A DNA stretch of 64,000 nt from Archangium gephyra (lineage in GTDB: Bacteria > Myxococcota > Myxococcia > Myxococcales > Myxococcaceae): positions 10,688,501 to 10,752,500 of the forward strand of contig NZ_CP011509.1 of assembly GCF_001027285.1 (NCBI RefSeq), in the 5' to 3' direction. The position numbers and the translations under genes are program-made. Below the pieces are notes generated by a model, which saw only the letters and a program-made list of their open reading frames with translations, did no database searches and was not told the origin of the DNA. Positions 1 through 64,000 of this stretch are shown here, one piece after another (the first letter of the stretch is position 1; every line of letters begins with the position of its first letter).

Positions 1-2
1 CC

Positions 3-455
3 GGCTTCAACCCGGACAACAACTGGGAGGAGGCCCTGGAGTCGGCCGAGCCCGCCATGGAGCTGGCGCAGCTGGCCACCGGCGAGGACCGGCAGGCCCT
101 GCTCGAGGGCTTCCAGGTGTTCTCCGCCCTCCCCGAGGAGGCCCGGCTGCGCCGTCTGGCCTACCTGGCCGAGTCCCTCAACCACCTGGAGCTCCTGGGC
201 CGGCTGCCCGAGGGCATGGAGCCGGCGTGGCTCTCCGGCCCCGAGACGCGCGAGTGCCATGACCGCGAGATGACGTACGTGCAGGCCCTGCGCGCCGACG
301 ACATCCCCCGCAAGGTGGCCGCGCTGGCCAAGGCCGAGCTGGGCGTGCCCGAGGGCGAGGTGCCCGAGGAGAGCGAGGACGATCTCTTCGTCCACCTGCG
401 CTGCGATGTGTGCGGCAAGGAGAAGCTCATCGTCCAGTCGCCCGCCGAGGAGTGA
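3..455 (+). CDS. hypothetical protein, 5' end outside window
   Basis: The reading frame is open from base 3 and ends in TGA at 453-455, so the true start probably lies upstream; an internal ATG at 57 is a less likely start. The visible 150 residues are acidic and probably helical, and end with a CDVCGKE segment followed by an acidic tail. The single CxxC could bind metal only with partner cysteines elsewhere. I do not recognise a family. The call as coding rests on the uninterrupted frame and GC-rich third positions. Confidence 0.6.
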   Translation, partial: GFNPDNNWEEALESAEPAMELAQLATGEDRQALLEGFQVFSALPEEARLRRLAYLAESLNHLELLGRLPEGMEPAWLSGPETRECHDREMTYVQALRADDIPRKVAALAKAELGVPEGEVPEESEDDLFVHLRCDVCGKEKLIVQSPAEE

Positions 456-616
456 GGGGCGGACGGGGGGAGTGAACGGTCCGGGACACTCCCCCTGTCC
501 CAGCTGGTACACCCGCCCGGCCCCGGGTCCCGCAAGTGGCCGGAATCCGGGGCCTGGAGGCGCGGCACGCCGGGTGCTTTGGGGGGAAGGGAACCCACAC
601 CCCGGAGCACTCCTCC

Positions 617-1558
617 ATGAAACGCCTCCAGATTCTCACGCTCGGCCTGTTCGCGCTGGCCTTCGGCCTGGTCACCACCGGCTGCGGCAACCAGAACAGC
701 GTCACCATCAAGCTCACCGATGCGCCGGGTGACTTCAAGGCCGCCGTCGTCACCATCTCCGAGGTCTATCTCCAGGGTGCGGAGGGCCGCGTGGTCCTCA
801 GCAACGAGGCCACCACCACCAACCTGGTGACGCTGGCCAACGACACCAAGGACATCGTCAAGGACGCCATCGTCCCCGCGGGCAAGTACTCCGAGCTGCG
901 CTTCGTCATCTCCGGCGCGTACATCGAGGTGGAGCAGGAGGACGGCAGCACGGCCATCTTCGCCACCTCCAACGACTACGCGGGCCTGCCCGAGGGCGCC
1001 ACCGTCTCCGGCATCCTGCAGACCCCCAGCTTCAGCACCTCCGGCGTGAAGGTGAAGCTCGACGGCGACGGCGTGGAGGTGCAGGGCGAGCAGAAGGTCA
1101 TCCTGGTGGACTTCGACGTGTCCCAGAGCTTCGGCAAGGACCGCGGCCAGGGTGACAAGTGGGTGATGAAGCCGGTCATCAAGGGCGGAGAGATGGTGTT
1201 CAGCGGCAGCGTGAACGTGACGCTGGCCCAGGGCGAGGGTGTGAGCCTGCCCACCCTGAACGGCACGCCCGTGACGCTGGGCGCCTTCCGCGCCACGCTC
1301 AAGAGCACCGAGACCGACCCGGATGGCGCCTCCGCTCCCGCCGCCGAGGAGATTGCCCTGACGGACCTCAACGGTGACGGCGTGTTCGAGGCGAGCTTCA
1401 AGTTCCTCGTGCCCGGCAACTACGAGGTGAGCTTCGTGGCTCCCGAGGGCCTGAGCTTCACCACCAACCCCGGCATCCCGGCCCCCGTCACCATCGGCTC
1501 GGGCACGGACCAGTCGAAGGCCTTCGTGCTGACCTCGGCCTCCATCACGGTGCGCTAG
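617..1558 (+). CDS. DUF4382-family lipoprotein
   Basis: A 313-residue exported protein. Met617 is chosen because a GGAG lies at 604-607 and it begins a lipoprotein signal peptide (MKRLQ, hydrophobic stretch, TTGC lipobox with Cys at about residue 20). The mature protein starts with the DUF4382 signature (VTIKLTDAPGDFKAAVVTI) and continues as a beta-rich domain to about residue 200. A second beta-sandwich region (about 205-313) follows, resembling carboxypeptidase-like or Ig-like surface domains. The family is found in bacterial surface lipoproteins of unknown function. It probably sits in the outer membrane. It faces the next gene convergently, with a hairpin between them. Confidence 0.8.
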   Translation: MKRLQILTLGLFALAFGLVTTGCGNQNSVTIKLTDAPGDFKAAVVTISEVYLQGAEGRVVLSNEATTTNLVTLANDTKDIVKDAIVPAGKYSELRFVISGAYIEVEQEDGSTAIFATSNDYAGLPEGATVSGILQTPSFSTSGVKVKLDGDGVEVQGEQKVILVDFDVSQSFGKDRGQGDKWVMKPVIKGGEMVFSGSVNVTLAQGEGVSLPTLNGTPVTLGAFRATLKSTETDPDGASAPAAEEIALTDLNGDGVFEASFKFLVPGNYEVSFVAPEGLSFTTNPGIPAPVTIGSGTDQSKAFVLTSASITVR

Positions 1559-1639
1559 CGAGCGGCTCCTCAGAAAACGGAAGAGTCCCGAGCGGACTTG
1601 TAGTAACCTGACTTCCCCAGTAGTACCCCCCTCAGTTGT

Positions 1640-1680
1640 ACCGGACGGGGATACGGCACGGCACCGTATCCCCGTTCGGT
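1640..1680. terminator. strong hairpin between convergent genes, probable bidirectional terminator
   Basis: Two 17-base arms (1640-1656 and 1664-1680) pair along their whole length with one G-T wobble around a 7-base loop. It lies between the stop of the DUF4382 gene (1558) and the minus-strand stop at 1692. There is only a short pyrimidine run downstream (CTTT), so the intrinsic strength is uncertain, but position and symmetry support a shared terminator. Confidence 0.7.
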
Positions 1681-1691
1681 CTTTGCGGGGC

Positions 1692-2669
1692 TCAGAGAAG
1701 CGAGAGCTGTTTGGGCGCGCCGAGCGCACGTGCATCCAGGCCGTGCCCGCGCAGCACCTCGGCCAGCTCCTCGGCGAAACCGTGCAGGGTGATGACGTCC
1801 CGGGCGCCGGTGGCCTTCACGTAGCGCACCAGTGACGGGCAGTCGGCATGGTCCGAGAGCGGGAAGGCCACGTCCGCGTTGTAGCGCCGCGTGGCCCCGG
1901 CCCCATCCAGCGCCCAGCCGGTGAGCACGGCGGTGGCGCGAGGCCAGAGAGGCGCGAGCGCCCCACCCCGGTTGAGGTGCGGTGGGAAGAAGAGGACCTC
2001 GCCCGGCTCCACGTGGCCCTCGTAGCGCCGCAGCGGCTCGATGGGGACGCCGAGCTCGCCGTAGAGCTTCGTCACTTCGTAGATGGAGGGATGGGCCACC
2101 AGCGGGAAGCCGCGGTCCGCCAGGTACTTCATCGCCTCCTGGCTCTTGCCCAGCGCATAGGCCAGCAGCACCGGCACCGCGCCACGCTCCAGGTGACGGC
2201 GCACCCAGGACTCCACCTGCCCCAGCACCTCCTCGCGCGGCGGGAAGACGTAGCGCGGGTGCCCGAAGGTGGACTCGATGACGAGCACGTCGCACTCGGC
2301 CACCTCGGCGGGCTCGGCGGTGAGCGAGGGCGCCAGGCTGATGTCCCCCGTGTAGACGATGCGCTTGCCGTCCTCGCGGGTGACGCGAAGCTGCGCGCTG
2401 CCCAGGACATGGCCCGCGGGCAGCAGCTCCAGGGTGAGCGAGCCCAGCGAGAAGGGTTGCCCATAGGGCACGGACAGCGGCGCGCTGAGGGTACCCAACC
2501 GGTGCGCCATGAGCCGCAACGTGGCGGCCGTGGCGATGGTGCGCTCGTGCCGGGCGATGTGGTCCGAGTGCGCGTGGCTGACGAAGGACAGCGGGGACTT
2601 GCGCTTCGCATCCAGGGACAGCGGCGTCCCCGTCAGGTGCAGTCCGTTCCTTCGCAGCTCGACGCTCAT
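1692..2669 (-). CDS. metallo-beta-lactamase-fold exonuclease (ligase-associated exonuclease type)
   Basis: A 325-residue protein of the beta-lactamase/beta-CASP nuclease superfamily. The metal motif H32-A-H34-S-D36-H37 is intact. Further conserved motifs follow: GHVLGSAQ, VYTGD, an LLAYALGKSQE segment, and LSDHAD near residue 270. The length and the short form without a KH domain match the DNA-ligase-associated exonucleases rather than CPSF-type RNA nucleases. No ligase or Lhr helicase gene is next to it; the upstream neighbour is an EamA transporter 50 bases away. A role in DNA or RNA end processing is inferred from the fold. Confidence 0.8.
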   Translation of the reverse strand: MSVELRRNGLHLTGTPLSLDAKRKSPLSFVSHAHSDHIARHERTIATAATLRLMAHRLGTLSAPLSVPYGQPFSLGSLTLELLPAGHVLGSAQLRVTREDGKRIVYTGDISLAPSLTAEPAEVAECDVLVIESTFGHPRYVFPPREEVLGQVESWVRRHLERGAVPVLLAYALGKSQEAMKYLADRGFPLVAHPSIYEVTKLYGELGVPIEPLRRYEGHVEPGEVLFFPPHLNRGGALAPLWPRATAVLTGWALDGAGATRRYNADVAFPLSDHADCPSLVRYVKATGARDVITLHGFAEELAEVLRGHGLDARALGAPKQLSLL

Positions 2670-2719
2670 GGGAAGCGCTGGGTATAGCGCGTCCCGGCGG
2701 CCATGCACGTCTTCTCGCC

Positions 2720-3685
2720 CTACTCGCTGGCTGGAGCGTCCGGCAGGCGGGGAGCCGTGCGCGCGCGTACCTTGTCCCAGAGATGGCCTCCGAGCTCGGC
2801 CACCAGCACACCCAGGACGATGAGGCCTCCGCCCACCCACTCGCGCGGGCCGAGCGTCTCGTAGCCGAGCGCCACCGAGTACACGCCGGCGAAGACGGGC
2901 TCCATGGAGCAGATGAGCGCCACGCGGACCGCGGTGGTGCGCGCCTGCGCCCACGTCTGGATGCAGATGGCCAGCGCGCTGGCGAAGAGGCCGCAGAAGG
3001 CCGCCGCGCCCACGAAGGACGGCGTCCACTCCACCCGGGCCCCGGCGAAGGGCAGGCAGAGCAGGGACAGCAGGGACACCACCCACAGCTGCACCCCCAC
3101 GAGCGCCACCACGCCCGACTTCGGCGCGTACCGCTCGGTGAGGAGGATGTGGAAGGCGTAGGCGAGCGCGCAACCCAGCGTCAGCCAGTCCCCCCGGGAG
3201 AGGCCCTGCCCCGCGTCCAGCTCCGCGCCGGTGAGGTAGCGCATGCCCACCGCCGCCAGCACCACGCCCACCCACGAGGAGAGGCGCGGCACCCGCCGGA
3301 AGAGGGCCAGCCCCAGCACCGGGACGAGCACCACGTACAACCCGGTGATGAAGGCCGAGCGCGAGGGCGTGGTGGACACCAGTCCCACCGTCTGCAGGGC
3401 GAAGCCGAGGAAGAGGAAGACGCCCATCAGCAGTCCCCGGCGCAGCGTCTGGGGGACGAGCAGCTCGCGCCGGGCGACGGCCGTGAGCGCCAGCGCGCCG
3501 ATGCTGAAGCGCAGCGCGAGGAAGGAGAAGGGGTCTCCATGGCTGAGCGCCCCCTTCACCACCACGAAGGTGATGCCCCAGAAGGCGGTGATGAGGGCCA
3601 GGGCCCCGTCCGCCTGGAGGCGCACCCGCGCCTCGGTGTGGGACGGGATGCCCGTCGTCTGCGTCGGTGCCGGAGTGCTGCTCAC
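2720..3685 (-). CDS. EamA/DMT-family membrane transporter
   Basis: A 321-residue integral membrane protein with about ten hydrophobic segments, starting with ALALITAFWGITFVVVKG, a typical first EamA helix. The two-repeat layout (about 28-160 and 175-300) is that of drug/metabolite transporters. It starts 15 bases downstream of the S24/S26-GNAT gene on the same strand, so it may be co-transcribed with the RiPP-like operon and could be its exporter. That role is only inferred from position; the substrate cannot be told from sequence. Confidence 0.85.
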   Translation of the reverse strand: MSSTPAPTQTTGIPSHTEARVRLQADGALALITAFWGITFVVVKGALSHGDPFSFLALRFSIGALALTAVARRELLVPQTLRRGLLMGVFLFLGFALQTVGLVSTTPSRSAFITGLYVVLVPVLGLALFRRVPRLSSWVGVVLAAVGMRYLTGAELDAGQGLSRGDWLTLGCALAYAFHILLTERYAPKSGVVALVGVQLWVVSLLSLLCLPFAGARVEWTPSFVGAAAFCGLFASALAICIQTWAQARTTAVRVALICSMEPVFAGVYSVALGYETLGPREWVGGGLIVLGVLVAELGGHLWDKVRARTAPRLPDAPASE

Positions 3686-3700
3686 GGGGCTGCTTTTGGC

Positions 3701-4486
3701 CTACCCACCGGGCCGATGCAATGGGAGAGACGGCACCTTCCAGCCTCGAGCCCTCGCCTGCCGGGCGAGCTCCCGCAGGAGCGCTCCGTCCACGCCGAGC
3801 CCTCGGGCCACCGGGGCCACTCCGTGCCACCGCACCCGCGCGCTCCCCTCCTCCGCGTAGAGGAAGCCCCGGAGCCGGCCCCTCGCGTCGAAAGCCCCCA
3901 GCGCCAGTCCCGTGCCCCGGGCGAGCTCCGCTCCCAGCTCCGCCGCCGCGAGGGGCAGGTGGTGCCCCACGAAGACGAGCAGGGCCTGCGCCTCACCGGG
4001 ACGCAGCGGGCGCACCGTCCACGCGCCGAGCCACCGGGCCCGCCCGGGCCTCGTCCACGCAGAGGTTCCCCACTCTCGCGCCAGCCGCAGGGCGCCTCGT
4101 GACACGGGGCTGTGGAAGGCCGTGGTGCCCAGGCGCTGCGCGGCACGAAGCAGCGGGCGCGCGAACACGGGCACGGGCAGCTCCACGCCCCGTGTCCGCA
4201 CGCGGATGACGCGTCCGAGCAGCTCGGCGGACGGGTCCTCGCGTCCCAGCAGCGAGGCGGTGCGCACCGGGGACGTGCCCGTCACGAGGTGCGCGGTCAG
4301 CCCGCCATCCGCCCGCAGCAGCACGGCGAGGTCCCCCGGAGCCACCGCCTCCGCCGCGCACCGGAGCACCTGGAGGGAGTCACCACTGCGCAACAGGGGC
4401 CACATGCTGCGGCCCAGTCCTCGCACCCAGAGCCTCCCGCCCTCCGGGAGCTGGCGCAGCACCTGCCCCACGGCCACGGACGTCAC
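3701..4486 (-). CDS. S24/S26 (LexA/signal-peptidase-like) domain fused to a GNAT-like domain
   Basis: A 261-residue protein read from a GTG at 4486-4484, whose TGA-overlapping context (GTGA) couples it to the kinase-like gene upstream. Residues 1-110 look like an S24/S26 peptidase core: GRSMWPLL with candidate nucleophile Ser27, then GDLAVLL and a TAHLV segment with His66 where SipW-type peptidases carry histidine instead of lysine. Residues about 150-261 end in VAPVARGLGVDGALL, which resembles the acetyl-CoA-binding loop of GNAT acetyltransferases. In the operon it could trim or acetylate the small peptide at 5253. Activity is inferred, and the peptidase domain may be a degenerate binding module. 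Confidence 0.65.
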   Translation of the reverse strand: MTSVAVGQVLRQLPEGGRLWVRGLGRSMWPLLRSGDSLQVLRCAAEAVAPGDLAVLLRADGGLTAHLVTGTSPVRTASLLGREDPSAELLGRVIRVRTRGVELPVPVFARPLLRAAQRLGTTAFHSPVSRGALRLAREWGTSAWTRPGRARWLGAWTVRPLRPGEAQALLVFVGHHLPLAAAELGAELARGTGLALGAFDARGRLRGFLYAEEGSARVRWHGVAPVARGLGVDGALLRELARQARARGWKVPSLPLHRPGG

Positions 4487-5253
4487 GCCGCCTCCACGAA
4501 GTCCCTCGCGAAGACGCCCGCGTCCGGCGACTTGCGGCAGGTGAAGCGGAACAGGCCCACGCCTCCAGCCAGCGCCACCGCACGCGCCGCCAGCTCCGGG
4601 CGCGACACCGTTCCCGGAGGCGGCCGGTAGGCCTGCTGCAACAGGAGGCGCACCGCTTCCGGGGCCTCCACGGGACTCACCGACTCGGCCGGGCCCTTCA
4701 CCACCCAGACGATGCGCGCCAGCCGCGCCGCCGCGCACGTGGGCACCAGGTCCGCATCCGAGCGGAACGGACTCCCATGCACCTGGCCCGAGGGCAGCAG
4801 CCCCACCGTCTCGTCCGACAGCAGCGCGCCTCCCGCCGCCACCGCGCTGCGCGCCAGCGTGGACTTGCCAGCGCCACTCGGGCCCACGATGACCAGCGCC
4901 CCCGTGGAGAACGCCACCGCCGCCGCGTGGAGCAGCAGGCCTCCCTGGCGCAGTACGCTCACCAGCACCGCCGCCCGGAGCGCCGCCTCCGCCGCGAAGG
5001 GGTCCGGAGGGATGTGCGCCACCACCCGCTCGGCCTCCACCTCGACGGAGCCCCACACGGGCCGCTGCGCATCCAGGAGGAAGCCCCGCGCAGCCGCCTC
5101 GGGAGACGCGGGACGGGCACTCAGGCGCAACCGGGGGGAGCCCGCCTGCCCGGAGGGCTGGAGGTGGGACCAGACGCACCGCTGCTCGAGCAGCGGAACG
5201 AGCCCGTCCTCCACCTCGATGACGCCCTCCCCCGCCCGCACCTCACAACCCAT
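4483..5253 (-). CDS. HPr-kinase/PEPCK-like P-loop ATPase (RiPP-cluster type)
   Basis: A 256-residue protein with a P-loop GPSGAGKST at 124-132, preceded by LLLHAAAV (His109) and followed by LLSDETV (Asp147, Glu148). This arrangement is typical of HprK-like kinases, but the HPr-binding N-terminal domain is missing. Proteins of this size occur in lasso-peptide and other PqqD-containing peptide clusters. Its ATG overlaps the stop of the peptide gene by one base (TGATG), and its stop overlaps the GTG start of the next gene, so translation of all three is probably coupled. It may phosphorylate or activate the peptide; no substrate is proven. Confidence 0.75.
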   Translation of the reverse strand: MGCEVRAGEGVIEVEDGLVPLLEQRCVWSHLQPSGQAGSPRLRLSARPASPEAAARGFLLDAQRPVWGSVEVEAERVVAHIPPDPFAAEAALRAAVLVSVLRQGGLLLHAAAVAFSTGALVIVGPSGAGKSTLARSAVAAGGALLSDETVGLLPSGQVHGSPFRSDADLVPTCAAARLARIVWVVKGPAESVSPVEAPEAVRLLLQQAYRPPPGTVSRPELAARAVALAGGVGLFRFTCRKSPDAGVFARDFVEAA

Positions 5254-5399
5254 CAGAAATCGCCGTCAGGGGGACGGATGTCGCAGTTGGGCTCGCACTC
5301 CTGTCCCTGGGAGGCGAAGAGGTTGGCCACGAGAATCTTCTCCGAACGGATCGCCGGAGGCCGGTAGGGCCGCTTGCGCTTCCTGGTCTCGTCGGGCAT
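5253..5399 (-). CDS. short peptide, candidate RiPP precursor
   Basis: A 48-residue peptide beginning MPDETRKRKRPYRPPAIRSE. Two in-frame ATGs exist (5405 and 5399); the AGAGGA at 5411-5406 leaves no gap before the first and six bases before the second, so the second is chosen. The N-terminal half is basic and has a Y-x-x-P-x-I/L spacing like leader peptides bound by PqqD/RRE domains. The C-terminal half (SQGQECEPNCDIRPPDGDF) has two cysteines and many Asp/Glu/Pro and could be a modified core. It lies 12 bases after the giant lipoprotein gene and overlaps the HprK-like gene. It could instead be a small structural partner of that lipoprotein. Confidence 0.7.
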   Translation of the reverse strand: MPDETRKRKRPYRPPAIRSEKILVANLFASQGQECEPNCDIRPPDGDF

Positions 5400-5405
5400 C
5401 GCCAT

Positions 5406-5411
5406 TCCTCT
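5406..5411 (-). promoter_or_regulatory. ribosome binding site deciding the peptide start
   Basis: AGAGGA on the minus strand directly follows the TGA of the giant lipoprotein gene. It lies six bases before ATG 5399-5397 and abuts ATG 5405-5403, which favours the downstream start for the 48-residue peptide. Confidence 0.55.
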
Positions 5412-8400
5412 TCAATACCAGATCTGCACCCGGGCGCCGCGGGTGTCGAGGTTGTCTCCCGCCGCGATGTCCGGCCGGCCGTCCGCGTTGAAGTCCCCCG
5501 TGGTCACGCTCACCCCCAGCGCCCCGGCACCCGAGTAGGTGACACGTCCCTGGCTCAACCCGCCCACGTTCCGCTCGAACTCCGAGCCCGGGGTCGCCTG
5601 GTTGTAGAGCACCCAGACCGAGCCGCCCGACAGGATGTTCGTCCCGGCGATGATGTCCGTCCGCCCGTCCCCGTTGATGTCGGCGCAGGCCAGCCCGTTG
5701 CCGAAGTTGTTGGCCCCCGCGATGGTCATGGTCCCGGAGGGGGGATAGCCCACCACGTCGCCATCCGCGTACACGTGGAGGCGGTTCGCGAAGGGATAGC
5801 TGATCACCAGGTCACGCCCCGAGCCGCCCACCAGGTCCACGTTGGCGCACGCCTCCGTGCCGAAACCATCGAAGCGGGTGTCGGAGGTCGTCGACTGGGA
5901 GAGCCTCTGCAAGGCCGAGCCGGCCGGGATGGAGGCCGTGGCATCCACCACCGCCTTGCCGGAGAAGAGATAGAACCGGTTGAGCAGCTCGCGCGAAGCC
6001 GGCAGCGCGAAGTCCCCGTAGCCATCGCCGGTGATGTCTCCCAGCCAGGCCACGCCACGCTGACGGCCGAAGGTGTTGATGGCGGTGGAGACCGGAGGCG
6101 ACTCGCCGGTGAAGATGCGGTCCGCCCGGGTGGCGGGGACGTGGCAGCGCTCACTGGCCACCGAGCAGGGCGCCCCCGAGGTGGAATCCAGCTGCAGGGC
6201 GTCCCACTGCGCCCGTTTGCGCCCGAAGAAGAGGTACACCCGCCCCACGCCGCTGTTCTCGTAGGAGGAGCTGAGCACCACCTCGCCGAGGCCATCCCCG
6301 TTGATGTCGCCGATGATGCGCGCCGCCACTCCGAGCCGCCCGCCCGCCACCGTCCCCCGGAACTCGATGGGCGTCGGGTCCACGACCTTCGACGGGTCCA
6401 GGGAGCCGCCGAAGTAGAGGAAGGCCCGGCCGAGATTGCTGTTCCAACCGGACGCCCCCACGAGCAGGTCCGCCTTCCCCTCGGTGGACGCATCCCCCAC
6501 GTTGCCCACGGCGAGATCGATACCGAAGTACTGCACCAGGCTGTCCGGTGGCTGCAGGACCTGCATGGCGCCACTGCTTCCCGAGGGGAAGAGGTTCGCC
6601 CCCGAGTACACGTACACCGCGCCCCGGTTGGACTCCTGGTCGAAGTTGGCGACCACGAGGTCATCGCCCGGCGTGCTGTCCAGGTTGCCGGAGGCCACGA
6701 GGTAGCCGAAGCGGGAACCGATCCCCGTCCCCGGGCCGGGCACCTCGCGGTTGCGCAGGAAGTTATCCACCGTCACGGGCGCGGCGATGCGGCTGTAGTT
6801 GCCCACCTCGTCACGAGCACGGAGCTGGAGGGAGTAGGAGGTCAACGCGGGCAGCGGCGTGAGGGTGAAGGCCGTGGTGGTAGCGGCCAGCGGCGTGGCA
6901 CTGGCCTGCTTCACCTTGCCGTTGAAGAAGAGCGCATCCGTGGTGATGCCGCCCGCCTGGGCGACGATCGTCGACCAGCGCAGGTCATACCCCGTGGGCT
7001 CCCCGGAGGCGGTGTCCGAGCCATCGTCCTTCACGGCGGTCCAGTTGACGGCCACCGAGGCGGTGCGCTCGGCCCCCGCCACGACGTTGGCCGTCACCAC
7101 CGGGGCCGCCGGAGGCCGGACGTCCACGGTGACGGTGGCGCTCCGGCGCGTCTCGTTGCCAGCGGCGTCGCTCGCCACGATGACCAGGGAGCCCGTCGTG
7201 CCATGCGGCAGGATGATGGGCAGGTCCAGCGACTTGTCATCCGAGTCGAGCACCACCGCCGGCTTCACCAGGTCCACGTCGTTGTAGAGGACGCGCACCG
7301 TGCCGTTGTTGCCGCCCGTCACGCGGAAGGCGAGCTTCGCATCGGCGTCCCCGTCCGGAGTGAGGTCGGCGATGTAGTGGGAAGGCACGGGGGTGCGGAA
7401 GAAGGCCTCGTTGGAGTCGGCCACGTAGAAGAGCGTCGTCGCGGACGGAACCACGCTCGCGAGGCCCGGCCCCGTGAGGTCGACGGAGATGCTGGCGGAG
7501 ACGGAGGTGGGGGTGCGGCCGTCGTCCATCTCGAGGCGCAGCGTGGTGGTCGCCGCATCCGGGAGCGTGACGTTGAAGCCGAAGGCGCCGGTGCTCGCGT
7601 CCGCCGTGGCCGTGGCCTCGGGCGTCGTCGCCGAGCCGCGGAACAGGCGGACCTGACGTCCCATGCACACGCTCGTCACGCCCTCGAGGCGGTACTGCAG
7701 GCCCGCCGCCGCCGGATTGAGATCGTCCTTCTGGATCAACGTGACCGCCGTGCCCGAGGGCTTCGTGAAGCGCTGGTCGCACCCCTCGAAGGTGACGTTG
7801 ACGTTCTCCACGAGGACGACGGCGGTGTTGCCCACCACGTCACTCACCTCGAAGCGGATGTCCTGCACGCCAAGCACCAGGTTCGTCTTCACGGAGATCA
7901 GCCCGTCAGTGCCCACGATGGGAGACGCGAGCGGCACGGGGGCACGCCCGTCCTTGGGGACACTGGTGAGGCTGACCGTCCGGCCCGTGGCACCGGACAC
8001 GGTGGCGCGAAGCTCCACGATGGACGAGCTCAGCTCCGAGCCCGAGGCCGGCGTGGGCGCCACCGGCACCAGCACGGGCGCCTCGAAGTCCACCGTCGCG
8101 GTCCGCGTGACGACCGTCTGGTTGCCGGCCTCGTCAGTGGCCTGGAGGCGGAACGTATAGGTCGTGAGGCCCGAGGTGGAGACCGTGAAGGGCTCGGAGA
8201 TCTTCAACGCGGAGGGCGTGAGCTTCCGGAGCTCACCTGACGGGGCGACCTGGATCTCCACACCCTCGGCCCCCACATCGGGGCTCGTCCGGGCGGAGAG
8301 GAGGAGCTGATAGCCCGGGGTGGCGGGGACCATGTCATCCCTGGGGCCGAAGACGGTCTTGTCCGGAGGCGACACGTCCGCGAGGACCGGGGGGAAGCGA

Positions 8401-11300
8401 TCCAACCGGAACTGCGCGAAAGCCGCGAGGTTGACCGGGTCCAGCGGTGTGGGGCTGGAGATCTTGTTGGAGTTGCTGGCCGCATCGGAGACGACCGCCA
8501 CCAGCGAGTAGCTGGCCTCCACCTGATTGGGGAGGCCGGTGAGCGGCACCCGGGCCACACCGCCGGACACATCCGCCTGTCCGAAGAGCGTTGCCCCCTT
8601 GGCATCGCGCACCTGCACCTTGCGCCCGTCCTCCACGCCGGTGAAGGACACGGTGACCGTCGGGGGAACACCCACGGGCGACTCCGACAGGTTGAGCTGC
8701 CCATCCTCGTTGTCGTCATCGTCGACGACGATGCTGGTGACGCGCGGGCGCACCGAGTCCACCAGCAGCGAGACCGCCGGGGTGTCCGTGGAGGCCGAGT
8801 CGTTCAGCACGGCCTTCAGGGCGTACTGGCCATCCGGGTAGGTGAAGTCCGCCACGAAGGCGGGCACGTCGGTGGCGAGCGTGAAGAAGCCCGAGCCATC
8901 CCGGCAGGGCGTGGCCGCCGGCACCAGGGCGATGCTCGTGCAGATGTCCACACGTCCTCCCGCGGCGGCGCCGGAGAGCGAGTACTGCAGGGGCGCCTGG
9001 ACACCGGGCTGCTCGGCGTTGCGATCCGAGGTCAGATTGAACTGGGTGGGCGGCAGGGGCCTGAGCAGCGTCAGGGTGCGCGTCGCGGTGTCCACGGTGA
9101 GCAACTCCGTGGCACAGGCCGACACGCCGGTGGCACTGACGAGCGTGGCCCGCAGGGGGTTGGCCCCCTCGTTGAGTTCCACACCGGAGAAGACCTTCTC
9201 CTGGCCGGCGTCCGAGGCGGTGACCGTCAGGGAGCCCACCTCGCGCGAGCCCAGGAAGAGCTTGAGCTGCCCGGCGCTGCCCGCGGACACCGACACACGC
9301 ACGTCCACCGCGAGCCCGCCACCGGAGCGGACCGTCCCGTCCGCGGAGCCCAGGGCCTTGCCCGCGGCGGGAGCGACAATGGCCAGGTGCGCGCCCGTGA
9401 GGCCGAGCGTCAGTGCCTTCTCCCGCGTGCTGCTGTTGCCAGCGGCATCCGTGACCTTGACGGACAGCGCGCACGTGCCCGTGGCGGGCACCGTCACCTC
9501 GCGCAACAGGGCGAGTCCAGAGGCATCGGCCACCGCGCGCACGTTGTTGCCCGGATCGCAGCCCGTGATGGCCACCGTGGCGAAGGGCTCGGTGCGGGCG
9601 GAGACGATGACCTGCGTGCCCGGCAGCGCGGAGGTGTCACGCGTCTGGGTGCCCAGCACACCACTCGCGCCGTCCTCGCTGGAGACGGACACCAGCACCT
9701 CGGGGCTCACAGTGTCCCGCGTCACGGTGAGCGCCTGGCTCACCCCAAGCGCACCACACTGGGCGACGAGCTGGTAGACGCCATCCGCGCCGAGCGCCAC
9801 CGACACCTGGGCGCTGCCGCCCGTCACGCTCCCCGTCACGCTCGTCTCCCCCCCGGACGGATTGCGCAGGCGGACCGAGACCGGACTCGTGCTCGTCTCC
9901 ACGCGCACGGACAGGGCCGGGTCCGACACCGCCACTCCCGGCAGCGGCGAGACGATGCGGCAGGCGGCGCGTCCGGTGCTCACGTTCACCGTCGCGCTCT
10001 TGCACGAGGCCGGCAGCGCGGGATTGCGCACACAGGCCTGCACGGCGTTGCTGCCCTCGGCGAGCGAGACGCGCCACGTCGCGAGACGCCCTCCCCCGGC
10101 CGCCGCCGCGGTGGCCACCCGCACCGGCGTGCCGGGCGTGCTCGTCACGGTCGTGGAGAACTCGATGACCGTGGCCGGATCGCTCGCGCTCGTCGTCGCG
10201 GTGACGTCCACCTGGATGCCGTTGGAGGCGTCACCGTCCACGTCCACCACGGACGATGGCGTGGAGAGCTCGACCGCATACGGCGTGGACGCCACCACCA
10301 CGTCGAAGGGCCGCTCCACCGGATTGCCACCGGAGTCCGTCACCCGCAGCGTGTAGGGGTACACACCTCCACCGGCAGCCACCACCTCCGGGAAGGAGAC
10401 GACGCCGCCGGACACCGTCGCCGACAGCGGCGTCTGCCCCTCGCGGGACAGCGTGGCCACCGTACCGTCCTCGCAGCAGCCCACCACCGCCTCCACCGTG
10501 AAGGTCGAGGAGGACACGGGCGCCACGGGCGCGGACAGCTCCACGCGCGGCGCCACCGAGTCCAGGGTGAAGCTGCGCTTGGAGCTCGCCACGTCCTGGT
10601 CTCCATAGCGCACCACCGCGTAACACTCGGCCACCTGCGCCTCGCACGCGGCCTCGGTGAGCGTCACCGGCACCTCGGTGAGACCGCCCGGCGCCACCGT
10701 GAAGTCCGCCGTGGGAATGCCGCAGGCATTGCCGCAGTAGAGCGTGCCCGCCCGGCCCGCCAGCCCGCTGGTGCGCAGCTTGAAGCGCACCTGGTAGCCC
10801 GGCGTGGTGGGGTCCACGTCGTCCGACTCGCGCAGCACCTGCCCCTCCGCGGGGCCGGAGATGTCCACGCTCCAGGGCTCGCCCCCCACCGTCACGCTCT
10901 GGCTGTGCGTGGCCGTGCGCTTGGAGCCCGCCTCCTCCACCGTCACCCGCAGCACGTTGGTGCGCCCCGGCAGCGTCACCCCGAGGAAGCGCACCCGGCC
11001 CCCGTCGATGAACGCGGCCGTCGTCTCGCGCCAGGTGGGCTCTCCCGGCAGCTGCACCTCCAGCTTCGCCCGGGCCATCGTCACCGCACGGCCCGACGAG
11101 TCCGTGGCCTCCGCCACCACGTCGTACTGGAAGCCCGCGGCCACCGGGTCCGCGTCATCCCCCTGCGCCAGCCGCTGGCCGTCCATCGGCTGCGCGAAGG
11201 CCACCGTCAGCTCGGACTCCACCGGCGGCGTGCCGCACGTACACCCCGCCACCCACAGCGCACACACCGCCAGAAGCCACTGCCATCCCGCTCGATGCAT
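5412..11300 (-). CDS. giant surface lipoprotein: Ig-like repeats, Fn3 domain, FG-GAP beta-propeller
   Basis: A 1962-residue protein. It starts with a lipoprotein signal (MHRAGWQWLLAVCALWVAGC, Cys20). Residues about 25-1390 are a chain of Ig-like/cadherin-like beta-sandwich repeats of roughly 90-110 residues. They carry repeated phrases such as TVSPEVLV, TDAAGNSSTR and ATDEAGNQT, typical of bacterial adhesion proteins. A fibronectin type III-like domain spans about 1394-1510. The C-terminus (about 1515-1962) has FG-GAP/VCBS-type repeats with DINGDG, DITGDGYGD, DINGDGRTD and DFNADGRPD calcium-binding loops, consistent with an integrin-alpha-like seven-bladed propeller. It probably lies on the cell surface. 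It begins 39 bases after a PqqD-like gene and ends just before the candidate precursor peptide, an odd place for an adhesin. Confidence 0.9.
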   Translation of the reverse strand: MHRAGWQWLLAVCALWVAGCTCGTPPVESELTVAFAQPMDGQRLAQGDDADPVAAGFQYDVVAEATDSSGRAVTMARAKLEVQLPGEPTWRETTAAFIDGGRVRFLGVTLPGRTNVLRVTVEEAGSKRTATHSQSVTVGGEPWSVDISGPAEGQVLRESDDVDPTTPGYQVRFKLRTSGLAGRAGTLYCGNACGIPTADFTVAPGGLTEVPVTLTEAACEAQVAECYAVVRYGDQDVASSKRSFTLDSVAPRVELSAPVAPVSSSTFTVEAVVGCCEDGTVATLSREGQTPLSATVSGGVVSFPEVVAAGGGVYPYTLRVTDSGGNPVERPFDVVVASTPYAVELSTPSSVVDVDGDASNGIQVDVTATTSASDPATVIEFSTTVTSTPGTPVRVATAAAAGGGRLATWRVSLAEGSNAVQACVRNPALPASCKSATVNVSTGRAACRIVSPLPGVAVSDPALSVRVETSTSPVSVRLRNPSGGETSVTGSVTGGSAQVSVALGADGVYQLVAQCGALGVSQALTVTRDTVSPEVLVSVSSEDGASGVLGTQTRDTSALPGTQVIVSARTEPFATVAITGCDPGNNVRAVADASGLALLREVTVPATGTCALSVKVTDAAGNSSTREKALTLGLTGAHLAIVAPAAGKALGSADGTVRSGGGLAVDVRVSVSAGSAGQLKLFLGSREVGSLTVTASDAGQEKVFSGVELNEGANPLRATLVSATGVSACATELLTVDTATRTLTLLRPLPPTQFNLTSDRNAEQPGVQAPLQYSLSGAAAGGRVDICTSIALVPAATPCRDGSGFFTLATDVPAFVADFTYPDGQYALKAVLNDSASTDTPAVSLLVDSVRPRVTSIVVDDDDNEDGQLNLSESPVGVPPTVTVSFTGVEDGRKVQVRDAKGATLFGQADVSGGVARVPLTGLPNQVEASYSLVAVVSDAASNSNKISSPTPLDPVNLAAFAQFRLDRFPPVLADVSPPDKTVFGPRDDMVPATPGYQLLLSARTSPDVGAEGVEIQVAPSGELRKLTPSALKISEPFTVSTSGLTTYTFRLQATDEAGNQTVVTRTATVDFEAPVLVPVAPTPASGSELSSSIVELRATVSGATGRTVSLTSVPKDGRAPVPLASPIVGTDGLISVKTNLVLGVQDIRFEVSDVVGNTAVVLVENVNVTFEGCDQRFTKPSGTAVTLIQKDDLNPAAAGLQYRLEGVTSVCMGRQVRLFRGSATTPEATATADASTGAFGFNVTLPDAATTTLRLEMDDGRTPTSVSASISVDLTGPGLASVVPSATTLFYVADSNEAFFRTPVPSHYIADLTPDGDADAKLAFRVTGGNNGTVRVLYNDVDLVKPAVVLDSDDKSLDLPIILPHGTTGSLVIVASDAAGNETRRSATVTVDVRPPAAPVVTANVVAGAERTASVAVNWTAVKDDGSDTASGEPTGYDLRWSTIVAQAGGITTDALFFNGKVKQASATPLAATTTAFTLTPLPALTSYSLQLRARDEVGNYSRIAAPVTVDNFLRNREVPGPGTGIGSRFGYLVASGNLDSTPGDDLVVANFDQESNRGAVYVYSGANLFPSGSSGAMQVLQPPDSLVQYFGIDLAVGNVGDASTEGKADLLVGASGWNSNLGRAFLYFGGSLDPSKVVDPTPIEFRGTVAGGRLGVAARIIGDINGDGLGEVVLSSSYENSGVGRVYLFFGRKRAQWDALQLDSTSGAPCSVASERCHVPATRADRIFTGESPPVSTAINTFGRQRGVAWLGDITGDGYGDFALPASRELLNRFYLFSGKAVVDATASIPAGSALQRLSQSTTSDTRFDGFGTEACANVDLVGGSGRDLVISYPFANRLHVYADGDVVGYPPSGTMTIAGANNFGNGLACADINGDGRTDIIAGTNILSGGSVWVLYNQATPGSEFERNVGGLSQGRVTYSGAGALGVSVTTGDFNADGRPDIAAGDNLDTRGARVQIWY

Positions 11301-11339
11301 GAGTCGCCTCTCGCTGTGCTGGGCCTGGCCCTTCCGGGC

Positions 11340-11651
11340 TCACGGCCCGAGCACCAGCACCTTCTTGTCCACCAGGAGCCTCACGAAGGAGACCGTGTCC
11401 CCACGGCATCGCGCCGGCTCCACCTCGAATTCCTCGCACAGCACGGCCACGATATCGCCCACCGTCCGACACCCGTCGACCAGCTCGAGGATGCGCTCGG
11501 CCACCTCGGACACCGCGCCGCCCTCGTCCTCGAACGTGTGCAGGGTGTCATCGGGGCCCACCGCCAACAGCCGATCTCCCACCCGCTGGACCCCCGCCTC
11601 CGGGTGGAGACGCGGCACCGCATCCATCACGTCATCCCCGCGCGTGCTCAC
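11340..11651 (-). CDS. PqqD-like peptide-recognition protein
   Basis: A 103-residue protein (a second Met at residue 9 is an alternative start). It has the PqqD pattern: a short beta hairpin region (PDDTLHTF), then helices ending in ILELVDGCRTVGDIVAVLCEEF and a final VRLLVDKKVLVL. PqqD domains bind leader peptides of ribosomally made, modified peptides and hand them to enzymes. It is the first gene of the minus-strand operon that carries the 48-residue peptide and the HprK-like gene, which supports a leader-binding role. Confidence 0.8.
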   Translation of the reverse strand: MSTRGDDVMDAVPRLHPEAGVQRVGDRLLAVGPDDTLHTFEDEGGAVSEVAERILELVDGCRTVGDIVAVLCEEFEVEPARCRGDTVSFVRLLVDKKVLVLGP

Positions 11652-11822
11652 CAGGCTCCCTCACCCCGCCTGTCCTCGACGAAATGGGTGGGATGCTACC
11701 GCGTCATAGACCCCCGGGCCAGGAACGCAGCCCGCTCGCTGGCCCTGTTGTCGACCACTCGGTAACCGCTATGACGCGGGGTGCGCCGCCCGCCAGGTGG
11801 CGTGAGGAGACAGGAAAAATCC

Positions 11823-12404
11823 ATGAACACGATGTCAGAGGGTCAGCTGGTCCCCCAGCCGGGCTGGTGGAGCCGCAACTGGAAGTGGGCGGTGCCCTCG
11901 GGCTGCCTGGGGCTGCTGCTGTCCTGTGGGTGCCTGGGCGCCCTGCTCTTCAGCGCCACCGCCTGGCAGTCCTTGAGGGGCACGGGCGTGCTGGTGGACG
12001 CGGTGACGCAGGCCAGGCAGTCCCTGGAGGTGCGCGAGGCGCTCGGCGAGCCCATCGAGTCGAGCACGGTGCCCCAGCAGTTCTCCATGCACTCGGGGAA
12101 CGAGGGGAGCTCGGCCCAGTTCGCCGTGGGCGTGCGGGGCCCCAAGGCCAGCGGCACCCTGTACGGGGAGGGCTACAAGAAGGACGACGAGGAAGTGTGG
12201 ACGTTCACCACGCTGAAGGTGGAGGTGCCGGATCATCCCGTCATCAACCTGCTCGGCCCCACGCCCGAGCCGGCTCCCGACATCGTCCCTTTCGATCCCA
12301 AGTCACTGCCAGACGTGGAGCCGCTGCCCGAGGACGATGAGCCCGCGCCTCGGAAACCCGAGCGCGGCAGGTCCGGGAAGGGCCAGGAGGACATCCAGCT
12401 CTGA
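11823..12404 (+). CDS. Coa1-like single-pass membrane protein
   Basis: A 193-residue protein. Met11823 is chosen because AGGA at 11812-11815 lies seven bases upstream. After a short cytoplasmic tail there is one membrane segment (about 19-45, LGLLLSCGCLGALLFSATAW). A soluble domain follows (about 50-145) with the alpha/beta pattern seen in Coa1/Tim21-type cytochrome oxidase assembly proteins, then a Pro/Glu-rich charged tail. It is divergent from the PqqD gene. The Coa1 assignment is a fold-level guess; a role in oxidase assembly is not shown by the neighbours. Confidence 0.6.
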   Translation: MNTMSEGQLVPQPGWWSRNWKWAVPSGCLGLLLSCGCLGALLFSATAWQSLRGTGVLVDAVTQARQSLEVREALGEPIESSTVPQQFSMHSGNEGSSAQFAVGVRGPKASGTLYGEGYKKDDEEVWTFTTLKVEVPDHPVINLLGPTPEPAPDIVPFDPKSLPDVEPLPEDDEPAPRKPERGRSGKGQEDIQL

Positions 12405-12493
12405 GGCCATTTCCCACGGCCATTCCACACGGCCATTTCCCACGGCCATTCCACACGGCCATTTCCACACGGCCATTTCCCACGGCCATTTCC
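12405..12493. repeat. tandem array of a 13-base unit (GGCCATT(T)CC(C)AC)
   Basis: About seven copies of a 13- or 14-base unit start directly after the TGA at 12402-12404: 12405, 12418, 12431, 12444, 12457, 12471, and a partial copy at 12484. Two sub-types alternate (GGCCATTTCCCAC and GGCCATTCCACAC). The array runs straight into the first hairpin repeat. It has no recognised function and looks like replication-slippage expansion. Confidence 0.85.
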
Positions 12494-12527
12494 CCTCTCC
12501 CCCCGGGAGAGGGACGGGGTGAGGGTA
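12493..12527 (+). repeat. dispersed hairpin repeat, copy 1 (forward)
   Basis: CCCTCTCCC (12493-12501), a CCC loop, GGGAGAGGG (12505-12513), then the tail ACGGGGTGAGGGTA. It forms an inverted pair with the copy at 12594-12626, about 66 bases away. The same element recurs at 39199-39316 and 49063-49097. Confidence 0.85.
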
Positions 12528-12593
12528 TCGGGTGAACGCGGGTTGAACCCCCTGTCTCCACTGTGGGCCACGGGTTGGAGAACGGATCCGGAT

Positions 12594-12626
12594 ACCCTCA
12601 CCCTGACCCTCTCCCGGGGGAGAGGG
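12594..12626 (-). repeat. dispersed hairpin repeat, copy 2 (reverse)
   Basis: The reverse-complement orientation of copy 1: the tail ACCCTCACCCTGA comes first, then CCCTCTCCC (12607-12615) and GGGAGAGGG (12618-12626). Copies 1 and 2 together look like a REP/BIME-style unit between the Coa1-like gene and etfA, and could terminate transcription from both sides. Confidence 0.85.
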
Positions 12627-12665
12627 ACTCTTGAGGGACTCTTGAGGGACTCTTGAGGGACTCTT
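12622..12665. repeat. four exact tandem copies of an 11-base unit
   Basis: GAGGGACTCTT is repeated four times without a mismatch (12622, 12633, 12644, 12655). The first copy overlaps the end of the hairpin repeat, suggesting it expanded from that element. The rest of the 12405-12784 gap holds no open frame I would call. Confidence 0.9.
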
Positions 12666-12784
12666 GGGCCTCTCTTCGCCCACGTTCCTCGAGTGACGCC
12701 CCCCCGCAACGGCGAAGGGGCGGCCGCGAGGAGTGTTCCCCCGCCACCGCCCCTCCTCCACCCAGGCCGCTCAGGCCCGAGTCA

Positions 12785-13753
12785 CTAGCCCTTGGCCTTG
12801 TGGATGGCCTCGCGCAGCGCGGGCAGCACCTTGAAGAGGTCGTCCACCAGTCCGTAGTCGGCCACCTGGAAGATGGGGGCCTCGGCGTCCTTGTTGATGG
12901 CGACGATCGTCTTGGAGCTCTTCATGCCCGCGAGGTGCTGGATGGCTCCGCTGATGCCCGCGGCGATGTACAGCTGCGGCGCCACGACCTTGCCCGTCTG
13001 GCCCACCTGCAAGTCGTTGGGCACCCAGCCGGCGTCACACACCGCGCGCGAGGCGCCCACCGCGGCGCCCAGCTCGTCGGCCAGCGCTTCAATCTCCTTG
13101 AAGTCGCCCTTGGTGCCGCGGCCACCGGAGACCACCACACGCGCCTCGGTCAGCTCGGGACGCGCGCTCTTGACCTCCTTGAAGTCCACGAACTTCGTCT
13201 TGCCCGTCTCCACCTTGGGCGAGAACGTCTTCACCTCGGCGGCGCCCTGGCCCCCCGCGGCCGCGGGGAACTCGGTGGCGCGCAGCGTGAACACCTTCAC
13301 CGGCGTGGTGAGCTTCACCTCGGCGAAGACGTTGCCCGCCCACATGGGCCGGCTGAACGACACGTCCGCGCCACCGCCGTTGAAGCCCATCACGTCCGTG
13401 GCCATGGCCGCCTGCAGGCGCGCCGCCACGCGGGGCATCAAGTCCTTGCCCTGCGCGGTGGACGCCATGCCCACGTAGCTGGCACCCAGCGACTTCGCCA
13501 GCTCGGCGATGGCCGGGGCATACGTCTCGGCCAGGTAGTGCTCGAACTCGGGCGCCGCGGCGGTGTGCACCGCCTTGGCCCCCAGGCCCGCCAGCTCACT
13601 GCCCACCTTGGAGGGGTCCTTGGAGAGCAGCACCAGGTGCAGCTCCGCGCCCGCCTTCTCCGCCAGCTGCTTGCCCGCGCTGACGGCGTTCAGGGTCGCC
13701 TTGCGCAGGTTCCCGTCCGGCTGCTGCTCCGCAACGATGAGAACGATCGGCAT
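12785..13753 (-). CDS. etfA: electron transfer flavoprotein, alpha subunit
   Basis: A 322-residue EtfA. The C-terminal FAD domain has the diagnostic GQTGKVVAPQLYIAAGISGA segment followed by IQHLAGM and the closing AINKDAEAPIFQVADYGLV. With EtfB it forms a soluble heterodimer that takes electrons from acyl-CoA dehydrogenases and passes them to ETF-quinone oxidoreductase. It follows etfB by 43 bases and an acyl-CoA dehydrogenase gene further upstream, so the three genes form a fatty-acid oxidation unit. The stop is TAG at 12787-12785. Confidence 0.97.
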   Translation of the reverse strand: MPIVLIVAEQQPDGNLRKATLNAVSAGKQLAEKAGAELHLVLLSKDPSKVGSELAGLGAKAVHTAAAPEFEHYLAETYAPAIAELAKSLGASYVGMASTAQGKDLMPRVAARLQAAMATDVMGFNGGGADVSFSRPMWAGNVFAEVKLTTPVKVFTLRATEFPAAAGGQGAAEVKTFSPKVETGKTKFVDFKEVKSARPELTEARVVVSGGRGTKGDFKEIEALADELGAAVGASRAVCDAGWVPNDLQVGQTGKVVAPQLYIAAGISGAIQHLAGMKSSKTIVAINKDAEAPIFQVADYGLVDDLFKVLPALREAIHKAKG

Positions 13754-13796
13754 GTTCGGCTCCAGATTCTCGAAGTAGTGAGGGAACGGGCCCCGG

Positions 13797-14594
13797 TCAG
13801 ACGACCTTCGCCTCGTTGCGCAGCTTCTCCACCAGCGTCGCCACGTCCGGCACCTTGATGCCGGCCTTGCGCGGCGGCGGAGAGGCCATCTTCGTCACCT
13901 GCACCTTGGGGGTGACGTCCACGCCCAGCTTCTGCGGCGTCAGCTCCTCGATGGGCTTGCTCTTGGCCTTCATGATGCCCGGCAGGCTCGCGTAGCGCGG
14001 CAGGTTCAGCCGCAGATCCGTGGTCACCACCGCCGGCAGCGCGCACTCGAGCGTGGCCAGCCCGTTGTCCACCTCGCGCACCACGCGCACGCTCTTGTTG
14101 TCCGCGCCCACCGTCAGCGCCGGCACCTTGTTCTTCTCCTGCTCGCTCTCCAGCGACTCCACCTTCGAGGCGAACGTGGCCTGGCCCCAGCCCAGGTACT
14201 CGGCCAGGTACTGGCCCACCTGGTTCTGGTCATCGTCGATGGCCTGCTTGCCCAGGATGACGAGGTCCGGCTTCTCCTTCTCGGCCACCTTCTGCAGCAG
14301 CCCCGCCACGCCCATCTGGTCCAACGGGCCCGTGTGGTTCACCCACACCGCGCGCGTCGCACCCATGGCCAGCGCATGCCGCAGCTGCTCCTGCACTTCC
14401 TTGCCGCCGATGGAGACCACCACCACCTCGCCGCCATGCTTGGCCACGAGGCGCAGTCCCTCTTCGACGCCAATCTCATCGAAGGGGTTGATCTTGTACT
14501 TGAGCCCCTCCTGCACGATGCCCGAGCCGTCCGGCTTCACCTTGATCTTGGACTCGGGGTCTTCCACGCGCTTGGCGGTGACGAGGATCTTCAC
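13797..14594 (-). CDS. etfB: electron transfer flavoprotein, beta subunit
   Basis: A 265-residue EtfB with the N-terminal MKILVTAKRVEDPESKIKV start. It also has NPFDEIGVEEGLRL, the AMP-binding region around GKQAIDDDQNQVGQYLAEYL, and the recognition-loop region near RYASLPGIMKAKSK. It pairs with EtfA encoded 43 bases downstream. A 150-base gap separates it from the acyl-CoA dehydrogenase upstream; nothing clear was seen in that gap apart from possible promoter sequence. Confidence 0.97.
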   Translation of the reverse strand: MKILVTAKRVEDPESKIKVKPDGSGIVQEGLKYKINPFDEIGVEEGLRLVAKHGGEVVVVSIGGKEVQEQLRHALAMGATRAVWVNHTGPLDQMGVAGLLQKVAEKEKPDLVILGKQAIDDDQNQVGQYLAEYLGWGQATFASKVESLESEQEKNKVPALTVGADNKSVRVVREVDNGLATLECALPAVVTTDLRLNLPRYASLPGIMKAKSKPIEELTPQKLGVDVTPKVQVTKMASPPPRKAGIKVPDVATLVEKLRNEAKVV

Positions 14595-14744
14595 GTCCTT
14601 CTCCTTAGAGCGGGTACTCCCAGAAATGGCGCAACAGGGCGCATGTGTTCATGACGCAACGCGCTGTGTCACGGGGCGTTGATCTACGCATCAACACCCA
14701 ACGACGGCAACGGAGAAGCGTCGACAGCGGACAGTTTTTCTTCC

Positions 14745-15881
14745 CTACTTGAACAGCTCTCGCGCGATGACGAGGCGCTGCACCTGGCTGGTGCCCTCGT
14801 AGATTTGAATGAGCTTGGCGTCGCGCATCAGCTTCTCCACCGGGTACTCCTTGATGTAGCCGTAGCCGCCGTAGACCTGCACGGCGTCGGTGGCGACCTT
14901 CATGGCCATGTCGGCGGCGAAGCACTTGGCGTAGGAGGACTGCAGGGAGGCGCGCTGACCCTGGTCCAACAGCCACGCGCTCTGGTGGCACAGCAGGCGC
15001 GCGGCCTGGGTGTTCATGGCCATGTCGGCGAGCATGAACTGGATGCCCTGGTGCTCGCGGATGGGCTTGCCGAACGTCTTGCGCTGGGCGGAGTACTCCA
15101 GCGAGTGCTCGAGCGCGGCGCGGGCGATGCCCACCGAGAGGATGGCGGTGATGGGACGGCTGTTGTCCAGCGTCTCCATGGCGATGCGCCAGCCCTCGCC
15201 CTCCTCGCCGATGCGGTTGGCCACCGGGACGCGCACGTCCTCGAAGGTGAGCGCCACGGTGTCGCTGGCGCGCTGGCCCATCTTGTTCTCGTGCTTGCCC
15301 ACGGACAGGCCCTTGGGACGGCCCTCCACCACGAAGCACGTAATGCCCTTGTGCTTCTTGGACTTATCCATCGTGGCGAACACGGTGTACTGGTCCGCGT
15401 GGCCGCCGTTGGTGATGAAGCACTTGGAGCCGTTGAGCACGTAGTGGTCGCCGTCCCGCACGGCCGTGGTGCTCATGTTGGCCACGTCCGAGCCCGCCTC
15501 CGGCTCGGTGAGGCAGAAGGAGGCCAGCTTGAACTTCTCGGTGAAGGGCTTGAGCAGGCGCTGCTTCTGCTCCTCGCTGGCGCCCACGATGATGGGCAGG
15601 TTGGCCAGGTCATTGGCCGTGATGGAGGTGGCCATGCCCGCGCAGCCCCAGGCCAGCTCCTCGTACGCCAGCAGCTGATCCACGTGCGACATGCCCAGGC
15701 CGCCGTACGCCTCGGGAATGGCCATGTTCAGCAGGCCATTCTCCCAGGCCGACATGATGACCTCCCGGGGGAACTGGGAGGTCTCATCGTGGTGCGCCGC
15801 CTTGGGGCGGATCACCTCGCGGGCGAACTTGCGCGCCATCTCCTGCAGGGCGCGCTGGGATTCAGTGAGCTGGAAGTCCAT
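14745..15881 (-). CDS. acyl-CoA dehydrogenase
   Basis: A 378-residue FAD enzyme that introduces the alpha-beta double bond in acyl-CoA thioesters. It shows the usual order: an N-terminal helical domain, the middle motif FCLTEPEAGSD, and the C-terminal QVYGGYGYIKEYPVEKLMRDAK with IYEGTSQVQRL, where Glu362 is the expected catalytic base of short/medium-chain enzymes. It is first in the ACAD-etfB-etfA cluster, so its electron acceptor is probably encoded next to it. Chain-length preference cannot be told. Confidence 0.95.
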   Translation of the reverse strand: MDFQLTESQRALQEMARKFAREVIRPKAAHHDETSQFPREVIMSAWENGLLNMAIPEAYGGLGMSHVDQLLAYEELAWGCAGMATSITANDLANLPIIVGASEEQKQRLLKPFTEKFKLASFCLTEPEAGSDVANMSTTAVRDGDHYVLNGSKCFITNGGHADQYTVFATMDKSKKHKGITCFVVEGRPKGLSVGKHENKMGQRASDTVALTFEDVRVPVANRIGEEGEGWRIAMETLDNSRPITAILSVGIARAALEHSLEYSAQRKTFGKPIREHQGIQFMLADMAMNTQAARLLCHQSAWLLDQGQRASLQSSYAKCFAADMAMKVATDAVQVYGGYGYIKEYPVEKLMRDAKLIQIYEGTSQVQRLVIARELFK

Positions 15882-15996
15882 GGTTCCTCGCTGATGTGGG
15901 AGAGGGAACTACACGTTCCCTGATTCCAGAATCAACGAATACCCCGGACCGGGGAATTGCGCCAGCACACCGCGCCCGGCAAGGACTGCGAAAGGG

Positions 15997-16653
15997 CTAC
16001 GGCTTGGCGGACTTGGGGACCTTCTCCCAGTCGGCGAGGAACTTCTTGATGCCAATGTCGGTCAGCGGATGGTTGGCCAGCTGGGTGATGACGCTGTAGG
16101 GGAGCGTGGCCACGTGGGCGCCCATGCGAGCGGCCTGGAGCACGTGGACGGGGTTGCGGATGCTGGCCACCAGCACCTGCGTGGTGAAGTCGTAGTTCTG
16201 GTAGATCTCGATGATGTGGGCGATGAGCTCCATGCCGTCCTGGGAGATGTCATCCAGGCGGCCCACGAAGGGCGAGATGTAGGTGGCGCCGGCCTTGGCG
16301 GACAGCAGCGCCTGGTTGGCCGAGAAGCAGAGGGTCACGTTGGTGCGGATGCCCTCGGCGGTGAGCGCCTTGACGGCCTTCATGCCCTCCACGCCCATGG
16401 GAATCTTCACCACGACGTTGTCGTGGATCTTGGCCAGCCCGCGGCCCTCCTTGATGAGCTCGGGAGCCTCGAGCGAGACGCACTCGGCGCTCACGGGGCC
16501 ATCCACGATGGAGCAGATTTCACGGATGGTCTCCTCGAGGCCACGGCCCACCTTGGCCAGCAGCGACGGGTTGGTGGTGACGCCATCCAGCACGCCCATG
16601 TCGTGGGCCTTGCGAATCTCCGCGACGTCGGCGGTATCGATGAAGAACTTCAT
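15997..16653 (-). CDS. fsa: small transaldolase / fructose-6-phosphate aldolase family
   Basis: A 218-residue class I aldolase of the short TalC/FSA/transaldolase group. The signature [10 protein letters not shown] is at 24-33. Lys83 in VVKIPM is the Schiff-base lysine, and TNVTLCFS and [10 protein letters not shown] are conserved. Met16653 starts the conserved [10 protein letters not shown] and is preceded by GGAGAGGGGACGAG, so longer upstream frames are rejected. Whether it acts as transaldolase (pentose phosphate pathway) or fructose-6-phosphate aldolase is not decided by these motifs; the symbol is tentative. Confidence 0.9.
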
Positions 16654-16818
16654 CTCGTCCCCTCTCCAGTTCAGTTCAGGCAGGACGCCTGTAGTGGACA
16701 ACGCGCGGTGGCAGGAGGTGCGCTCCCGTCTGCCCGCCGGGCGTGCAGGCGCGTAGCCGATGCCCCCCGGTGCGTCAAGCTGGCAGGCCCGGGTGGGCTG
16801 GGGGTACAAGGGCGGCCC

Positions 16819-17901
16819 ATGGCCCGAGCCACTCGAAGCACCGCCCGGAAGCCCCGCCTCCGCGCCATTCCCGGACACGCCACGCCCGCCGCCGGGCCCA
16901 CGCTCCCGGCCTCCCCCGTGTCCTCCGAGGACGAGCGGGAGGCCACGCTCGCCTATGCGCGCAGCGTGCTCGAGGCCGAGGCGCAGGCCATCCTGGGGTT
17001 GATGGGGCGGCTGGGCGACTCCTTCCTGAGGGCGCTCGAGCTGGTGCGCGACTCGGTGCAGACGGTGGTGACGGGGGTGGGCAAGGCGGGGCTGATCGGC
17101 CAGAAGCTGTCGGCCACGCTGGCCTCCACGGGCATCCGCTCCGTCTTCCTGCACCCCACCGAGGCCGTGCACGGAGACCTGGGCCGGGTGGGCCGGGGCG
17201 ACGTCATCCTCGCGCTGTCCAACAGCGGCGCCACCGAGGAGCTGGTGCGGCTGCTGCCCTCCTTCAAGCGCCTGGGCGCCCCCGTCATCGCGATCACCGG
17301 TGACGCGGAGAGCCCCCTGGCGCGCGGCGCGGACGTGGTGCTGGACATCGGCCGGATTGAAGAGGCCTGCCCCATGGGCATGGTGCCCACCGCGTCCACG
17401 GCGGCGCTGCACGCCATTGGCGACGCGCTGGCCATGGCGGTGCTGCGCGCGCGGCCCTTCGGCTCAGCCGAGTACGCGCTGCTGCACCCGGGCGGGAAGA
17501 TTGGCCGCTCCGTCATGCGCGTCTTCGAGCTGATGCGCTCGGGCCCGTCCAACCCCGTGGTGCGAGACAACGCGAAGCTGTCCGAGGCCGTGGTGGTGAT
17601 GACCAACACCCCGGGCCGGCCCGGCGCCACCAACGTGGTGGACCGGCAGGGACGGCTGGTGGGCATCTTCACCGACGGCGACTTGCGACGGCTCGTCGAG
17701 CAGGGCCGGACGAACTTCGACGTGCCCATCCGCGAGGTGATGGGCAAGCGGCCTCGGTGCGTGGGTCCCGAGGTGCTGGTGCTCGAGGCCACGAAGCTGA
17801 TGCGCGAGTTCCGCGTGGACCAGCTCCCCGTGGTCGACGCCGAGGGCAAGGCCGTGGGCCTGCTCGACGTGCAGGACCTGCTCGCCGCGCGCTACTTCTG
17901 A
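16819..17901 (+). CDS. kdsD: KpsF/GutQ-type arabinose-5-phosphate isomerase
   Basis: A 360-residue sugar isomerase converting ribulose-5-phosphate to arabinose-5-phosphate for KDO synthesis. The SIS domain (about 45-200) has [20 protein letters not shown] and [17 protein letters not shown], and [15 protein letters not shown] is the family hallmark. Two CBS domains follow (about 235-290 and 300-360, ending [13 protein letters not shown]). The first 40 residues are basic and variable, so the start could be slightly internal. It is divergent from the transaldolase gene, and a membrane protein gene follows after 4 bases. Confidence 0.92.
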
Positions 17902-17905
17902 GACC

Positions 17906-18469
17906 ATGGCCGAGCTCCCCAAGCGGTTCCAGATGGAGGAGGAGGGCAAACACCTCGTCATCTCCTGGCGTTGGTTCTCGTGGACCGACCTGCTGGGCTT
18001 CGTGTTCCTGTTCATGCAGTTCGGCGCCTTCCCGCTCTACTGCTACGGCCAGACCTTCGTCCACGAGCCGTCGATGGTGCTGGAGTGGTCGTGGCTCCAG
18101 ATCATCTTCACGCTGCTGCACCTGGCTCTGGTCTTCTGGATGGTCTACTGGATGCTGCTGGCCAACCTCCTGAACACGACCCGCATCCAGGTGAGCGGGA
18201 GCCAGCTCCTCATCCGCCACGGCCCCATCCCCACCCTGAAGAACCACACCCTGGCCCGGCGGGAGATCTCCCAGCTCTATGGCCAGAACCCTCCCGGCAA
18301 GGGCACCAAATTCTGGCTGATGGCGAAGACCCGGTCGAACGGGACGGTGCAGCTGCTCACGGGACTCGACAAGGAGCAGGTGCTCTATCTGGAGAAGACC
18401 CTGGAGAACCGGCTCGACATCAAGAACAGGCACATGGGTGACGAGGAGGACGGCATCGTCTCCAAGTAG
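17906..18469 (+). CDS. hypothetical two-helix membrane protein
   Basis: A 187-residue protein with two hydrophobic segments (about 29-48 and 62-90), followed by a PH-like soluble part (about 92-175) containing TRIQVSGSQLLIRHGPIP. The layout resembles small membrane proteins with bacterial PH/YcxB-like domains. It starts 4 bases after kdsD and is probably co-transcribed. I do not recognise a named family. Its stop lies 9 bases from the convergent gene on the minus strand. Confidence 0.75.
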   Translation: MAELPKRFQMEEEGKHLVISWRWFSWTDLLGFVFLFMQFGAFPLYCYGQTFVHEPSMVLEWSWLQIIFTLLHLALVFWMVYWMLLANLLNTTRIQVSGSQLLIRHGPIPTLKNHTLARREISQLYGQNPPGKGTKFWLMAKTRSNGTVQLLTGLDKEQVLYLEKTLENRLDIKNRHMGDEEDGIVSK

Positions 18470-18478
18470 AGGTCGCGA

Positions 18479-19174
18479 CTACGGCGCCGGCACCTGCTTG
18501 CGCACCCGGACGCGCATCCGCGGATGCTGAGGATCCTCCTCCACTTCCACGTCGATCTTCGCCTCATCGCCCTCCTGGCGCCGCAGCTCCTCGATGACAC
18601 GCTGCCGCGCCAACTCACGCTCCTCGGGTGAGGCGCCCGCGCGGAACAACGAGTGGCCCACCAGCCCGAGCAGGTTGTCGCGCACGCGCCCCTCCAGGTT
18701 CGTCACTTCCACCGGGAGGCCGGCGAGCTCGGGCATGGCACGCAGCCGCTCCATCGCCTCGCCGCCCTGCGCGAGCCGATCGCCCCAGACATCCACCACC
18801 AGCGTGGCCGGCCCCTCCGGGGTGCGGCGGAGCATGACGCTGACATCCACCAGCCGGCTGGAGCCGGACACGAAGGCCCGCGCCACCCTGTCACCGAACC
18901 CGGGAGGCACCTCACGCCCCACCGGCAGCACCACCCGGATGCGCTTGCCCACCTCCACCTTGTACTCGGCGGAGACCTGGGTGGCGCTCACCAGGCCCAG
19001 CAGCAGGACAACGGCCGTCGCGTACCTCCACACGGGAGACCGGACGCGCCGGGCCCGGCGCTCCACCCGCGTGTCATAGGCGGCGAGCAACTCCTGCTCG
19101 AGCCGTGCCCGGTGCTCCGGGTCCGGCTTCGGCTCGCGGCCGCGAAGCGCTCGGGAAAGCTCTTCATCCGTCAT
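18479..19174 (-). CDS. single-pass membrane protein downstream of ECF sigma factor
   Basis: A 231-residue protein. Start ATG 19174-19172 is chosen because it overlaps the sigma gene stop by 11 bases. It has a charged cytosolic N-terminus (MTDEELSRALRG..., about 1-45), one membrane segment (YATAVVLLLGLVSATQV, about 51-67) and an extracytoplasmic domain. This topology and gene order suit an anti-sigma factor, though no zinc ZAS motif is visible. The outer domain contains LVVDVWGDRLAQ, related to a motif in the protein at 19811-20257. Anti-sigma function is inferred only from position and topology. Confidence 0.7.
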   Translation of the reverse strand: MTDEELSRALRGREPKPDPEHRARLEQELLAAYDTRVERRARRVRSPVWRYATAVVLLLGLVSATQVSAEYKVEVGKRIRVVLPVGREVPPGFGDRVARAFVSGSSRLVDVSVMLRRTPEGPATLVVDVWGDRLAQGGEAMERLRAMPELAGLPVEVTNLEGRVRDNLLGLVGHSLFRAGASPEERELARQRVIEELRRQEGDEAKIDVEVEEDPQHPRMRVRVRKQVPAP

Positions 19175-19778
19175 TGGCCAGCTCTCCTCTCGCCGGGCCG
19201 GCATCCCACCGGGCCCGCAGCTCGCGCACCGCTCTTGAGGTGCGCTGTCGGACCGCCGCCTCGCTCAGTCCCATGACCTGGGCCACCTCCGCGAAGCGCA
19301 GGCCGTCCCCGAAGCGCAGCATCAGCAACTCGCGGGTCTCGGCTGGCAGCCTCGCCAGCTCCCGCCGCACCCGCTCCGCGTCTTCCTCGCCCATCAAGCG
19401 CTCGAGCGGCCCCGTCCCCGTGTCGGGCACGGCCGCGGCGGCCTCCTCGGGCACCTGCCCCGCCCGGCCGCGCACGTGGTCCACCAGCGCGTTGCGCGCC
19501 ATGAACAGCGTGTACGAGAGCACGCTGCCCCGGCGCGGATCGATGCGCTCGAGAGACTCGAGCAACCGGAAGAACACCTGGCCCACGATGTCCTCGGCAT
19601 CCGCCTTGCTCGGGACACGCCGGTGGACGTAGCGCGAGACCGGGTCGTACAGCGCCCGGTACAGGTCCCGGAACGCTTCACGGTCCCCGCGCTGGCTCCG
19701 GACGGCCAGGCGGGACAACCATGCATCGCGTAATGGCCAGGGAAGTCGGGGCATCGCCAGGGTCTCCCGGGCATTCAA
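19164..19778 (-). CDS. ECF-type RNA polymerase sigma factor
   Basis: A 204-residue sigma-70 family protein (Met at residue 9 is an alternative start). Region 2 is seen in DLYRALYDPVSRYVHRRV and ADAEDIVGQVFFRLLES. Region 4 is seen in LPAETRELLMLRFGDGLRF and the helix-turn-helix MGLSEAAVRQRTSRAVREL. The downstream overlapping membrane protein gene is the likely regulator. No target promoter could be assigned. Confidence 0.92.
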   Translation of the reverse strand: MNARETLAMPRLPWPLRDAWLSRLAVRSQRGDREAFRDLYRALYDPVSRYVHRRVPSKADAEDIVGQVFFRLLESLERIDPRRGSVLSYTLFMARNALVDHVRGRAGQVPEEAAAAVPDTGTGPLERLMGEEDAERVRRELARLPAETRELLMLRFGDGLRFAEVAQVMGLSEAAVRQRTSRAVRELRARWDAGPARGELANDG

Positions 19779-19810
19779 TACGAAACCGGCCGGATTTTGT
19801 GACAGCGCCC

Positions 19811-20257
19811 CTATTCCTTCTTGATGATCTTCACCACCTTCTTGACCACCGTGCCCTTCTCATCGCGGAGCTCGCGCTCCAGCCGGCCCTCTCCCCGGGG
19901 CGTGGGGCGGTCCTTCGGATCGAGCGTGGAGACCTGGATGTCCGCCGAGGCCAGCACGGGGAACCCATCCCGGAGCGACTGGGGGATGTCGGCCTGGGGC
20001 ACGGTGTCGCCCCACAGGTCCAGGGTGAGCTCCTGCTGGCCAGAAGTGTTGCGGCGGATCACCCGGACCTGGCGCTCACCAGCGCCCGCGGCCATGAGGG
20101 ACTCGACCACCTTCTCCGGGTCCGGCAGCTCGCCGCTCGACTCGGGGAGGCGGATGGCCACGCGCGTGCCCGGCTCCTGGGACGGCGGGGACGCCTGCAC
20201 ATTGAAGGAGAAGAAGCAGAGGACGACGAGGATACGGCTCCACAGATTCGCGCGCAT
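19811..20257 (-). CDS. exported hypothetical protein sharing a domain with 18479-19174
   Basis: A 148-residue secreted protein. The ATG at 20257 follows AGGAGG eight bases upstream and begins a clear signal peptide (MRANLWSRILVVLCFFSFNVQA, cleavage near residue 23). The mature part contains ELTLDLWGDTVPQADIPQSL, which parallels the LVVDVWGDRLAQ region of the membrane protein encoded after the sigma factor. It ends in a Lys-rich KKVVKIIKKE tail. It lies 32 bases before the sigma gene on the same strand, so all three may form one unit. The function is unknown. Confidence 0.75.
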   Translation of the reverse strand: MRANLWSRILVVLCFFSFNVQASPPSQEPGTRVAIRLPESSGELPDPEKVVESLMAAGAGERQVRVIRRNTSGQQELTLDLWGDTVPQADIPQSLRDGFPVLASADIQVSTLDPKDRPTPRGEGRLERELRDEKGTVVKKVVKIIKKE

Positions 20258-20485
20258 GGTGCGCCTCCTTGGGCGTTGAGTGCCGCCAGGAAATACGGAG
20301 CACGCGCGAAAGTGTGACAGCGTCCTCCTGCGGGAAAGCACGAGGCACCTTCCGGCCACGCGGCGTGCCGACTGGTCCAACAATCGGACCAGTTGCGCCC
20401 AAGCGCGACCGGCCCCCCTGCCAGGACTTACCCCACCTGCCTTAGACTCCGTGGTCGCCTCGCCTCACGAAAGAATGGACCTCGC

Positions 20486-22318
20486 ATGCTCTGGGTCAGT
20501 CTTCTTCTGCTTGCAGCAGCCTTGGCCGCCCTCGGGGTTCTCTATGTGAAAAGGCGGTCCACCGAGGACGCCTTGCGCACGGAGCGTACGGAGCGCGAGC
20601 GGCTCGAGAAGCAGGTCTCCGAACTCCAAGCCCAGAACCGCGCGCTCAACAAATACCAGGGCATCGTGGACGTCGAGGCGCAGGCCGCGGCAATTCGCAG
20701 CGAGGCCGAGCGGCAGGCAACGGAGATAGTGGCCCAAGCCCGTCGTGCCGCGGACGAGCTCATCGCGGAGGCCAATCAGGCCCGGCAGGCCGCGGCAACA
20801 GAGGCCGAGGCAATGCGCGCCCGGGCCACAGATGAGGCCGCCGCGATCAAGAAGCGTGCGGACGCGGTACTCTCGAACGCATCCACGGAGGCGGAGGCAG
20901 TGCGCGCCCGGGCCACGGCTGAGGCCGCCGCGATCAAGCAACGTGCGGACGCGGTACTCGCGAACACCTCCACGCAGGCAGAGGCGGTGCGCGCCCAGGC
21001 CACGGCCGAGGCCTCGCAACTGAAGCAACGAGCCGACGCGCTCGTCGCGAATGCCACTGCCGAGGCGGGCCGTATCATCGAGGCCGCCAGCAAACGCGCG
21101 CAGGAGATCGCTGGCGAGGCGTTCGCGGCGATGCAGAACACGAAGCAACTGGAGCAGACGGCCGCGGCGATGCGGAACATCATCGAGGGCTACGGAGACC
21201 GGTACGTCATCCCCACACAGGGCGTACTCGACGAACTCGCGGAGCACTTCGGCTTCACGGAGGCCGGGGCGCGGCTCAAGACCGCCCGCGAGCAGATGCG
21301 GGAGATGATCAAGTCTGGCAAGGCCGCCACCTGCGATTACGTGGAAGCCAACCGTCGCGCCACCGCCATCGAGTTCGTCCTCGACGCCTTCAACGGCAAG
21401 GTGGACTCCATTCTCACCGGCGTCCGGCATGACAACTTCGGCACGCTGGAACAAAAGGTGAAAGACGCCTTCAACGTCGTCAACCACAACGGCAAGGCCT
21501 TCCGGGACGCCCGAATCACGCCGGAGTACCTCGCGGTACGCATGGACGAGCTCAAGTGGGCGGTAGTGGCTCACGAGCTCAAGCTCAAGGAGCGAGAGGA
21601 GCAGCGAATCATCAAGGAGCGCATCCGCGAGGAGGAAAAGGCCCAGCGCGAGTTCGAGCGCGCCCAGCGCGAGGCGGAGAAGGAAGAGGAACTGCTGCGC
21701 AAGGCGATGGAGAAGGCCCGGCGCGAGTTCGAGAAGGCAGGCGATGAGCAGAAGTCAAAGTACGAGGAGCAGCTGAACGAGCTCGCCGCGAAGCTCCGGG
21801 CGGCCGAGGAAAAGAACCAGCGCGCGCTCTCCATGGCGCAGCAGACGAAGACAGGTCACGTCTATGTCATCTCCAACCTGGGCTCCTTCGGCGAGGATGT
21901 CTTCAAGGTGGGCCTGACGCGGCGACTCGAACCGCTCGACCGCATCAAGGAACTCGGGGACGCGAGCGTGCCCTTCGAATTCGACGTTCACGCGCTCATC
22001 CTCAGCGAGGACGCGCCGGCCCTCGAGCGGGAGTTGCACAAGCGCTTCGTGCGGTCGCAGGTGAACAAGGTGAACCCCCGCAAGGAGTTCTTCCGGGTGG
22101 CGCTCCAAGAGATCCGCAAGGTGGTGGACGAGATGGGGCTTCAGACCCAATGGACGATGAGCGCGGAGGCTCGCGAGTACCGGGAAACACAGTCCATCGA
22201 ACGCTCCATGCAGAATAAGTCCTTCGAGGAGAGTGCGTGGATCAAGCAGCAACTGAAGGAGCACGATGTCGCGCTGAACGAAGCCATGCACAAGGAGGCA
22301 CGGGCTGCCGGTGAGTAG
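20486..22318 (+). CDS. DUF4041 / T5orf172 (GIY-YIG-like) coiled-coil protein
   Basis: A 610-residue protein. It has an N-terminal membrane anchor (MLWVSLLLLAAALAALGVLY) and a long Ala/Glu/Arg coiled coil (about 25-225) that includes three 29-residue repeats. A DUF4041 region follows (about 230-400), then a second coiled coil (about 365-450). The C-terminal T5orf172 domain (about 455-545) has GHVYVISNLGSFGEDVFKVG, FDVHALILSED and LERELHKRFV. T5orf172 domains are GIY-YIG nuclease relatives, common in phages and mobile regions. The gene stands alone between unrelated genes and may belong to a defence or phage-derived function; that is inference. Confidence 0.85.
   Translation: MLWVSLLLLAAALAALGVLYVKRRSTEDALRTERTERERLEKQVSELQAQNRALNKYQGIVDVEAQAAAIRSEAERQATEIVAQARRAADELIAEANQARQAAATEAEAMRARATDEAAAIKKRADAVLSNASTEAEAVRARATAEAAAIKQRADAVLANTSTQAEAVRAQATAEASQLKQRADALVANATAEAGRIIEAASKRAQEIAGEAFAAMQNTKQLEQTAAAMRNIIEGYGDRYVIPTQGVLDELAEHFGFTEAGARLKTAREQMREMIKSGKAATCDYVEANRRATAIEFVLDAFNGKVDSILTGVRHDNFGTLEQKVKDAFNVVNHNGKAFRDARITPEYLAVRMDELKWAVVAHELKLKEREEQRIIKERIREEEKAQREFERAQREAEKEEELLRKAMEKARREFEKAGDEQKSKYEEQLNELAAKLRAAEEKNQRALSMAQQTKTGHVYVISNLGSFGEDVFKVGLTRRLEPLDRIKELGDASVPFEFDVHALILSEDAPALERELHKRFVRSQVNKVNPRKEFFRVALQEIRKVVDEMGLQTQWTMSAEAREYRETQSIERSMQNKSFEESAWIKQQLKEHDVALNEAMHKEARAAGE
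20798..21058 (+). repeat. three degenerate 87-base direct repeats inside the coiled-coil gene
   Basis: Units 20798-20884, 20885-20971 and 20972-21058 each encode a 29-residue block of the type (T)xAEAxRARATAEAAxIKQR followed by ADAVLANxS. They lengthen the coiled coil in frame, so copy number may vary between strains. Confidence 0.8.
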
Positions 22319-22336
22319 AAGTTCCTGACGCGGGGC

Positions 22337-23536
22337 TCAGGAACCGGTGGGCTCGGTCCGCGGCCCACTCTCGCCCGCCGCGACGGACTGCACCTCGGCT
22401 CCGGCGGACTGCGTCAACAGCGCCCGGGCGGCGATCTCCGTGAGCGTGTAGAGGATGAAGGCGTCCTGGTCGTCGATGGGACGCTCGTCCTGCAGGGCGT
22501 GGATCTTCTTCCGCCGCTCGTTGAGGGCCGAGAAGATGTTGTCCTCGAAACGGCCGATGAGCCGGTACTGGCGGCAGGCGCCCACCAGCTCGCCCAGCGT
22601 CGCGCGGCCCACGTCCTTGTTGCCCACGCTCGTCACTGGCGGCTCATGGGCGGCCAGCAGCCCCCGCAGCAGCCGCTCGCAGCAGCGCGCGCATGCCACC
22701 ACCACCTTCTGCGCCTGCCGTTCCTCCAGCGCCAGGCGGGCCAGGGCCAGTTCCTGCAACAACTCCAGATCATTGGTCTGCCAGGTGAACAGCGACACGG
22801 GCAGTGCGAGGGTATCGGTCCCCAGCGAGGTGAGGGTGAGCTGCGGGCCATGCTGCTCGTCCACGACGTCCAGGTAACCGAGTGCCACCAGCTTGCGCAG
22901 CCGCAGGCTGAGATCCCGCGTCCCAATGGCCATGTCGTTGATCATCACCGCGGCCACGTCGCTGCCACTCTGGGCCACCAACTGCAACACCCGGTAATCG
23001 AGCGTGTCGAGCGGCGTGCGGGTGGACGGCAACGGCCGGGCCTCGCCGAGCGCGCTCCGCGCCGAGAGCACCATCTGGGGGTCGAACCCCGCCAACCAGC
23101 TCTGATGGTGCAGTACCGCTGGCAGCAGGCCCACGCCCGCCACCGAGAGCAGCAGATCGGCCCAGAAGCTCGGCAGGGCGAAGCGCTCGGGCCAGACGAC
23201 GAGCAGGAAGCCGTCGAATGCCACCAGGACCTGGAAGAAGTTGCAGAAGACGGGGTAGAGCCGCAGCAATGCGCGGTGCTGGTACACCGACACGTCGGTG
23301 ATACCCAACCGCACCAGCACCAACACGGCCGGGTAGGCACCCGCGAGCACGAACAGCCCGCCCAGCCTCACCAGCAGCCGCACCTGCGCCAGCGCCGAGG
23401 CCCCCACCCAGCCTGGGAAGGTGAGCCGCGCCACCAACGGTGTCGCCACGCCCAGCGCCACCACCGCCAGGATGACCGCGGCCCGCTTGTCACGCAGGGC
23501 CCCCAGCTCCAGATGCTTGCGTCCGGCGTTCGCCAT
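22337..23536 (-). CDS. membrane protein with C-terminal winged-helix-like region
   Basis: A 399-residue protein read from ATG 23536 (MANAGRKHLELGALRDKR); an ATG 39 bases upstream is possible. Four hydrophobic segments lie in the first 160 residues, including AAVILAVVALGVATPLVARL and FCNFFQVLVAFDGFLLVVW. Residues about 175-245 look like a winged helix (LDYRVLQLVAQSG, DLSLRLRKLVALGYLDVV). The remaining 150 residues are helical with two nearby Cys (ACARCC). It could be a membrane-tethered regulator; I do not recognise the family. Confidence 0.7.
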   Translation of the reverse strand: MANAGRKHLELGALRDKRAAVILAVVALGVATPLVARLTFPGWVGASALAQVRLLVRLGGLFVLAGAYPAVLVLVRLGITDVSVYQHRALLRLYPVFCNFFQVLVAFDGFLLVVWPERFALPSFWADLLLSVAGVGLLPAVLHHQSWLAGFDPQMVLSARSALGEARPLPSTRTPLDTLDYRVLQLVAQSGSDVAAVMINDMAIGTRDLSLRLRKLVALGYLDVVDEQHGPQLTLTSLGTDTLALPVSLFTWQTNDLELLQELALARLALEERQAQKVVVACARCCERLLRGLLAAHEPPVTSVGNKDVGRATLGELVGACRQYRLIGRFEDNIFSALNERRKKIHALQDERPIDDQDAFILYTLTEIAARALLTQSAGAEVQSVAAGESGPRTEPTGS

Positions 23537-23556
23537 GCCGCACAGCATAGCCCGCC

Positions 23557-25227
23557 TCAGAACGGCGCATGGCACTCCAGCTCGACACGCTCGCCCGTGT
23601 GCGGATGGATGAAGGTCACGGCCTCTGCGTGGAGCATCAGGCGCGCGTCGTCACCGCCGTACAGCCGGTCGCCGGTGATGGGTGCACCGAGGCCGAGTGG
23701 GTGCGCGGCATGGACGCGGAGCTGGTGCGGGAGCCAGGTGTGGGGCCAGAGCGACACCCGGGTGCGGGAGCCACTGCGTTGCGCGACGCGCCACCCGGTG
23801 ACGGCACGCTTGCCATGGAGCGGATCCACGAGGTGGCGGCGGCGGTCCTCCCGGTCGGGCCGGAGGGGCAGCTCGATGACGCCCTGGTCGCCAGCAACAT
23901 GTCCGTCGAGCCAGGCGACGAAGCGCCTGTCGGCCTCGCGCCGCGCGAACTGCCGCTGGAGCGCCGCGTGGGTCTCGGGGTCCCTGGCCAGGAGCAACAA
24001 CCCGGAGGTCTCTGGATCGAGAGCGTGCACGACCTGTAGCCCGGTCTCCTTCGTCTCTCGCCGCTGGAGGCGGACGAGCACCGAGTCACGTGACGGCTCG
24101 TGGCGGCCGGGGAGCGACAGGAGACCCCGCGGCTTGTCCACGACGAGCAGCCACGCGTCTTCGTACAGGAGCCGAAGCTCCTCCACCGGGCCCGGTCCCG
24201 CGCCGGGCAAGGACCCCAGCTCGACGGACAACCCCTCGAGCATGTACGGCAGGACGCCGCCGCACTTGCTCCAGCACGCCGGGTAGTACGCGCCCGCGTG
24301 CCGGCCGCCCGTGAGCGGCGAGGCACCCCACCAGAACTCGGCGAGCGCCAGCGGCCGCAGACCGTGACGGTAGGCCTGAGCGAGAAGCTTCGGTGCGGCA
24401 CAGTCACCCGCCCCTCCCGGCGGCGGCTCGGGCGCGAAGAGCGATCCCACGGTCCGGCTCTCGCCGCGCGCATTCGGGATGACGTAGCTCTCGGAGATCC
24501 GCCGCCAGATTTGCCTCGAGCGCTCGGCGCGCAGGTGCTCGAGCCCGGCGCGTTCCGTGTCGAGCGCTCGGAGGGCCGACACCAGGACCTCACGCTCCTG
24601 GTGGTGCGCCACCTCCAGCCGCTGGCGTTCAGCGGCATCGGCCCGGCTTTCCTCCGCGAGCGAGTGAAGCGCCACCTGCCGCTCCTCCTCGCTGACCTCC
24701 CGGCTGGCCAGACGCTGGCGTGCATCGTGCCGCAGGCCACGGTTCGCGTCGTGGCGCTCACGCATGCCATCCATGGCGGCATCGTGGCGTGCGGTCAGCT
24801 CGGCGAGACTCGCGCGGAGCGCGGTGGGTTCCGCCCCCTCGGTCAGCTCGGCGTGGCGCTCCCCGAGCGCGCGCAACTCCGCCTCACCCGCGGGCAGGAA
24901 CGCGTCACGCGCGATGGAGTCGAAGAGCGGCGGCGCGAACCCATCGACCCGCCAGCGGCCATCGAGCATGCCCGAGAACCCGCGGAGGTAACCGATGCGG
25001 CCATCCGGAGCCGCGACGACCAGCACCCCGAACATCTTGCCCTGACCCGGCGCATCGAGGGCATGCAGGTCGAGTCCACCCTGGCGAAGGAACCCCTTCA
25101 GCTCCTCGGCGGCCCGGCGTGCCAGGGGATGCGGAGGACCCTCGGCGAACGGGTCCGTGAGCCGCTCCGGCACCTCGGCCGGAGCCGGCTGCGGCTCGAA
25201 GTACGTCACGACATCTCGCGAAGACAC
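23557..25227 (-). CDS. RluA-family pseudouridine synthase, long form
   Basis: About 556 residues from a GTG at 25227; GTG 25209 or a longer upstream frame cannot be excluded. The last 220 residues form the RluA catalytic domain: LLVVDKPRGLLSLPG, then HALDPETSGLLLLAR with the catalytic Asp404, then LPHQLRVHAAH and APITGDRLYGG. The usual HRLD motif reads HALD here (Arg402 replaced by Ala). The N-terminal 330 residues include a helical, Arg/Glu-rich middle (about 170-270), as in the roughly 560-residue RluA homologues of other proteobacteria. The target is probably rRNA or tRNA uridine; the site is unknown. Confidence 0.85.
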   Translation of the reverse strand: MSSRDVVTYFEPQPAPAEVPERLTDPFAEGPPHPLARRAAEELKGFLRQGGLDLHALDAPGQGKMFGVLVVAAPDGRIGYLRGFSGMLDGRWRVDGFAPPLFDSIARDAFLPAGEAELRALGERHAELTEGAEPTALRASLAELTARHDAAMDGMRERHDANRGLRHDARQRLASREVSEEERQVALHSLAEESRADAAERQRLEVAHHQEREVLVSALRALDTERAGLEHLRAERSRQIWRRISESYVIPNARGESRTVGSLFAPEPPPGGAGDCAAPKLLAQAYRHGLRPLALAEFWWGASPLTGGRHAGAYYPACWSKCGGVLPYMLEGLSVELGSLPGAGPGPVEELRLLYEDAWLLVVDKPRGLLSLPGRHEPSRDSVLVRLQRRETKETGLQVVHALDPETSGLLLLARDPETHAALQRQFARREADRRFVAWLDGHVAGDQGVIELPLRPDREDRRRHLVDPLHGKRAVTGWRVAQRSGSRTRVSLWPHTWLPHQLRVHAAHPLGLGAPITGDRLYGGDDARLMLHAEAVTFIHPHTGERVELECHAPF

Positions 25228-25232
25228 CCCTG

Positions 25233-25310
25233 TCAGTACCCCGTACGCACGCGGTTGTATTCCTCGAGGGTGGGAGGGTACTCGTCCCAGAAGTCGAGCT
25301 TCGAATTCAT
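25233..25310 (-). CDS. possible 25-residue peptide
   Basis: ATG 25310 to TGA 25235 encodes a very acidic and aromatic peptide starting MNSKLDFWDEYPPTLEEYNR. It sits between the kinase-derived gene (ending 25342) and the pseudouridine synthase start, 6 bases before the latter. The reason to list it is its placement and codon use in line with its neighbours; there is no homology evidence. It could be a leader ORF or chance. Confidence 0.3.
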   Translation of the reverse strand: MNSKLDFWDEYPPTLEEYNRVRTGY

Positions 25311-25341
25311 TCGCGTTCCTCGCCGCACGACATCCCGCCAC

Positions 25342-26127
25342 TCATTGCTCGATCGATTGCGGCAGCTGTGGGGGAAGCATGGAAGTCGTGTAGCACTTGC
25401 CCTGGTACTCGTAGAGTTCCTCCGGGCATGGCGCCTTCAACTCGTGAGGAATCCAGCAGGCGCCCATGATCTCCACCTCGATACGAGGCTTGCAGGGAGG
25501 GCGCCTCTGCCCTTTGTAGGGCTTGCGCGGAAAGGGGTGTGCAAGGACCGGTGCCCCCCCGTCCGCGATGTCCCAAAACGAATGACCCGTGAGGGGTATC
25601 TCGACGTCCGTCGGCACCTCATCGCTCACGGGCGCGGCTCTCGCCAAAGGGTCCGGGCCGCCTGGAGGTTGGGACAGGGGCGACTGAAGCAACAGAGCGA
25701 AGACCAGGGCGCACGCAGCGGCAACGCCAGCCAACGCCAGTCCCATGCGCCATCGGCGGCGAGGTTCATCGTAGACGGGCAAGGCGTGGGCCATGTGCTT
25801 CACGCCCTCGTGCACGTCCTCGAACATGCACATCAACTCCTCCACGGAGTGCCCGTCGGAAGCAGTGGACCCGGGGGCAGGCTCCACCTCCAGGGCGAGA
25901 TAGCTGGGAGATGACGAGGAGATGCACCGCACCCGCCAATCCGTCAGCGGCGCCGAGCCGTCCTCAGTGGGCCTGAGCACCAGGGACGACGCCCCGCTCG
26001 TCTCGTGCGTGGCCCGGTAGAGCTCGCCCCGGCTGTGCTCGTCCTGCGGCACCTGCTCGTGGAGCTTGTACGGCCCTACCCGCTCCACATCCTCGCTGCT
26101 CGCCTCGGACTTCTTCTCCTCGTCCAC
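25342..26127 (-). CDS. kinase-derived single-pass membrane protein, catalytic domain missing
   Basis: A 261-residue protein. Its N-terminus (VGPYKLHEQVPQDEHSRGEL) resembles the glycine-loop start of myxobacterial Ser/Thr kinases, but the glycine loop is degenerate and no VAIK lysine, HRD or DFG motif follows. A membrane segment spans about 131-147 (LALAGVAAACALVFALL). The C-terminal domain contains PRIEVEIMGACWIPHELKAP and ends with CYTTSM, a tail often seen behind myxobacterial kinase domains. It looks like a kinase cut down to its N-terminal lobe edge plus sensor tail. Function is unknown. Confidence 0.65.
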   Translation of the reverse strand: MDEEKKSEASSEDVERVGPYKLHEQVPQDEHSRGELYRATHETSGASSLVLRPTEDGSAPLTDWRVRCISSSSPSYLALEVEPAPGSTASDGHSVEELMCMFEDVHEGVKHMAHALPVYDEPRRRWRMGLALAGVAAACALVFALLLQSPLSQPPGGPDPLARAAPVSDEVPTDVEIPLTGHSFWDIADGGAPVLAHPFPRKPYKGQRRPPCKPRIEVEIMGACWIPHELKAPCPEELYEYQGKCYTTSMLPPQLPQSIEQ

Positions 26128-26363
26128 GCGTGCTCCTCCCTGGCCTCCCCACCTGCGCGAGGCCCAAGACGCTTGTTTGCACCGGGCCCAACGCCCACTC
26201 CAGGACGTGCACGGTGACTCCGAAAATCCCTACTCCTCGCTACTTCAAAGATGAGGTTTCCGTCCATCACCAATCGAGTAGGTTCACCGTCCATTGAACG
26301 ACCGGCGTGTCCCTTCAGGCTTCTCCTGGCGTGCCCCCAAGGGTATGGGACGTTTCCACCATC

Positions 26364-27332
26364 ATGCGCCCCCTGCACATCACCACGCCCCTGCTCCCGC
26401 ACGACGCGCTCTCGGCCGCGCTCGGCAAGACCGTGCTCCTCAAGATGGAGAGCCTGCAGCCGTCCGGCTCCTTCAAGCTGCGCGGCATCGGAAGGATGTG
26501 CCAGCGGGCGGTGGAGAGCGGTGCGCGCCAGCTCATCTGTCCCTCCGGTGGCAATGCCGGCTTCGCCGCGGCGGTGGCCGGCCGGGCCCTGGGCGTGCCC
26601 ACCACCATCCTCGTCCCCCACTCGACACCGGAGTCGGTACGGCAGCGGATCGCCGAGCTCGGCGCGACGGTGGTGGTGCACGGCGCCGTCTGGGACGAGG
26701 CCAACGAGGAGGCCCTGCGCCGCTGCGGCGCCGGGCAAGCGGCGTACGTGCCGCCGTTCGACCACGCGGACATCTGGGACGGCAACGCCACGCTTATCGA
26801 CGAGGCGGTGGCCCAGGCCGAGGGTGGCTTCGACGTGGTGGTCTGCGCGGTGGGAGGCGGCGGGCTCCTGTGCGGAGTCCTGGAGGGCCTGTACCGCAAC
26901 AAGCTGGAGCACGTGCCGGTCATCGCCGTGGAGACCGAGGGCGCCGCTTCACTGCACGCCGCGGTGAAGGCCGGCAAGCTCGTCACCCTGCCGGCCATCA
27001 CCTCCATCGCCACCACGCTGGGGGCCAAGCGCGTGGCACAGGCGGCCTTCGACTGGACGCGCCGCCACCCGATCCACAGCGTGACGGTGAGCGATACGCA
27101 GGCGCTCGATGCGTGCCTGCAATTCGCCGATGACCTGCGCATCCTCGTCGAGCCGGCGTGCGGCGCCGCGCTCGCGGTGGCGTACCAGGGGCTCGACGTG
27201 CTGGCGTCCTACCGCCGGCCCCTCCTCGTGGTGTGCGGCGGGATTGCCGTGGACCTGGCGAAGCTCGCGGTGTGGCGCGAGGAGCAGGCCTCCCGCCGCG
27301 CCCTCGCCAGGGACGTGCCCGCGGGCCCCTGA
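26364..27332 (+). CDS. PLP-dependent L-serine/threonine dehydratase
   Basis: A 322-residue fold-type II PLP enzyme that deaminates serine (or threonine) to the keto acid. MRPLHITTPLL is the expected N-terminus. Lys38 in SGSFKLRG binds PLP, SGGNAGFAAAVAGRA holds the substrate, and VGGGGLLCG binds the phosphate. The short length without an ACT regulatory domain fits the mammalian-type serine dehydratase group. No obvious operon partner: a divergent membrane protein lies upstream and a convergent P450 gene downstream. Confidence 0.9.
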   Translation: MRPLHITTPLLPHDALSAALGKTVLLKMESLQPSGSFKLRGIGRMCQRAVESGARQLICPSGGNAGFAAAVAGRALGVPTTILVPHSTPESVRQRIAELGATVVVHGAVWDEANEEALRRCGAGQAAYVPPFDHADIWDGNATLIDEAVAQAEGGFDVVVCAVGGGGLLCGVLEGLYRNKLEHVPVIAVETEGAASLHAAVKAGKLVTLPAITSIATTLGAKRVAQAAFDWTRRHPIHSVTVSDTQALDACLQFADDLRILVEPACGAALAVAYQGLDVLASYRRPLLVVCGGIAVDLAKLAVWREEQASRRALARDVPAGP

Positions 27333-27353
27333 GCGGTCAAGGGGTGGAGGGGC

Positions 27354-28733
27354 TCACCGCGCCTCGATCAGCATCGGCATGCCGTTGGCCGAGCCGAGGG
27401 TGCCGAACATGTCGATCCGCGGCACGTGGCCGGGCTTCAGGCGCAGCTTGAAGCGGCGTGCGAGCATGGCCGTCATCACGTGGGTCTCGAGCAGGGAGAA
27501 GTTGTTGCCCAGGCAGATGCGCGGCCCGATGGCGAACGGGTGGTAGGCGTGCGCATGTTGCGCCGCCTCGCGCTCGGGCAACCAGCGATCCGGCTCGAAG
27601 CGCTCCGGCTCGTCCCAGAACGCGGGGTGCCGGTGGGTGGCGTAGGAGAAGACGATCGTCCTCGTGCCGGCCGGGATGCGCACCCCATCGAGCTCGTCAT
27701 CGGCCACGGCGTCACGGGCGTACATCGGCGCGGCCGGATAGAGCCGGAGGACCTCCTTCACGACCTGGAGGGTGTACGGAAGCTTCTTCAAGTCGTTGAT
27801 CGTCGGAGGCGCCTCGCCCAGCACCGAGTCGAGCTCGGCATGCAGCCGCCGCTCCACCTCCGGGTTCTGGGAGAGCGCGTACCACAAGAACGAGAGCGTC
27901 CGTGCCGTGGTCTCATGCCCCGCGGCGAACATGGTCAGGCCGTTGTCGACGAGGAGCTGCTCCGCCATGAACGTTCCCGACTCCTCGTCCCTGGTCGTCA
28001 TCATCTTCGTCAGCAGATCATCCGGCCACTGCTCGGTGGGGATGGCCCGGCGCCGCGCGATGAGCTCCTGGATGTAGGCCGTCACGAGCTTCTTGGCCCG
28101 GTTGAACCGCAGGTTCCCGGGGGTGGGTACCCACATGGGCACCTGGAGGGGGCTCATCTGCGAGTTCGAGATGTGGGAGACCAGCGTCTCGATCGAGTTC
28201 TTGACGCGCAGCAGGGTCTCGCCCGAGTCGGTGCTGAAGACCGAGTGGAGGATGACGGCGGCGGTGACCTGCATCATCTCGTCGAGCATCTCGACAGGGC
28301 GGCCGGAGCCCTGGTGCTGGGCTCGCCAGTGCTCGATGAGCTTCTGCGTGTCGGAGAGGAAGATGGGGAAGAACTTCTCCACGCCGCGAGGGGTGAAGAA
28401 CGGCGCCATGAGCCTGCGCTGCCGGCGCCAGTCCTCCCCAGTGGCGGTGACGATGCCATGGCCGAGCAGCAGCTCGCGGAGGGAGTCGTAGCTCTCCCCC
28501 TTGTCGTAGCGCTCACGGCCCGTGACGTTGACGTGGCGCACGTGGTCCGGGTGGGTCACCAGCAGGAGCGACTTCGAGCCCATCCGGATGCGGATCAGAT
28601 CCCCGTGCTTGCGCCAGGTGCTCATCAACCAGCCGAGGAATCCCTCTCGCCGGATCGCCGTGAGCAGCTCGAGGGTGGAGGGGGCGTACTCCTTGAGGGT
28701 ACGGGGCGTATCGACGGAGAGTGCCGTATTCAT
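27354..28733 (-). CDS. cytochrome P450 (about 460 residues)
   Basis: A 459-residue haem monooxygenase. Motifs seen are the I-helix AGHETTARTL, the K-helix EVLRLYP (ExxR), the PERF region FEPDRWLPE, and the haem loop FAIGPRICLGNNF with its Cys ligand. There is no membrane anchor. The start ATG 28733 follows AGGA by ten bases. It lies 17 bases after the Coq4-like gene on the same strand, so the two are probably transcribed together from the TetR-controlled promoter region at 29456-29576. The substrate is unknown. Confidence 0.93.
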   Translation of the reverse strand: MNTALSVDTPRTLKEYAPSTLELLTAIRREGFLGWLMSTWRKHGDLIRIRMGSKSLLLVTHPDHVRHVNVTGRERYDKGESYDSLRELLLGHGIVTATGEDWRRQRRLMAPFFTPRGVEKFFPIFLSDTQKLIEHWRAQHQGSGRPVEMLDEMMQVTAAVILHSVFSTDSGETLLRVKNSIETLVSHISNSQMSPLQVPMWVPTPGNLRFNRAKKLVTAYIQELIARRRAIPTEQWPDDLLTKMMTTRDEESGTFMAEQLLVDNGLTMFAAGHETTARTLSFLWYALSQNPEVERRLHAELDSVLGEAPPTINDLKKLPYTLQVVKEVLRLYPAAPMYARDAVADDELDGVRIPAGTRTIVFSYATHRHPAFWDEPERFEPDRWLPEREAAQHAHAYHPFAIGPRICLGNNFSLLETHVMTAMLARRFKLRLKPGHVPRIDMFGTLGSANGMPMLIEAR

Positions 28734-28750
28734 GGTCGTGGAATCCTGGG

Positions 28751-29455
28751 TCAGGCCGGGGACAAAGGGGGAATCCTGAGCTGCTGGCGCACGGTCTCGA
28801 CCGTCGCCTCCCAGGAGCGCTCGTACCGCATGCGGACGAGCCGCTCGGTCCGCTGGCCCCGCCGGTACGCCGCGCGCACCTTTCGCGCGTACTTCCAGAA
28901 GGGAGGGAGGCCATGCGGCCGAAGCACCGCGGCGAACAGGAGGATGAGGATGCTCGTGCGGAGTCCGAGGTTGCCGGCCGCGAAGGCCTGGAGCTCCATC
29001 TCGCCGAGCGCGTCCGTCCCGTAGCCGGTCACCACGTGGTGGAGGTCGTGCGTCTCGCGGTACCACTTGACGAGGTAGTCCACGTCGTTGCGGACCTCGT
29101 ACGGGCTCTCGAACGGTTGGATGCCGTTGTCCGAGAAGTAGCGGGCGAACGCGTTCCCGAGCGTCCCTTCCGGCAGCCGGCCGAGCGCCGCGAGGTCGAT
29201 GTTGCTGCGCTGAAGGCTGGGGCGTTGGATGAGCAGCTCCCGGCCGTCCTCGCTCTTGGCCAGCTCCGTGCAGAGCCGCTGGAAGACGTCGCCGTCGAGG
29301 CTCGCGTTGAACAACGGCGCGGCGATGCCGTCATCGGGTTTCTTCTCGAGGACCTTCAGGGCCCGGACCGCCACACGCAGACGTGTGAACAGGGAAGCGC
29401 CTTCGGGCAGGAAGAGGCCGTCTTCGATGCGTGCGGTGGGTGAGCTGAAGCTCAT
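28751..29455 (-). CDS. Coq4-family protein
   Basis: A 234-residue protein. It carries the Coq4 zinc motif HDxxH-x11-E exactly: HDLHH, then VVTGYGTDALG, then Glu. In eukaryotes Coq4 supports ubiquinone synthesis and C1 decarboxylation; bacterial relatives are often found beside P450s, with unknown roles. The ATG at 29455 is favoured by GGAGAA five bases upstream. It is first gene of a coq4-P450 pair divergent from a TetR regulator, which suggests an inducible modification or degradation pathway rather than housekeeping quinone synthesis. Confidence 0.85.
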   Translation of the reverse strand: MSFSSPTARIEDGLFLPEGASLFTRLRVAVRALKVLEKKPDDGIAAPLFNASLDGDVFQRLCTELAKSEDGRELLIQRPSLQRSNIDLAALGRLPEGTLGNAFARYFSDNGIQPFESPYEVRNDVDYLVKWYRETHDLHHVVTGYGTDALGEMELQAFAAGNLGLRTSILILLFAAVLRPHGLPPFWKYARKVRAAYRRGQRTERLVRMRYERSWEATVETVRQQLRIPPLSPA

Positions 29456-29490
29456 CTCGGTTCTCCGGGGGTGGGGGGACACCTGGACCG

Positions 29491-29505
29491 TGGCAGTTTA
29501 TGCCA
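29491..29505. promoter_or_regulatory. TetR operator-like site 1
   Basis: TGGCAGTTTATGCCA, the centre of a perfect inverted repeat (CCGTGGCA at 29488-29495 and TGCCACGG at 29501-29508, 5-base spacer). It is the site nearest the coq4 start. Confidence 0.7.
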
Positions 29506-29511
29506 CGGAAC

Positions 29512-29526
29512 TGGCAGAAACCGCCA
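29512..29526. promoter_or_regulatory. TetR operator-like site 2
   Basis: TGGCAGAAACCGCCA, sharing the pattern TGRCAG-N5-GCCA with sites 1 and 3. It starts 21 bases after site 1, about two helical turns. Confidence 0.65.
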
Positions 29527-29540
29527 CCTGCGCCAGGGTG

Positions 29541-29555
29541 TGACAGTTCCTGCCA
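29541..29555. promoter_or_regulatory. TetR operator-like site 3
   Basis: TGACAGTTCCTGCCA, 21 bases before the TetR start codon and so well placed for autorepression. It starts 29 bases after site 2. Confidence 0.65.
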
Positions 29556-29576
29556 CGGCTTGTTAGGCTCCGCGCC

Positions 29577-30257
29577 ATGCCTCAGCGAGTGCCGGACCGG
29601 CTGCCTCCGCCCCTCACCCTCGCCCCGCGCGAGGGGCGCGACCAGGCGATGCTCGAGGCCTCGCGCGCCGTCATTGGCCTGTTCCTGAGGGAGCGCACGA
29701 GCGACTTCTCCGTCAAGGAGCTCGCGGCCCATGCGGGCCTCTCCGAGCGGACCTTCTACCGGTACTTCCCCCGGAAGGAGGACGCCATCCGCCCGGCCGT
29801 GGACGCGTCGCTCGCGAGCATCGTCTCCAACGTGCGCGCCGCCCCCCGCGGCAAGACAGTGCCCGAGGCGCTGGTGGAAGCGCTCGGCCAGAGCCTCGCG
29901 GAGGAGAGCGCCATGAGCTGGGAGAACCTCCTCTCCGTGCTGAACGAGACGGAGAGTCTCCGAGCGGTGTGGCTGCAGATCCTCACCGACGCGGAGGTCG
30001 CGCTCGCGCGCGTCGCCGCCGAGCGGCTGGGTATCGCCCCGGACTCTCAACGGGCACGTCTGGCCGGCGCCGTCCTGGCCACCGCGGGACGCCTCGCGCT
30101 GGAGCAGTCGTTCTCCGTGGGGAGGAAGCGCGACCCGGGCGAGGCGCTCGCCGAGTATCTCGGGTTGCTCGGCCCGACCCTGTTCGAGGAGCCCGCGGGT
30201 GGGCGCGGGCCCGTGAGACGCACACCGCCCCGGCGCTCCCACCAGGGACGCAGGTAG
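29577..30257 (+). CDS. TetR/AcrR-family transcriptional regulator
   Basis: A 226-residue repressor. The DNA-binding helix-turn-helix lies at about 42-65 (FSVKELAAHAGLSERTFYRYFPRK-type sequence), the best-conserved part of the family. The rest (about 75-200) is the helical ligand-binding and dimer domain. A Pro/Arg-rich tail is variable. The gene is divergent from coq4-P450, and three similar palindromes lie in the 121-base gap, so it most likely represses itself and that pair until a ligand binds. Confidence 0.92.
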   Translation: MPQRVPDRLPPPLTLAPREGRDQAMLEASRAVIGLFLRERTSDFSVKELAAHAGLSERTFYRYFPRKEDAIRPAVDASLASIVSNVRAAPRGKTVPEALVEALGQSLAEESAMSWENLLSVLNETESLRAVWLQILTDAEVALARVAAERLGIAPDSQRARLAGAVLATAGRLALEQSFSVGRKRDPGEALAEYLGLLGPTLFEEPAGGRGPVRRTPPRRSHQGRR

Positions 30258-30377
30258 GCGCGCGGCATCACCCCGCGTGGGATGGAAAGTCCTGCTACTC
30301 CCCACGGAAACGGTGCCTGCGAATGCGCTGGCACTCGAGGCACACGCAGGCCCCTCCGTGGAGTAGGAACACCGCGA

Positions 30378-31016
30378 ATGGGTTCGTCTCCTTGGTTCCG
30401 CAGCCTCGTTTTCCTGCTTCAAGCCTGCCTCCTGCTTTCCTGCGGAAGCAGCATCCGTTCCGTTCATCCGCCCACTCCCGGGGAACTCCCCAAACTGGCT
30501 CTGGTCATCCAGGAAGGAGCCAATGGACAGGTCGTGCACTCCTGGCGGCCGGCAGCGGAGTTCCAGAAGGAGATGCAGAACCTGCCGTCCTCCATCAGGA
30601 GCAGCACTCTCGCGGGGGAAATTGTCCTCGTCAGTGGCCGCCGTCGCGACTGTGATCAGGAACAGATCGACTGTCATCGCAACTGCATGCGGCGCAAGTT
30701 GCCCGCGCCGCTCAATTACATTCCGCGAGGGCACCCCAGGCACAACCAGGTCTGTCGTGATCAATGCCGGCTTGCCTACGACGACTGCATGGAAGCGGAG
30801 AAGGCCAGAGCACTGAGATTCTCAGCAGTAGAGGAGGCCGTCGGGTGGTTGAAGGAACACCGGACGGAACTCCTCGTGGGCACCGTGGTCGTTATCGCAG
30901 GGGTGACCTTCGTCGCCGTCTCAGCAGGAGCGGGGCTGGTCGTTCTCGCTCCCTTTGTCGTGATGGCCTCGGCGAGCAGCACGAATGCACCGCTGTGCGA
31001 GGGAGGTGCGCAATGA
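30378..31016 (+). CDS. Sit-like lipoprotein with Cys-rich segment and hydrophobic tail
   Basis: A 212-residue lipoprotein. ATG 30378 begins the signal MGSSPWFRSLVFLLQACLLL with Cys22 in an LLSC lipobox. A central block (about 95-140) has regularly spaced Cys (DCDQEQIDCHRNCM, later VCRDQCRLAYDDC). A hydrophobic pair of helices follows (LLVGTVVVIAGVTFVAVSAG and onward, about 168-200). This order resembles myxobacterial SitA-type polymorphic toxins, which carry a toxin domain after such a helix. Here the protein stops about 12 residues after it, so the toxin part may be absent. The stop overlaps the next start (ATGATG). Confidence 0.7.
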   Translation: MGSSPWFRSLVFLLQACLLLSCGSSIRSVHPPTPGELPKLALVIQEGANGQVVHSWRPAAEFQKEMQNLPSSIRSSTLAGEIVLVSGRRRDCDQEQIDCHRNCMRRKLPAPLNYIPRGHPRHNQVCRDQCRLAYDDCMEAEKARALRFSAVEEAVGWLKEHRTELLVGTVVVIAGVTFVAVSAGAGLVVLAPFVVMASASSTNAPLCEGGAQ

Positions 31017-31762
31017 TGCGCGATGAAATGGACAAGATGGTGGGGTCCATCCGCAAGGCCCAGGAACTCCTCAGCGGCGCACCCGAGGTCGTCGAAGCCC
31101 TGGTACCTGCATTGAACGTCTCCTACTTCCTGCTCGATGGCCATGGGCACAACTTCGAGGATTATCTCGCAGCCTTCAGGGGTGCCCCTCTTCCGTTTCT
31201 CGGCACATTCTCCAGCCATGAAGAGTTCGACGCCTGGCTGAAGACACACTTCGAGCCTCCTCCAAGAGGAGCCATGCAGATCGCGGGAGAGCGCTATACC
31301 CTTGGCTACTCTCGCTTGAAGGGCACTCCCCTGAAGTTGCGACTTCCTCTTGTCGAAGACTTGAGAAGACCAGGCGGAGTGGCGGGAGAGGCTCGGCTCT
31401 GGTTCGCGCTCGACCAGGCCCAGGCAGTACTCGGTTCCGTACCGGAGGAGTTGGAAGGCCTGCACTCCGCCGCACTGGCCCTTCACTTCATTCATGAGGC
31501 GGGTTGCACGCGAGAGTTCGAACACTTCCTGGCGCACTTCGACGAGCATCTGCCCCCGCTTTGTTCCTTCTCGACACGGGAAGAAGCGGAAGCGTGGCTG
31601 AAGAAGCACCCGAGTCCTCCTGCTGGCGCCACCATTCATGTGGGGGAGGACGAGCTCACTGTCGGGTACTGGCCCAGGAGTGGCCGCCGGGCCCTGATTC
31701 ACTTTCCCAAGTACGAAGCGTCCGATGACGTGGAAGAGGAGGACGAAGACCCCGCTTCGTGA
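31013..31762 (+). CDS. internally duplicated acidic protein, possible immunity partner
   Basis: A 249-residue soluble protein starting inside the stop of the lipoprotein gene (ATG 31013 or 31016; GGGAGG lies just upstream). Two copies of a roughly 98-residue unit are visible (about 14-112 and 136-232). Each has a helix ending FEDYLAAF or FEHFLAHF, a FSSHEEFDAWLKTH or FSTREEAEAWLKKH segment, and a YTLGYSR or LTVGYWP strand. A very acidic tail ends the protein. Coupling to a Sit-like lipoprotein suggests an immunity or chaperone role; that is inference only. Confidence 0.7.
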   Translation: MMRDEMDKMVGSIRKAQELLSGAPEVVEALVPALNVSYFLLDGHGHNFEDYLAAFRGAPLPFLGTFSSHEEFDAWLKTHFEPPPRGAMQIAGERYTLGYSRLKGTPLKLRLPLVEDLRRPGGVAGEARLWFALDQAQAVLGSVPEELEGLHSAALALHFIHEAGCTREFEHFLAHFDEHLPPLCSFSTREEAEAWLKKHPSPPAGATIHVGEDELTVGYWPRSGRRALIHFPKYEASDDVEEEDEDPAS

Positions 31763-31789
31763 GCGAGGCCCCCCTGGCTCGTCCCGCTT

Positions 31790-33004
31790 CTAGGTGAGCT
31801 TGACCGGCAGCTGCTTCGGCCCGCGCATGAGGACGCCCGTGCGCCACTTCAGCGACTCGGCCGGCTTGGACAGGCGCAGGTTCGGGAACCGGTTCACCAG
31901 CGTCTGGATGGCGATCTGTCCCTCCAGCCGCGCGAGCGGTGCCCCCAGGCAGTAGTGGATGCCCATCCCGAAGGACACGTGTTTGTTCGGGTCGCGGCCC
32001 AGGTCCAGCGTATTGGGGTCCTTGAAATGGCGCTCGTCCCGGTTGGCCGAGGCGAGCACCGCGAAGACCAGGTCCCCGCGCGGAATCGTCACCCCGCTCA
32101 CCGTGACGCCATCTCGCGCGATGCGCTCCGTGGCGACCTCCACCGGGCTCGCGTAGCGCAGGAGCTCCTCGACCGCCGGCTCGATGAGGCCCGGCTCCTT
32201 CCTCAGCCGCTCCAACTGCTCGGGGTGCTGGAGCAGGGCGAGCGTGCCGCCGGAGATCAGGTTCACCGTGGTCTCGTGCCCGGCCACGAGCAGGAGGAAC
32301 GCCATGCTGACCAGCTCGTCCCCGGTCAGCTTGTCGCCCGCCTCCTCCGCCTGGATGAGCGCCGAGAGCAGGTCGTCTCCCAGGGACGTGCGCCGCTGCG
32401 CGATGAGCTTGCGCAGGTAGCGCGTGAACATCACCACGCTCGGGATGGAGAGCAGCACGTCACTCATGTCCGTATTCGAGACGAGCCGGTTGGACCAGTG
32501 CTGGAACTTCTTGTAGTCACCCGGGGGCACGCCCAGCATCTCGGCGATGATGGTCACGGGCAGCAGGAACGCGTACTCCGCGACGAGGTCCATGGAGCCC
32601 TTGCGCGCGGCCGTGTCCAGCAGGCTGTCCGACAGGGTCTGGACACGCGAGCGCAGCCGTTCGATCAACCGCGGCGTGAAGGCCTTGTGCACGAGCGCGC
32701 GCAGCCGGGTGTGGTCCGGCGGATCCCGGCTCAACATGTTCTGCACGAGCGGCGTGAAGAACTTGAAGAACCAGGGCATCTTCGCCTGCTGCTCCGGGGT
32801 CATGCTGCCGATGCGATCCTTGCTGATGCCCCCGTGCTTCAACACCTGGTTGACATCGTCGTAACGTGTCACCAGCCAGCCCGCCTCGTTGGCCGGAACC
32901 TTGATGCGGAAGACGGGCGCCTCCTCGCGCAAGCGCGCGTAGAAGGGGAACGGGTTGGCCTTGAAGCGCTGCGACTTGAAATCGGGCTGCGTCAGGGTCT
33001 GCAT
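31790..33004 (-). CDS. cytochrome P450 (CYP107-like bacterial class)
   Basis: A 404-residue soluble P450. Features seen are DPPDHTRLRALVHKAFTPR, the I-helix AGHETTVNL, the K-helix EELLRYASP, and the haem loop VSFGMGIHYCLGAPLARLE with the Cys ligand. This pattern is of the class supported by ferredoxin systems and common in secondary metabolism. No ferredoxin gene is adjacent. It is distinct from the larger P450 at 27354-28733. The substrate is unknown. Confidence 0.93.
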   Translation of the reverse strand: MQTLTQPDFKSQRFKANPFPFYARLREEAPVFRIKVPANEAGWLVTRYDDVNQVLKHGGISKDRIGSMTPEQQAKMPWFFKFFTPLVQNMLSRDPPDHTRLRALVHKAFTPRLIERLRSRVQTLSDSLLDTAARKGSMDLVAEYAFLLPVTIIAEMLGVPPGDYKKFQHWSNRLVSNTDMSDVLLSIPSVVMFTRYLRKLIAQRRTSLGDDLLSALIQAEEAGDKLTGDELVSMAFLLLVAGHETTVNLISGGTLALLQHPEQLERLRKEPGLIEPAVEELLRYASPVEVATERIARDGVTVSGVTIPRGDLVFAVLASANRDERHFKDPNTLDLGRDPNKHVSFGMGIHYCLGAPLARLEGQIAIQTLVNRFPNLRLSKPAESLKWRTGVLMRGPKQLPVKLT

Positions 33005-33064
33005 GACGATCCTCCCGAGGGAGGGTTTAACACGCGGACGCGGGCCTGGTCTTCTGGGGCTGAA

Positions 33065-34081
33065 TCAACGGCCCGCCACCCCGAAGGGGCACAGTTCGAG
33101 CGCACAGCCCGTGCATGGGGACTCGGCTCCCGCGCAAGCGTCGCCGCGCGCGGCCCGGTTGGACTTCGAGCAGAAGGCATACAGCGCCTGCTGCACGAGC
33201 CTTGGCGAGTAGCTCGGAACCTCGGGATGGAACTGGCGCAGATCCAGCCGCGCGGCCTGTTCCCGAAGCCACCGCTCGCGCGCGTCGTAGGTCCTCGGTG
33301 CCCCGGGCTTCCGAAGGACGTCCACCGCCCGCGCGACGTTGGTGTCGATCACGACGAGCTCGTTGCCGTCCACCGCGGGGAACCACGGCGTGAGCTCCGG
33401 AGCCAACGCGGGCGTCGACAACGCGCTCACGAACATCGTGGCGAGCTTGCGCCCCACGCGGTGCACCCGCGCGAGCCGCTCCACGAGGACAACGGCGCGT
33501 TTCGCCGGAAGCGGCTCCTGCTGAAGCACCTCGACGAGGACCCCGCGCAGCCCTCCGCTCCGCCAGAAATGGAGCCACGCCGACGTGGGTAACTTGCCCA
33601 TGTCCCCCATGCGTTTGAACGCGGCCGTCGCGAGCTTGACGTGGCAGCGCGCCCCCGGGCGATGGCCGCAATCGACCGACTCACCGTCCTTCGCGACGTC
33701 GCAGCCCTCGTCGAAGGCCGTGACGGAGCCCAGCGCCGGGCAGTCGTTCTCCGCGACCGCCCGCCGCAGCCCCGCGACCGACGCGATGGAGGCGACCCGC
33801 CCCGCGGCCAGCGCTCGCTGCCGCTTCATGATCACGACGTCGCGCAAGCCCTGGAACATGGACAGCGCCACGAAGAGACGGAACATCGCCGCTTCATTCC
33901 CGCTCGCCAGCTCGCCGCGTGACAGCGCGAACGCGCCGACCTTCGCGGGATCGCAGTAGTACGGCAGCACACCAGGGCCTTCATGCACGCCGAAGATCGT
34001 GCCGAAGTACCACTCGACGGCGCGAACCAGTGCGCTCGCGGGTCCACTCCGGGCACGGCGTTGCACTGTGCCGGAGCTCAT
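33065..34081 (-). CDS. EndoIII-like (HhH-GPD) DNA glycosylase with probable Fe-S cluster
   Basis: A 338-residue protein. Residues about 195-256 match the helix-hairpin-helix/GPD core: HRVGRKLATMF with Lys212 at the position of the EndoIII lyase lysine, then VVIDTNVARA with Asp246 as the catalytic aspartate. The C-terminus has Cys316-x6-Cys323-x2-Cys326-x4-Cys331, close to the 4Fe-4S loop of EndoIII/MutY. The N-terminal 190 residues are longer than in EndoIII and have extra Cys (114, 127, 138, 146). Its ATG overlaps the stop of a DNA adenine methylase (ATGA), so it may be the cutting half of a modification-linked system. Base specificity is unknown. Confidence 0.75.
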   Translation of the reverse strand: MSSGTVQRRARSGPASALVRAVEWYFGTIFGVHEGPGVLPYYCDPAKVGAFALSRGELASGNEAAMFRLFVALSMFQGLRDVVIMKRQRALAAGRVASIASVAGLRRAVAENDCPALGSVTAFDEGCDVAKDGESVDCGHRPGARCHVKLATAAFKRMGDMGKLPTSAWLHFWRSGGLRGVLVEVLQQEPLPAKRAVVLVERLARVHRVGRKLATMFVSALSTPALAPELTPWFPAVDGNELVVIDTNVARAVDVLRKPGAPRTYDARERWLREQAARLDLRQFHPEVPSYSPRLVQQALYAFCSKSNRAARGDACAGAESPCTGCALELCPFGVAGR

Positions 34082-34935
34082 GCCTCGGTGGGCGAGGCGG
34101 GTTGAGACACGCTGACCACTCCATTCTCCAGAATGCAGTGGACTTCCTTCGAGCGCCGGGCCGCGCGTGTCGTCTTCACCTCCTGGGGATCACTGAAGGG
34201 AAGCCAATCCGCACCCGCGTTCTCACAGACAATGACCTGCCCCGGTCTCTTCCTGCACCACTCCGCGAGGGCCTTGTAGTCGAGCTGGTCAGCGCCGTAC
34301 CGGTAGTATTGGCCCGCCTGCTCGTAGGGAGGATCCACGAACCACGTGGCCTCCGTCTGAACGGAGCACTCGGTATAGTCGCCCTCGTGGATCTCCCAAT
34401 CCCGGATCAAATCCACCTGGTTCGCGATGGTCTGCCGGACCCGCTCACCCCAGAACGAACCAGGCCGGATGAGGTCACGCATCCACCTCGAAGGGCTCTT
34501 GCGGGGACTCGCCGCACCGCGGTTCAACCAGAACCCCACCAGCAACCTGGCTTCCGGACCTACCCCCTTCATGTCATCCACCGACTGGCCCGGTTCAAGG
34601 TCGGGTATCGCCAGGATGTCGCGTCGCTTGGCCTTGATCAGGAATCTCCACACACGCACCAGGGTCGGATCGCGCTCCCACAGGATGACCTTCCGGCCGT
34701 GGTGATGGCGCAGGGAATATCCGGCGGAGCCGGCGAAGGGTTCCACGATGGTGGTGAACTTGGGCTCCGGATAGAGCCTGAGCGCATCCCGCCACTTGCC
34801 GCCGTAATAACTGAAGAACGGCCGCAGCAGCGGCGCCTTGTCCTTCTTCTGCCGCACCGTGCGATTGGACTGCACGACCTCGTTACGCACCTTGCGAGTG
34901 GACGCTCCGGCCTTGCTCGAAACGCGCGAGCTCAT
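34078..34935 (-). CDS. D12-class DNA N6-adenine methyltransferase
   Basis: A 285-residue methylase transferring a methyl group from SAM to adenine in DNA. Motif X is seen in PFFSYYGGKWR, motif I in VEPFAGSAGYSL, and the catalytic motif IV in FVDPPYEQAG. The order is that of Dam/DpnM-type enzymes. The start at 34935 begins the basic MSSRVSSKAG; the frame extends further upstream. Its TGA overlaps the ATG of the glycosylase gene, so the two proteins are probably made together. The recognition sequence cannot be read from here. Confidence 0.9.
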   Translation of the reverse strand: MSSRVSSKAGASTRKVRNEVVQSNRTVRQKKDKAPLLRPFFSYYGGKWRDALRLYPEPKFTTIVEPFAGSAGYSLRHHHGRKVILWERDPTLVRVWRFLIKAKRRDILAIPDLEPGQSVDDMKGVGPEARLLVGFWLNRGAASPRKSPSRWMRDLIRPGSFWGERVRQTIANQVDLIRDWEIHEGDYTECSVQTEATWFVDPPYEQAGQYYRYGADQLDYKALAEWCRKRPGQVIVCENAGADWLPFSDPQEVKTTRAARRSKEVHCILENGVVSVSQPASPTEA

Positions 34936-35091
34936 ACCTCGCCACTCGTCTCGTCCCGGGACGATCCGGAGAGCCGGGCTTCGGTGGTCATGGGTTCCGC
35001 TCTCGAGGCCTGGGGCACGCCGCACATGGGGGCAGCAGGGTACCCATGCGGAGCTCCGCCAACAAGAAACCGGTCGGTTTCCTGTCGCGTG

Positions 35092-35562
35092 CTACAGGCA
35101 GGCGGGACCGGGGGCGAAGGTTCCCACGGTGAACTGGTGCCGGACGCGCTCGGCCGGAGCACGCAGGCCCGCCTCCTCGAGGTGCCACGCCGCCCAGGAC
35201 CTGGCCGAGTCCATACGGGAGACCAGCGTGTAGGGCACCGGCGGCGGCCGGAAGTGGAAGATGACACTCATCGTCAGCACCACCGTGGGCGAGGTGACGA
35301 CGTACGCGAGCCCCAGCAGCCTCTGGCGCATCAACGCCGCGTTCGTCTCGAGCCACTCCGCGTGCCGCTGCCGCTGCTCGCTCGACAGGAGCCACAGGGC
35401 GCTCAAGTCGAAGATGCAAACGTGTGGCTCGCCCCGCTGCAAATATTGAGTGGACCTGTCGAGGCAGGCCTCGAACTCCGAGCGCGAGAGCTCGCCGGTG
35501 AGACGCACGCCCAGCAGGGGCCAGAGAGAGTCGTCGAAGGAGAAGGGGGCCGCGCGATTCAT
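35092..35562 (-). CDS. STAS-like hypothetical protein
   Basis: A 156-residue protein from ATG 35562 (MNRAAPFSFD); an alternative start lies 45 bases upstream. The middle has a strand-helix order like SpoIIAA/STAS-type proteins: VRLTGELSRSEFEACLD, then HVCIFDLSALWLLSSEQRQR. There is no phosphorylatable Ser in the usual DxS context that I can point to. Small proteins of this kind are frequent in myxobacteria. The function is unknown. The gap 34936-35091 holds nothing recognised. Confidence 0.6.
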   Translation of the reverse strand: MNRAAPFSFDDSLWPLLGVRLTGELSRSEFEACLDRSTQYLQRGEPHVCIFDLSALWLLSSEQRQRHAEWLETNAALMRQRLLGLAYVVTSPTVVLTMSVIFHFRPPPVPYTLVSRMDSARSWAAWHLEEAGLRAPAERVRHQFTVGTFAPGPACL

Positions 35563-35724
35563 GGGACCCAAGATGTGGAGGCGGTCCCGTTGTTCAGCAA
35601 GGTGCACGCGGATGTTTTGCCCTACCCGCGGGGTCGGGCACCGCCTCGACGCACTTCTTCAACCCGGGTGGCACCAGAGCCCCGGGTTGAGCAGCCCTTC
35701 TGGCGGTTGTGGGGGTTTCCGGGG

Positions 35725-37119
35725 CTACTGGCTCAGCTTGGCCTGGAGCGAGGCCTGGGACGCGTAGTCCGGCGCCGAGGCCGCCAGCTTCGTCCAGAGC
35801 GCCTTGGCGCCCTTCGTGTCGCCCTTGGCCTTGAGCGTCTCGCCCAGCTGGTCCACCGCCGCCGGGTCCGAGCCCACCGCCACGCCCCACACCCGGTCCG
35901 CCGTCGGCTTGCCCAGCCCCACCAGCGTCCACGCCAGGCCCGCCTTCACCCGCCCGTCCGGCCGCAGCGGCATCACCTGCCGGTACGCCGCCAGTGCCTC
36001 GTCGTAGCGCCCCTTCGCCAGCAGCTCCTCGCCCTGCTCCACCGTCTGCGTGAGCTGGGCCTCCAGCTCCGGCGTGCGCTCCACGTTCTGCATGGCCTGC
36101 ACCGTCTCTTGCGAGATGTTCGGCGCCGCCGTGTTGTCACCGCCACCCCGGAGGCCTCCGCCCGCCATCGGCCCCTGCGCCATCATCGGCCCGCCACGCG
36201 ACAGGTCCAGCTTCGAGGCCCGGATGTTCCGGTCCTCCGCGCGCGAGGCCTGCCACTTCTTGAAGCCGCCGGCCTTCACCGCCTCGTCCGTCATGCGGCC
36301 CAGCTTGCGCGCCAGCCCCGCCCGCGGCGAGTCCGGGTGCGCCGACAGGAAGGCCTCGAAGCCCTCGTGCGCCGTCTGCAGGGACTTCAGGTCCTCGCCC
36401 TTCGTCTCGTACAGCAGCGCCGAGCGCCCGAAGAGCGCGTCCGCCGACGTGGGCTCCACCTCCAGCACCCGCTCGTACGTCTTCAGCGCGCCCGCCGCGT
36501 CGCCGGAGAGGAAGTGCGCGTTGGCGCGCATCGACTCCACCTCCAGCACCGGCTCCAGCGCCGCGCGCGCGCAGGCCGCCGCGCCCGCCGTGTCCCCCTT
36601 CTTCGCGCGCTCCGCCGCCGCCGCCGCCATCTCCTCCACCGGCGCCGACGGCGAGAAGCCGCACTTCGCCTCCGTGGGGCTCTGCACCGCCGCCTTGCCC
36701 AGCTTCTTGCGCTGCGCCAGGAAGAGCTCGCGCGCCGCCTTGCCCTTCTCCTCCGCCTGCAGGAAGTAGGGGATGGCGTCCGCCGCCCGGCCATTCGTGT
36801 AGTAGAGCTTGCCCAGCGACGAGGCGATCTCGAACGTCTTCTCCCGCTCGCGCAGGCCCTGCATGCTGTCCAGTTGCTGGAGCAGCTCCGCCGCGGTGGG
36901 CGGGGCCCGGCCCGTCATCGGCGGGTGTCCGTCCGGCATGGCGCCCGGGGCCGCGGCGCCCGCGGTTGCCCCCCCGAGGTTGGGGTGGCCCTCGGGCATG
37001 CCCTGGGAGGCGGCGGCCGGACGCTGGGCCTCCGAGCCGAGGGGCGGGTGACCGGCGGGCAGGTTGGTGGGCTCGGCCGCGAGCAGGGCCGCGGCGGTCA
37101 GGGCGAGGGAGAGGGTCAT
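35725..37119 (-). CDS. exported TPR-repeat protein
   Basis: A 464-residue protein with a signal peptide (MTLSLALTAAALLAAEP). A proline-rich N-terminal segment has three spaced xGHPxx motifs (PAGHPPLG, PEGHPNLG, PDGHPPMT). TPR-like helical repeats follow at about 85-290 and 370-464 (for example AADAIPYFLQAEEKGKA and YDEALAAYRQVMPLRP). TPR domains hold protein partners; this one is probably periplasmic. Its ATG overlaps the folK stop (TAATG), putting it last in the lysA-dapA-dapB-folK cluster. The GHP motifs also occur in proteins tied to cytochrome c handling, but that link is only suggestive. Confidence 0.8.
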   Translation of the reverse strand: MTLSLALTAAALLAAEPTNLPAGHPPLGSEAQRPAAASQGMPEGHPNLGGATAGAAAPGAMPDGHPPMTGRAPPTAAELLQQLDSMQGLREREKTFEIASSLGKLYYTNGRAADAIPYFLQAEEKGKAARELFLAQRKKLGKAAVQSPTEAKCGFSPSAPVEEMAAAAAERAKKGDTAGAAACARAALEPVLEVESMRANAHFLSGDAAGALKTYERVLEVEPTSADALFGRSALLYETKGEDLKSLQTAHEGFEAFLSAHPDSPRAGLARKLGRMTDEAVKAGGFKKWQASRAEDRNIRASKLDLSRGGPMMAQGPMAGGGLRGGGDNTAAPNISQETVQAMQNVERTPELEAQLTQTVEQGEELLAKGRYDEALAAYRQVMPLRPDGRVKAGLAWTLVGLGKPTADRVWGVAVGSDPAAVDQLGETLKAKGDTKGAKALWTKLAASAPDYASQASLQAKLSQ

Positions 37120-37643
37120 TACTCGGTTACCGGGAGAAGGGTTTCGGGCCACTGGGTGGCCTCGCACCGGCGCACATCCTGGGGAGCCAGCTGGGAGAGC
37201 AGCTCCGCCACGGTCATGCCGAGCACCGGGTGCTCCGCCTCGGGAGCCAGCTCGAAGAGCGGCTCCAGGGCGAAGCGGCGTTTGTGCAGTTCCAGGTGGG
37301 GTACCTGGAGGTTGGGGTCCGCCACCACCTCACCCTCCCACAGGAGGATGTCCAGGTCGATGGGCCGGGGTCCCCAGCGCTGTCCTCCGGGCGAGCGGCC
37401 CAGGTCGCGCTCTATCTGCTTGAGGATGCACAGCAGCCGCTGCGGAGGCAGACCACACTCCAGGGCCACCACGGCGTTGAGGTAGTGCGGCTGGGGCGGG
37501 CCCACGGGCGCACTCTCGAAGAGAGACGAGCAGCGCAGGACCGCCACTGCATCGATACGGGACATCGCCTCCAGGGCGGAGACGAGTTGGGCTTCGCGGT
37601 CTCCCTCGTTGGAGCCCAGCCCTACATAGACGGTGGCGCTCAA
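37119..37643 (-). CDS. folK: 2-amino-4-hydroxy-6-hydroxymethyldihydropteridine pyrophosphokinase
   Basis: A 174-residue HPPK that transfers pyrophosphate from ATP to 6-hydroxymethyl-dihydropterin in folate synthesis. It has YVGLGSNEGDRE at the start, YLNAVVAL, and the signature RWGPRPIDLDILL. It begins with TTG (37643-37641), overlapping the stop of the FAH-family gene in a TTGA arrangement, and ends overlapping the TPR gene start. Translation is therefore probably coupled on both sides, and the TTG start may hold expression low. No other folate gene is adjacent; folA is at 53970. Confidence 0.95.
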   Translation of the reverse strand: MSATVYVGLGSNEGDREAQLVSALEAMSRIDAVAVLRCSSLFESAPVGPPQPHYLNAVVALECGLPPQRLLCILKQIERDLGRSPGGQRWGPRPIDLDILLWEGEVVADPNLQVPHLELHKRRFALEPLFELAPEAEHPVLGMTVAELLSQLAPQDVRRCEATQWPETLLPVTE

Positions 37644-38407
37644 GGCCCCATCTCAACAGGGTTGGCCAGGGTCCCGATTCCCTCCAGCTCCACTTCCACC
37701 ACGTCCCCGGCCACCAGCCGGCCCACGCCCGAGGGCGTCCCCGTGCTCACCAGGTCGCCCGGCAGGAGGGTCATGATGTGGGAGATGAAGGACACCAGCC
37801 TGGCGGGGCTGAAGACCATGTCGGACGTGCGGCTGTCCTGTCGCACCTGTCCATTCACCCGGCAGACAATCCGCAGGTCCGCCGGGGACAGGCCGGTGAC
37901 GCTCCAGGGCCCGGCGCACGCGAAGGTGTCGTAGCTCTTGGCGCGGGTGTGCTGAATCTCGCGGCGCTGGATGTCGCGGGCCGTCACGTCGTTGATGCAG
38001 GTGAGGCCCCAGATGGCGCGGGCGGCGGTGGCCTCGTCGGCGTTCTTCAGCCGCTCGCCGATGACGAGTCCCAGCTCCGCCTCGTAGTGCACCTCCTCAC
38101 TCACCCGCGGAAGCTGGATGGGCGAGCGGTGCGCGTTGAGCGCGGTGGAGGGCTTGATGAAGAGGAGGGGCTCGGCCGGGACGGGCTTGCCCATCTCCTC
38201 GGCGTGCTTGCGGTAGTTCTGCCCGATGCACACCACCTTGGAGGCCTCGGAGGGCACCAGCAGCTGCACCGCGCTCAGGGCCACGCGCCGGCCGGTGTCC
38301 GCTCCGCCGGCCCACGGCGCGCCGGAGAGCACCACCACCTCTTCACCCTCGATGCGGCCGTGGTGCGCACCGCCCTCGTGTTGGAAACGGCAATAACGCG
38401 TCGTCAT
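37640..38407 (-). CDS. fumarylacetoacetate hydrolase (FAH)-family protein
   Basis: A 255-residue enzyme of the FAH superfamily. The metal site pattern is seen in [12 protein letters not shown] (the E-x-E), a later Asp in [11 protein letters not shown], and the closing [11 protein letters not shown]. Family members hydrolyse or decarboxylate beta-diketo acids, or act on oxaloacetate. Its ATG overlaps the dapB stop (ATGA), an unusual partner; a clean-up role for keto acids is possible but unproven. Confidence 0.88.
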
Positions 38408-39186
38408 GACGTCCTCTGGAAGCCGAGCACGTCGGCCATGTCGTAGAGCCCCGGCGAACGGCCCGTCACCCAGCGCGCCGCCCGCAGCGCCCCGAGGCCG
38501 AACTGGTCCCGGTTGGTGGCCCGGTGGGTGAGCTCGATGCGCTCGCCCTCGCCAAAGTAATACACCGTGTGCTCGCCCACGACGTCTCCGCCGCGCAGCG
38601 TCTGCACGCCGATCTCCTGCTTCGGGCGCGCGCCAATCTGTCCGTGCCGGGCGTACGTCAGGTCGTCCTGGCCGCGGCCCAGCGCCGAGGCGAGCACCTC
38701 GGCCAGCTTGAGCGCCGTGCCCGAGGGGGCGTCCTTCTTCATGCGGTGGTGCGCCTCGAGCACCTCCACGTCGTAGCCCTCGCCCAGCACGCGGGCCAGC
38801 TCGGCGGCCATGCGGATGACCACGTTCACGCCCACCGAGGTGTTGGGGGCCAGCACCACGGGGATGGACTTCGCGCTGGCGGCCACTTCGGCGCGGGACT
38901 CGGCGGTGAAGCCCGTGGAGCCGATGACCATGGCCACCCCGCGCTCGGCGCACTGGCGCGCGTGGGCCACGCTGGCCTCCGCGCTGGTGAAGTCGATGAC
39001 CACCTGCGCCCGCGCCGTGTCGAGCACCCGGCCGAGGTCCTCGCCTCCGGACACACCGAGCGACTCGAGGCGCGAGACCTGGCGCGTGGTGGCTCCAGCC
39101 AGCTCCAGGTCCTTGGACTCCCGGACGAGCCGCAGCAGGGTGCCGCCCATGCGGCCGGTGACTCCAGTGATGACGGTGCGGATCAT
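38404..39186 (-). CDS. dapB: 4-hydroxy-tetrahydrodipicolinate reductase
   Basis: A 260-residue reductase in lysine/diaminopimelate synthesis. The NAD(P)H fold starts [18 protein letters not shown] is conserved, and the catalytic [15 protein letters not shown] motif is intact. It follows dapA in the same direction after a 143-base gap filled by two hairpin repeats, and overlaps the FAH gene by four bases. Confidence 0.97.
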
Positions 39187-39198
39187 GGTGTCCTCGAA

Positions 39199-39233
39199 AC
39201 CCTCACCCCGTCCCTCTCCCGGAGGGAGAGGGG
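39199..39233 (-). repeat. dispersed hairpin repeat, copy 3 (reverse)
   Basis: Tail ACCCTCACCCCGT, then CCCTCTCCC (39212-39220), loop GGA, GGGAGAGGG (39224-39232). It begins 13 bases upstream of the dapB start codon, so it is transcribed in the dapA-dapB message and could form a stem near the dapB ribosome binding site. Confidence 0.85.
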
Positions 39234-39279
39234 TTGTGTTGGCCCTCTGGCCACAGTGCGCGGTTCACGGTGCGCCACT

Positions 39280-39316
39280 CCCTCTCCCCTCGGGAGAGGG
39301 TCGGGGTGAGGGTGTC
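39280..39316 (+). repeat. dispersed hairpin repeat, copy 4 (forward)
   Basis: CCCTCTCCC (39280-39288), loop CTC, GGGAGAGGG (39292-39300), then tail TCGGGGTGAGGGTGTC. It is inverted relative to copy 3. The pair fills most of the dapA-dapB gap. Confidence 0.85.
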
Positions 39317-39329
39317 TCGCATCCCGGGT

Positions 39330-40217
39330 TCAGCCCTGGACGAGGCCCAGCTTGCGCAGCTCGGCCTCCAGCTTCTTCGCGTTGGGCTCGGACATGGGGA
39401 CGAGGGGCAGGCGCAGCTCCGGTCCGAACAGTCCCAGCTTGTGCAGGGCCCACTTCACGGGAATCGGATTGGACTCGATGAACAGCAGCCGGTGCAGCTC
39501 GTTCATCCGCACCTGGAGGTCCCTCGCCTTCGCCAGCTCCCCGGCGCGGGCGGCGGCCACCAGGTCCGCCATCATCCGCGGGGCCACGTTGGAGGACACG
39601 GAGATGACGCCCTTGCCGCCGCAGGCGATGAAGGGCAGCACGGTGAAGTCATCACCGGACAGGAGCGTCAGCCGCTCGCCGCACTTCTCCACCAGGTCCA
39701 CCGCGCGGGCCATGTTGCCCGTGGCCTCCTTGATGGCCACCACCTCGGGGAAGTCGCACAGCCGCAGCGCCGTCTCCGGCAGCAGGTCCACGCCCGTGCG
39801 GCCCGGCACGTTGTAGGCGATGAGGGGGAAGCCGGGGTGCGCCCTGGCCACCGCGCGGAAGTGCTCCACCAGGCCCGCCTGCGTGGGCTTGTTGTAGTAG
39901 GGCGTGACGATGAGCGCGCCATCCGCGCCAACGTCGCGGGCGCGCTTCACGTTCTCCACCGTCTCCGCGGTGCTGTTGGAGCCCGCGCCGGCCACCACCG
40001 GCACCCGGTCCGCCGCCTCCTCCACCGCCACGCGGATGGCGCGGAAGCGCTCCTCGGCGGACATCGTCACCGCCTCGCCCGTGGTGCCCATGGGGATGAG
40101 CACGTTCGTCCCTCCGGAGATCTGCTGCCGGACGAGCGCACGGAAGGAAGCCTCATCGAACGCTCCCTCCCGGAAGGGGGTGGCGAGCGCGGTCATCGAG
40201 CCTTCGAAGGTCCTCAT
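39330..40217 (-). CDS. dapA: 4-hydroxy-tetrahydrodipicolinate synthase
   Basis: A 295-residue class I aldolase condensing pyruvate with aspartate semialdehyde. GTTGEAVT is at 44-51. Tyr135 lies in IAYNVPGRTG, and Lys163 in AIKEATGN is the Schiff-base lysine. It starts 16 bases after lysA in the same direction. A longer upstream extension is not needed: MRTFEGSMTALATPF is the normal N-terminus. Confidence 0.97.
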   Translation of the reverse strand: MRTFEGSMTALATPFREGAFDEASFRALVRQQISGGTNVLIPMGTTGEAVTMSAEERFRAIRVAVEEAADRVPVVAGAGSNSTAETVENVKRARDVGADGALIVTPYYNKPTQAGLVEHFRAVARAHPGFPLIAYNVPGRTGVDLLPETALRLCDFPEVVAIKEATGNMARAVDLVEKCGERLTLLSGDDFTVLPFIACGGKGVISVSSNVAPRMMADLVAAARAGELAKARDLQVRMNELHRLLFIESNPIPVKWALHKLGLFGPELRLPLVPMSEPNAKKLEAELRKLGLVQG

Positions 40218-40233
40218 GCTGCGGCTTATACGT

Positions 40234-41475
40234 TCAGGGCCGCTCGCCGCGCCAGAGGTCCTCGACGCTCTCCCGCTCCCGGACCACCCGCCAGGCGTCC
40301 CCGTCCACCAGCACCTCGGCCGGCCGGGGCCGCGAGTTGTAGGTGGAGGCCATGCTCATGCCGTAGGCCCCAGCCGTCATCAGCGCGTACAGCTCGCCCT
40401 GGTTGGGCAGCACCAGCTTGCGTTGACGGGCCAACACGTCGGTGGACTCGCACACCGGACCCACCACGTCCACCTCCACCTCCTTGCCGCGCCGCTGCAC
40501 GAGCGGCTGCAGCCCGTGGTGGGCGTCATAGAGGGCGGGGCGCATCAGGTCGTTCATGCCCGCGTCCACCACCACGAACTGGCGGGCCGGCGTCTTCTTG
40601 CGGAAGAGCACCCGGGTGACGAGCACGCCGGCGTTGCCCACCAGCAGGCGGCCCGGCTCGAAGATGAGGGTGGCGCCGGTGTTGCCCGCCGCGGCGATAG
40701 CAGTGCGCGCGTACTCGGCGGGCGTGGGGGGCGTCTCCTCGGTGTAGGTGATGCCCAGGCCGCCGCCGATGTCCAGGTACTGCAGCGCGTGCCCCTGGGC
40801 CCTCAGCTCCTGGTAGAGCCCGGCCATCTTGGTGAGCGCGGCCTTGAAGGGCGCGGTGCGGGTGATCTGCGAGCCGATGTGGCAGTCCACCCCCACCGCC
40901 TGAAGGCCCTTCATCTTCTTGGCCTTGGCGTAGAGGGCCACCGTGTCCTCGAAGGGGACGCCGAACTTGGACGTCTTCAGGCCGGTGGAGATGTGACGGT
41001 GGGTGCGTGCATCCACGTTGGGATTGACGCGCAAGGCGAAGGGCGCGCGCTTGCCCTGGGCACGGCCCACGGCGTCGAGCAGCTCCAGCTCCTCGGGGCT
41101 CTCCACGTTGAAGAAGAGGATGCCGGCGGAGAGGGCCTGGGCCATCTCGTCGGCCGTCTTCCCCACTCCGGCGAACACCGTCTTCCCCGGCTGGCCGCCG
41201 GCCGCCTTCACGCGGGCCAGCTCACCGCCGGAGACGATGTCGAAACCACTGCCCTCCTCGGCCAGCAGCCGCAGCACCGCGAGGGTGGAGTTGGCCTTCA
41301 TCGCGTAGCACACCAGGTGCGGGTGCGAGCCGAAGGCCTCCGTCACCACCCGGAAGTGCCGGCGCAGCGTGGCGGTGGAGTAGACGTACACGGGGGTGCC
41401 CACCGCGTCGGCGATGGCCGACAGGGGCACGTCCTCGGCGTGCAGGACACGCTTGCGATAGCTGAAGTGATTCAC
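40234..41475 (-). CDS. lysA: diaminopimelate decarboxylase
   Basis: A 413-residue PLP enzyme making lysine from meso-diaminopimelate. Lys60 in YAMKANS binds PLP, HIGSQ and the GGGLGITY glycine loop bind phosphate, and GPVCESTD supplies the active-site Cys from the partner subunit. It starts with GTG at 41475, overlapping the stop of the small lipoprotein gene (GTGA). Confidence 0.97.
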   Translation of the reverse strand: MNHFSYRKRVLHAEDVPLSAIADAVGTPVYVYSTATLRRHFRVVTEAFGSHPHLVCYAMKANSTLAVLRLLAEEGSGFDIVSGGELARVKAAGGQPGKTVFAGVGKTADEMAQALSAGILFFNVESPEELELLDAVGRAQGKRAPFALRVNPNVDARTHRHISTGLKTSKFGVPFEDTVALYAKAKKMKGLQAVGVDCHIGSQITRTAPFKAALTKMAGLYQELRAQGHALQYLDIGGGLGITYTEETPPTPAEYARTAIAAAGNTGATLIFEPGRLLVGNAGVLVTRVLFRKKTPARQFVVVDAGMNDLMRPALYDAHHGLQPLVQRRGKEVEVDVVGPVCESTDVLARQRKLVLPNQGELYALMTAGAYGMSMASTYNSRPRPAEVLVDGDAWRVVRERESVEDLWRGERP

Positions 41476-41624
41476 GGCGTCCCAGCGTCAGGGGAGAGAG
41501 TCGCGGCGGGAGGCGTCGGCTGCGCCTCCGGAGCGCGGACGGGCGGGCGGGGCGGCCCCTTGATACCGCAGGCCACCCCGGCCAGCACCGCGAACAACAG
41601 GATGAAACGGCGCGGTCCTGGCAT
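41472..41624 (-). CDS. lptM: LptM-like small lipoprotein
   Basis: A 50-residue lipoprotein: signal MPGPRRFILLFAVLAGVAC with Cys19, directly followed by GIKGPPRPPV. The CGxKGP motif after the lipidated Cys is the mark of LptM (YifL) proteins, which in E. coli aid assembly of the LPS translocon LptDE and are encoded near lysA/dapF. The same lysA neighbourhood is kept here: the stop overlaps the lysA GTG, and the start lies 9 bases after the TIGR04551-like gene. The symbol rests on motif plus context, as the tail is variable. Confidence 0.8.
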   Translation of the reverse strand: MPGPRRFILLFAVLAGVACGIKGPPRPPVRAPEAQPTPPAATLSPDAGTP

Positions 41625-41633
41625 CTCGCGCGA

Positions 41634-43433
41634 CTAGAAGCGGATGCCCAGCGTGCCGCGGATGGCGTGGGCCGTCGCCAGCTCCACGCGCTCGTTCACG
41701 TTCGACTGGTTCAGGCCGGCGAACGGGAAGAGCACGGACCAGTCCACGCGCGCCACGAAGCCGTCCTCCGTCTCGTAGCGGGCGCCCAGGTTCGTCTCGA
41801 TGCCCAGCATCCGATCGGTGCTGGAGGGCGTGGACTCGGCGTAGATGGACTGCGAGTAGATGGCGCTGCCGAACAGGTCGAAGCCCTGCGTCAGCGTGTA
41901 GCGGATGGTGGGCTTCACGTAGACGGCGTCGGTGACGGTGCCCACGAGCTCGCGGAAGAGGATGCTGTCCACGCGGTAGGCGCGGTTGAAGCGGAAGTTG
42001 CGGATGGCGTTGTCGCCACAGCCGCCCAGGCCGCACTTGAACTGCGGGCCCTCCACATCACCCGGCGCGGTGGCGCCGTTCTCGCCCGAGCCCGGGACGC
42101 CCGGGTAGGCGCCGAAGCCCGCCGCCCGGTCACCCGAGGCGAAGCCCACCTCCATCTGGAGGTTGAGCTGCCCGTTGAGCAGCCGGTACTCACCCACCGC
42201 CGCGCCGCCGAAGGACATCACGTCCAGCGAGTGCGTGAAGCTCGGATCATCCACCTGGGCCGACGTCCGCGCCAGGCCGTTGATCTGCCCCAGGTAGGCG
42301 GCGAGCTCCAGCTCCACGCGGAAGTTGCGCTCCTCGTAGCGCAGCCACACGTCCGGGATGTAGAGCGTCGCGCCGCGCGGCACGAACGCGCCGGGCGTCA
42401 CCTCGCCGTTGTCGTCCACCGCCGGGCTGTAGCGCTGGGTGCGCCAGCTGAAGTGCAGGCCGTAGTTGAGGATGCCCTGGTTGTTGTCCAGCTTGGCCCG
42501 CACCTGCTGCGGAGTGTCCCGGCGCGCCACGGCCAGCACCACGCTGTGGCTGTCATCCGCGCCGGAGATGTCCACCGGCTGGCTCTGCTCGCCATTGGGA
42601 TAGGTGTAGATGCCCTCGTCGTTGAACTCGAACATGGGCGTCACGTAGAAGCCGTCGAAGGGCTCCGTGACGAACATGATGCGGTCCACCACGTCGCCGT
42701 AGTCGCACTCCAGGCAGTTGCCGTCGTTGCGCAGCAGGCCCAGGCCCCAGTGCGCCGTCATGCGGCCGAAGCGCAGCAGACCCACCGGCGTGGACACCTC
42801 GCCGTAGGCCTCGCGCAACATCAGCGAGTCCTTCAGGCTGTTGAGGGCCGAGCGCGGAGACACCTGCCCGTCATTGAAGATGTCGAAGAGGTAGAAGTCG
42901 CGCTCGACGCCGCTCAGGGGCGAGGAGCCCAGGATGACGTTGTCCAGCGCGTCCAGCTGGAGCTTCACCCGCACCTCCTCGGAGATGTTGAAGGTGGGCT
43001 CCAGGCGCAGGCGCATGTCGGCGAAGGACTGCGTCTTCTCCGTGGGCCGGGGCCGGGGGAAGAGCTCGCTGCCCAGGGGCTTGCCGAGGCTGAACTGGTA
43101 GTAGAGGTTGGGCCGCAGCCGGTAGTAGCCGTCGAGCGTGAAGAGCTCCAGCTTGCGCTTCTCCTCGACCCACTCCTCCTGCCAGTCGGTGGAGAGCGAC
43201 TGGGTGGCGAGCTGGGCGCGGATCTCCTCGCGCATCTCCTGCCGGGCGGCCTCCACGCGCTTGTCCACCTCCTGGCGGATGCGCTCCTCGATGGAGTCAG
43301 CGCCCTCCGGGGGGGTGGCGGGAGCGGCGTTCTCCTGGGCGGGAGCCGGCGTCCCGGACTGGGGCGCGGGAGTCTGGGCGGTGGCCGTGGCGGAGGCGAC
43401 GAGCAGTGCCGCCAGCAGGGCGTTGGACGACAT
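41634..43433 (-). CDS. TIGR04551-like outer-membrane protein
   Basis: A 599-residue exported protein. ATG 43433 starts a signal peptide (MSSNALLAALLVASATATAQ). Residues about 45-95 form a charged coiled region (SIEERIRQEVDKRVEAARQE). The remainder alternates hydrophobic and polar residues with many Tyr/Phe/Arg strands and ends in AIRGTLGIRF, a typical terminal beta-barrel strand with aromatic last residue. This layout matches the deltaproteobacterial TIGR04551 family of unknown function. It heads the lptM-lysA-dapA-dapB cluster. Confidence 0.8.
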   Translation of the reverse strand: MSSNALLAALLVASATATAQTPAPQSGTPAPAQENAAPATPPEGADSIEERIRQEVDKRVEAARQEMREEIRAQLATQSLSTDWQEEWVEEKRKLELFTLDGYYRLRPNLYYQFSLGKPLGSELFPRPRPTEKTQSFADMRLRLEPTFNISEEVRVKLQLDALDNVILGSSPLSGVERDFYLFDIFNDGQVSPRSALNSLKDSLMLREAYGEVSTPVGLLRFGRMTAHWGLGLLRNDGNCLECDYGDVVDRIMFVTEPFDGFYVTPMFEFNDEGIYTYPNGEQSQPVDISGADDSHSVVLAVARRDTPQQVRAKLDNNQGILNYGLHFSWRTQRYSPAVDDNGEVTPGAFVPRGATLYIPDVWLRYEERNFRVELELAAYLGQINGLARTSAQVDDPSFTHSLDVMSFGGAAVGEYRLLNGQLNLQMEVGFASGDRAAGFGAYPGVPGSGENGATAPGDVEGPQFKCGLGGCGDNAIRNFRFNRAYRVDSILFRELVGTVTDAVYVKPTIRYTLTQGFDLFGSAIYSQSIYAESTPSSTDRMLGIETNLGARYETEDGFVARVDWSVLFPFAGLNQSNVNERVELATAHAIRGTLGIRF

Positions 43434-43510
43434 AGGGGATTCTTCTCCGGGGCCGCGCGAGTGCGGCGGGTGCAAAGGGCGGGCGAGTCAAGCGGACCCG
43501 GCCAGGGGTG

Positions 43511-44368
43511 TCAACGACGGCGAGCGGTTGTCTTCCTTCGTCCGTCCGGGGGTTTACGGCCAGGGTGCTTGGGTTGGCACCGCGGACAGCAGTGGGTGGT
43601 GCGGCCTCCCTGGGGAAAGGACTGCACCGTCGTCCCGCACCGGGCACACGCCGTCCCGGCGCGCCCATAGACCAGGAAACGGTTCTCCGCGCCATCCTCC
43701 AAGTACGCGGGCTCCTCGCCCTGCTGCTCCTCCAGGCCGAAGGTGATGGAGGCGTGGATGGCGTCCGCCAGCCGCTCCCACTCCTCGGGCGTGAGCGAGC
43801 CGGGCTTGCGCGCCGGGTGCAGGCCGGCCCGGTAGAGGGCCTCGGCGGCATGGATGTTGCCCAGTCCCGTCACGCGGCCCTGATCCATCAGGGCCACCTT
43901 GAGCTCCTGCTTGGAGGGGCCCACGGCCTCCTGGAGCTGCGCGCCGGTGAGGCCATCGGCGAGGGGATCCCGCCCCAGCTCCTTCACCGCGTCCAGCTCG
44001 TACAGGCGCGAGGCCGCGCACGGCTCCATGCGGCCGAAGAGGCGCGAGTCCGCGAAGTGGATGACGTCGCCGGAGTCCAGGTGGAAGCGGGCGCGGCTGT
44101 AGGGGACGGGGACGCCCTCGGGGCGGCGGACGAAGCGGCCCGTCATGCCCAGGTGGGCCATGAGCCCCCGGCCCTTCTCGAAGGTGAAGAGGAGGTATTT
44201 GCCGCGCCGCTCCAGGGACACGAGCCGGCCCTCGAGGGAAGCGAAGTCCTCGCGGCGGGCCCCACGGAAGACGCGGGAGTCGTCCGCCTCGGCCCGTACC
44301 ACGCGCCGGCCGTCCAGCCAATGGACGAGGTTGCGCCGGGCGATTTCGACTTCCGGAAGCTCGGGCAT
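43511..44368 (-). CDS. mutM: formamidopyrimidine-DNA glycosylase (Fpg/MutM)
   Basis: A 285-residue base-excision enzyme for 8-oxoguanine and ring-opened purines. It begins PELPEVE (Pro2 nucleophile, Glu3 acid), has RGKYLLF and a LMAHLGMTGRF core, and GLGNIHAAEALYRAG in the helix-two-turn-helix. It closes with the zinc finger CARC...CPRC. A basic tail of about 20 residues extends past the finger. Met44368 is the only start giving the required N-terminal proline. It is divergent from superoxide dismutase, a fitting neighbour for oxidative damage. Confidence 0.96.
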   Translation of the reverse strand: MPELPEVEIARRNLVHWLDGRRVVRAEADDSRVFRGARREDFASLEGRLVSLERRGKYLLFTFEKGRGLMAHLGMTGRFVRRPEGVPVPYSRARFHLDSGDVIHFADSRLFGRMEPCAASRLYELDAVKELGRDPLADGLTGAQLQEAVGPSKQELKVALMDQGRVTGLGNIHAAEALYRAGLHPARKPGSLTPEEWERLADAIHASITFGLEEQQGEEPAYLEDGAENRFLVYGRAGTACARCGTTVQSFPQGGRTTHCCPRCQPKHPGRKPPDGRRKTTARRR

Positions 44369-44524
44369 GCGGGTGTGCGGCATAACACCATGCGCACGCC
44401 GCACGCATTTCTTACTTGTTGCCGCGCGCACATCTGCGCGAAACAACCCCCCGACGGACGGCGCGCCCCGAGTAGAAGGGTCGCCTTCGTTCAACGCTCC
44501 TTCTCCCCATCCGGAGGCCCTCAC

Positions 44525-45130
44525 ATGGCCGACATCCAGAAGAAGTACACGCCCATGCAGTTCACCCACCTCAAGGGTCTCAAGGGCATCAGCGACGCGG
44601 TGCTCGAGTCGCACTTCAAGCTGTACGAGGGCTACGTCAACCGCACCAACAAGCTCACCGAGCTGCTCTCGGGCATGCAGGCCAAGGGCGAGGCCCTCGG
44701 CTCCAACCCGGCCTACGCCGAGATGACCCGCCGGATGGGCTTCGAGTACAACGGCATGGTCCTGCACGAGTACTACTTCGGCAACATGAAGCCGGGCGGC
44801 TCCAGCGCGCCGGGCGGCAAGCTGAAGCAGGCCATGGAGCAGAGCTTCGGCTCCTATGAGAACTGGCTGGCGGACTTCAAGGCCGTGGGCACCTCGCCGG
44901 GCATCGGCTGGGCCGTCACCTTCCAGGATCCGCGCACCGGCTGGCTCTCCAACCACTGGATCACCCTGCACGAGAACGGCAACATCGCCGGCTACACGCC
45001 CATCATCGTCATGGACGCGTGGGAGCACGCCTTCGTGCCGGACTACAAGCCGTTCGAGCGCGCCAAGTACGTGGACGCCTACTTCCAGAACATCGACTTC
45101 GACGCCTGCGAGGCGCGTCTGAAGAAGTAG
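44525..45130 (+). CDS. sod: Fe/Mn superoxide dismutase
   Basis: A 201-residue enzyme converting superoxide to oxygen and peroxide. The metal ligands are in place: His30, His81, Asp164 and His168 (MDAWEHAFVPDY). The HFKLYEGYVNR start and the gap pattern differ a little from E. coli SodA/SodB, and metal choice cannot be told. There is no signal peptide, so it is cytosolic. The 156-base gap to mutM must hold both divergent promoters; I could not fix their elements. Confidence 0.94.
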   Translation: MADIQKKYTPMQFTHLKGLKGISDAVLESHFKLYEGYVNRTNKLTELLSGMQAKGEALGSNPAYAEMTRRMGFEYNGMVLHEYYFGNMKPGGSSAPGGKLKQAMEQSFGSYENWLADFKAVGTSPGIGWAVTFQDPRTGWLSNHWITLHENGNIAGYTPIIVMDAWEHAFVPDYKPFERAKYVDAYFQNIDFDACEARLKK

Positions 45131-45201
45131 TCCCTCGGGGTTTCGAGGCTCCAGCGGCGGGTGGGCACCTCGACGGGCCCATCCGCCGTTGTCGTTTGGG
45201 G

Positions 45202-46098
45202 TCAGGACTTCTTCTTCCCGCCCCGGGGCCGCGGCGGCGTCCGTTCCCTCACCTCGCGAGCGGCCTGCGGGCGCACCCGCAGGGAGCCCCGGGTGGCGAG
45301 CTCCCGCCCCTCGCGGCGCCCGGCCGCCCTGCCCTCCCGGGCGACGCGCGGCACCTCCACCTCCACCTGCGCCTCGGGGGCTGGAGCCTCGGGAGGCACC
45401 TCGCGGACACCGTGCTTCTGGGCTCGCCGCTCGAGGAAGCCGAGCAGCCGCTCGCGGTGCGTGTCCTGGTAGCGCTGGGGCTCGAAGTCCACGGTGCGGG
45501 CCTCGACGGCGCGCAGCACGGCCTCCACGTCGCTCTCGAGGGGCCGGGGCCCGGGCAGGGACAGCTCGGAGAAGCTGTCCTGGGAGATGAGCTCGTCCGC
45601 GTAGTGCAGCGTGGAGAGGACGAGCCCCCGCCCATGCGGCCACACGACGCACAGGTGTCCCTTGAGGTGCATCACCAGACGCCCGATGCCGGCACGGCCC
45701 GAGGCCCGCAGCGCCATGGCCAGGGTGGCGAAGGGCTTCAACGCCTTCTCCCCCGGCATCACGTGGTAGGTGGTGTCGAAGAGGATGGGATCGATCTCCG
45801 ACAGCTCGATGAAGTCCTCCAGGTCCACGCTGCGGCTGGCCTGCGGATCGAAGGCCTCGAGCTCGCCGCGCGTCACCTCCACGTAGCGGCCGGGGCGGAC
45901 CTCGTAGCCCTTCACCACGTGCTCGAAGGGCACCTCTTCCCCATCCGCCGAGCACACGCGCTTCTGCTGGATGCGGGCACCATCCGCGTCATGCAGGAGA
46001 TGGAACTGCACCTGCCGGGGCGACACGGCACCGTAGAGCCGCACCGGGACGTGCACGTGCCCGAAGCCGATGGAGCCGGTCCAGACGGGACGAGACAT
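45202..46098 (-). CDS. ku: Ku-type DNA end-binding protein
   Basis: A 298-residue bacterial Ku. It starts MSRPVWTGSIGFGHVHVPVR and has VCSADGEEVPFEHVVKGYE. The central ring core reads RSVDLEDFIELSEIDPILF with GRLVMHLKGHLCVVWPHG, and a long basic, Pro-rich tail ends GGKKKS. Ku threads onto broken DNA ends and recruits ligase LigD for end joining; no LigD is in the window. GGGAGG lies seven bases before ATG 46098. Confidence 0.95.
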   Translation of the reverse strand: MSRPVWTGSIGFGHVHVPVRLYGAVSPRQVQFHLLHDADGARIQQKRVCSADGEEVPFEHVVKGYEVRPGRYVEVTRGELEAFDPQASRSVDLEDFIELSEIDPILFDTTYHVMPGEKALKPFATLAMALRASGRAGIGRLVMHLKGHLCVVWPHGRGLVLSTLHYADELISQDSFSELSLPGPRPLESDVEAVLRAVEARTVDFEPQRYQDTHRERLLGFLERRAQKHGVREVPPEAPAPEAQVEVEVPRVAREGRAAGRREGRELATRGSLRVRPQAAREVRERTPPRPRGGKKKS

Positions 46099-46342
46099 GT
46101 GGGGCCTCCCTGGCACCCGGAGGGGCGCCGTCTCCTAAAGTCCGTAGTGCCCGGAAGAGCGGCAAGGCACTCCGCGCTCACGGCCGGGGGCCCGCCGGGA
46201 CGGCTGCCTCCGTGCATTGCATATCCGTCCACAGCTGGCCGTCTCGCGAGAAGACACCTGGCAACGGACGCTTGCCGAGCCCCGGGACGCTGAGTACGAC
46301 CCCCGGGTCATTCCGGCAGCACCCAGACAAGGAAGGCGACAC

Positions 46343-47164
46343 ATGAAGCGGATTCTCACGGCGGTCATGACCCTCTCGCTGGTGATGGGGTTCACGACCG
46401 GTTGCGCGGGCAAGAAGGTCAACGTGGGGCGCACGGCGGCGGCCCTGATCATCTCCGACCAGCAGGAGGCGCAGCTGGGCATGCAGGTGAAGCAGGAGCT
46501 CGAGACGAAGGAGAAGATCAAGTACGTCGAGGACCCGGCGGTGGTGGAGTACGTGAACAGCGTGGCCACGCCCATCCTCAAGGCGGCGAACCGGGACCGG
46601 CAGAACGTGAAGTGGAAGCTGCACGTCATCGATGACCCGAAGATGGTGAACGCGTTCGCCACGCCGGGCGGCTACCTGTACGTGTACACGGGCCTGATCC
46701 TGGCGGCGGACAACGAGGCGGAGCTGGCCGGGGTGCTCGGGCACGAGGCCGCGCACGTGACGGGCCGGCACTCGGCCCAGGCGCTGATGCTGCAGTACGG
46801 CCAGGCGGCCCTCGTCGAGGCGGCGCTCGGGAAGAATCCGGGAACGGCGGCGCAGATCGCCTCGAGCCTGGCGGGCGCCGGCACGGGCCTGGCCTTCAGC
46901 CGGGGCAACGAGACGGAGGCGGACGAGCTGGGCGCGAAGTACACCTCGGCGGCGGGCTATGACCCGCGCGGGCTGGTGACCTTCTTCCAGAAGCTGGCGT
47001 CGGCCGAGGGCAAGACGCCGGGCTTCATGAAGTGGCTGAGCACGCACCCGCCCAGCGCGGATCGCGTGCAGCACCTCAACAGCTTCATCGCGCAGAACAA
47101 GCTGACGGGCTCGAACTCGGGCACGGAGCGTCTGGCCCCCATCAAGGCGCGCCTGAAGCAGTAG
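46343..47164 (+). CDS. M48-family zinc metalloprotease, lipoprotein
   Basis: A 273-residue protease. The signal MKRILTAVMTLSLVMGFTTG ends at Cys21. The zinc motif HEAAH (His134, Glu135, His138) is followed by the third ligand in NETEADELG. FATPGGYLYVYTGL and STHPPSADRVQHL are typical of the BepA/LoiP group. It probably sits in the periplasm on the outer membrane and degrades or helps fold envelope proteins. No operon partner was seen; the 244-base upstream gap holds nothing recognised. Confidence 0.93.
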   Translation: MKRILTAVMTLSLVMGFTTGCAGKKVNVGRTAAALIISDQQEAQLGMQVKQELETKEKIKYVEDPAVVEYVNSVATPILKAANRDRQNVKWKLHVIDDPKMVNAFATPGGYLYVYTGLILAADNEAELAGVLGHEAAHVTGRHSAQALMLQYGQAALVEAALGKNPGTAAQIASSLAGAGTGLAFSRGNETEADELGAKYTSAAGYDPRGLVTFFQKLASAEGKTPGFMKWLSTHPPSADRVQHLNSFIAQNKLTGSNSGTERLAPIKARLKQ

Positions 47165-47198
47165 GCCGCCTCGCCCACGCCGGACCCACGCCGGGCCC

Positions 47199-48269
47199 TC
47201 AGTGCAGGGAGGAGTGCTGGCCCGGCTCCTCCCCCGGGGGCGAGCCCTCGCCGGAGTCCTCCTGGACCTCGGCGGGGGGAAGGACCTCGGGAGAAGCACG
47301 CTCGGCCATGCGCCGGCGCCAGCGCCAGAAGGCCAGCCGCTCCCGGCCCGAACGAGGGCCCCGGGGAGCACCCTGGAGGTGGGGCGCCTCGATGGGCGGA
47401 GGCTTGCCAGCGGCCTGGGCGGCCTCGGCCTCGGCGTGCTCGAGGACGGCATTCACCTCGCCGCCGAGAATGAAGATGAGGCCGGTGAGGTAGAGCCACA
47501 GCAGCAGCACGACGACGCCGCCGATGGAGCCATAGGTGACGTTGTAGCGGCCGAAGTGCTCGACGTACTGCGTGAAGCCCCAGGTGGTGAGCAGCCACAG
47601 CAGGGTGGCGAGCACCGCGCCGGGCGAGAGGAACTGGTAGCGGTGCCGGACGGCGGGCAGGCGCCAGTAGCACAGGGCCAGCGCCAGCATGACGAGGCTC
47701 GCGGTGAAGGGCCAGCGCAGCCAGTACCAGACGGCGTGGTAGACGTTGAGGAAGTGGAGCCGCCCGGCGATCCACTCGCCCACCTGACCGCCCAGCAGGA
47801 AGAGGGCGAAGGCCAGGGGGATGAGCAGGGAGCCCGCCACCGTCATGAGGATGGCGAGCCCCTGGGTCTTCCAGTAGGGCCGGTACTCGGGGACGTCGTA
47901 GGCGAGGTTGAGCGCACGGCGGAACGCGTCCACGCCCCGCGAGGCCGTCCAGAGCGCCACGAGGAAGCCGAGGGTGATGAGGCGGGGCTGGCTGTCCTGG
48001 ACGAGCGACTGGAGGTGTCCCTGCACGACCTGCATGGCCTCGGCGGGCATGAGGGGGCCGAGCCGCTCCATCATGGCGTCCACGGCGCCCGGGGCGAACG
48101 GCAGATACGCCGCGAGCGTCACGAGGAAGAAGAGGAAGGGGAAGAGGGAGAAGAGGAAGTAGAAGGCGAGCTGCGCCGCGCACTCGGTGACGGCGTCCTC
48201 CTCGAGCTCCACCCAGAGACGCCGGGCGAACTCCCGCCATGTCAGGTGCCTGGGCTTACGGAACGGCAT
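47199..48269 (-). CDS. YihY/UPF0761 (BrkB-like) inner-membrane protein
   Basis: A 356-residue membrane protein with about six helices. It shows the family hallmark AAQLAFYFLFSLFPFLFFLV near the N-terminus, ASRGVDAFRRALNLAYDVPE, and the closing YGSIGGVVVLLLWLYLTGLIFILGGE region with acidic end. A charged, Pro-rich tail (about 285-356) is probably cytosolic. Start ATG 48269 has GGGGGAGG close before it (short spacing), so a longer form is possible. The molecular role of the family is not settled. Confidence 0.9.
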   Translation of the reverse strand: MPFRKPRHLTWREFARRLWVELEEDAVTECAAQLAFYFLFSLFPFLFFLVTLAAYLPFAPGAVDAMMERLGPLMPAEAMQVVQGHLQSLVQDSQPRLITLGFLVALWTASRGVDAFRRALNLAYDVPEYRPYWKTQGLAILMTVAGSLLIPLAFALFLLGGQVGEWIAGRLHFLNVYHAVWYWLRWPFTASLVMLALALCYWRLPAVRHRYQFLSPGAVLATLLWLLTTWGFTQYVEHFGRYNVTYGSIGGVVVLLLWLYLTGLIFILGGEVNAVLEHAEAEAAQAAGKPPPIEAPHLQGAPRGPRSGRERLAFWRWRRRMAERASPEVLPPAEVQEDSGEGSPPGEEPGQHSSLH

Positions 48270-48398
48270 GGCCTCCCCCGCGCGGTCCAGGATGGAAGCT
48301 TCGAAGGTGGGGACGGGTGGGCCCGCGTGCAGCAAGGGGGCGGGCAGGCCCTCGCCATCCACTCCCCTGCCCTGGACCTGCTAGCCTCCCCGTCCACC

Positions 48399-49052
48399 AT
48401 GTTTCCGCTACCGCTCGTCGTCCTTCTGACGCTCGCCGCTGGATCCGACCGCACCGTGCCCGTGGGGTGCCGTGAGGATTTCGTTACCTGCCGCGAGGAC
48501 TGCACCATTGATTACGGTGGCAGCACGACGAAGTACCGACAGCTCAGCCAGTGCCTCCGGGGCTGCGAGAAGGAGCAGTCGGAGTGCACCACCCAGCACT
48601 ACTCGCTGCGGGACACGGGCTACGACGAGCCCGACGAGGACCGGCCCGCGCGCCCCGAGACACCTCGGGACGGAGTGCGCCGGGGGGTGTACCGGGCCGA
48701 GGAACCGAAACCAGAGCCCGAGGCGGAGCCGGCCATGACGAAGGAGCCGGAACCGGAGCCCGAACCGAAGGTGGAGCCGGAGCCCGCGCCGAAGGCGGAG
48801 CGGAAGCCGGAACCGGAGCCGGAGGTCCGGCCCGAGCCCAGGTCGAAGAACACGGTGAAGAAGGCCTCGGCGAAGAGCGGGGACATGCGCATCTTCGACG
48901 AAGGTGAGTCCGAAGCCGAAGCCGAGGCCGAGCCGGAACCGGAGCCCGCGCCGAAGCCGGCCCCCAAGCGGGTGGAGCCGCCGCCGCGTCCGGCCCCGCC
49001 GCCCGAGCCCAAGAAGAAGGACATCTCGGACTGGGATCCCAACGAGCGCTGA
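48399..49052 (+). CDS. secreted Cys- and Glu-Pro-rich hypothetical protein
   Basis: A 217-residue protein with a short hydrophobic N-terminus (MFPLPLVVLLTLAAG). A small domain with six Cys in three CxxxC-type pairs follows (about 24-64, GCREDFVTCREDC, CLRGCEKEQSEC). Two low-complexity EPEPEP segments (about 101-148 and 174-205) surround a short basic block. EP repeats of this type form stiff spacers across the periplasm, as in TonB. No TonB C-terminal domain is present. The function is unknown. Confidence 0.7.
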   Translation: MFPLPLVVLLTLAAGSDRTVPVGCREDFVTCREDCTIDYGGSTTKYRQLSQCLRGCEKEQSECTTQHYSLRDTGYDEPDEDRPARPETPRDGVRRGVYRAEEPKPEPEAEPAMTKEPEPEPEPKVEPEPAPKAERKPEPEPEVRPEPRSKNTVKKASAKSGDMRIFDEGESEAEAEAEPEPEPAPKPAPKRVEPPPRPAPPPEPKKKDISDWDPNER

Positions 49053-49062
49053 GCCCCATCTC

Positions 49063-49097
49063 CCCTCTCCCTCCGGGAGAGGGACGGGGTGAGGGTG
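49063..49097 (+). repeat. dispersed hairpin repeat, copy 5 (forward, single)
   Basis: CCCTCTCCC (49063-49071), loop TCC, GGGAGAGGG (49075-49083), tail ACGGGGTGAGGGTG. It lies between the convergent Glu-Pro-rich gene and EamA gene, here without an inverted partner, and may act as their terminator. Confidence 0.85.
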
Positions 49098-49127
49098 TCC
49101 GGGCCCCAGGTTGAAGAGAGTGAGGGT

Positions 49128-50147
49128 CTACCGGCGCGCCTGTCCCGAGCCCCGTGAGGCCCCCTGCACGAGAGAGGCCTCGAGGACGGGCGCCTCCCCG
49201 CCGGACTCCTCCAGGGCCCGCGGAGTCACGGGTCCGAGGGGCGCGCTCTGCGTCAGCCGCACGCCGGCGATCACCAACCCGCCCCCCAGTGCCAGACCCC
49301 AGTGAAGGGACTCGCCGAGCAACACCCACGCGGCGAGGGCGGTGGTGGCGGGCTGGAGGTTGGAGAAGACGGCGACGCGGGAGGCGGGGACCTTGGAGAG
49401 GGCCCAGTACCAGATGAGGTACGCGACCACGGACGTGAGGACGGCGAGGTACGCGATGCTGCCGAGCGCGGGAAGGCTGGCGGAGAAGGTGCGGCCGGGA
49501 GCCAGCGCGAAGGGTGTCACGGGCAGCAGCAGCACGGCGGCGGCGATCATGCTCCAGGCGGTGGAGCGAACGGGACCGTGGGCGGCGGCGAAGGGCTTGC
49601 CCTCGGTGGTGTAGACGACCCAGGCACTCACGGCGGCGAGGATGAGCAGGTCCCCCACGAGCGAGCCGCGAGCCGAGGCCAGTCCGCGACCGAGCAGCAG
49701 CACCACCACGCCCGCGAGCGCGGTGAGGATGCCGAGCGTGGCGCGAAGGGAAGGCAGCTCGTGCCCGCGGGCGAGACTCACCAGGTACACGCCGAGCGGC
49801 GTGAGCGCATAGAGCAGGGCCGCATGGGCCGCGGTGGACTGGGAAAGCCCGTAGAAGAACAGCATCTGGTTGATGGGGCCCGCGAGCAGGCCGAGCATCA
49901 GCACGTGGCGCCACGCGGAGCGCGGCGGCAGCTTGGGGCCGGGAGTGAAGAGGAGCAGCAGGCAGAAGACGAAGGCGCAGAGGAGGAAGCGCCAGAGCAC
50001 GACGGTGACGGGAGGCAGCTCCTCCATGGCGCGCTTGCCGGCGAGGTACGTCCCCGTGTTGATCAACACCTGGACCAGCAGCGCGGCGTAGACGGGACCG
50101 AGCGACGCCTGACGAGGAGAGACGGCTTCAGAGGAGGATGCGTGCAT
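49128..50147 (-). CDS. EamA/DMT-family membrane transporter
   Basis: A 339-residue protein with ten predicted helices in two EamA repeats (for example VYAALLVQVLINTGTYLAGK at the start, and a second repeat with WSMIAAAVLLLPVTPFAL). ATG 50147 gives MHASSSEAVSPRQ; no strong ribosome site is seen. It is unrelated in detail to the EamA protein at 2720-3685. Substrate is unknown; family members export amino acids, purines or drugs. The gap 50148-50290 holds nothing recognised. Confidence 0.88.
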   Translation of the reverse strand: MHASSSEAVSPRQASLGPVYAALLVQVLINTGTYLAGKRAMEELPPVTVVLWRFLLCAFVFCLLLLFTPGPKLPPRSAWRHVLMLGLLAGPINQMLFFYGLSQSTAAHAALLYALTPLGVYLVSLARGHELPSLRATLGILTALAGVVVLLLGRGLASARGSLVGDLLILAAVSAWVVYTTEGKPFAAAHGPVRSTAWSMIAAAVLLLPVTPFALAPGRTFSASLPALGSIAYLAVLTSVVAYLIWYWALSKVPASRVAVFSNLQPATTALAAWVLLGESLHWGLALGGGLVIAGVRLTQSAPLGPVTPRALEESGGEAPVLEASLVQGASRGSGQARR

Positions 50148-50290
50148 CGCTTCGCGCCACGTACCAGATTGCCGGATGGCCCGGAACCTCGCCAGGCACT
50201 TCGAGCAGGTGACGCGCTGCATCTGTCCGATAGGAAGGCGCCCGGCACACCCCGAGTCCGCGCGAGGCGAGCCCCGAGGTACGGGTCCAT

Positions 50291-51349
50291 CTAGGGCGTG
50301 GATGCTCCGGCCACTGGCGCGGCGCGCACCTGCTGCACCACGTCGAGGATGGCGGCGCTCGTCCGCCGTGCGTGTGACGCATCCGTGACGAGCGAGAGGT
50401 GGTGGGCCTCGGGGATGAGGAGGTACTGGCCGCGGGAGGAGAGCGAGACCATCTCCCGGTGCAGGGTCTGGAACGCGGGGAGGAGCTCCGCCCCCGCCGG
50501 GGACGCCGAGGAGCCCGCGCTCACCACCAGCAGGGGCATCGCACCGAGCCCCCGGGTGGCGCGGACCTGGGCCGCGGTGTCCTCCCAGGCCAGCATCTCG
50601 GCATGCGCGGTCTCCAGGTGCCGGGCCGTCGAGGCGAAGGCCGCGGCCTCCGCGAAGGCGCGCTCGGGCAGCCCCTGCCCCATCTGGTCGAAAATCCCCG
50701 TGGCGCGGACCAGGCCCACGTTGATGAGCGCGGGCGCGAGGGCCATCACCTTCAGGCCCACCGCCCACTGCTTACGGACGGACTCCGGCAGCCGCTCCAG
50801 CTGGTCCGGGTGCGAGGCATCCAGCAGCACCATGCCGGCGACCTCGCCCGGGTAGCGGTCCGCGTAGACACGCACGAAGAGCCCGCCCAGCGAGTGCCCC
50901 ACGAGGACGAAGGGACCGGACTCGCCCGCGTTGGCGAGCAGGGTGTGGAGCTGCCCGGCGACCTGCGCCGCGTCGTGAGGATCCTGGCCCGGCTCGCTCC
51001 AGGCGGTGCCCGCCCGGTCGTACGAGCAGACGCGCGTGGTCTTCGCCACCTCGGGCTGCACCCAGGCCCAACCCGAGGACATGCCGTTGGCGCCCGTCTC
51101 CAGCACCACGGTGGGACGCCCCTCGCCCGTACAGAGCAGGTGCAGGCGGTGGCCGCCCACGTCCACCCTTTTCCCCGGAGGCGGGAAGTCGCGCGCATCC
51201 GCCGCCGCGCACACGGCCTGGTACACCGAGCCCGTCACCAGCAACACGGCGAGCCCGAGGCCCGTCCACAGCAGGCGCCGCAACCAGCGCCGAGGCGGGC
51301 GGCCAGGAGACACGGCGGAGGACGCGGGAGTCTCGGGCGAGGCGCTCAT
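50291..51349 (-). CDS. membrane-anchored alpha/beta hydrolase
   Basis: A 352-residue protein from ATG 51349. One N-terminal membrane anchor (about 25-43, LLWTGLGLAVLLVTGSVYQ) is followed by an alpha/beta-hydrolase domain. It has the nucleophile motif GHSLGG (Ser153), CSYDRAGTAWSEPG before it, and a likely catalytic His in PEAHHLSL near residue 323. The active domain would lie outside the cytoplasm. Substrate is unknown; esterase or lipase activity is the default for the family. It is 33 bases downstream of queG on the same strand. Confidence 0.88.
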   Translation of the reverse strand: MSASPETPASSAVSPGRPPRRWLRRLLWTGLGLAVLLVTGSVYQAVCAAADARDFPPPGKRVDVGGHRLHLLCTGEGRPTVVLETGANGMSSGWAWVQPEVAKTTRVCSYDRAGTAWSEPGQDPHDAAQVAGQLHTLLANAGESGPFVLVGHSLGGLFVRVYADRYPGEVAGMVLLDASHPDQLERLPESVRKQWAVGLKVMALAPALINVGLVRATGIFDQMGQGLPERAFAEAAAFASTARHLETAHAEMLAWEDTAAQVRATRGLGAMPLLVVSAGSSASPAGAELLPAFQTLHREMVSLSSRGQYLLIPEAHHLSLVTDASHARRTSAAILDVVQQVRAAPVAGASTP

Positions 51350-51382
51350 GCCTCTTGCGTACCACGACACGGAACGAGGCAG

Positions 51383-52402
51383 CTATGCGTCCAGGTGCCG
51401 GAGCGCCCACTGTGCGGCGTGGCGCACCTGCTCGCTGGAGTCCTGGCTCAGCTTCTCCAGCAGGGAGCGGGCCTCGGCCTGCTTCACCGCACCCAGGGCA
51501 TACACGGCATTGCGGCGCAGGCCGTCGTACTTGGCCCGCGCGAGCGGCGTCCCGGGGATGAGCCGCTCGTAGTCCTCCGGGGTAAGCGCGGCCAGCTCCA
51601 TCACGCCGAGCTCGGCCACCGCCCGGGGCGCGAAACGCTCGTTGGGCGTGAACACGGGGCTGCGGTTGAGCGGGCAGACGTCCTGGCAGATGTCGCAGCC
51701 GAAGACGATGTTGTCCATCTCCACGCGGAAGGACTCGGGCACCTCGGCGTGGCGGTTCTCGATGGTCTGGTAGGAGAGGCAAGCCCGCGCGTCCACGCGG
51801 CCCTGGCCCAGCAACGCCCCCGTGGGGCAGGACATGATGCACTTGCGGCAGTGGCCGCAGCGGTCGCTGGCGGGGCCGCCCGCGTAGGCATCCACCTCGG
51901 CGTCCAGCACGAGCGCGGACAGCAGCACCCACGAGCCGAAGGGCTCGGTGATGAAACACCCGTTCTTGCCCACGTAGCCCAGGCCCGCGCGCGCGGCCCA
52001 CACCTTCTCCATCAGCGGGCCCGAGTCCACGCTGCCGTAGTGGTGCACCTCGGGGTAGGCGTCGGAGAACAGCTTGCGGAAGGCCTTCAGCTTGTCGCGC
52101 AGGGTGGAGTGGTAGTCCCGGCTGCGCGCGTAGCGGGCGATGGGCGAGTCCACGGCCCGGGGCTCATCGCGGTAGTAGTTGGTGGCGAAGGCGATGACGG
52201 TGCGCGCCCCGGGAAGCAGCTTGGAGACATCCAGACGCTCGGCGGCCCGCGTGCCCATCCAGTCCATGTCCGCGGCACAGCCGGACTCCAGCCAGCCGAA
52301 GAGGAACTCGGGCGGGATGGGCTCGGCGCGCGCGAAGCCCACCAGGTCGAAGCCGACCTGCTCGGTGAGCTGGCGGAGATGGGCGGTGGGCAGCGGCGTC
52401 AC
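51383..52402 (-). CDS. queG: epoxyqueuosine reductase
   Basis: A 339-residue cobalamin- and Fe-S-dependent enzyme for the last step of queuosine synthesis in tRNA. Two ferredoxin-like clusters are seen: CGHCRKCIMSCPTGAL and CDICQDVCPLN. The GYVGKNGCFI segment is conserved. A HEAT-like C-terminal extension (about 285-339) is present, as in many homologues. It lies 17 bases after a cobalamin adenosyltransferase gene. Confidence 0.95.
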   Translation of the reverse strand: MTPLPTAHLRQLTEQVGFDLVGFARAEPIPPEFLFGWLESGCAADMDWMGTRAAERLDVSKLLPGARTVIAFATNYYRDEPRAVDSPIARYARSRDYHSTLRDKLKAFRKLFSDAYPEVHHYGSVDSGPLMEKVWAARAGLGYVGKNGCFITEPFGSWVLLSALVLDAEVDAYAGGPASDRCGHCRKCIMSCPTGALLGQGRVDARACLSYQTIENRHAEVPESFRVEMDNIVFGCDICQDVCPLNRSPVFTPNERFAPRAVAELGVMELAALTPEDYERLIPGTPLARAKYDGLRRNAVYALGAVKQAEARSLLEKLSQDSSEQVRHAAQWALRHLDA

Positions 52403-52419
52403 GGTCCCCTACATAACGG

Positions 52420-52980
52420 CTACTTCGAGCGCTTCTCCGGTATCCACTTCACGTCCTCGATGCCAGCCCGGTGGTTGGCGATGCGAGCCATGACGAACAG
52501 CAGGTCCGAGAGGCGGTTGAGGTAGACGACGGCCTCCTGCTGGGCCTCGCCCTCGCGCAGGGCGGCGACGACGCGGCGCTCGGCCCGGCGGCACACCGTG
52601 CGGGAGAGGTGCAGCGCGGCGGCCGCCTGGCTGCCTCCCGGCAGGATGAAGTGCGTCATGGGCGACAGCTCCGTCTCGAAGGTGTCGATGGCCTTCTCCA
52701 TGTCCGTCACCCACTCGGCCTTGAGCTGGGGGATGTGCTCGGAGGCCTTGGTACCCACCGGCGTGGCCAGCACCGCGCCCACGGTGAAGAGCTGGTCCTG
52801 CAACCGCAGCAGGAGCGCGTCCAGGTCCGAGGGCATGGACAGGGAGCGGGCCAGGCCCAGCGAGGCGTTCAGCTCGTCCACCTCGCCGTAGGCGTCCACG
52901 CGCACGCTGTCCTTGCGCACGCGGCCTCCGCCGAACAGGCCCGTCTCTCCCGTATCCCCGGTCTTCGTGTAGATCTTCAT
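52420..52980 (-). CDS. PduO-type cob(I)alamin adenosyltransferase
   Basis: A 186-residue enzyme attaching the adenosyl group of ATP to cob(I)alamin. It has the N-terminal [21 protein letters not shown] loop, [12 protein letters not shown], and the C-terminal [11 protein letters not shown] and [14 protein letters not shown] helices. It is directly upstream of queG, itself a B12-dependent enzyme, so the pair probably shares a promoter. The stretch 52981-53178 before thyA holds nothing recognised. Confidence 0.94.
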
Positions 52981-53178
52981 GGCGGCGCCCTTCTAATGGC
53001 TTCCCGTGCATCACCGCCACCGGAAGGCGTCCCCATCGTGTACGGCGGGCTCGTACCGGGGGCCTCCGTTGTGGATCCGGCATCCCCCCTGCTCCCGAGT
53101 GTCGCGCGTCCCACAGCTCCTGGGATAGAAGCCGCTCCCCCCTTTGCGCCTGGCGACGGGCGGGTGATCGATCCGACC

Positions 53179-53969
<791 letters not shown>

Positions 53970-53973
<4 letters not shown>

Positions 53974-54449
53974 CGATGATCTCCGCCATCGTGGCGATGG
54001 CCACCAACCGGTGCATCGGCCGGGACAACACCCTGCCCTGGCGGCTGCCGGCGGACCTCAAGCGCTTCAAGCAGCTCACGATGGGGCACACGCTCGTCAT
54101 GGGCCGCAAGACGTACGAGTCCATCGGCCGGCCGCTGCCCGGCAGGACCACGGTGGTGGTGACGCGCCAGCGGGACTACGCGCCCGAGGGCGTACAGGTG
54201 GCACACTCGCTGGAGCAGGCGCTGGAGCTGGCACGCGGCGGCGAGGTCTTCATCGCGGGCGGCGCGGACCTCTACCGGCAGGCCCTGGGGCACGTGCGGC
54301 GGCTGTACCTCACGCGCATCGGCCGCGACTACGAGGGCGACACCTTCTTCCCCGAGGTGGACCTGTCCGCCTGGAGGCTCGTCGCCGAGGAGCACCACGA
54401 GGCCACCGCCACCGAGCCGCCCTTCTCCTTCCTCACCTACGAGCGGTAG
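53970..54449 (+). CDS. folA: dihydrofolate reductase
   Basis: A 159-residue reductase that regenerates tetrahydrofolate with NADPH. It has the N-terminal [50 protein letters not shown], and [13 protein letters not shown]. It is coupled to thyA by an ATGA overlap. The message probably ends soon after; no clear hairpin was seen before 54541. Confidence 0.97.
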
Positions 54450-54552
54450 AGACGGTAGAAGCGGAACGCTATCCGACGGTGCATCCCCGCGTCCTCCGAG
54501 CCCCCACGAGCCACACTGTTGGAAACGATGAGAGCCACCTCCCGTTTCAAAT

Positions 54553-54567
54553 TGATTTTGATTCTCA
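54553..54567. promoter_or_regulatory. Fur-box-like site in an AT-rich palindrome
   Basis: TGATTTTGATTCTCA matches the 7-1-7 Fur consensus TGATAAT-N-ATTATCA at 11 of 14 positions. It lies in a 32-base imperfect palindrome (TTTCAA at 54545-54550, TTGAAA at 54571-54576) that stands out as AT-rich in a GC-rich region. It ends about 39 bases before the start codon of an iron permease, so iron-responsive repression is the natural reading. Confidence 0.7.
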
Positions 54568-54606
54568 AAATTGAAATGCAGGCGGAGGACTGGTAGACCG
54601 TCGAGT

Positions 54607-56457
54607 GTGAAGCGCACCGGCCTCCTGCTCCTGTCCCTGCTGCTCGCGGCGCCCCTGGCCGCCGCCGACGAGGGTGCGTCCGAGGGGCGCACCTGGCACC
54701 GTCTGGTGGGCATCCTCCAGTACCTGCAAGCCGACTACCCGGCGGCGGTGGAGTCGAAGTCCGACTTCGAGCTGGCCGAGCAGCGCAGCTTCATCGCCGA
54801 GGCGACCGAGGCGGCCGGCGAGCTGGGTGCCCAGGGCCAGGCGTTCCTGCCGCGCCTCAAGGAGATCCAGGCCCGCGTGGACAAGGCCGAGGATCCCGAA
54901 GGCGTCAGCCGCGACTGCGGCGAGCTGGTGGAGGATCTGGTGCTCGCCGGGGGCCTGGCACGCAGCCCGCGCACCCCGCCGAACCTCACGCTGGGCGCGC
55001 AGGTGTTCCAGCAGAACTGCGTGGCGTGCCACGGCACGGACGGACGCGCGCAGGTGCCCATCGCCGAGACGATGGAGCCCAAGCCCGCCAACTTCCACGA
55101 CGCGGACATCATGGCCGGGCTCACCCCGTACAAGGCCTTCAACACCGTGGGCTTCGGCGTGCCCGGGACGCCCATGCCCGGCTTCCCCACGCTCACCGAA
55201 GAGGAGCGCTGGGCCGTCGCCTTCTACGTCCACACGCTGCGCCAGCCCGCGTGCGAGGGCAACCCGCCGCGCGTCTCGCTGGAGAAGCTCGCCAACGCCA
55301 CGGACCCCGAGCTCGTCCAGGCCCACGGCCAGGAGCACCTCGCGTGCCTGCGCCGCAAGATGCCCGACGTAGACGAGGAGCGCGGCCTGCTGGCGGCGCG
55401 CAGCCACGTGGAGCAGGCCCTGAAACTGGGCGCCGCCGGGGACTCGCTCGGGGCGCGCAACGCGCTGCTGGACGCCTACCTCAACGGGCTCGAGCCGGTG
55501 GAGTCGACGCTGCGGGCCCGCAGTCCGGACCTGGTGCTGAAGCTGGAGAAGGCCTTCCTGGACACGCGGCTCGCCGCCGAGAAGAAGAGCCCGCACCTCC
55601 AGGACGAGGGGCGCATCCTCCTGTCCCTGCTGGACGAGGCGCGGCGCGGCAGTGGCACCGCCGCGGGCTTCGTCTCGGTGCTGTGGCTCACCGTGCTCAT
55701 CCTCCTGCGCGAGGGCTTCGAGGCCACCGTCATCGTCGCCGCGCTGCTCGCCATGCTGCGCAAGATGCAGGCGACGACGTACGCCCGCGTGGTGCACGCC
55801 GGCTGGATGTCCGCGCTGGTGGTGGGTGCCCTGCTCTTCATCTTCGGCCGGCACCTGCTGGGCGGCGCCAACCGCGAGATGCTCGAGGGCGTGGCCGCGC
55901 TCGCCGCCGTGGTGATGCTGCTGTACGCGGCCCTGTGGCTCAACGCGCGCGCCAACATGAGCCGCTTCATGGGCGAGCTGCGCGAGAAGATGCAGGGGGC
56001 GCTCGGCAAGGGCAGCGCCGCCGGCCTGTTCGCCATCGCCTTCTCCGCCGCGCTGCGCGAGAGCGTGGAGACGGCCATCTTCCTGCAGGGTCTCGCCTTC
56101 GACTCGGCGTCCGGCGTGGCCTGGGGTTGCGCCGCGGGCGCCGTGGCCCTCACCGTGCTGGTGCTCTTCATCAACCGCGTGGGCTACAAGCTGCCCATGA
56201 AGACGCTCTTCAAGGCGTCCACGGTGCTGCTGGTCGTCACCGCCGTCATCCTGCTCGGCAAGGGCCTGCGCGCCCTGCAGGAGGTGGGCATGGTGCCGCT
56301 CAGCCCCATCCCCCTCTTCACCTTCGAGCCGCTCGGCATCTTCCCGGATGCCCTCACGTTCGTCCCGCAGCTGGTGCTGGCGGCCATCCCGCTCATCATG
56401 CTCGTCATCAAGCGGCGTGGGAGCAGCACCCGGCTGGCGGACGCTTCCCAGGGCTGA
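54607..56457 (+). CDS. cytochrome c-FTR1 iron permease fusion
   Basis: A 616-residue protein. The GTG at 54607 starts a signal peptide (VKRTGLLLLSLLLAAPLAAA); a TTG at 54571 in the same frame lies inside the operator-like palindrome and is rejected. A helical periplasmic part is followed by a cytochrome c domain (about 125-222) with the haem motif C138-VA-C141-H142. The last 260 residues form the FTR1 permease with about seven helices and both iron motifs, REGFE (368-372) and RESVE (484-488). It probably oxidises or handles ferrous iron outside and moves it inward. Confidence 0.92.
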   Translation: MKRTGLLLLSLLLAAPLAAADEGASEGRTWHRLVGILQYLQADYPAAVESKSDFELAEQRSFIAEATEAAGELGAQGQAFLPRLKEIQARVDKAEDPEGVSRDCGELVEDLVLAGGLARSPRTPPNLTLGAQVFQQNCVACHGTDGRAQVPIAETMEPKPANFHDADIMAGLTPYKAFNTVGFGVPGTPMPGFPTLTEEERWAVAFYVHTLRQPACEGNPPRVSLEKLANATDPELVQAHGQEHLACLRRKMPDVDEERGLLAARSHVEQALKLGAAGDSLGARNALLDAYLNGLEPVESTLRARSPDLVLKLEKAFLDTRLAAEKKSPHLQDEGRILLSLLDEARRGSGTAAGFVSVLWLTVLILLREGFEATVIVAALLAMLRKMQATTYARVVHAGWMSALVVGALLFIFGRHLLGGANREMLEGVAALAAVVMLLYAALWLNARANMSRFMGELREKMQGALGKGSAAGLFAIAFSAALRESVETAIFLQGLAFDSASGVAWGCAAGAVALTVLVLFINRVGYKLPMKTLFKASTVLLVVTAVILLGKGLRALQEVGMVPLSPIPLFTFEPLGIFPDALTFVPQLVLAAIPLIMLVIKRRGSSTRLADASQG

Positions 56458-56493
56458 GCCCCCGCGCGGGAACCCAAAGGGCCCCGCGCACCA

Positions 56494-58414
<1,921 letters not shown>

Positions 58415-58425
<11 letters not shown>

Positions 58426-58879
58426 GGGGACCAGCGGGACGTGGCAGTTCGACGATCTGGAACCAGTGCTTGTCGAGCACCTTCACCACCTCGACCAGCC
58501 CATCGAAAGTCACGGGTTTGGAAATGAAGCAATTGGCCCCCAGGTCGTAGCTGCGGAGGATGTCCTCCTCGGCCTTGGATGTAGTCAGGACGACCACGGG
58601 GATCTGCCGGAGCGAGGGGTCGGACTTGATCTCCCGCAGCGCCTCGCGGCCATCCTTGCGGGGCATGTTCAGGTCCAGGAGGATCAACCCCGGCCGGGGA
58701 GAGCTCTTCGGGTCCGAATAGGCGCCGCGCCGGTAGAGGTAGTCGAGCAGCTCCTCCCCATCTTCGACGAACCGGAGCTCGTTCATGAGCCGGCTCTCCT
58801 GCATGGCCGTGCGGGCGAACTCCCGATCGTCCATGTCGTCATCCGCCATCAGGATCGTGACGAGCTTTCGGTGTGGCAT
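58415..58879 (-). CDS. single-domain response regulator (Rcp1-like)
   Basis: A 154-residue receiver without an output domain. Acidic pocket ADDDMDD (12-18), phosphorylation site Asp69 in LILLDLNMPRKDG, and VVVLTTSKAEED with Lys in ISKPVTF are intact. The long insert before the phosphorylation site (RRGAYSDPKSSPRPG) is typical of Rcp1-type partners of phytochrome-like kinases. It starts 10 bases after the PAS kinase and overlaps the hybrid kinase, so it may shuttle phosphate between them. Confidence 0.93.
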
Positions 58880-58889
58880 GGGGTCCTCT

Positions 58890-60257
58890 CTACCTGGGTT
58901 GGGGCGGTTTGAGGGGCAGGGAGACGATGAAGGTCGCCCCCTGGCCGGGAGTGCTCCGCGCGCCAATGCACCCACCGTGTCTCTCGGCGATCTTCCGGCA
59001 GATCGCCAGACCAATTCCCGTGCCCTCGTACTTGCCCCGCCCGTGCAGCCGCTGGAAGACATTGAAGATGCGGTCGAGGTACTTCTCGTCGAAGCCGATG
59101 CCGTTGTCGGCCACCCGCAGCTCGCACATCCCCGCGTCCTCATCCACCGTGGCCGTGATGGAGACGGAGGGCGCCACGCCCTCCTGGCGGAACTTGAGGG
59201 AGTTGCTCAAGAGGTTCTGGAGCAGCTGCCGCATCTGCATCGGCTCGGCCTCGAGCGTGGGCAGCTCGCCCACCGTCACCGACGCGCCCGCCTGCTCGAT
59301 GGACGTCTCGAGGTCCATCAGCACCTCCCGGGCGACCCGCGCGAGGTCCACGCGGGCGAAGGTGGGGGACTTGGAGGAGATGCGCGAGAAGGAGAGCAGG
59401 TCGTCGATCAACCGGCGCATGCGGCCCGCGGCGTTGTTCATCCGCTCGAGGTAGTCGCGCCCCTCGGGGCTCAGGGCCGCGCCGCACGTCGTCTTCAGGC
59501 GCTCGCCAAAGGTCTGGATCTTCCGCAGCGGCTCCTGCAGGTCATGCGAGGCCACGGACGCGAAGCTCTCCAGCTCCCGGTTGGACTGCTCCAGGCGGAA
59601 CTGGGTGCGCTTGAGGTCGGAGATGTCCGTCAGGCTCATGGTGAAGCCGACGACCTGGCCACCCGACCGGATCGGCGCCACGTGCACGCCGAACCACTCC
59701 GGGCCGAAGCCGATGTTGGGCCGGTGCTCGTAGAAGACGGGCTCGCCCGTCGTGAGCACATGCCGGACGTGGCGCTGCACCATCTCGATGTCTTCCGGTG
59801 GGGTGAAGTCGGTGTTCTTCCTTCCCACCACTTCGGCGAGCGTCAGACCCGGGAAGGTGTAGTTCATGTACCGGATCCGCCCTTCGGCGTCGCACGCCAT
59901 CATCGCGACCGGCGACTGCGAGACCAGTACCTCCGGGCCGAACGTCCCATCCGGCCGGATGCGGCGCGCATCGAGCTCACCGGACAGGGTGTTGAGCGCC
60001 GTGGCCAGCGGCGCCAGCGGCCCCTCTCCCACCCGGCACCGGACATGGGGCTCGTTCGCCGCCAACCGGGCGATCACCGCCAGCAGCTCCTCGACGGTCG
60101 TCTCCCGGGACGAGGAGGCCTCGGCGGGGAGAACATCACCCGCGGCACTTCGGCGCGTTTCCAAGCAGGTGCCCCCTGATGACACTTCGTGTCGACTGAC
60201 GAGACCCCCACCGGGCCCCGCGTCTTCATTTTGACGGCAAAAAAGCGGCTGAATCAA
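58890..60257 (-). CDS. PAS-domain sensor histidine kinase
   Basis: A 455-residue soluble kinase. The first 100 residues are variable, and the true start may lie inside them. A PAS domain (about 110-220) contains GRIRYMNYTFPGLTLAEVVG. The HisKA helix reads ASHDLQEPLRKIQTFGERL and carries the phosphorylatable His. The ATPase part has LLQNLLSNSLKF, DNGIGFD and GTGIGLAICRKI. The kinase core resembles those of bacteriophytochromes, but no chromophore (GAF/PHY) domain is present. It is the first gene of the three-gene signalling cluster. Confidence 0.92.
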   Translation of the reverse strand: MIQPLFCRQNEDAGPGGGLVSRHEVSSGGTCLETRRSAAGDVLPAEASSSRETTVEELLAVIARLAANEPHVRCRVGEGPLAPLATALNTLSGELDARRIRPDGTFGPEVLVSQSPVAMMACDAEGRIRYMNYTFPGLTLAEVVGRKNTDFTPPEDIEMVQRHVRHVLTTGEPVFYEHRPNIGFGPEWFGVHVAPIRSGGQVVGFTMSLTDISDLKRTQFRLEQSNRELESFASVASHDLQEPLRKIQTFGERLKTTCGAALSPEGRDYLERMNNAAGRMRRLIDDLLSFSRISSKSPTFARVDLARVAREVLMDLETSIEQAGASVTVGELPTLEAEPMQMRQLLQNLLSNSLKFRQEGVAPSVSITATVDEDAGMCELRVADNGIGFDEKYLDRIFNVFQRLHGRGKYEGTGIGLAICRKIAERHGGCIGARSTPGQGATFIVSLPLKPPQPR

Positions 60258-60276
60258 ACGGGGGCCCCATGGGGGC

Positions 60277-61794
60277 TCAGGTGCGGAAGTAACGGCCAGC
60301 GGCCTCCCGTACCCTACCTTCGCCCTGGAGCTTCAACAGCACCGCGAGTGCGCTCCGTTCCGCCACGGGGTGTAGGAACGGAGGTGTGTCCGAGTACGCC
60401 CGCTCCACCACCTCGGCGAGCGTCACGCCTTCGGCCGGCACCGCCTCCACGATGCGGGCCTCGCGGGCCGCGCGGTGGTCCAGGTACTCCTGGAGCTTGC
60501 CCGGCCCGTCTGGAATCGCCGTCCCATGCGAGGGGTGCAGCGTCGTCACCGGCAAGTCCCGCAGGCGGGCGAGCTGCTGGAGGTACTCGGCCATGTCGCC
60601 CTCGGGCGGATCGATGACGATGGAGCCCACGCTGGCCACCATGTCGCCCACCACCGCCGCGTGCGTCCGCTCGTCCACCAGGCACAGGTGGCCCCGGGCG
60701 TGCCCCGGCGTGTACAGCACGCGCCAGCGCTGGGGCGGGCTGCCCGCGAGCTCCAGCACCTCGCCGTCCTGCAGCAGGCGGGCCGCCTGCACGTCCTCCA
60801 CCCGGTCCGCCGTGCGCGCGTGGCACCACAGCGGCACCTTCAACCGCTCCGTCACCCGGCGCACGCCGCCCACGTGGTCCCCATGGTGGTGCGTGAGGAC
60901 CACCGCCTGGACCCGGTGCCCCTCCTCCAGCAGCCCGTCCACCAGCTTCAGCAGCCGATCCACCTCGGCCTCGTCGTCCGCGCCCGGGTCCACGATGAGC
61001 AGCTCGCCATTGCCCAGCACGTACGCGTTGGTGTGCGTGGCGGGAGGCAGCGTGGCCGTGCGCAGCGGGAACACCCGCACGCCCTGGTGGAACTCGATGC
61101 GCTGGGCGATGAAGTCCGGGCAGTCCGGCTGGTCGCGCAGGCGCGCCAGGGCCCGCTCCGGCGTGTCGAAGTCCGCCATCACCCGCAGCACGTGCAGCGC
61201 GGGCGGGTGCAGCAGCGCGGTGCCCTGCTCCCAGCGGGCCAGCGCGTCGGCCGGCTTCACCCACGCGGCCTCCGACAGCTCCCCCGGCCAGCACTCGGCC
61301 TGGGCGTACTCCGGCGCCTCCACCAGGTAGAAGAAGGTGTCGAAGCGCACGGGGGCGAACTCCGGCGTCACCCACCGCCCCGCGTCCGGGAAGTCCTCCG
61401 CCCGGAGCACCAGGCCGTGCCGCTGGAGCAGCTCCGACCACGTGCTCCGCTTCTCCAGCAGCGCGCTGCGGGCCTCCCTCACGTCCTCCGGACTCAGCCG
61501 CCGGGCGCCCTCGGCCACCAGCACCCCGGCCTCCTCGAGCAGCTCGCGCGCCGCCGCCACCCGCAGCGCCGCGTCCTGCCCCGTGGCCCCGCGCACCGGC
61601 ACCAGCGCATCCGTCTTGTCCACCTTGCCGCCCGGGAAGGCATAGAAGCCCCCGGCGAAGGCGAGCGCCTTCTCGCGCCGCACCCAGAAGACCTCCACCC
61701 CCTCCGGCGTCCTGCGGTAGGGCACCACCACCGACGCGGGCCTCGTCGCCGCCACGGGGGGCGGAGGGGGCATCCCGGCAATGGCCTCACTCAT
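60277..61794 (-). CDS. NUDIX-metallo-beta-lactamase fusion protein
   Basis: A 505-residue two-domain hydrolase. Residues about 20-240 are a NUDIX domain with the box in GGKVDKTDAL, then VAAARELLEEAGV. Residues about 255-450 are a metallo-beta-lactamase domain with THHHGDHVGG, a later TPGHARGHLCL and VVGDMVAS. A winged-helix-like end (VTLAEVVERAYSD, LLKLQGEGRV) follows, as in LACTB2-type proteins. It may hydrolyse nucleotide or CoA-linked substrates. The start overlaps the HD-domain gene stop (ATGA). Confidence 0.9.
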   Translation of the reverse strand: MSEAIAGMPPPPPVAATRPASVVVPYRRTPEGVEVFWVRREKALAFAGGFYAFPGGKVDKTDALVPVRGATGQDAALRVAAARELLEEAGVLVAEGARRLSPEDVREARSALLEKRSTWSELLQRHGLVLRAEDFPDAGRWVTPEFAPVRFDTFFYLVEAPEYAQAECWPGELSEAAWVKPADALARWEQGTALLHPPALHVLRVMADFDTPERALARLRDQPDCPDFIAQRIEFHQGVRVFPLRTATLPPATHTNAYVLGNGELLIVDPGADDEAEVDRLLKLVDGLLEEGHRVQAVVLTHHHGDHVGGVRRVTERLKVPLWCHARTADRVEDVQAARLLQDGEVLELAGSPPQRWRVLYTPGHARGHLCLVDERTHAAVVGDMVASVGSIVIDPPEGDMAEYLQQLARLRDLPVTTLHPSHGTAIPDGPGKLQEYLDHRAAREARIVEAVPAEGVTLAEVVERAYSDTPPFLHPVAERSALAVLLKLQGEGRVREAAGRYFRT

Positions 61795-63080
61795 GACTGC
61801 ACCGCCTGTCCCAACAGCCGCGTCATCATGTTGCGCGCGTCCTCGATCTGATCCGGCCTCACGTACAACCGCGACAGCCGCACCGCGCCGCTGTAGCGCT
61901 GGTAGAGCGGCGTGTAGCGGGCCACCTCCGTCAGCCGGCCGGTGGACATGTCCGCGATGAAGAGGCTGGGGCCCGAGCCCTCCGAGAAGTACTTGGAGAG
62001 CACCCCCTTGGACTCCACCGTGAAGTGCTCGAAGCCGCCCGTCACCAGGGCGCTGCGCAGCACCTCCAGATCGTAGCCCACGTCCCGCTCGGTGAACTGC
62101 GCCAGCAGCTTGAAGCCCCGGCGCGTGGAGATGCGCTCGGCCCACGGGTTCTTCGAGCGCCGCAGCGTGTACCAGAGCGCCACGTCGTCGCAGGCGAGGA
62201 AGTCCTCCGGGTCCGAGGGAATCTCGAACTCACCGGGCGCCTCCTCGTAGTAGCGCCGCAGCATGTAGTCGAAGTTCACCGAGGTGTGGTGGTAGTAGAC
62301 GGAGACGAACATGTGGTAGCGGCTGAGGAGGAAGTCCTCGAAGGCGAACGCCGCCGCCCGGCTCAGCGCCAGGTAGACGCGCCCGTCCTTCACCGCCGGG
62401 TTCAGGTTCGAGATGAGCCAGTCCATGTCGTACCGGCCGTAATTGACTCCCGTATAGAAGGAGTCGCGCACCAGGTAGTCCATGCGGTCCGCGTCCAGCT
62501 CGCCCGACACGATGGCGCGCAGCAGCGGCGTCCAGTCCACGCCCGCGTGCGAGAAGCCAGGATCCTGGGGCGCCCGGGCTCCGGTGATGAGGCCCACCAC
62601 CGCCGCGGGGGTGATGCCCAGCGGCCCGTAGCGCTGCTCGATGATGGGGGTGAGCGAGCTGTCGAGCAGCAGCTTGGCGGTGAAGTCCTCGTGGGTGGCC
62701 TGCTCGCCCTCCGCCACGGCATCCAACCAGGGGGGGAGCCGCAGGGAGGCCCGGGCCGGGGCGATGCGCTCCGAGGCGTGGGACAGCGGCATGTGGCCCA
62801 GGTCGTGACACAGCACGGCCAGACGCACCGCGGCACTGAAGCGGGCGCGGACCTCCGAGGGGAGGGTGGAGCGGCCGGTGACGGCCTGGAAGACTCGGGA
62901 GGCGACGTGCATCGCGCCCAGCGAGTGGGCGTGCCGGGTGTGGGTGGCGCCGGGGAAGGCCAGGTCGCCGAAGCCCAACTGCCGGACGTGACGCAGCCGC
63001 TGGTAGTAGCGGCTGTCGATGACGGCCTTCTCCTCGTCACTCACGTCGATGGTGCCGTGGATGGGGTCGCGAATCCGCAT
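61791..63080 (-). CDS. HD-domain phosphohydrolase (dNTPase/SAMHD1-like)
   Basis: A 429-residue protein starting MRIRDPIHGTIDVSDEEKAV, the common start of this family. Metal residues are His50 (THTRH), His92-Asp93 (LCHDLGHMPLSH) and the later Asp in DADRMDYLVRD. Relatives act on dNTPs or other phosphorylated nucleotides. It is coupled by a four-base overlap to the NUDIX-MBL gene, which suggests a shared nucleotide-cleaning role. Confidence 0.92.
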   Translation of the reverse strand: MRIRDPIHGTIDVSDEEKAVIDSRYYQRLRHVRQLGFGDLAFPGATHTRHAHSLGAMHVASRVFQAVTGRSTLPSEVRARFSAAVRLAVLCHDLGHMPLSHASERIAPARASLRLPPWLDAVAEGEQATHEDFTAKLLLDSSLTPIIEQRYGPLGITPAAVVGLITGARAPQDPGFSHAGVDWTPLLRAIVSGELDADRMDYLVRDSFYTGVNYGRYDMDWLISNLNPAVKDGRVYLALSRAAAFAFEDFLLSRYHMFVSVYYHHTSVNFDYMLRRYYEEAPGEFEIPSDPEDFLACDDVALWYTLRRSKNPWAERISTRRGFKLLAQFTERDVGYDLEVLRSALVTGGFEHFTVESKGVLSKYFSEGSGPSLFIADMSTGRLTEVARYTPLYQRYSGAVRLSRLYVRPDQIEDARNMMTRLLGQAVQS

Positions 63081-63192
63081 GGTTCTCCTCTCATACTTCC
63101 CGGACCCGCTCGGCGGCCAGCCAAACGGGCCATCTGTGAACTGTCATCCCCCGGGGGACGTGCTAACCCTCGACGCAGCACACGCACCACGC

Positions 63193-64000
63193 ATGCATAT
63201 CGCCATCCTGTACAACCGAGACCATGAGCTGTTGGAGGACGACCCGGGTCGGGAGGCGCGAGAAGACGTGACGCGCGTGGCCTCCGCCCTGTCGGAAGCC
63301 CTCTCCCACGGGGACGTCCACGCCGAGCCGCTCGCCGTCGAGGGCGCGGGGCTGGAGTTCGTGGACCTGCTCGCCCGGATGCAGCCCGACCTGGTCATCA
63401 ACCTCTGCGAGTCCGTGGCCGCGGACGCCCGGGGCGAGATGGTCATCCCCTGCCTGCTGGACATGCTGGGGCTGCCCTACACCGGCTCGCCGGCCCTCTC
63501 GCTGGGCCTGGCGCTGCACAAGGACAAGGCCAAGGAGTTGCTCAAGGCCCGCGGCGTGTCCACCCCGGGGTTCGCCCGGCTGGACCGCGTCGAGGACGTG
63601 GCCACGCTGGAGCTGCCCTTCCCGCTCATCGTCAAGCCCGCGCGCGAGGACGCCAGCGTGGGGATCACCAGCGACTCGGTGGTGCACGACCGGGCCTCCC
63701 TGGGCCGCGCCGTGGAGGCCGTGCTGCGCACCTTCCACCAGCCCGCCCTCGTGGAGCAGTTCATCCCCGGGCGTGAAATCTACGTGCCGCTGCTGGGCAA
63801 CCACCCGCGCCGCGCGCTGCCGCTCACGGAGATCCGCTTCGGCAAGCTCTTCGAGGACCGGCCCAACATCGTCACCTACGCGGCGAAGTGGGAGTCCAAC
63901 TCGCCCGACTACCAGAACACGCCCACCGCGCCCTGCCTGCTGGAGGACGCCGCGCTCGAGGCCCGCCTGGTGCGGACGGCGATGGACGCCTTCGCCGCCC
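63193..64000 (+). CDS. D-alanine-D-alanine ligase-like ATP-grasp enzyme, 3' end outside window
   Basis: The first 269 residues of an ATP-grasp ligase, cut by the window end. It begins MHIAILYNRDHELLEDDP and has LVINLCESVAADARGEMVI, LPYTGSPALSLGLALHKDKA and the ATP-binding FPLIVKPAREDASVGI. PALVEQFIPGREIYVPLLG follows. The pattern is that of Ddl-like proteins, but with differences from true Ddl, so another peptide-bond-forming substrate is possible. It is divergent from the HD gene. Confidence 0.88.
   Translation, partial: MHIAILYNRDHELLEDDPGREAREDVTRVASALSEALSHGDVHAEPLAVEGAGLEFVDLLARMQPDLVINLCESVAADARGEMVIPCLLDMLGLPYTGSPALSLGLALHKDKAKELLKARGVSTPGFARLDRVEDVATLELPFPLIVKPAREDASVGITSDSVVHDRASLGRAVEAVLRTFHQPALVEQFIPGREIYVPLLGNHPRRALPLTEIRFGKLFEDRPNIVTYAAKWESNSPDYQNTPTAPCLLEDAALEARLVRTAMDAFAA

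Follow-up and report, generated by a model that had tools for sequence, protein, structure and literature searches.

Linear Polyphosphorylated Peptides (LPPs) of Bacillota, described in May 2026 and represented by the lppAKBSDN cluster of Paenibacillus alginolyticus, are made by a gene set that comprises a RiPP recognition element (RRE), a HprK-like kinase, a signal-peptidase-like leader peptidase and a precursor with a YxxP leader, without a cyclase (PMC13381572). LppK phosphorylates the core residue Ser3, the phosphosite lying at Tyr+18 according to the LPP motif, and LppS (S29/H68/D93) removes the leader with the help of the RRE. The discussion of that paper calls LPPs restricted to Bacillota, their peptidase network is termed 'predominantly' Bacillota, and those of Bacilli are patchy and transfer-rich (PMC13381572). 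Among phosphorylated lasso peptides, BsfK of the Bradymonas sediminis cluster phosphorylates Ser3, also with RRE help, and the bsf cluster is bordered by an FG-GAP protein that its authors judged presumably not involved (PMC10368454). We found no earlier description of LPP-like cassettes from Myxococcota in the open-access literature.

An RRE, kinase and peptidase operon in Archangium gephyra

The window analyzed here is a stretch of 64,000 nt from the genome of Archangium gephyra (GCF_001027285.1, contig NZ_CP011509.1, positions 10,688,501-10,752,500, forward strand), and all coordinates refer to positions in it. Reading of open reading frames and domains located five consecutive minus-strand genes at 3701-11651 (Table 1), all in the places given by the original prediction of a RiPP-like operon. 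The gap between the PqqD and FG-GAP genes measures 39 nt and that between the FG-GAP and peptide genes 6 nt; the last three genes do overlap as described, by 1 nt (TGATG, peptide/HprK) and 4 nt (GTGA, HprK/peptidase). The predicted gene list had left out the adjacent DMT/EamA gene, and its peptide length of 48 residues holds for a start at the second ATG, the upstream one giving 50.

Table 1. Features of the operon and its downstream neighbor (window coordinates).
Feature	Position	Strand	Basis
PqqD-like RRE, 103 aa	11340..11651	-	Pfam PqqD 3.5e-12
Giant lipoprotein, 1962 residues: signal peptide and lipobox, Ig-like stretches, C-terminal FG-GAP repeats	5412..11300	-	Pfam FG-GAP 8.9e-15, Big_13 6.3e-10
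Precursor peptide, 50 aa (48 aa from second ATG, 5253-5399)	5253..5405	-	Recurs behind FG-GAP gene in relatives
YRPP leader motif (YxxP, RRE-binding type)	5355..5366	-	Position checked in sequence
Ser at Tyr+18, candidate phosphosite (inferred)	5310..5312	-	Type-1 S/T pattern and LPP motif position
C-E-P-N-C, paired core cysteines	5283..5297	-	Even Cys counts in type-1 peptides
HprK-like kinase, 256 aa; catalytic-type H109, K130, D147, E148	4483..5253	-	Residue conservation; HprK_rel_A match below cut-off
Signal-peptidase-like (SpI/S26-type) leader peptidase, S27/H66/D84, with C-terminally truncated GNAT	3701..4486	-	Triad conservation; GNAT in relatives
DMT/EamA transporter, 15 nt downstream; candidate exporter, possible part	2720..3685	-	Pfam EamA 2.2e-33

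We propose, with a probability of roughly 0.6, that this operon makes a phosphorylated, leader-cleaved peptide by an LPP-like logic and that this peptide is paired with a giant lipoprotein of the outer surface. The PqqD-like protein would bind the YxPP leader, the HprK-like kinase would phosphorylate a conserved Ser/Thr located 18-19 residues past the Tyr, close to where the core begins, and the signal-peptidase-like Ser/His/Asp enzyme would remove the leader, with the RRE helping. The two core cysteines would pair outside the cell and the product would act with, or on, the co-encoded FG-GAP lipoprotein. A phosphorylated, leader-cleaved and Cys-paired peptide serving a surface propeller is the most likely product; the phosphorylation itself, the cut site, the disulfide, the export route and the binding to the lipoprotein are what we infer from the observations below.

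With LPPs (PMC13381572) the operon shares a discrete PqqD-type RRE, a HprK-like kinase, a leader peptidase of the archaeal SpI type with Ser/His/Asp and the same Ser-to-His spacing of 39 (S27/H66 in the window, S29/H68 in LppS), a YxxP leader and the lack of a macrolactam cyclase. The expectation that its chemistry would be unlike the known classes is therefore not supported, as this combination of RRE, kinase and SpI-like peptidase had already been published. In contrast to the LPP clusters, the system belongs to a Gram-negative phylum, occupies a stable chromosomal position, has a Cys-paired core and a type-1 peptidase fused to a GNAT domain, and has a lasting companion gene that codes for a giant secreted protein. 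No counterparts of LppN (NTP transferase) or LppD (MsbA-like ABC exporter) were seen among the genes called at 57-15881, most of which were compared with protein families.

The kinase had HprK_rel_A as its best NCBIfam match (7.3e-9, under the cut-off). Its catalytic-type residues are conserved, with H109, K130 and D147 present in 54 of 54 sequences and E148 in 52; we take them to correspond to His140, the P-loop at 155 and Asp178 of HprK/P. A kinase profile reached the HprK/P structures 1jb1/1kkl/2qmh over positions 103-148 (E 0.0053), ranked under a designed P-loop protein and several ABC transporters, and the sequence alone gave generic P-loop matches (phmmer against PDB). The FG-GAP lipoprotein carries a lipobox-like ...WVAGC, read from the sequence, and three FG-GAP stretches, the best near the C-terminus (Pfam), which we presume to fold into an integrin-type propeller. 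AlphaFold modeling from single sequences gave low-confidence structures, with a pLDDT of 35 for the kinase and 31 for the C-terminus of the FG-GAP protein.

Conservation of the cassette and decay of its peptidase

The gene set is conserved among relatives. In line with the co-occurrence implied by the original prediction, tblastn searches that took the window proteins as queries recovered the four larger genes (PqqD, FG-GAP, kinase and peptidase) together in 18 of the first 20 loci to be fetched (L034-L051); the exceptions were a paralogous type-2 cassette (L033) and a locus with dispersed genes (L052), and one of the 18 (L049) had the order of peptidase and kinase swapped. In L048-L050 tblastn did not match the peptide at E values up to 1, and in L051 its E value was 0.46; in these loci it was recovered by its motif. 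Across the order, PqqD matches occurred in 54 of 145 genomes and the C-terminal part of the FG-GAP protein in 41, always together with a type-1 PqqD (41/41); in 39, by hand reading, the two lie no more than about 7 kb apart on one contig. Hand reading also placed the kinase on a different contig in 8 of these 41 genomes; it was not found in one, a genome 80% complete. The secreted partner is an FG-GAP lipoprotein in the window, a BamB-like propeller in type-2 cassettes and a C25 peptidase in some relatives.

By comparative sequence evidence, the linkage between peptide and secreted protein is lasting. The Tyr of the peptide lies at most 250 nt from the stop of the secreted protein in 47/48 type-1 and 42/43 type-2 places, a tally that counts four cassettes twice (L052/L146, L059/L147, L070/L082, L104/L108). 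With the second copies removed by hand, the values become 45/46 and 41/42 for the secreted protein and 34/40 and 42/43 for the kinase, an adjacency that, like the presence of Tyr, Pro and Cys, is partly by construction, since the search for peptides was confined to the surroundings of the secreted-protein and kinase genes, relied on the YxxP motif and in most cases required a Cys. In several genomes the peptide stands directly behind the FG-GAP gene, away from the kinase, so that a situation named in advance as evidence against the operon, a peptide not beside the kinase in relatives, does occur in part, the peptide adjoining the FG-GAP gene instead.

This bears on a different interpretation, in which the product is a diffusible LPP-like phosphopeptide natural product and the FG-GAP lipoprotein a separate neighbor, receptor or immunity factor. 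The enzyme set equals that of the LPPs, whose final product and role remain open (PMC13381572), and the bsf authors' opinion of their neighboring FG-GAP protein (PMC10368454) would agree with it. We nonetheless consider a diffusible product unlikely, as the peptide gene keeps its place beside that of the secreted protein even in genomes whose kinase has moved elsewhere, and as the cassette occupies a stable chromosomal site in many relatives, as opposed to the patchy LPPs of Bacilli. The DMT/EamA gene remains at that site after loss of the other cassette genes, which argues against a dedicated role and makes it a weak candidate for a dedicated exporter.

The window peptidase had no family match in Pfam or NCBIfam. 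Its S27, H66 and D84, presumably a Sec11-type triad, are invariant in the 10 rows of our alignment; type-2 peptidases match TIGR02228 sigpep_I_arch (4.7e-7) and the Ni-SOD maturation protease without reaching either cut-off, and structure searches reached SEC11 and LexA only at E 0.08-0.3. The predicted S24/S26 peptidase-GNAT fusion is real, its first half being better labeled signal-peptidase-like and its GNAT half, well recognizable in relatives (Acetyltransf_1, 5.4e-12 and 6.6e-10), being cut short in the window. GNAT had no match in L049, a relative with an intact cassette, and type-2 peptidases have no GNAT part. Acetylation, one of the chemistries suggested originally, was rejected as the core step: GNAT is truncated in the window, unmatched in L049 and no part of the type-2 peptidases, yet kept where the peptide has been lost, and from its distribution it looks dispensable. 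Of the other guesses, the best backed by this analysis are that the peptide is phosphorylated, that it is trimmed and that it is tied to the surface lipoprotein.

Judged from its sequence, the peptidase active site depends on the cassette. All 29 genomes that keep the cassette have an intact triad; of 41 genomes of two genera with neither type-1 PqqD nor FG-GAP, 31 have a broken one and ten retain it intact (excluded from the count were the partial L138, the paralog L156 and a fragment, G063 of genus g5). On a tree built from an alignment that retained the triad columns, the 'broken' label requires 5 changes, 4 of them forced by well-supported branches. In G056, G061, G069, G094 and G111 the orphan peptidase is broken and the type-2 peptidase beside its own cassette intact. 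The decay in genomes devoid of the other cassette genes ties the peptidase to the cassette, and its repetition amounts to a natural genetic test of enzyme and substrate. The ten intact orphan triads, together with the persistence of GNAT in the absence of the cassette, indicate that the fusion protein has another role too.

Precursor peptides of types 1 and 2

The window peptide matched nothing in Pfam or NCBIfam. Type-1 peptides of relatives were chosen by [YW]..P.[VILTMC] plus any Cys (three loci were exempt from the Cys) and type-2 peptides by Y..P.[IVL].W, so that their YxxP is by construction; chance frames were removed with a hand-made prefix list, one in L124 being dropped later, and the type-1 set includes some peptides associated with radical SAM genes. 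Beyond the selected positions, a Ser/Thr and Cys pattern is conserved. Among the 44 type-1 peptides with core Cys (two without were left out of this test), 38 have an even number of them and 36 a Ser/Thr at most 2 residues from the first, the latter count comparing with a mean of 17.5 and a maximum of 29 in 1000 shuffles. All 17 LF-type type-1 peptides have Ser/Thr at Tyr+18 or +19. The candidate type-1 phosphosite wobbles between these two positions and, in a dispersed group, lies near an 'LLxC[S/T]' motif instead; several type-1 peptides have Q or D where a small residue is expected at the predicted cut site. Type-1 leaders show the Y, P, V/I and the S/T at 18-19 of the LPP motif and lack its HQ and FET parts.

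The second cassette of the same genome, of type 2, encodes a peptide that aligns without gaps to the LPP motif YxxPxVLxHQxIxFETxxS and places a Ser at the very position of the LPP phosphosite; its candidate cut site is ALA|QxS. Among 30 different type-2 peptides, many from close relatives and with Y0, P3, I/V/L5 and W7 given by the selection motif, we counted L6 in 25, Q9 in 28, A/T at 15 (the LPP -1 site) in 30 and S/T18 in 29. Type-2 leaders agree with LPPs (PMC13381572) at Y, P and V/I (by construction), L, Q and S18, which covers much of the leader motif, and are without H8 and FET.

HprK proteins are regulatory kinases, and signal-peptidase-like enzymes process surface proteins. The operon might accordingly be no RiPP system at all, its kinase and peptidase instead acting as a regulatory relay that governs whether the giant lipoprotein is displayed or shed, with the small ORF as a regulatory peptide. 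This seems highly improbable to us given the RiPP hallmark of a YxxP leader with an RRE, and given that Ser/Thr and Cys form a conserved pattern in the core and that type 2 agrees with the LPP motif, both of which fit a processed peptide.

If our preferred reading of an LPP-like pathway serving the lipoprotein is true, the kinase plus signal-peptidase RiPP logic, so far described from Bacillota, extends to a Gram-negative phylum, and the giant secreted partner becomes a concrete candidate target for such peptides, the role of LPPs being still open. It would also cast new light on the FG-GAP gene bordering the published bsf cluster of Bradymonas (PMC10368454). More tentatively, it is possible, if short of probable, that RRE/kinase/SpI cassettes throughout Myxococcota make peptides, phosphorylated and Cys-paired, that instead of being free products serve as bound subunits, cofactors or switches of the co-encoded surface beta-propellers (types 1 and 2) and, in type 3, of C25 gingipain-like peptidases; the window's family would have kept the phosphorylation branch after loss of an older radical SAM step.

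Lasso and radical SAM systems

Phosphorylated lasso systems (paeninodin type, Bsf; PMC10368454) share with the operon the YxxP/WxxP leader, the RRE, a HprK-like kinase acting on the core and, for Bsf, the FG-GAP border; they differ by their macrolactam synthetase and B2 cysteine peptidase, neither of which was seen around the window cassette, where a SpI-like serine peptidase would remove the leader. No asparagine-synthetase-like macrolactam synthetase was seen among the genes called around the cassette or in L033. Two genes of the genome match PqqD, one at 6.68 and one at 10.70 Mb, both inside HprK-like/peptidase cassettes, and a single Transglut_core3 match lies at 11.32 Mb, at least 0.6 Mb from both. 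The PqqD/kinase pair is hence not tied to a lasso system, and a lasso peptide was rejected, with no cyclase seen in the cassettes and no B2 protein near either PqqD. Lanthipeptide and YcaO classes were discarded as well, no LanM/LanC or YcaO gene occurring among those called around the cassette. The original description of a RiPP-like operon is supported: it has a leader binder and a kinase, and neither a lasso cyclase nor a radical SAM gene was seen next to it.

Radical SAM RiPP cassettes (Myxococcota relatives; NCBIfam SynChlorMet and GeoRSP) have the same PqqD, YxPP peptide, HprK-like kinase and S24/SpI-like peptidase, and differ from the window operon and the fetched loci of its family by the radical SAM gene. 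The family scores below the SynChlorMet and GeoRSP cut-offs; for SynChlorMet, no paper was found in the open-access literature. In several relatives that lie outside the window's family, such a cassette does include a radical SAM gene, an observation missing from the earlier note.

A maturase encoded elsewhere could modify the core first, with kinase and peptidase being secondary. Cassettes bearing radical SAM genes do exist outside the window's family, and 19 of 20 loci chosen outside the order had a radical SAM profile match. Within the order, such matches appeared in 14 of 161 loci, all outside that family, and none in the window or the fetched loci of its family, of which the short ones could not show a neighbor. 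A search with the L089 enzyme, read by hand, returned no ortholog from the window genome and two matches there that were weak and partial (best 6.6e-11, over query residues 24-156), whereas five other genomes had near full-length matches at 8.4e-34 or better, each at most 0.7 kb from a kinase match. Since the core pattern without radical SAM is, moreover, Cys-paired, we rejected a maturase in trans as improbable.

Among the matches listed in a Walker A pattern scan, four loci (L198-L201) were viewed as ORF lists; at least two of them resemble lasso clusters of the paeninodin type, and one, from Anaerolineales, seems to combine a radical SAM protein, a YxxP peptide and HprK.

A conserved cassette with a recently described logic

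The operon in the window is genuine: a RiPP-type system, conserved widely, that follows a recently described logic. We could read all five minus-strand genes that the original prediction had placed in it, and the tight packing claimed for the last three was borne out: gaps of 39 and 6 nt in gene order are followed by overlaps of 1 and 4 nt. The FG-GAP lipoprotein has 1962 residues and the peptide 48-50, according to the gene calls in the window. Family searches recovered Pfam PqqD (3.5e-12) for the PqqD-like protein and Pfam FG-GAP (8.9e-15) for the lipoprotein, whereas the HprK-like protein only had matches below cut-off in NCBIfam (HprK_rel_A, 7.3e-9; HprK_rel_B, 4.5e-7; and, lower, ScmC, 0.0011). 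The peptide had no match in Pfam or NCBIfam, nor did the peptidase in family profile searches; a GNAT domain was seen in the peptidase-GNAT proteins of two relatives.

Features read in the window and in related loci (L-numbers)
Location	Strand	Feature
Window 11651-3701	-	Operon, in order: PqqD-like protein, FG-GAP lipoprotein, peptide, HprK-like protein, peptidase-GNAT fusion (type 1)
Window 11823-12404	+	Small protein gene between etfA and the cassette; many relatives keep it, even those that have lost the cassette
Window 12380-12700		Intergenic short repeats, with units of ATGGCCGTG type and of CCCTCAAGAGT, plus GAGGG/CCCTC as an inverted pair
L033 (same genome, about 6.68 Mb)		Type-2 cassette: SpI-like peptidase, PqqD, small protein, 1025-residue secreted protein, YEPP peptide, HprK-like kinase
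L148-L152, L157-L192		Orphan peptidase-GNAT proteins: peptidase sites often dead, GNAT halves conserved
L098, L100 (in the order); L208, L209, L221 (outside it)		RRE-radical SAM-YxPP peptide-HprK cassettes beside C25 peptidases in other Myxococcota
L088:2291-4243; L106:350-2302		Single 650-residue protein, radical SAM domain plus HprK-like kinase; further radical SAM genes and PqqD adjoin
L199:8406-8567 (Anaerolineales contig, among the matches listed)		YxxP peptide with three Cys, with a radical SAM-like gene and an HprK-like match

Among the 145 genomes of the order, kinase matches (E up to 0.001) occurred in 96, type-1 PqqD in 54 and the C-terminal part of the FG-GAP protein in 41. Comparison of the match lists placed type-1 PqqD in all 41 FG-GAP genomes; in 39 the two lie no more than about 7 kb apart on one contig, and in G049 and G133 they are on separate contigs. 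The kinase was matched in 40 of these 41, on the FG-GAP contig in 32 and on another contig in eight (G052 and seven genomes of genus g26); G049, 80% complete, was the sole one with no kinase match. PqqD, FG-GAP, kinase and peptidase occurred together in relatives (L034-L051, among the 20 loci first fetched); in L049 the kinase and the peptidase have changed places.

The secreted protein of the paralogous type-2 cassette matches PQQ_2/BamB-type propellers. Many genomes of genera g19 and g5, in which type 1 has mostly been lost, were found to hold type-2 cassettes. The peptidases of type-2 relatives are similar to archaeal-type signal peptidase I and to the Ni-SOD maturation protease, both below cut-offs.

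Precursor peptides and catalytic sites

The kinase residues H109, K130 and D147 were invariant in 54 sequences (E148 in 52), with the same spacing as His140, the P-loop at 155 and Asp178 in HprK/P. Searched against structures, the kinase profile matched HprK/P over the active-site stretch (E 0.0053), but a designed P-loop protein (1.3e-9) and several ABC transporters ranked higher. A ten-row peptidase alignment showed invariant S27, H66 and D84; its profile retrieved mostly GNATs among solved structures, and SEC11 and LexA only at E 0.08-0.3. The catalytic residues given for LppS, the leader peptidase of Linear Polyphosphorylated Peptides (LPPs), are S29, H68 and D93 (PMC13381572), with the same Ser-His spacing of 39 as in the window.

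The claim that the chemistry would be unlike known classes was not supported, since LPPs have already been described with the same enzyme set; that paper (PMC13381572, May 2026) calls them restricted to Bacillota, though it describes the peptidase network as just 'predominantly' so. Our searches of open-access literature gave no report of such Myxococcota cassettes. According to another study (PMC10368454), in Bradymonas BsfK, helped by the RRE, phosphorylates a lasso precursor at Ser3, and an FG-GAP protein that its authors presumed to play no part borders the bsf cluster. The window operon works like an LPP system, but we do not claim LPP membership: neither the LPP exporter nor the NTP transferase was seen in the operon, and parts of the LPP motif are absent from the type-1 leader.

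The L033 peptide is nearer to that motif than the window peptide. Picking by Y..P.[IVL].W gave 30 distinct type-2 peptides from 44 loci, and outside the picking pattern L14 (30/30), A/T15 (30/30), S/T18 (29/30), Q9 (28/30) and L6 (25/30), counted from the leader Tyr, were conserved; many of these peptides come from relatives and are nearly the same. They align gap-free to the LPP motif YxxPxVLxHQxIxFETxxS, Ser18 corresponding to the LPP phosphosite and residue 15 to the cut site; H8, F13 and E14 of the motif were unmatched. The type-1 set comprised 46 distinct peptides, some of them radical SAM-associated. All 17 with an LF motif carried S/T at +18 or +19. Among the 44 with a core Cys, 36 had S/T at most two residues from the first one (mean 17.5 and maximum 29 in 1000 shuffles) and 38 an even number of Cys; 29 of 30 type-2 peptides had exactly two. 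We predict that the peptides are phosphorylated.

A proposed secreted partner and an orphan peptidase

The peptide Tyr lay less than 250 nt from the stop of the secreted protein in 47/48 type-1 and 42/43 type-2 places, and the kinase started less than 450 nt from the peptide in 35/42 and 43/44 places with a kinase found, counts that are partly by construction, as peptides were sought only beside the secreted protein or kinase, and that include four cassettes twice. Conservation of the peptide beside the kinase, as originally expected, holds in most places but fails where the kinase lies at least 2.5 kb off along one contig (L052, L058, L059, L062) or on a different contig (L078-L080, L141-L144); there the peptide has remained next to the FG-GAP gene. 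Such a lasting tie of a RiPP-type cassette to a giant secreted protein is unusual, and the peptide is predicted to bind this partner.

The complete lists of type-1 PqqD and FG-GAP genomes contain no member of genus g5 and, of g19, G120 alone. We read an orphan peptidase-GNAT gene in 41 of their genomes (all 26 of g19 without G120, 15/16 of g5); in the six regions read (L148-L152, L157) it still occupies the original site, flanked by etfA and DMT, with no match to the other four cassette genes. The peptidase triad was broken in 31 of these 41 genomes (Ser to Cys, Gly or Asp; His to Gln or Arg; Asp to others), the remaining 10 keeping it intact, and it was intact in all 29 cassette-bearing genomes, five of which have the peptidase located elsewhere. 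On the tree, the 'broken' label required five changes, and branches with good support force four of these. Five genomes (G056, G061, G069, G094, G111) combine a broken orphan with an intact type-2 peptidase that adjoins its own cassette, whereas G117 has an intact triad in both. This natural experiment is good evidence for the link between peptidase and cassette. The GNAT half is kept without the cassette, at an overall identity of 65-87% to the L045 protein, and therefore has a job of its own, independent of the peptide; the window copy is the reverse case, its peptidase being intact and its GNAT truncated.

Radical SAM relatives

Of 161 loci of the order, 14 had radical SAM profile matches, and none of these 14 belongs to the window's family. 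The gene adjoins the kinase in L082 (the same locus as L070), L087, L076 and L086 (type 1) and in L089 (type 2), Pfam Radical_SAM confirming L076, L086 and L087; radical SAM, peptide and kinase also go together in the cassettes L098-L100. None was found in L068, L069 and L083, and L067 meets a contig end. The L089 enzyme found only weak partial matches in the window genome. Outside the order, 20 loci (17 genomes) chosen from kinase matches, some cut by contig ends, showed the radical SAM profile in 19, the peptidase in 16 and PqqD in 13. The simplest reading is that the radical SAM step was lost in the window's family while kinase, RRE and peptidase were kept, although it may instead have been gained elsewhere. 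The Anaerolineales locus, with its radical SAM-like gene, YxxP peptide and HprK-like match, extends the pairing past Myxococcota. Of six large secreted neighbours tested, L205 had no family match and five were C25 (gingipain-type) peptidases (E 7.5e-33 to 1.4e-48).
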